This document shows positions 1-14,539 of a DNA stretch of 14,539 bases, piece after piece. The stretch is from an uncultured Bacteroidales bacterium (lineage in GTDB: Bacteria > Bacteroidota > Bacteroidia > Bacteroidales > UBA932), in assembly GCA_934693135.1 (NCBI GenBank), contig CAKUVA010000035.1, positions 1-14,539 of the forward strand. The letters run 5' to 3'. Position numbers and translations under genes: made by a program. Within the stretch, counting starts at the first letter, position 1, and the number at the start of each line of letters is the position of its first letter. The notes beneath the pieces were generated by a model. It searched no databases and was not told the origin of the DNA. It saw nothing but the letters and a program-made list of their open reading frames with translations.

Positions 1-91
1 TTATTAGAAATCAATTATTTGGCAAATGTGGTCGCTTAGCCCGATTGCTGTAGTGCTACTTTTGCGCTGAACTAAAGGTTAACGAACAAGT

Positions 92-347
92 GGGTGGCTA
101 TGCTCCGAAAGGCATTGTCCCTCAAACGATTTTCTTACAAAAGTGGGTGCACATGCTCCGAAAAGGTGGGGCGGCCGCCGGCTTTTGCCCTTCTTGGCCA
201 GCGTCTGGGTGGCAATGCTCCGAAATGTGGGGCGGCCGTCGGCCTCGCGCACGCATTTTTTGTAAGGTTTTACCGCTTTTTGGGTGGTTATGCTCCGAAA
301 TAATCACTGGATTTTCAGCCGTGAGACTGGGTGGTCATGCTCCGAAT
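92..347 (+). repeat. Five irregularly spaced 19-bp direct repeats
   Basis: Copies lie at 92-110, 145-163, 207-225, 282-300 and 329-347, all in the same orientation. The consensus is GGGTGGYNATGCTCCGAAA. Variation is concentrated at bases 6-8; the second half, ATGCTCCGAA, is identical in all five, and only the last copy departs from the final A. Start-to-start distances are 53, 62, 75 and 47 bases, too uneven for a CRISPR array. Copies 1, 3, 4 and 5 can be read as Gly-Gly-(Tyr/Asn/His)-Ala-Pro, but not all in one frame, so coding is unlikely. Possible roles are protein-binding sites, a transcript-end element or a genome-wide interspersed repeat; none can be chosen from this window. Confidence 0.85.
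166..243 (+). repeat. GC-rich block repeated after repeat copies 2 and 3
   Basis: The 17-base block GTGGGGCGGCCGYCGGC occurs at 166-182 and 227-243 with one C/T difference. Each copy follows a 19-bp repeat by one to three bases, so copies 2 and 3 belong to a longer unit of about 37 bases (145-182 and 207-243) with a one-base indel. Copies 1, 4 and 5 lack the block. This suggests duplication of an extended unit followed by divergence. The first copy contains the palindrome GCGGCCGC. Confidence 0.75.
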
Positions 348-377
348 TTTGTACAGGTTGTAGTGCATTGACTCACA

Positions 378-1433
378 TCATTGTATTGTCATGCCCAATT
401 TAAACATTGGAAGATACATGGATATCAAGACGAAAGCAACGACGATGCCAATAATTAGGATCATAACTGGCTCCAATGTGTTGTTCAGTTGCTTAATCCT
501 GTAGTTCAAATCTTCTGTAATGTCATCTGACAAGGACTTAAGCATTTTATCCATTGAAGCCGTTTCTTCCCCAACCTTGAGCATGACCAATGTCTTCTTA
601 TCAAACAACTCTGGGCTTTCGGATAGTGCTGCATATATGGGCAGTCCTGATATGACTTCAGTACTTGCCCTTGTCATGGCTCGCCGATATGGTACGAATT
701 GCATTATCTCACTTACCAGTTCCAATGATTGGAGGAGGGGAACTTCGGAACTTACAAGCAGGTGCAGTATTCGTGTAAACCGAGATAATTCCACTTTCTT
801 CAGGAGTTCACCAAGGACAGGAACGCCGAAAAGAATTTTTGTCTTAAGTTCTTGATAAATATCAGTTTTACCATATATATGACGAAGCAGAAGGCATGCA
901 AGCAACATAGCCAAAAGCACTAACAGAATTTTTGGCATCAGCGATGACAGTTTGATGATCACACGAGTCAGATGTGGCAATTCCCCTCCCATTCTTGCAT
1001 AAACCTGCTCGAACATAGGGACAACTACCAGCATCATAAAGACAAGGACAATGATTGCTACGACCAAAGTAATGGCAGGGTAACTGATTGCACTGATTAA
1101 ACTCCGCCTCTGCGCTTCTCTTTTCTCGTAGTATTCAATCAGAAAAGACAGAGCCTCCGTTAGCCTTCCGGACTCTTCGCCGATTCTTATCACGCCATAG
1201 TCCAAGCGGTTAAATGGTTTTTGTGCAGCAAGTGCACCCCATAAACTGTCTCCAGAGATGACTCTGTCAAGTATGTTCTTATACATTTCTTTATCAGATC
1301 CATCTGCGCTTTCCACTATCAGAGAGAAAGATGCGGAAAAACTAAGACCGGCCCGAAGCAGTTCATGTATTTGAGTGTAGAACTGCTTTTTCTTTACATC
1401 GTTGAATTCTTTTTTCAATCCCATTTGGCACAT
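378..1433 (-). CDS. gspF: GspF/PilC-type inner-membrane platform protein
   Basis: Integral membrane platform of a type II secretion or type IV pilus machine. In the family it couples the cytoplasmic GspE ATPase to pseudopilus growth. The 351-aa product has the usual two-fold GspF layout: a cytoplasmic helical domain (about 15-110, with the typical IGEESGRL segment), a membrane pair (about 118-185), a second cytoplasmic domain (about 190-310, with the matching VGEETASMDKML segment) and a last membrane helix near 320-345. It is slightly shorter than typical GspF (about 400 aa), mainly at the N-terminus. The ATG at 1433 overlaps the end of the preceding pseudopilin gene by 19 bases; a second in-frame ATG lies at 1424. 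It is the last gene of the operon. Confidence 0.93.
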   Translation of the reverse strand: MCQMGLKKEFNDVKKKQFYTQIHELLRAGLSFSASFSLIVESADGSDKEMYKNILDRVISGDSLWGALAAQKPFNRLDYGVIRIGEESGRLTEALSFLIEYYEKREAQRRSLISAISYPAITLVVAIIVLVFMMLVVVPMFEQVYARMGGELPHLTRVIIKLSSLMPKILLVLLAMLLACLLLRHIYGKTDIYQELKTKILFGVPVLGELLKKVELSRFTRILHLLVSSEVPLLQSLELVSEIMQFVPYRRAMTRASTEVISGLPIYAALSESPELFDKKTLVMLKVGEETASMDKMLKSLSDDITEDLNYRIKQLNNTLEPVMILIIGIVVAFVLISMYLPMFKLGMTIQ

Positions 1434-1675
1434 TTCCCGATTTCTCTTCCTTGACGAAAAAAACGAATGCTATCGCCAATTGAAAGACTATCACTTTTTT
1501 CTTTCAGTAATTCATATTTCTCCAGACTGTTAATGTTTGGCTTCTGCTCAGTATCATGATTCTGTTGGACGACAGCACGGATCATATCAATTCCGTCAAA
1601 AAGGCATAGAAGCAGAATCCCACCAATCAACATGGTAACAAGGACTTCCGGCAGTGTATATCCATTTTTATTCAT
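1415..1675 (-). CDS. Very small minor pseudopilin with G|YTLPE signal
   Basis: An 86-aa protein with a class III (prepilin) signal: a short basic leader MNKNG, cleavage expected after Gly5, then YTLPEVLVTMLIGGILLLCLF, with Glu at mature position 5 and a long hydrophobic helix. After the helix only about 55 mostly polar residues remain, so the usual globular pseudopilin head is nearly absent. It probably corresponds to a minor pseudopilin of the GspI/GspJ/GspH or PilV/PilW type, but the head is too short to say which. The start forms an ATGA overlap with the stop of the upstream gene, and the 3' end overlaps gspF. No frameshift is obvious that would extend it. Confidence 0.8.
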   Translation of the reverse strand: MNKNGYTLPEVLVTMLIGGILLLCLFDGIDMIRAVVQQNHDTEQKPNINSLEKYELLKEKSDSLSIGDSIRFFRQGREIGKCAKWD

Positions 1676-1992
1676 CTTCCGTCTTTGATAAAGTGATACA
1701 CAATTATTTGCCCACTCTTCATATATGTCGTTACTGTATATGCCTTAAGTTCGGCAAGTTCATCATCAGAGACAACTGCCCAACGCATTGTCCCCCAGGC
1801 GTAGGCAAATGACGTATCTCTTATAGGAACTTCTGATTCTCTCTTCCGGTTAAACTCCAGTTCCATGCTGGCCCAGTCTACATTTCTCACTTTATTTATC
1901 CTTACGATAGTTTCGATTGCGATGCTGAAGACAAGCAAAAACAGAATGGTAGCCACAAGTGTCTCCAGTAATGTTGAACCCGATATTTTCAT
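1672..1992 (-). CDS. Small minor pseudopilin with G|STLLE signal
   Basis: The preferred start, ATG at 1992, gives a 106-aa protein beginning MKISG, then STLLETLVATILFLLVFSIA. This is a prepilin signal with cleavage after Gly5, Glu at mature position 5 and a hydrophobic helix to about residue 30. It creates an ATGA overlap with the stop of the GspC-like gene. An upstream in-frame start at 2025 would put 11 extra residues before the leader and is unlikely. The rest (about 75 residues) holds a small mixed head with a beta-like end. It is likely a GspI/PilV-like minor pseudopilin; the exact class is inferred. Confidence 0.8.
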   Translation of the reverse strand: MKISGSTLLETLVATILFLLVFSIAIETIVRINKVRNVDWASMELEFNRKRESEVPIRDTSFAYAWGTMRWAVVSDDELAELKAYTVTTYMKSGQIIVYHFIKDGR

Positions 1993-2432
1993 TGTGCACC
2001 AAGTATTTGCCGTTGACCATTCCACCAGACAGAAATCGAGTCCGGAGCAATTTCATGTATTTTTATGCCGACGATAGACTCTCCTTCTGTCAATGTAGAT
2101 ATTTCCCCTTGGAACTCAACAATCGCTCTTTTAACACCATCCTTGTCCCGAAGCGACCCCTTATATTTGACTGAAGGCATCGGCTTAGATATTCTCTCAA
2201 CCTTATGAGCAACTGCTTCAGTTCCCCCAACGCTTCGTTCTTCGTAAAGGAACGGATCTTTGTAATTGAGATTCAGAGTAGCTGGCGCGGACATGTCTGG
2301 AGGGCTCTCTGTTCGCTCTGAATATGACACGTTGTGTTTGGGGATCAGCCACTTTAATATCCGGAAAGCGACCAAGCCCCAGATAATCAGAACTATTGCC
2401 AGCAGAACTATGGTATTGATCTTTTCACCCAT
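1989..2432 (-). CDS. GspC/PilP-like inner-membrane link to the secretin
   Basis: A single-pass protein of about 147 aa: an N-terminal membrane helix (INTIVLLAIVLIIWGLVAF), a Pro/Ser-containing linker, the segment LNLNYKDPFL, then a compact beta domain in the last 65 residues (YKGSLRDKDG through VEFQGEISTLTEGESIVG to ISVWWNGQRQ). The DPF motif and the 'Gly-x-Leu ... Gly-Glu-x-(Val/Ile)-Gly-x-x-Ile' pattern are those of the homology region of GspC and of PilP, which bind secretin N-domains in the periplasm. Start choice: ATG at 2432 leaves a 4-base gap after the previous stop. A GTG at 2459, preceded very closely by AGGAG, would add nine residues and overlap the previous gene. There is no PDZ or coiled-coil end. 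Confidence 0.75.
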   Translation of the reverse strand: MGEKINTIVLLAIVLIIWGLVAFRILKWLIPKHNVSYSERTESPPDMSAPATLNLNYKDPFLYEERSVGGTEAVAHKVERISKPMPSVKYKGSLRDKDGVKRAIVEFQGEISTLTEGESIVGIKIHEIAPDSISVWWNGQRQILGAQ

Positions 2433-2436
2433 GACA

Positions 2437-3660
2437 TTAATAAACTTTTCGTATTTCACGTCTCCTATATGGACCTTTCAACAATTTAGGGTAAATGGCA
2501 TCCGCATCGTAACTGAGCTGCACATTCTGCAGTACGCCAGGATATTTACGCCCGTTAACATGCGTAAAACAATCTCCCAGAAAGGCACTTCCATTTATAA
2601 CGCCGGCAAGCATGGCAGCACCGTCAATATACACAAGACCTGACATTTGGCTGCCCCTATGTTGTATCAAACTTGGATACAGCAACTCTTTATCCTCCCA
2701 CCCGTCATTTAACACAACGACATAGCCGTCTATTTTCGAATTTTTGCCTATTTCGATATATGGATGCTCATGTCCAGAGACAAGTATTCCTGATGGAGCG
2801 GATAGATGAACCCCTGTCCCTATCAGTAAAGAGTCCGCACAGAAGAACTGGCCGCAGCCATGAAAACCATCCTCTATTGTTATTGTTCGGGCAAAGAGCA
2901 GTATTCCGTCCAAATGCGAGTTGGCACTGATCGTCAACTTGTCTCCGTATAAAATCTGGTTGCCACCCAAATGATAAACCTTGTCGGAGTTTTTTCCGTA
3001 TAAAAAAGCTGTCGGGGCTGAGTGGTCCACGTATTCAGCTTGACTGTTCCTGAAATACCACGCCTGTGAGATGCTATCACGATAACATCGGATACTCTTT
3101 AGATAAGACGAATCAATGACCGGGAGCTGTGCCGAAGAGATTCGCAAGGCGGATTCCTCAACATAGTCACCAGAGAAGTTTTCCCCAGAAAGTCCGGTGT
3201 AATTGATACCGCTTGGAGGTATATAAGCACGTCCATCTATCCTCGTATTCCCTGACAACGATAGCGGACGGGCTCTGTCACGAACCCAGATTGCCGCGTC
3301 CAAATCCGTCTCTCGGGCTTTCCCGCAAACCACGGTGTGAGATAATGGCAAATAATCCGATTTTGCTGTCAGCACCTCATATAGTCCCCAATCCTTTCTG
3401 GTAAGGACAACATGTGATTCGGACATATCAAAGAGTTTGACACGCACCATATCACCCTGCCCATAAAACATGTTGCTGTCGATACAATAACGAGCGACAG
3501 CGGAGTGAAGATCCAATATCCGCTGTTTCCGTGTATGGTATGCTTGATACTCTTGACGCTCCAAATCGGCCAGAGACAAGGCGAACAGGACAAGCAAAGA
3601 GACGAGGACGGAAACTACCATGACCACTGGAAGGGAAAAAGCCCAGATGCGTTTATTCAT
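2437..3660 (-). CDS. GspK/PilX-like pseudopilin with a beta-helix-like domain
   Basis: A 407-aa exported protein starting MNKRIWA, then FSLPVVMVVSVLVSLLVLFA. The leader and A|F cleavage site match those of GspG in this operon, but mature position 5 is Val instead of Glu, the hallmark of GspK, the pseudopilin at the tip. After the helix come about 110 residues of mixed character. From about residue 135 on there are repeated short beta patterns with Gly/Asp turns (GNTRIDGRAYI, NSHLDGILLFARTITIEDGF, IEIGKNSKIDGYVVV, GAAMLAGVINGSAFLGD), resembling left-handed or bactofilin-like beta-helix rungs. No GspK alpha-helical insert is seen. The 5' end overlaps the GspM-like gene by 8 bases. The tip role is inferred from the signal, size and operon position. 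Confidence 0.7.
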   Translation of the reverse strand: MNKRIWAFSLPVVMVVSVLVSLLVLFALSLADLERQEYQAYHTRKQRILDLHSAVARYCIDSNMFYGQGDMVRVKLFDMSESHVVLTRKDWGLYEVLTAKSDYLPLSHTVVCGKARETDLDAAIWVRDRARPLSLSGNTRIDGRAYIPPSGINYTGLSGENFSGDYVEESALRISSAQLPVIDSSYLKSIRCYRDSISQAWYFRNSQAEYVDHSAPTAFLYGKNSDKVYHLGGNQILYGDKLTISANSHLDGILLFARTITIEDGFHGCGQFFCADSLLIGTGVHLSAPSGILVSGHEHPYIEIGKNSKIDGYVVVLNDGWEDKELLYPSLIQHRGSQMSGLVYIDGAAMLAGVINGSAFLGDCFTHVNGRKYPGVLQNVQLSYDADAIYPKLLKGPYRRREIRKVY

Positions 3661-4123
3661 TGAGTGTCAATTGAATTAAATCAATATCGAGAGAAACCAG
3701 CGGTTCTTGTCCGGATTTATGGGAGAAACGTAACATCGCGTATCCGATGTCTGGCTCTCTCTCCAATGAATTGACGAGTTTAAGCAGTGGGATAAATGGC
3801 CCTTTCATAAGCAAATGACATCGACATAAAGATACCGGCCCCTCGACTCTGTCACATGAAGGTGCAAAAGAAACAATCTCGCACCCATCTGAAGTTGCTG
3901 CATTCAAGTGTTCTTTGAACAGGTAGTCTCCTGTCAACAGGTTTTCCTGATTGATAGCAAACCTGTCATCTTCAAGAAGCAGAGCAGGTGAGCTTCCCTT
4001 TTTCAACTCCTTAAGTTCTCTATAATGCGAAACAGTATTCCGTATTGTTGTCAACCAAAGAAATAATGGCAACAAAACAAGTAGAGAAAGTAGTTTCACC
4101 CATATAAAACTGTTCTTCTTCAT
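3653..4123 (-). CDS. GspM/PilO-like assembly protein
   Basis: A 156-aa bitopic protein: a short basic start (MKKNSFIWVK), a membrane helix at about 9-27 (LLSLLVLLPLFLWLTTI), a helical stretch to about residue 45 that could be a short coiled coil, and a periplasmic domain ending in a PilO/GspM-like pattern (LMKGPFIPLLKLVNSLEREP, then two beta-like strands). In the family this protein pairs with GspL/PilN in the inner-membrane platform. Its start overlaps the stop of the GspL-like gene in ATGA form, supporting translational coupling of the pair. Sequence similarity is weak; the assignment rests on topology, the domain pattern and gene order. Confidence 0.72.
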   Translation of the reverse strand: MKKNSFIWVKLLSLLVLLPLFLWLTTIRNTVSHYRELKELKKGSSPALLLEDDRFAINQENLLTGDYLFKEHLNAATSDGCEIVSFAPSCDRVEGPVSLCRCHLLMKGPFIPLLKLVNSLEREPDIGYAMLRFSHKSGQEPLVSLDIDLIQLTLNE

Positions 4124-4950
4124 TGTCTTATCAGAAAATCAAAATAATAGTTAGAGTCATTGATTCTGGCCTCCAGTGATTTGATTTCAACGGTGTTAGA
4201 TATTCCCTTCAGCAACTCTGAGTAGAGCAATATCTTTGACACGTCCGATGCTGACCCTGACACCTTAATTGCATGTTCCTTTGTGCGTTCCATCAAGTAA
4301 AGCCGTACTCCATCCGGCATTAATGAGGCGATTCTATCAAACGCAACAGATGATTTGGGGAGAATGAGCCCTTGGTAGTCGGCTATCATTTTCTCCTTTT
4401 GCGTGACAATCTCATGGTGGTTTCTATGTTGAGCCTCACTCTGTCGTTTAAGCTGTTGTTCAACATTCAACTCCTCTCCTATATGAGATGATACAATGAA
4501 ATTGGCCACAAGCACAAGCAACCAGAACAATAGAACAGGAAGCCTGATTTTACGATACAAACTTCTCATCAGGAATTCACACAATGGCTTGGATGAGACC
4601 ATTTTCTTCACATCGGAAAATTCTTCTCTCAATCGCCGAGCCACACCACGGGATTCTTCCTCTGTTGCCCCTATGACTATCCCTGAAATATAACAATCGA
4701 CAAGCTGCGTCTTTACCGGTTCCAAGGCGGCAGAAGGAATGTAACAAACATGGTCATTGTATTCAGTCCACATCAGTGAGCCGCTCATTTTAAGTCTGGA
4801 CATAAAAGGATCGTTATCTCCAATTTGCCGAGATGTTACTTCAGAGCCACTTACAGAAAGAACGACAATACCGTTAACCGCCTTGACCTCGGATACTTTG
4901 TCGGGATTGTCAAGACGAATTTCAATCACTTCGGGGCGCATCCCACTCAT
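4120..4950 (-). CDS. GspL/PilN-like assembly protein
   Basis: The start is placed at the ATG at 4950, which forms an ATGA overlap with the secretin stop and gives 276 aa. A longer open frame reaches 5052 but lies inside the secretin gene. The layout is a cytoplasmic region of about 136 residues, a membrane helix (LPVLLFWLLVLVANFIVSS, about 137-155), a charged coiled-coil-like stretch (about 160-195) and a periplasmic ferredoxin-like domain at the end containing LMPDGVRLYLMER and ISGSASD-type features (here VSGSASDVSKILLYSELLKG). This last block is typical of PilN. The cytoplasmic part is shorter than a full GspL/PilM actin-like domain, and no separate PilM is visible, so contact with GspE must be made by this shortened domain or by GspF alone (inference). 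Confidence 0.78.
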   Translation of the reverse strand: MSGMRPEVIEIRLDNPDKVSEVKAVNGIVVLSVSGSEVTSRQIGDNDPFMSRLKMSGSLMWTEYNDHVCYIPSAALEPVKTQLVDCYISGIVIGATEEESRGVARRLREEFSDVKKMVSSKPLCEFLMRSLYRKIRLPVLLFWLLVLVANFIVSSHIGEELNVEQQLKRQSEAQHRNHHEIVTQKEKMIADYQGLILPKSSVAFDRIASLMPDGVRLYLMERTKEHAIKVSGSASDVSKILLYSELLKGISNTVEIKSLEARINDSNYYFDFLIRQ

Positions 4951-6569
4951 AACATAATTGTAGGTTTTATGAATACATTCAGTTTCTGCACTTCCCGTGT
5001 TTTCGTTACATTTCCGCAGAATAGACGCAGGACAGGCACACGAGCAATCCACGGAAGCCCTGAACTTGAATCCTCGGTGAGATTCTTCTCAATTCCACCA
5101 AGCAGAATCATCTCCCCATCTTTTACTTTGACGATAGAATTGAAACTTCGTCTTGTCATTCCCGGAGGAGCTGTAAGATCTCCTGTGTCCCTTTCTGTGA
5201 ATTCATCCTGTCCGAGTTCAATACGGATAGTGATGGTGCTGTCGGCGCTTACAATCGGAGTCATGTCCAAAACGAACGATGCCTCAACGTTCTTCCATAT
5301 ATATGATTCTGACTGAAGAGGGTTTTGTGTACCGATAATGTTTACTTGGCTTTCACGATAATACTTTACCTCTCCACTTTTCAGGACAGCCTTATGACCA
5401 TTCAGAGTAGAGAGTTTCGGAGTCGAACGAAGAGTTATCTCCCCGTCCTCTTCCAACAGTTTTAGATCTGCGTAGAAGTTTGGGCCGACATTACCGAGGT
5501 TGACAAGTCCCAGACCGTTAAACGCATTTAAAAGCTGGTTGATTTTTCCAGCCCCAAGAGATACGTCAATTCCAGGCGAGAGTGTCCCGTATGAATTGGA
5601 TGTCGCCTCGCCATCTTTGCCCAATTTAACTCCTGTGCTGCGGCTTTTCCGATTCGTAGCGTCAACAATCATAACATCAATGGATATTAGAGGAACACTT
5701 TTGTCTATGCTCTCCAGAAAAACTTCTACCGCTTCCACATCAGTTTGATTCCCGCTGAGCACCAGACTGTTGAGATCCGAGAACAACTTGATTTCAATAT
5801 CTTTTTTCAGAGCGGAAGGGATTATCTCTACTACATCATCTATCGTGCGGAACCGCATAGGAAACTGGCGGACACAGAACATCGGCTGTGGCGCAAGTGT
5901 GTTTTCGTCGGGGAAGAATGACTGCCCGCCTCGCCCCTTTTCTCCAATCATCCAGTAGCCTGATTCCGATTGCTCACATCGCAGACCATTGGCGGCGGAT
6001 ATATTGTCCATCATTTGAGAAAGAGACATGCCTGTACCAAAACCCGAAACTGTCCGCGTCGCAAGAGAAGGTTCATATACAATATTACACCCCGTTTCGA
6101 CAATCAATCTTCTGACCAGAACATCCATAGGACAATTGAAAAAATCCATTTTATATAGGCCGGAAGAATCACGAGCAACGGTCAATGGGGGTATAGGCGT
6201 AAGTTCATGCAAGGGGCTTATTGTTATAATCCCGGCTCTGTCCACAGTCAAATCTAGATTCCCTTCCCTGCAACATAATAAAAGGAACTCTTTTAAGGGC
6301 ACCTGCTCTAAATTGCAGGTTATCGACTGCTTATGCTTATCCAGCTCTAGATTGATATTGAGCCTGTTACCAATGGCGACCGTTTTCAACAAATCAGCAA
6401 TTTGGAAATTAGTCACGGAAACATCAATCGGTTCTTGAAGGGCGACATGGCGAACAGAGAGAGAATCCAATGCCATTTGCAGTGACCTGATTCGTTCTGA
6501 TTCCTGTGCCAGCATAGGCAAGCCGAAAAACGTCACTGAAACAAAAGATATAATAATTTGTCTTATCAT
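4947..6569 (-). CDS. gspD: GspD/PilQ-family outer-membrane secretin
   Basis: A 540-aa secretin. The signal peptide covers about 1-21 (MIRQIIISFVSVTFFGLPMLA, cut before QES). Residues about 45-110 form an STN-like N0 domain (VTNFQIADLLKTVAIG, then LEQVPLKEFLLLCC), followed by a second similar domain (about 140-205) and an N-domain of the 'secretin_N' type near 230-290 (VVEIIPSALK, LNSLVLSGNQTDVEAVEVFL). The C-terminal secretin barrel domain runs from about 295 to the end, with LRSTPKLSTLNGHKAVLKSG, KDGEMILLGGIEKN and the closing VPVLRLFCGNVTKTREVQKL plus VFIKP. It forms the outer-membrane exit pore. The gap to gspE is 3 bases. No pilotin gene and no S-domain are evident. Confidence 0.93.
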   Translation of the reverse strand: MIRQIIISFVSVTFFGLPMLAQESERIRSLQMALDSLSVRHVALQEPIDVSVTNFQIADLLKTVAIGNRLNINLELDKHKQSITCNLEQVPLKEFLLLCCREGNLDLTVDRAGIITISPLHELTPIPPLTVARDSSGLYKMDFFNCPMDVLVRRLIVETGCNIVYEPSLATRTVSGFGTGMSLSQMMDNISAANGLRCEQSESGYWMIGEKGRGGQSFFPDENTLAPQPMFCVRQFPMRFRTIDDVVEIIPSALKKDIEIKLFSDLNSLVLSGNQTDVEAVEVFLESIDKSVPLISIDVMIVDATNRKSRSTGVKLGKDGEATSNSYGTLSPGIDVSLGAGKINQLLNAFNGLGLVNLGNVGPNFYADLKLLEEDGEITLRSTPKLSTLNGHKAVLKSGEVKYYRESQVNIIGTQNPLQSESYIWKNVEASFVLDMTPIVSADSTITIRIELGQDEFTERDTGDLTAPPGMTRRSFNSIVKVKDGEMILLGGIEKNLTEDSSSGLPWIARVPVLRLFCGNVTKTREVQKLNVFIKPTIML

Positions 6570-6572
6570 TGC

Positions 6573-7976
6573 TCAATTATTCAAAAAAGGAAGAATGTCG
6601 TCCTGCGAAATAAGGCCTTCTATTAGGAGTGAAATGGCGGAGTCTCGTAAAGTCTTGATTTTGTGTCGTGCTAATAATTCACTGATATTCGCTCTTTTTT
6701 CCTTAACAGCCTCCGACAATTCACCTTTTATGGGTATGACTTCATATACGGCTTTTCGCCCTTTGTACCCAGTGTAATAACAGTTTTCGCACCCTTTTGC
6801 GGCATAGACTTTTTGTGAAACAGGGGCCTCTATCTGTCCAGCTATGCTGCTTTCGATGGCTATTTCTTGTTTGCAATGCGGGCAAAGGACACGGACAAGT
6901 CGTTGCGCGACACAGGCAACCAACGTCTCAGAAAGTAGATATGGATGAATGCCCATATCTACTAACCTTGTAATACATCCCCAGGCGCTGTTGGTATGAA
7001 GAGTTGAAAGAAGAAGATGTCCGGTTAGAGAACTGCGCACGGCCATTTCTGCTGTTACCTCATCACGGATTTCGCCAAGCATGATGATATCGGGATCCTG
7101 ACGGAGAAATGTACGAAGCGCCATGGCGAAATCCAGACCGATATCTTCTTTAAGCTGCACCTGATTCACCCCGGCAAGTGTGTATTCAACGGGGTCCTCA
7201 ATTGTGAGAATGTTATTGTCTTCCTTATTCAGCAATTCAAGTGTCGCATATAATGTCGTACTTTTACCCGAACCGGTTGGCCCGCTTATCAGGATCATCC
7301 CGTGCGGATGAGATACCGCATTTATGTAATCCTGATACTGGTGCTTATCCAAACCAAGTTCCGAAAGAGACAGATGCCGGGCATTCATGGTCAAAAGCCT
7401 GAGGACTATTTTCTCGCCATATATCGTTGGAAGAGTGGAAGCCCGGATATCAAAACGCACACCGTTCTTCTCATGGATGATACGTCCATCTTGTGGAAGC
7501 CGCTTTTCTGATATATCTAGGTTGGACATGATTTTTATACGGTTAACCAATGCAGTGTAGGAAGATTTCCGTATTACATACCGTTCCAGCAGTTTTCCGT
7601 CAACCCTGAAACGTACGCGGCAACTCTGCTCTTCAGGCTCCAGATGAATGTCGCTTGCGCGCATCCGGTATGCCTCATCTATCAGGACGGCCACATCTTC
7701 TATAACTTCTGTGGCAAGACCACGTGAGCCTTGACGATAATGCTCGCCTAAAAGTTTTGTAAAAATTTCTCTTACAACAGGTTGTACTATCACCGCCTTG
7801 CCGAACAACAATGATATTTCCTTTATGGTGTCAGCATACTCCCGGCCCTCTATCCCTAAACAACACAGCGTGTTCCCATCCAGATGATAAGGAAGCAACT
7901 GATAGTATTTGGACTCTTCAGAAGTCAACACCTGCAAGGCTTCAGTTTCTACCGTATATGTGTTCGCGTTTATCAT
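6573..7976 (-). CDS. gspE: GspE/PilB-type secretion ATPase
   Basis: Hexameric cytoplasmic ATPase that drives pseudopilus assembly. With the ATG at 7976 the protein has 467 aa; a GTG at 7985 would add three residues. It shows a short N-terminal GspE-N-like region, then the N2 domain (ASDIHLEPEEQ, VRFRVDGKLLE), Walker A GPTGSGKS at about 232-239, the Asp box (ILTIEDPVEY), Walker B (PDIIMLGEIRD, about 296-305), a His box (LSTLHTNSA) and the four-cysteine zinc module CPHC at 365-368 and CENC at 396-399 with YTGYKGRKAVYEV. All catalytic motifs are intact. The zinc module and GRKAVYEV favour an assembly ATPase (GspE/PilB) over a retraction ATPase (PilT), and no pilT-like gene is present in the window. 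Confidence 0.95.
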   Translation of the reverse strand: MINANTYTVETEALQVLTSEESKYYQLLPYHLDGNTLCCLGIEGREYADTIKEISLLFGKAVIVQPVVREIFTKLLGEHYRQGSRGLATEVIEDVAVLIDEAYRMRASDIHLEPEEQSCRVRFRVDGKLLERYVIRKSSYTALVNRIKIMSNLDISEKRLPQDGRIIHEKNGVRFDIRASTLPTIYGEKIVLRLLTMNARHLSLSELGLDKHQYQDYINAVSHPHGMILISGPTGSGKSTTLYATLELLNKEDNNILTIEDPVEYTLAGVNQVQLKEDIGLDFAMALRTFLRQDPDIIMLGEIRDEVTAEMAVRSSLTGHLLLSTLHTNSAWGCITRLVDMGIHPYLLSETLVACVAQRLVRVLCPHCKQEIAIESSIAGQIEAPVSQKVYAAKGCENCYYTGYKGRKAVYEVIPIKGELSEAVKEKRANISELLARHKIKTLRDSAISLLIEGLISQDDILPFLNN

Positions 7977-7987
7977 TAAATTCACAA

Positions 7988-8449
7988 CTATGCAGTTAAT
8001 AATCTATAGCCCATAACGACAGAATAGGCTACCACCATGACCGAGATCATCGGAACTCCGGTTTTGTGAGGTTGAGTTATTCGGGTCAGAGGCCAAATCA
8101 GAATGCCCATGAGGGAAGATCCCACAATATATTTGATATAATCTGTTAACCCAAAAGCGGAGGATACCGCTAGCAAGAAAATGAGATCTCCCACACCCAA
8201 TAACTCGGCCAACGGTCTGTGTCTAACCTTTGCATACACCAAAAGGGTGATACCGATAATAAGCAATAACAACAAATTACCGATAATCCTGAGAACCACA
8301 CATCTCCAACCATAGAGAAGCCCAAGGAATATAGTGTTGAGGATTCCGAAAGCCAGAAGCCACCACAAGGACACCGTCCGACTCTTGATATCGGAAATCA
8401 TCAAGATTACAAGCGGAAATAAAAGCGACATTGACAACCACCTGACCAT
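7988..8449 (-). CDS. Short A24-family prepilin peptidase
   Basis: A 153-aa polytopic membrane protein with about five or six hydrophobic helices. It carries the two aspartates expected of type IV prepilin peptidases: Asp20 in SDIKSRTV (compare the usual 'D-x-(K/R)' site after helix 1) and Asp88 in GVGDLIFL (the GxGD motif). It lacks the N-terminal methyltransferase domain and four-cysteine site of standard PilD/GspO, so it is of the minimal CpaA/TadV-like size. It should cleave the leaders of the four pseudopilins encoded beside it. Its start overlaps the gspG stop (TGATG), indicating coupled translation. Confidence 0.88.
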   Translation of the reverse strand: MVRWLSMSLLFPLVILMISDIKSRTVSLWWLLAFGILNTIFLGLLYGWRCVVLRIIGNLLLLLIIGITLLVYAKVRHRPLAELLGVGDLIFLLAVSSAFGLTDYIKYIVGSSLMGILIWPLTRITQPHKTGVPMISVMVVAYSVVMGYRLLTA

Positions 8450-8847
8450 CAGTCCTTGACACTCTCCTTCAGTTTTTTGTCTTGATCTATCTCCCAGACA
8501 TTGAAAATACCATCCTTGTCAAAGTCAACGACAGATACAGCCTGCGCCTTGAATCCCTTCTCATCGGCAGAGATGACCTCAATCCTATAGTTTGCATTCC
8601 CGCCCTCTGTCACCAGCAAAGCTTGCTCAAAGCCCAATTCCATGAGATCATCTGAGTACCGGGAATAGGTATAGAAGTGACTCTGCTCCAGAGAATGCAG
8701 GAAAGTGAGCTGCTGCTGCGCCTCCGTAGCCTTGGCCCTTGAAATCAGGGGCATAAGGTTCGGGAGAGCTACAAGCACCAGGATGCCGATAATAACAAGA
8801 ACCACAAGGAGTTCCGGAAGGGAGAACGCGCGAATGTTATTTTTCAT
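8449..8847 (-). CDS. gspG: GspG-type major pseudopilin
   Basis: A 132-aa pseudopilin: leader MKNNIRA, cleavage expected between Ala7 and Phe8, then FSLPELLVVLVIIGILVLVA with Glu at mature position 5. The head contains HSLEQSHFYTYSRYSDDLMELGF and ends with the acidic loop DFDKDGIFNVWEID (about 108-121), which resembles the calcium-binding region of GspG/pilin heads. Ala at -1 is allowed but less common than Gly. The start overlaps the upstream small secreted-protein gene by 11 bases. The N-terminal part is duplicated in broken form at about 11364-11548. Confidence 0.9.
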   Translation of the reverse strand: MKNNIRAFSLPELLVVLVIIGILVLVALPNLMPLISRAKATEAQQQLTFLHSLEQSHFYTYSRYSDDLMELGFEQALLVTEGGNANYRIEVISADEKGFKAQAVSVVDFDKDGIFNVWEIDQDKKLKESVKD

Positions 8848-9457
8848 TAATTGGCTCTTTAAAAAATTCTATATTGTCATTCATGAAATCTTCAGCATCA
8901 ACGGGATACAATTCATCCCGACTTTCATCGTATTGCAATATATATAGCTGATTATCATATATCACCCAGAACCTTCTATCAGATGATTCCCCTAATTGTA
9001 TTGTAAAAACATAATCTATATGATTATTCTGCAGATACTTAAGTAATCTCTTACTCCAGACATTGCCAGCCCATATTTCAGCCTCCTCCATCTTGTTCAC
9101 TCTATTGCGAAATCTATGATTACCGGAAAGCCACCCATACGGAAAAACGAAATACTTCCCTTTTTCTATATCGAAAGCGAAATCATTATCTAAAATAGGG
9201 TTACATATATAAGACCAAAGTTTTTGCGGTCGTTCTTGCAACGGCAGCTGATAGAACGATAAATAGTTGTCTGTATAAGAGAAATTCGCAACCGATGGGA
9301 CATAAGTCAGAGAAGTGTCCAAGCAGGCTTTTTTCAAGTGTTCCTTATATGCTGACTTGTAGCCCTCTATAAAATCATGTACGTCTTGCGCCCAGATCTG
9401 AGAGGATTGGCCCAAGAGTACGAGCACAAAGACGAAAAGTGACAATATCTGTTTCAT
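8837..9457 (-). CDS. Small secreted protein of unknown function, family copy A
   Basis: I do not recognise this family. The 206-aa product has a clear signal peptide (MKQILSLFVFVLVLLGQSSQIWA, cut before QDVHDF), with no lipobox. The mature protein starts DFIEGYKSAYKEHLKK and is rich in aromatic and charged residues, with KLWSYICNPIL mid-way and a C-terminal IDYVFTIQ ... RFWVIYDNQLYILQYD strand-like region. The start and end patterns recur in the gene at 10427-11083 (FIENYKSYMRAHYRK, KKWSY, PDGVFSV ... WFFIIGENIALV). The first 108 codons or so are nearly repeated at 12656-12986. The gene overlaps gspG by 11 bases, so it is probably cotranscribed with the secretion machine. Possible jobs are a substrate, an immunity protein or a periplasmic accessory factor. 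Confidence 0.8.
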   Translation of the reverse strand: MKQILSLFVFVLVLLGQSSQIWAQDVHDFIEGYKSAYKEHLKKACLDTSLTYVPSVANFSYTDNYLSFYQLPLQERPQKLWSYICNPILDNDFAFDIEKGKYFVFPYGWLSGNHRFRNRVNKMEEAEIWAGNVWSKRLLKYLQNNHIDYVFTIQLGESSDRRFWVIYDNQLYILQYDESRDELYPVDAEDFMNDNIEFFKEPINEK

Positions 9458-9502
9458 TTTAATACCTAAAGACAGTCAGATTAGTAATGCTTGAAATTGA
9501 TC
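9126..9502 (-). repeat. Direct duplication, intact copy (partner at 12656-13033)
   Basis: This segment covers the upstream spacer, the start and roughly the first half of secreted-protein gene A. It aligns by eye almost without gaps (constant offset of 3529 bases) to 12656-13020, with one small indel near 9495. Homology ends on one side at the stop region of the gene at 9501 and on the other at the IS66 junction in the partner. A second homologous stretch, the first part of gspG, is found at 8645-8830 here and 11364-11524 in the partner, so the original duplication was probably one larger unit. Confidence 0.85.
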
Positions 9503-10100
9503 AGAAACATTCGTTATTAGCCTCTAATAATTCCGACAATCTACTGTAATCCTTCAAGAGGCCTTTTTCTTTTTTGTAATAGTCATAAATATATACAATG
9601 TCATTCTTTACATAGAAAAAACTTCCATAAAACTTCTTGCATATTAAAATAACGTCCGGATTTTGTTTTTTTATGTAGTTGAATGCTTTTTCTTCCTTTT
9701 TCGCCATGCCTATCATCAGGGCCGAGAAGCCGTCATCTATGAATACAATTTCTCCATTATATGTTGCTACTCTGAGTTTTACAGTCTGTTTTTTATCGCT
9801 GTAACATAAGTCCAAAGGAAAATCATTATGCACAAGACTTAGTTCGACCAAGGAATCCTTGCACAATACTTCCACTTGGAATACGACAGTCACATCGTAA
9901 TTTTCCTTTGCATAATTGACTTGAGAAATCCATTTTTCCTTGTTAGCATTTATTAGGTTGTTGAACTTCTCATTAAGAACTTTTTCAATTCTGACTGTAT
10001 CCCATACAGCTATCTGTTCCATCAACCTGTTATAAACCACTTGAGAGAATATTGGCGTGCAACATAATGCGCAGACCAAAAAAGTAATCATTCTTTTCAT
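9501..10100 (-). CDS. Small secreted protein of unknown function, family copy C
   Basis: The preferred start is the ATG at 10100 (199 aa; a TTG at 10106 would add two residues). The signal peptide is MKRMITFLVCALCCTPIFS, cut before QVVYNR. No known domain is recognised. The C-terminal third (IKKQNPDVILICKKFYGSFF, then YVKNDIVYIYDYY) follows the same pattern as the genes at 8837 and 10427: a Pro-Asp-x-(Ile/Val) turn, a strand, then (F/W)(F/Y)-(V/I) and an Asn-x-(I/L) strand. The middle part KQTVKLRVATYNG ... GFSALMIGM is shared with the short gene just upstream. There is a 2-base gap to that gene and 43 bases to the next. Role unknown. Confidence 0.75.
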   Translation of the reverse strand: MKRMITFLVCALCCTPIFSQVVYNRLMEQIAVWDTVRIEKVLNEKFNNLINANKEKWISQVNYAKENYDVTVVFQVEVLCKDSLVELSLVHNDFPLDLCYSDKKQTVKLRVATYNGEIVFIDDGFSALMIGMAKKEEKAFNYIKKQNPDVILICKKFYGSFFYVKNDIVYIYDYYKKEKGLLKDYSRLSELLEANNECF

Positions 10101-10102
10101 AT

Positions 10103-10420
10103 TCAATACCTTAATCCACCAATAGAAAGAGCCCAGAAGCTCTTGCTTACAAGTTTGTCCAGACTGTAACTTCCTACTCTGAGCTTAATGACAGTCTTCG
10201 TCGAGTAATAACGTATAGATCTGACAACATCCATATGCCTCATATTACTGCTGTACTCGAAGAGTAGAGAAACAAGCCTGTTGCCAGAATGCAGGCTGCT
10301 TGCAAAGTTTTGATCGGCCAGCCGCAATAAGTCCATGTCTTCTGCGGAGAAAAACCCTTTCGCGATATCCTCTAGGCGCATAGGGTGTTCTAAAACACCT
10401 GTTCCTTCCTTAAATTTCAT
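10103..10420 (-). CDS. Short protein related to the middle of family copy C
   Basis: A 105-aa product from the ATG at 10420; a TTG at 10426 is also open. There is no signal peptide. The last 30 residues, KTVIKLRVGSYSLDKLVSKS then FWALSIGGLRY, match KQTVKLRVATYNGEIVFIDD then GFSALMIGM in the next gene, where the homology stops. The product therefore looks like a truncated or rearranged family member that has lost its exported N-terminus and its C-terminal third. The N-terminal 70 residues (with LRLADQNFASSLHSGNRLVS) match nothing I know. It sits tightly between two family genes. It could be a gene remnant that stays open by chance. Confidence 0.5.
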   Translation of the reverse strand: MKFKEGTGVLEHPMRLEDIAKGFFSAEDMDLLRLADQNFASSLHSGNRLVSLLFEYSSNMRHMDVVRSIRYYSTKTVIKLRVGSYSLDKLVSKSFWALSIGGLRY

Positions 10421-10426
10421 ACGCAA

Positions 10427-11083
10427 CTATTTGATTTCCTGTTTAGCAGTGATAGGCATGAAAGTAGGATCGGAGAAATAAAGTTTTACGTAATCCAACG
10501 CATTCTCATGATAGAGCAATTTGAATTTGCCCAACTCAGAACAATAAACATTTTTAACAAGGGCAATATTTTCGCCTATAATAAAGAACCACCCGGGAAT
10601 GCCGAAGACCGAGAAAACACCATCTGGCTTATATTTTGTGACCATTTCCATCAGTTCTATTTTTTCATCATTAGTAGCGTCAGAGTATTTCACCTTCCCA
10701 ATCACCGCATCGATATACATTTTTTTACATTGACCATTTGCGTACAGTATGAATTCATCCGGTTTCCGCTTTTTATAGTAAAAAGTATCCCACGATGCAT
10801 ATTTTTCATTGCCGGAGGGTGAGACAAGGCGTTCTTCCCCATTTATTTCAACAAAATTATAGCTCCACTTTTTGTTAATATCTTCTCTGATGGTTAATGT
10901 AGGTATAAAAATCAAAGAATCGGACGCTCTGATAGAACCATCGGAGTGTCTTTCCGCAAGTCTATGGAACTTGCGATAATGCGCCCTCATATACGATTTG
11001 TAATTCTCTATGAAGGATTCCGTTTCTGAAGGCATGCAAACGGACATGCACAAAAAAACATACAACAACAAATGAGCATTCAT
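10427..11083 (-). CDS. Small secreted protein of unknown function, family copy B
   Basis: The start is placed at the ATG at 11083 (218 aa), giving a signal-like N-terminus MNAHLLLYVFLCMSVCMP. The start lies 2 bases after the stop of the orphan tail ORF (11086), which suggests coupling. The mature part begins ESFIENYKSYMRAHYRKFHR and carries DSLIFIPTL, KKWSYNF and a C-terminal YKPDGVFSVFGIPGWFFIIG segment followed by ENIALVKNVY. Each of these has a counterpart in the same order in the gene at 8837-9457, so the two are paralogues with very divergent middle parts. Function unknown; the tight link to an upstream variable tail is typical of toxin-immunity pairs, which is inference. Confidence 0.75.
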   Translation of the reverse strand: MNAHLLLYVFLCMSVCMPSETESFIENYKSYMRAHYRKFHRLAERHSDGSIRASDSLIFIPTLTIREDINKKWSYNFVEINGEERLVSPSGNEKYASWDTFYYKKRKPDEFILYANGQCKKMYIDAVIGKVKYSDATNDEKIELMEMVTKYKPDGVFSVFGIPGWFFIIGENIALVKNVYCSELGKFKLLYHENALDYVKLYFSDPTFMPITAKQEIK

Positions 11084-11085
11084 AA

Positions 11086-11364
11086 TTATTTGTATCCAAT
11101 TATTCCAACACAATCGAGACGCGAATAATATCTATAGCCGCCAATTAAAGGGTCATGGACGTAGGCGGAAAACAAGTGCAGTATGTTCCCGATGCCTCCA
11201 CCGAACATATTCAGTTTGTATCCGATGGTAATGCCCCTCACGTTGACGGCATGATTATTTGTAGTGGACAACACCTCCATATTGTTTGCCAAACTGCCCC
11301 CGAGACTTAGCCACTCACTGCCAGATGGATTAGACATACTCCCTGAAGTCTCACATACCTTTAG
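11086..11364 (-). pseudogene. Orphan C-terminal coding tail joined to a gspG fragment
   Basis: A frame of about 92 codons ending at 11086. It has no start of its own; an ATG further upstream (11484) lies in the shifted frame of the gspG fragment and gives an artificial 132-aa chimera. The tail contains SGSMSNPSGSEWLSLGGSLA, a Gly-rich GYKLNMFGGGIGNILHLFSA and the end IGGYRYYSRLDCVGIIGYK. I do not recognise it. Its position, directly followed after 2 bases by a secreted small protein gene, is like a displaced polymorphic-toxin tail with an immunity gene. It could equally be the end of an unrelated deleted gene. Confidence 0.5.
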
Positions 11365-11548
11365 GTATAGAAGTAACTCTGCTCCAGAGAATGCAGAAAA
11401 GTGAGCTGCTGCTGCGCCTTCGTAGCCTTGGCCCTTGAAATCAGGGGCATAAGGTTCGGCAGAGCCACAGCACAAGGATTCCAATAATCACAAGAACTAC
11501 AAGGAGTTCGGGAAGCGAGAACGCATTCTTATCTATAGTCCGTTTCAT
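11364..11548 (-). pseudogene. Broken N-terminal copy of gspG
   Basis: It starts with its own ATG at 11548 (MKRTIDKNA, then FSLPELLVVLVIIGILVL), so a second prepilin leader and helix are present, nearly identical to gspG after the cleavage site but with a different leader. A one-base deletion near 11477, compared with gspG around 8785, breaks the frame. The homology continues through the counterpart of LISRAKATEAQQQLTFLHSL to the codons for FYT and stops at about 11364, where an in-frame TAA appears. The start overlaps the 3' end of the 164-aa gene by 20 bases, echoing the overlap of gspG with its own upstream neighbour. Confidence 0.88.
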
Positions 11549-12023
11549 CATTTAAATAAGAGGTTTCTTTTCTATTGTTTATTAACCAAGTTTTTAGAAC
11601 TATGACATCCAATATTGTATTTGGCTGAAGACTTATTGCCACTACTCCGTCTTGTGCAATAATACCTTTTTTTTCAGCTTGACTAGATGAATACCTCATT
11701 ATTCGTTTAATACGATATGGTCCCAATCGATTACAGACAGTTATTCCACACAATTTTCGAGTATGAGTGACTGTATTCCTAATTATGTCAATATCATTCT
11801 CATCAGATATTATTTCATCATTGATAATAAGTATTGGATAATGAATAGGAATATTATTCTTTATAGCGAACTCAATTGTTGCATCATTGCTCAAACAATA
11901 CTCTACATATACATCGACATTTTTCACGACTATTGAGTCTTTATTTTTAGGTTCATTTTGTGCGTTAATATGAGGGAAAAACAAAAACATGATGACTAAT
12001 AATAACACCAATTTCTTTATCAT
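11529..12023 (-). CDS. Exported protein with faint TonB-plug-like pattern
   Basis: A 164-aa product from the ATG at 12023, with signal peptide MIKKLVLLLVIMFLFFPHINA cut before QNEPK. An open frame continues far upstream to 12986 but runs backwards through the IS66 remnant and is not one gene. The middle holds YPILIINDEIISDENDIDII and, about 50 residues later, EKKGIIAQDGVVAISL. Together these recall the plug-domain pattern 'P-(I/L)-x-(V/I)-(I/N)-(D/N)-G/D-x-x-I ... Y-G-x-x-(A/N)-G-V-(I/V)-x-(I/V)' of SusC/TonB-dependent receptors, but the protein is far too small to be a receptor. It begins just outside the proposed IS66 end and overlaps the broken gspG copy. Function unknown. Confidence 0.7.
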   Translation of the reverse strand: MIKKLVLLLVIMFLFFPHINAQNEPKNKDSIVVKNVDVYVEYCLSNDATIEFAIKNNIPIHYPILIINDEIISDENDIDIIRNTVTHTRKLCGITVCNRLGPYRIKRIMRYSSSQAEKKGIIAQDGVVAISLQPNTILDVIVLKTWLINNRKETSYLNDETDYR

Positions 12024-12289
12024 AGTATTATCGTAACTACTCAGATGCCCCTGTCCTGACCATAAACCGAGGATGACGCGAGGCATTCGCCATCTCACTG
12101 TAACTTTTTCAAATGCTGTCCCCATTTCTGCGAAGTCGCGTTTCTGGTCGCTTAAAATCAGCCGTCTATCGCCTTTTGCGCGCCTCGCAGAAGCGCCCCA
12201 AAACCTTCCGTCCGGTCCTCCACATGAAAGGGTGCCAGCCTCACTGAAAAGCCCGGAAATAGCATTTAATAGCCTGACGCTCAATTTGT

Positions 12290-12297
12290 TAAATTTG
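12290..12297 (+). promoter_or_regulatory. Candidate -7 box for the IS66 transposase
   Basis: TAAATTTG fits exactly the Bacteroidetes sigma-ABfr -7 consensus TAnnTTTG and lies 33 bases before the GTG of the transposase fragment. A clear -33 TTTG is not present at the expected distance, so the assignment is moderate. Confidence 0.35.
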
Positions 12298-12329
12298 CGT
12301 ATGTCAAATCTTTCCCTTACTTTCGTGGT

Positions 12330-12655
12330 GTGGAAAAGGACTTCAACACAGGATTGAGAAGGAGCGTCGAGGCGGACCGGGTGAGACTGACCCGCAGGCG
12401 CAAGCAGCTCCTTCGGGAGATGGGGCTCGCCGAGGATCTTGACTCCACGGAGCTCGCGGAGAAGCTCCACGAACAGGCCCGTGTGGTTGATGTCCTGAAC
12501 CGCAATCTTGTCCGCAAGGATGAGGAGATCGAGAAACTCAAAGTCAGAATCGCGGAACTTGAGCACGGCGCCAAACCCATTGTGAAGACCAGCGCCAACA
12601 GCGGCGTTCCGCCCTCCAAGAACCCGATAGGCGTCCCTCATACGCAGTCTCAACG
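12330..12655 (+). pseudogene. IS66-type transposase (TnpC), N-terminal fragment
   Basis: From a GTG at 12330 the frame encodes a basic helical start (VEKDFNTGLRRSVEADRVRL), a coiled-coil with LHEQARVVDVLNRNL and KLKVRIAELEHG, and then SANSGVPPSKNPIG, the signature that precedes the zinc-finger and DDE domains in IS66 transposases (usual form N-S-(S/G)-x-P-P-S-(K/S)). It ends near TQSQRKPS, where the typical continuation to a Gly-rich GGQ motif and the catalytic domain should come. Instead the DNA passes into antisense of gene A'. With about 110 of some 500 residues left, it cannot be active. Confidence 0.85.
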
Positions 12656-12986
12656 GAAGCCATCCGTACGGAAAAAAGAAATACCTTCCTTTTTCCACAT
12701 CGAAAGCGAAATCATTAGCTAAAATAGGGTTACATATATAAGACCAAAGCTTTTGTGGGCGTTCTTGCACCGGCAACTGATAAAACGATAAATGGTTGTT
12801 TACATAATTGAGATTCACAACCGACGGGACATACGTCAAAGAGGTGTCCAATCGGGCTTTTTTCAAGTGTTTCTTATATGCTGACTTGTAACCCTCTATA
12901 AAATCATGTATGTCTTGCGCCCTGATCTGAGAGGATTGGCACAAGAGTACGAGAACAAAGACGAAAAGTGACAATATCTGTTTCAT
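12656..12986 (-). pseudogene. Truncated second copy of secreted-protein gene A
   Basis: The first 110 codons or so repeat gene A (8837-9457) closely: the same signal peptide start MKQILSLFVFVLVLL, DFIEGYKSAYKKHLKKA and KLWSYICNPILANDFAFDVE. Homology ends after the codons for FPYGW at the IS66 junction. The frame stays open through the reversed IS66 segment, producing a false 485-aa reading that also swallows the next gene. The C-terminal half, which holds the conserved end pattern of the family, is gone, so a functional product is unlikely, although a secreted N-terminal fragment could still be made. Confidence 0.88.
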
Positions 12987-13033
12987 TTTAATACTTAAAG
13001 ACAGTTAAATTAGTAATGCTTGATGAATTGATC
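12656..13033 (-). repeat. Direct duplication, broken copy (partner at 9126-9502)
   Basis: Upstream spacer plus the first half of gene A, matching 9126-9502 with scattered substitutions, many of them silent or conservative. The match extends about 45 bases before the ATG and then stops. The conserved spacer may carry the translation start context, or it may simply mark the duplication border. Confidence 0.85.
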
Positions 13034-13046
13034 CACGATACGATAC

Positions 13047-13057
13047 CCCCGTAGGGG
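13047..13057 (-). terminator. Weak hairpin after the lipoprotein gene
   Basis: CCCC, a three-base loop and GGGG form a short GC stem about 30 bases after the lipoprotein stop. There is no T-run on the minus strand after it, so it is at best a partial terminator or pause site. Confidence 0.2.
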
Positions 13058-13060
13058 TTC

Positions 13061-13092
13061 CAAATTTTAAGCGAGTAATGATGTAAGTTCAA
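13061..13092 (-). promoter_or_regulatory. Candidate Bacteroidetes promoter before gene A'
   Basis: Reading the minus strand, TTG at 13092-13090 is followed after 20 bases by TAAAATTTG (13069-13061). This is close to the -33 TTTG / -7 TAnnTTTG promoter of Bacteroidetes, but with one extra base inside the -7 box. It would start a transcript about 70 bases ahead of the ATG at 12986. The intact copy A has no equivalent, since its homologous spacer ends before this point. Confidence 0.3.
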
Positions 13093-13523
13093 TACACTAC
13101 AACCTGTATCGCCAACTCCTTCTTCGTCTCACTATAGACTATTAAGCTGTAATTTCTCGGATCACTCTTGTCTATATCTATAAGGTAGAGGCCCGAATCC
13201 AAGCCCCGTACATAACCGATTCCCTTTCCAGACATTATCTTTTTATGCTGTTTTAACATGGGCATTTCAATTGCTCCGGAATCTGACATCTGACTTGAAA
13301 TGTCGTTCAATTCACTATCTTGCGCCGTGGGAAAAGATAACAGGATGAACAATTCTCCATCCCCGTTAGGATACCACTTCTCTGTTTTTTCCACAACCTT
13401 ATATTCTATCTGTTGCAAATTGATGCCGAAACCTGAACAAATATGATCGATCCGATCTTGACAGGAAGATAAGCATAATACAAGACTTAGCATAGAAACA
13501 ACTCGTGATAAAGTAATCCCCAT
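13089..13523 (-). CDS. Small lipoprotein, candidate immunity protein for the Rhs tail
   Basis: A 144-aa product with a lipoprotein signal: MGITLSRVVSMLSLVLCLSS, then the lipobox Cys at position 21 (LSSC), followed by Gln and Asp. It should be anchored in an envelope membrane facing the periplasm or cell surface. The mature part has strand-like segments (GELFILLSFP, GIGYVRGLDSGLYLIDID, YSLIVYSETKKELAIQVVVY) and no family I recognise. It begins 7 bases after the stop of the Rhs gene. In polymorphic toxin loci the gene right after the variable tail usually encodes the immunity protein, and a periplasmic lipoprotein fits a toxin acting in the envelope. That role is inferred from position. Confidence 0.75.
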   Translation of the reverse strand: MGITLSRVVSMLSLVLCLSSCQDRIDHICSGFGINLQQIEYKVVEKTEKWYPNGDGELFILLSFPTAQDSELNDISSQMSDSGAIEMPMLKQHKKIMSGKGIGYVRGLDSGLYLIDIDKSDPRNYSLIVYSETKKELAIQVVVY

Positions 13524-13530
13524 ATTTCAT

Positions 13531-14539
13531 TTATTTAACAAAGATATTTTTCCTATAGTATATGTCGAACGATGAACCATTAACGATACCGCCATAACTC
13601 CTCGTGATCAACTCGGCAGGTATACTTCTGACTCCCCAGGACTTTGCATCGAAGTCGTATCTGTCCCTAAAACCGAGTAACTTTGTATACATGCCATTCG
13701 AACAAAACTTCACAGATGCCGTGCCAAAAGAGTATTTCAAATCAAAACTAGCATCGTAGAAATCAATGCTTGCAGTATAGTATCCGTCTTCTCCTAATAT
13801 AGCATTAGCATAATCTATCTTTCCTTTAGAGACCAAATAATTGAATTCTCTGCTTGATATAATAAAATCCTCACCATTTCCTTTTGAGTAATGATGTCGT
13901 AATCGATTAAAAAACTTATATTCTTCGGTATAATGCTGTAAGTGATTAAATCCGGAAGTAATTAGGCCAATGCAAGCTCCTCGCCAGAAATCTCCCCCAT
14001 TTATTTCTGATGATATGCCACTCGTAACAGAACTAAATATCAGCATTGCTGCTTCGCCAAGAGTTTGTTCCAAACCTAAAATGTAATAACCACTCGCTGC
14101 CCATGAACCAAGCATTCCTGAAGTAAACCCGCTCCAAAAGTTGCCCCCTTGCAACGATGACACTCCCCCTTGAGTAAAACCATGAGTAACACCTCTGATT
14201 AGTTCTGTCCCAAATGACCCCGCGAAATTACCGAAAGTACTAAAAGCCTCTCCAATGCCAAATGTCACAGCCCCAGATAACGCTCCAAAGCCAACAGATT
14301 TACCAAAATCAGACCAATTCCAATTATTAAATCCTCCAGCACTTAGTACGACTCCAGCTGTGTACGATGCACCTCCTATTACTGCACCCCAGCAAGCAGC
14401 ATCTAATATGGAGCCCAATGGACCCAGAAAAAGAGAAAAGAAGAACTCTCCGGTCTCGTCGGTATATTTCAGCGGATTGTTCAGCGCATAGGAATACCTG
14501 TTGAAGTTCTGGGAGAAGTCCGGCGCCTGCACGTAGGGG
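13531..14539 (-). CDS. C-terminal part of an Rhs-family protein with variable tail
   Basis: Partial: the gene enters from beyond the right edge, and the GTG at 14532 is an internal Val codon. The visible 336 residues start PYVQAPDFSQNFNRYSYALN then NPLKYTDETGEFF, the conserved end of the Bacteroidetes Rhs-repeat-associated core. A long Gly-rich hydrophobic connector follows (about 30-200), with repeats of the GG(N/D)FW(S/R)G type (QGGNFWSGFTSG, NGGDFWRGACIGLITSGFNH). The last 130 residues or so are the polymorphic tail, ending with DRYDFDAKSWGVRSIPAELI and FDIYYRKNIFVK. I recognise no known toxin motif in it. Rhs shells release such tails as contact-dependent toxins; export is by T6SS or other routes. 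Confidence 0.88.
   Translation of the reverse strand, partial: PYVQAPDFSQNFNRYSYALNNPLKYTDETGEFFFSLFLGPLGSILDAACWGAVIGGASYTAGVVLSAGGFNNWNWSDFGKSVGFGALSGAVTFGIGEAFSTFGNFAGSFGTELIRGVTHGFTQGGVSSLQGGNFWSGFTSGMLGSWAASGYYILGLEQTLGEAAMLIFSSVTSGISSEINGGDFWRGACIGLITSGFNHLQHYTEEYKFFNRLRHHYSKGNGEDFIISSREFNYLVSKGKIDYANAILGEDGYYTASIDFYDASFDLKYSFGTASVKFCSNGMYTKLLGFRDRYDFDAKSWGVRSIPAELITRSYGGIVNGSSFDIYYRKNIFVK

What the first reader, a model, noticed from the sequence alone, without database searches (positions are those of the whole stretch)
8837..11083. Undescribed family of secreted paralogues feeding into the secretion operon
The genes at 8837, 9501 and 10427 share an order of motifs: a signal peptide, FIE-x-YKS in two of them, a K-x-WSY segment in the same two, and in all three a C-terminal turn and strand pair (PD-x-(V/I) or IDYVF, then FF/FW-(V/I), then an Asn-x-(I/L) strand). 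The gene at 10103 is a partial member. The last of them overlaps gspG. A diverging, tandemly expanded family in front of a secretion machine suggests substrates, immunity proteins or exchangeable adaptors.
Basis: partly seen in the sequence, partly recalled or inferred. Interest (0 to 1): 0.75.

Follow-up and report, generated by a model that had tools for sequence, protein, structure and literature searches.

The report
Toxin-immunity cassettes beside a secretion machine
The odd secreted proteins look like antidote genes from a swapping array of bacterial toxin cassettes, wedged between a giant Rhs toxin and a type II-like secretion machine that repeatedly neighbours Rhs toxins across the Bacteroidota, as if that machine exports them.

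Summary
The genes at 8837 and 10427 are true distant homologues. The gene at 9501 and the fragment at 10103 form a second related pair, with only a weak C-terminal resemblance to 10427.

These families match nothing useful in Pfam, NCBIfam or PADLOC and are absent from 152 fetched loci, so they are variable cargo, not machine parts. Best reading: exported immunity proteins, partly orphaned, of Rhs C-terminal toxins.

The neighbourhood gave the larger result. This gsp (type II-like) lineage is physically linked to Rhs across Bacteroidota: 25 of 34 gspE loci in a phylum sample and 10 of 19 in a presumed Bacteroidales sample lie within 20 kb of an Rhs core (about 1.5 expected in all), against 1 of 19 control ATPase loci. 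Most complete linked Rhs genes (9 of 13) look Sec-exported. T2SS-dependent activity of an Rhs bacteriocin is in print for Xanthomonas, and one Flavobacterium paper noted RHS-like proteins in a T2SS island. My searches found no account of a phylum-wide linkage. Immunity and export are inferred, not shown.

The parts
13531..14539 (-). C-terminal part of an Rhs protein: end of the Rhs core, then variable C-terminal domain (gene runs off the window)
   Evidence: TIGR03696 positions 54-75 of 76, E 2.9e-4, under the cut-off because truncated; ORF open at the window edge
13089..13523 (-). lipoprotein-like gene 7 bp after the Rhs stop: presumed cognate immunity gene
   Evidence: position; lipobox LSSC by eye; no Pfam or NCBIfam match
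12636..12986 (-). truncated second copy of the 8837 gene (residues 1-117)
   Evidence: 82% protein identity; DNA 12657-13033 is 90% identical to 9128-9502
12330..12640 (+). fragment resembling an IS66-type transposase N-terminus interrupting that copy
   Evidence: ORF; weak DUF6444 match, E 0.03; the IS66 assignment is recalled, not tested
11529..12023 (-). another gene with a signal peptide (presumed immunity), overlapping the start of the gspG duplicate
   Evidence: the protein P0014 fuses an 8837-type N-terminus to this gene's body
11362..11551 (-). broken duplicate of the 5' part of gspG (1-bp indel, truncated)
   Evidence: 92% over 164 bp to 8666-8829; start read
11086..11361 (-). orphan C-terminal tail (about 91 codons), presumed Rhs-CT remnant
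   Evidence: open frame ending 2 bp before the ATG of 10427; no family match, so the Rhs-CT identity is inferred
10427..11083 (-). presumed exported protein, homologue of 8837 (presumed immunity)
   Evidence: E 3.4e-6; 0/400 shuffles; 5 database relatives
10103..10426 (-). remnant related to 9501, no ATG at its head and no signal peptide
   Evidence: blastp E 0.004 over 44 aa; 0/400 shuffles
9501..10100 (-). protein with a signal peptide, of a second family (46 database hits)
   Evidence: weak C-terminal likeness to 10427
8837..9457 (-). protein with a signal peptide (15 database hits), end overlaps gspG start by 11 bp
8449..8847 (-). gspG-like major pseudopilin
   Evidence: N_methyl E 6.6e-7; 45-76% identity to GspG in 43 of 43 gsp loci
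378..8449 (-). rest of the gsp (type II-like) operon: prepilin peptidase-like 7988-8449, GspE 6573-7985, GspD 4947-6569, inner-membrane and pseudopilin-like genes 1415-5052, GspF 378-1433
   Evidence: Pfam T2SSE E 1.9e-127, Secretin 1.5e-30, T2SSF 5.8e-49, Peptidase_A24 2e-4; the genes at 1672-5052 have no Pfam match and 1415-1675 was not scanned, so their roles are by position

Best explanation
8837 and 10427 (one family), 9501 with the remnant 10103 (a second family), 11529 and 13089 are exported immunity proteins of Rhs C-terminal toxins, several of them now orphans, in a cassette array between an Rhs gene and gspG. New cassettes enter by homologous recombination that uses the start of gspG (and conserved stretches of older cassettes) as the docking site, leaving truncated copies behind. 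The Rhs protein is made with a Sec signal peptide, folds in the periplasm around its toxin, and leaves through the adjacent gsp (type II-like) machine. This is why its antidotes are also sent to the periplasm and kept beside the machine. SHOWN: gene order, the duplications, the 8837-10427 homology, the absence of these families from the other fetched loci, and the statistical linkage of this gsp lineage with Rhs. INFERRED: immunity function, periplasmic location, export of Rhs by this machine, and the route of cassette gain. The N-terminus of the window's own Rhs lies outside the window, so its signal peptide is inferred from other loci.
For: (1) Position: 13089 starts 7 bp after the Rhs stop, and 10427 starts 2 bp after the orphan tail. 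(2) Cassette behaviour: second copies of 8837 and of the gspG start, and chimeric relatives P0011 and P0014. (3) Not machine parts: profiles of all the families find nothing (best E 0.13) in 152 fetched loci, 2.18 Mb, overlaps and 80 mostly non-Bacteroidota loci included, whereas GspG is found in 43 of 43 gsp loci. (4) Linkage: Rhs core within 20 kb of gspE at 25/34 loci (two subsets, expected 0.94, P 1e-13 and 4e-21) and 10/19 (expected 0.51, P 3e-12); at 10 kb 6/13, 7/21 and 7/19 against 0.23, 0.30 and 0.28 expected; control PilB-like loci 1/19. (5) Same-strand layouts like the window's: L130 Rhs - lipoprotein - gspG; L132 and L138 gspE - Rhs - lipoprotein - gspD; cassette rows before gspG in L126 and L148, and before the pseudopilin-gspF-gspG genes in L139. 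(6) Of 13 Rhs genes of over 900 aa that hold a core and lie whole in the stretches, 9 have a Sec-type start by a crude rule. (7) Precedent: activity of the Xanthomonas Rhs bacteriocin Bcn-A is lost in a T2SS (xpsD) mutant (PMC7259588, passages read).
Against: No toxin-immunity pair was tested. The orphan tail matches no family, so its Rhs-CT nature is inferred. Only 5 of those 13 Rhs genes are followed at once by a small protein with an export signal, and 4 of 13 show no export signal by the rule (L098, L131, L137, L139; L098's start looks like one by eye). In the 13 closest phylum gsp loci the nearest Rhs is on the same strand in only 3 of 10 linked cases. Four gsp loci of the nearest family (L142, L143, L149, L152) show no Rhs motif near gspG. 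112 of 363 genomes without this gsp type also carry Rhs, so other export routes exist. The null model is uniform placement and ignores shared ancestry; the 20-kb limit and the E cut that defines the gsp class were set after seeing the data, though the cut falls in a natural gap (8e-94 to 4e-84).
Confidence: 0.6

Rival explanations
1. The secreted proteins are themselves small effectors exported by the gsp machine, the substrates suggested by the first reader.
For: They have signal peptides and lie in the operon; T2SS substrates are Sec-exported (established knowledge).
Against: They lie where immunity genes lie, downstream of Rhs or a presumed toxin tail; no match to a toxin or enzyme family (only a weak PHROG of unknown function for 9501, E 0.005); a large Rhs substrate candidate is linked to the same machine across the phylum.
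Confidence: 0.15
2. They are exchangeable adaptors or chaperones loading Rhs onto the gsp machine.
For: Tight coupling to gspG (11-bp overlap) and co-occurrence with Rhs.
Against: Absent from all 152 fetched loci, including gsp-Rhs loci with conserved machine genes; at least two families without detectable full-length kinship occupy the same slot; fragments are tolerated.
Confidence: 0.08
3. The gsp-Rhs linkage is only a shared insertion hotspot: Rhs arrays accumulate beside the gsp operon without being exported by it.
For: In 12 of 35 linked loci the nearest Rhs is on the opposite strand and remnants litter the array; Rhs also occurs in genomes without this gsp type; some gsp loci have no Rhs motif nearby.
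Against: The linkage recurs in different architectures (before gspG, between gspE and gspD, after the inner-membrane genes, divergent), which one hotspot would not predict; 9 of 13 linked Rhs have Sec-type starts; the Xanthomonas T2SS-Rhs dependence (PMC7259588).
Confidence: 0.25

Closest known systems
Rhs polymorphic toxins with RhsI immunity genes and orphan CT/immunity modules
   Same: Rhs core end, variable C-terminus, small gene directly downstream, displaced orphan cassettes
   Different: No T6SS or PAAR domain among the window's 20 ORFs scanned with Pfam; gsp operon instead; immunity candidates with export signals, of undescribed families
Xanthomonas perforans Bcn-A (RHS bacteriocin; activity lost in a T2SS xpsD mutant; PMC7259588, passages read)
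   Same: Rhs toxin with its own immunity gene whose activity needs a type II system
   Different: There the dependence was shown by mutating xpsD in a heterologous X. euvesicatoria host; I did not check whether bcnA is linked to xps. Here the toxin array is linked to, and in some loci inside, the gsp cluster
Flavobacterium psychrophilum CC-ST10 T2S island (PMC5808330, passages read)
   Same: T2S genes with two neighbouring proteins bearing ABC-toxin (RHS) domains, in Bacteroidota
   Different: One island read by its authors as possibly serving virulence; no immunity cassettes and no general linkage in the passages read
Bacteroidetes T2SS clusters of Cytophaga hutchinsonii and four others (PMC5553014, passages read)
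   Same: gsp gene set, with variable inner-membrane and pseudopilin genes
   Different: Studied for cellulose use; zero occurrences of 'Rhs' in the main text
rAID orphan immunity arrays of gut Bacteroidales (PMC12247911, abstract read)
   Same: Arrays of divergent orphan immunity genes
   Different: rAID arrays are recombinase-associated and counter T6SS effectors; here the array ends at gspG and no recombinase was recognised in the window
TANFOR polymorphic toxins of Bacteroidetes (PMC7073777, passages read)
   Same: Polymorphic toxins of the same phylum, most with a periplasmic signal peptide
   Different: Proposed there to leave by T9SS; different N-terminal domain

Membership tests
Rhs polymorphic toxin system | Rhs-associated core followed by a variable C-terminal domain | tested here: inconclusive
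   Only the last 22 core positions lie in the window (TIGR03696 E 2.9e-4, 21.3 bits against a cut-off of 32.5); the gene runs off the window
Rhs polymorphic toxin system | Small gene immediately downstream on the same strand, as an immunity gene would be | tested here: met
   13089 starts 7 bp after the Rhs stop; protection itself not tested
Rhs polymorphic toxin system | Toxin activity neutralised by the immunity protein | not testable with these tools
   needs an experiment
Type II secretion system (gsp) | Secretin, GspE ATPase, GspF, pseudopilin and prepilin peptidase together | tested here: met
   Pfam; the peptidase match (E 2e-4) is below its curated cut-off
Type II secretion system (gsp) | GspG passes the curated GspG model | tested here: not met
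   TIGR01710 30.4 bits against a cut-off of 88.85; it is a divergent pseudopilin, so 'type II-like' is the safer name
Type II secretion system (gsp) | Exports folded periplasmic proteins | not testable with these tools
   needs an experiment
rAID orphan immunity cluster | Associated recombinase | tested here: not met
   No recombinase family among the 20 ORFs scanned with Pfam; the window covers only 14.5 kb
Described immunity families (Imm, SUKH and others in Pfam) | Match of 8837, 9501 or 10427 to a curated model | tested here: not met
   Pfam gave no match for 8837 or 10427 and only HMG_box (E 0.085, under its cut-off) for 9501; NCBIfam and PADLOC none; PHROGs one family of unknown function for 9501 (E 0.005)
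8837/10427 family including 9501 | Full-length homology of 9501 to the other two | tested here: not met
   no link to 8837; only 44 C-terminal columns align weakly with 10427
8837/10427 family including 9501 | Common fold | tested here: inconclusive
   8837 model pLDDT 77, pTM 0.75; 9501 model pLDDT 39, unusable; 10427 not modelled

The most novel reading that the evidence does not exclude
A widespread lineage of Bacteroidota gsp machines is a dedicated exporter for Sec-targeted Rhs toxins, which are often split into two giant proteins (a TcB-like partner and a toxin-bearing half). Competing strains swap exported toxin-antidote cassettes at docking sites inside the secretion operon, here the start of gspG.
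Probability: 0.5. Interest if true: 0.82.

Novelty: new variant of a known kind. Interest (0 to 1): 0.62.

Why it matters
How Bacteroidota export Rhs toxins other than by T6SS is, as far as I know, an open question, and the substrates of their type II-like systems are little known. A strong phylum-wide linkage makes both testable by one secretin or ATPase deletion in a harmless Pedobacter. It would also explain why the antidotes carry signal peptides and gives a rule for finding new toxin-immunity pairs: read the genes between Rhs and gspG.

Tried and rejected

Loci carrying relatives of the families: five scans of viral contigs found none (one search was for the Rhs tail). Plasmids: no megablast match for 8837-11083. 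No relative of the families lies in any fetched locus. The closest genomes found have a GspE up to 60% identical, so the species of the window is not identified. A smaller Mfa2 draw (61 genomes) had found none.

Rfam: nothing at the gathering threshold. Promoter/terminator scan of 7900-13600: promoter matches near chance (19 against 15.5); terminator-like 7 against 3.9. Neither is used as evidence.

Pedobacter layout: I first read L001 as a single Rhs inside the operon. It is a broken array (N-terminal fragment, toxin/immunity modules, Rhs end before gspG).

Counter-example kept: one PilB-like locus (G176) also lies 13 kb from Rhs.

Full report
WHAT IS THERE. The window holds, on its minus strand, a gsp (type II-like) operon: GspF 378-1433, pseudopilin and inner-membrane-like genes 1415-5052 (named by position), secretin GspD 4947-6569, ATPase GspE 6573-7985, prepilin peptidase-like 7988-8449 and a GspG-like pseudopilin 8449-8847. 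Upstream of gspG lies a packed row of small genes and remnants, mostly on the same strand, and at the far end the C-terminus of an Rhs gene that runs off the window. The order from Rhs to gspG is: Rhs tail (13531-14539), lipoprotein-like 13089-13523, truncated copy of the 8837 gene 12636-12986 with an IS66-like fragment on the other strand, gene 11529-12023, broken gspG start 11362-11551, orphan tail 11086-11361, 10427-11083, remnant 10103-10426, 9501-10100, 8837-9457, gspG.

THE CLAIMED FAMILY. With presumed signal peptides removed, 8837 and 10427 are more alike than any of 400 shuffles, and so are 9501 and 10103; 9501-10427 is marginal (5/400); 8837-9501 is at chance (138/400); 15 pairs were tested. 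hhalign of the 8837 family (14 sequences) against the 10427 family (6) gives E 3.4e-6 over 162 columns. The 9501 family (window plus 15 of 46 hits) aligns with the 10427 family only over 44 C-terminal columns (E 9e-4, probability 23) and with the 8837 family not at all. The families are narrow: 15, 5 and 46 database hits at E <= 0.01 for 8837, 10427 and 9501, none with a Pfam annotation except P0065, which looks like a chimera with a phosphatase-like domain.

CASSETTES. DNA 12657-13033 is 90% identical to 9128-9502, and 11362-11524 is 92% identical to 8666-8829. The second gspG start has its own ATG, overlaps the end of gene 11529, and is broken by a one-base indel. Thus two rows, each ending in a gene that overlaps a gspG start, stand in tandem. 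Database relatives show the same traffic: P0014 joins an 8837-type N-terminus to the body of gene 11529, and P0011 joins a gspG-like leader to an 8837 body. This suggests that cassettes come and go at this place in other strains too. The recombination route is inferred.

NOT MACHINE PARTS. Profiles of the combined 8837/10427 alignment (12 sequences) and of the 8837, 10427 and 9501 families, run against six-frame segments of 50 residues or more from all 152 fetched loci (2.18 Mb, overlapping stretches and the 80 loci included), find nothing (best E 0.13). GspG, by contrast, is found by plain tblastn in 43 of 43 gsp loci (13; 19; 11), at 45-76% identity. In one search, stretches L135, L137 and L138 show gspE without a GspG match inside the stretch.

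THE LARGER PATTERN. In an even draw of 395 genomes of the phylum of Pedobacter frigoris, 32 genomes (34 loci) encode a GspE with E <= 8.4e-94 to the window's; the next match is at 4e-84. All 32 hold an Rhs core match at E <= 0.001; in one, G220, the matches are under the curated cut-off. In the whole draw 144 of 395 do (Fisher P 8e-16). At 25 of 34 loci an Rhs core lies within 20 kb of gspE (10 of 13 closest, 15 of 21 next), where uniform placement predicts 0.94; P is 1e-13 and 4e-21 for the two subsets; at 10 kb the counts are 6 of 13 and 7 of 21 (expected 0.23 and 0.30). The nine misses are G290 (140 kb), G171 (33 kb), G007 (29 kb) and six with no Rhs on that contig (G143, G220, G164, G012, G017, G002). 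In a second draw, 344 genomes of the order of G348 (presumed Bacteroidales), 20 genomes match at E <= 1e-90; 19 are full-length with 49-57% identity, and the partial one (G549) was dropped. 10 of these 19 are linked (expected 0.51, P 3e-12). Of the nine others, G722 and G671 show no Rhs at all, G714 is a miss on a 58-kb contig with 17.5 kb upstream of gspE, and the other six have short contigs or contig ends within about 9 kb upstream. The nearest Rhs is on the strand of gspE in 23 of 35 linked loci (3/10, 12/15 and 8/10 in the three sets). Control: PilB-like ATPase loci in 15 genomes that also have Rhs are linked at 1 of 19 loci (G176; Fisher P 1.4e-6 against 25/34). These were the genomes with both features and a PilB-like position printed; further PilB-like loci whose positions were not printed, and those in gsp genomes, were left out. 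Of 28 PilB-like-only genomes, two have Rhs. Caveats: the null ignores shared ancestry, genome sizes are rounded, and the 20-kb limit and the E cut were chosen after seeing the data.

ARCHITECTURES. The linked loci are not copies of one insertion. Rhs - lipoprotein - gspG (L130) is the window's layout. Rhs - lipoprotein between gspE and gspD is seen in L132 and L138. Toxin-tail/immunity-like rows precede gspG in L126 and L148, and precede the pseudopilin, gspF and gspG genes in L139. Divergent Rhs is seen in L098 and L122. Rhs follows the inner-membrane genes in L131. In the family nearest to the window (12 of 56 genomes with gspE, 11 new loci fetched), a simple motif scan sees Rhs in 3 of the 11 (L144, L145, L148). 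It sees none in L142, L143, L149 and L152. The remaining four (L146, L147, L150, L151) give no motif hit either, but reach at most about 6.6 kb upstream of gspG. Of 13 Rhs ORFs of over 900 aa that contain a core and lie whole in the stretches (L098, L114, L122, L124, L130, L131, L132, L134-L139), 9 have a Sec-type start by a crude rule (not L098, L131, L137, L139), and 5 (L122, L124, L130, L132, L138) are followed at once by a small protein with an export signal.

SPLIT RHS. One gene or two upstream of many of these Rhs genes lies a second giant protein. Thirteen giant ORFs near Rhs or gsp were compared by blastp with each other and with five Rhs genes. Twelve of the thirteen had at least one match among the others at E <= 1e-3; L103_13149 had none. 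Several end in YD-type sequence. Of six scanned with Pfam, one has a weak TcdB middle/N-terminal match (E 0.01), one an RHS_repeat match, and four nothing. The three Rhs proteins scanned carry DUF6443 and RHS repeats. This suggests a two-part Rhs shell like TcB/TcC; it is an inference.

MECHANISM. Best-supported model: Rhs is moved by Sec to the periplasm, folds around its toxin, and is passed out by the gsp machine; because it stays for a while in the periplasm, antidotes against envelope-acting toxins are exported too. The array collects antidotes against other strains' toxins. Shown: layout, homology, duplications, linkage. Inferred: immunity, location, export.

LITERATURE. Full-text searches (open-access library only, and only the top 15, 15 and 10 of 41, 33 and 26 papers were listed) found no description of a phylum-wide gsp-Rhs linkage. 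Closest: Bcn-A, an RHS bacteriocin of Xanthomonas perforans, whose activity disappears in an xpsD (T2SS) mutant (PMC7259588, passages read). The T2S island of F. psychrophilum CC-ST10 contains two proteins with ABC-toxin domains (PMC5808330, passages read). T2SS clusters in five Bacteroidetes are described without mention of Rhs in the main text (PMC5553014, passages read). TANFOR toxins are proposed to use T9SS (PMC7073777, passages read). Orphan immunity arrays in gut Bacteroidales are known as rAID (PMC12247911, abstract read).

VERDICT. The small genes are most likely Rhs immunity cassettes in a recombining array: new families of a known kind. The neighbourhood points to a new variant: Rhs toxin arrays married to a type II-like exporter in much of the Bacteroidota.

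Noticed in passing
L130:4635-9056, L134:14349-19478, L114:306-3983, L124:14812-18018, L144:10467-13790, L131:5912-9772: A second giant protein with a Sec-type start (1068-1709 aa), mutually related and with YD-type ends in several, sits one or two genes upstream of gsp-linked Rhs genes; possibly the other half of a split Rhs shell.
   Followed up: partly
window 12330-12640 (+): Fragment resembling an IS66-type transposase N-terminus inside the truncated copy of the 8837 gene.
   Followed up: no
window 352-382 and 13077-13108: 32-bp inverted match (91%) between the 3' side of gspF and the 3' end of the lipoprotein-like gene 13089, 12.7 kb apart; unexplained.
   Followed up: no
window 90-371: Degenerate GGYAPK-type repeats downstream of gspF, including a 39-bp repeat at 144-182/206-243.
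   Followed up: no
G176:C4:631471-632610 and 645598-650604: A PilB-like (not gsp-type) ATPase gene also lies 13 kb from an Rhs array; the only such case among 19 control loci.
   Followed up: partly
P0065: A relative of 9501 fused to a phosphatase-like (HAD) domain, probably another recombination or assembly chimera.
   Followed up: no
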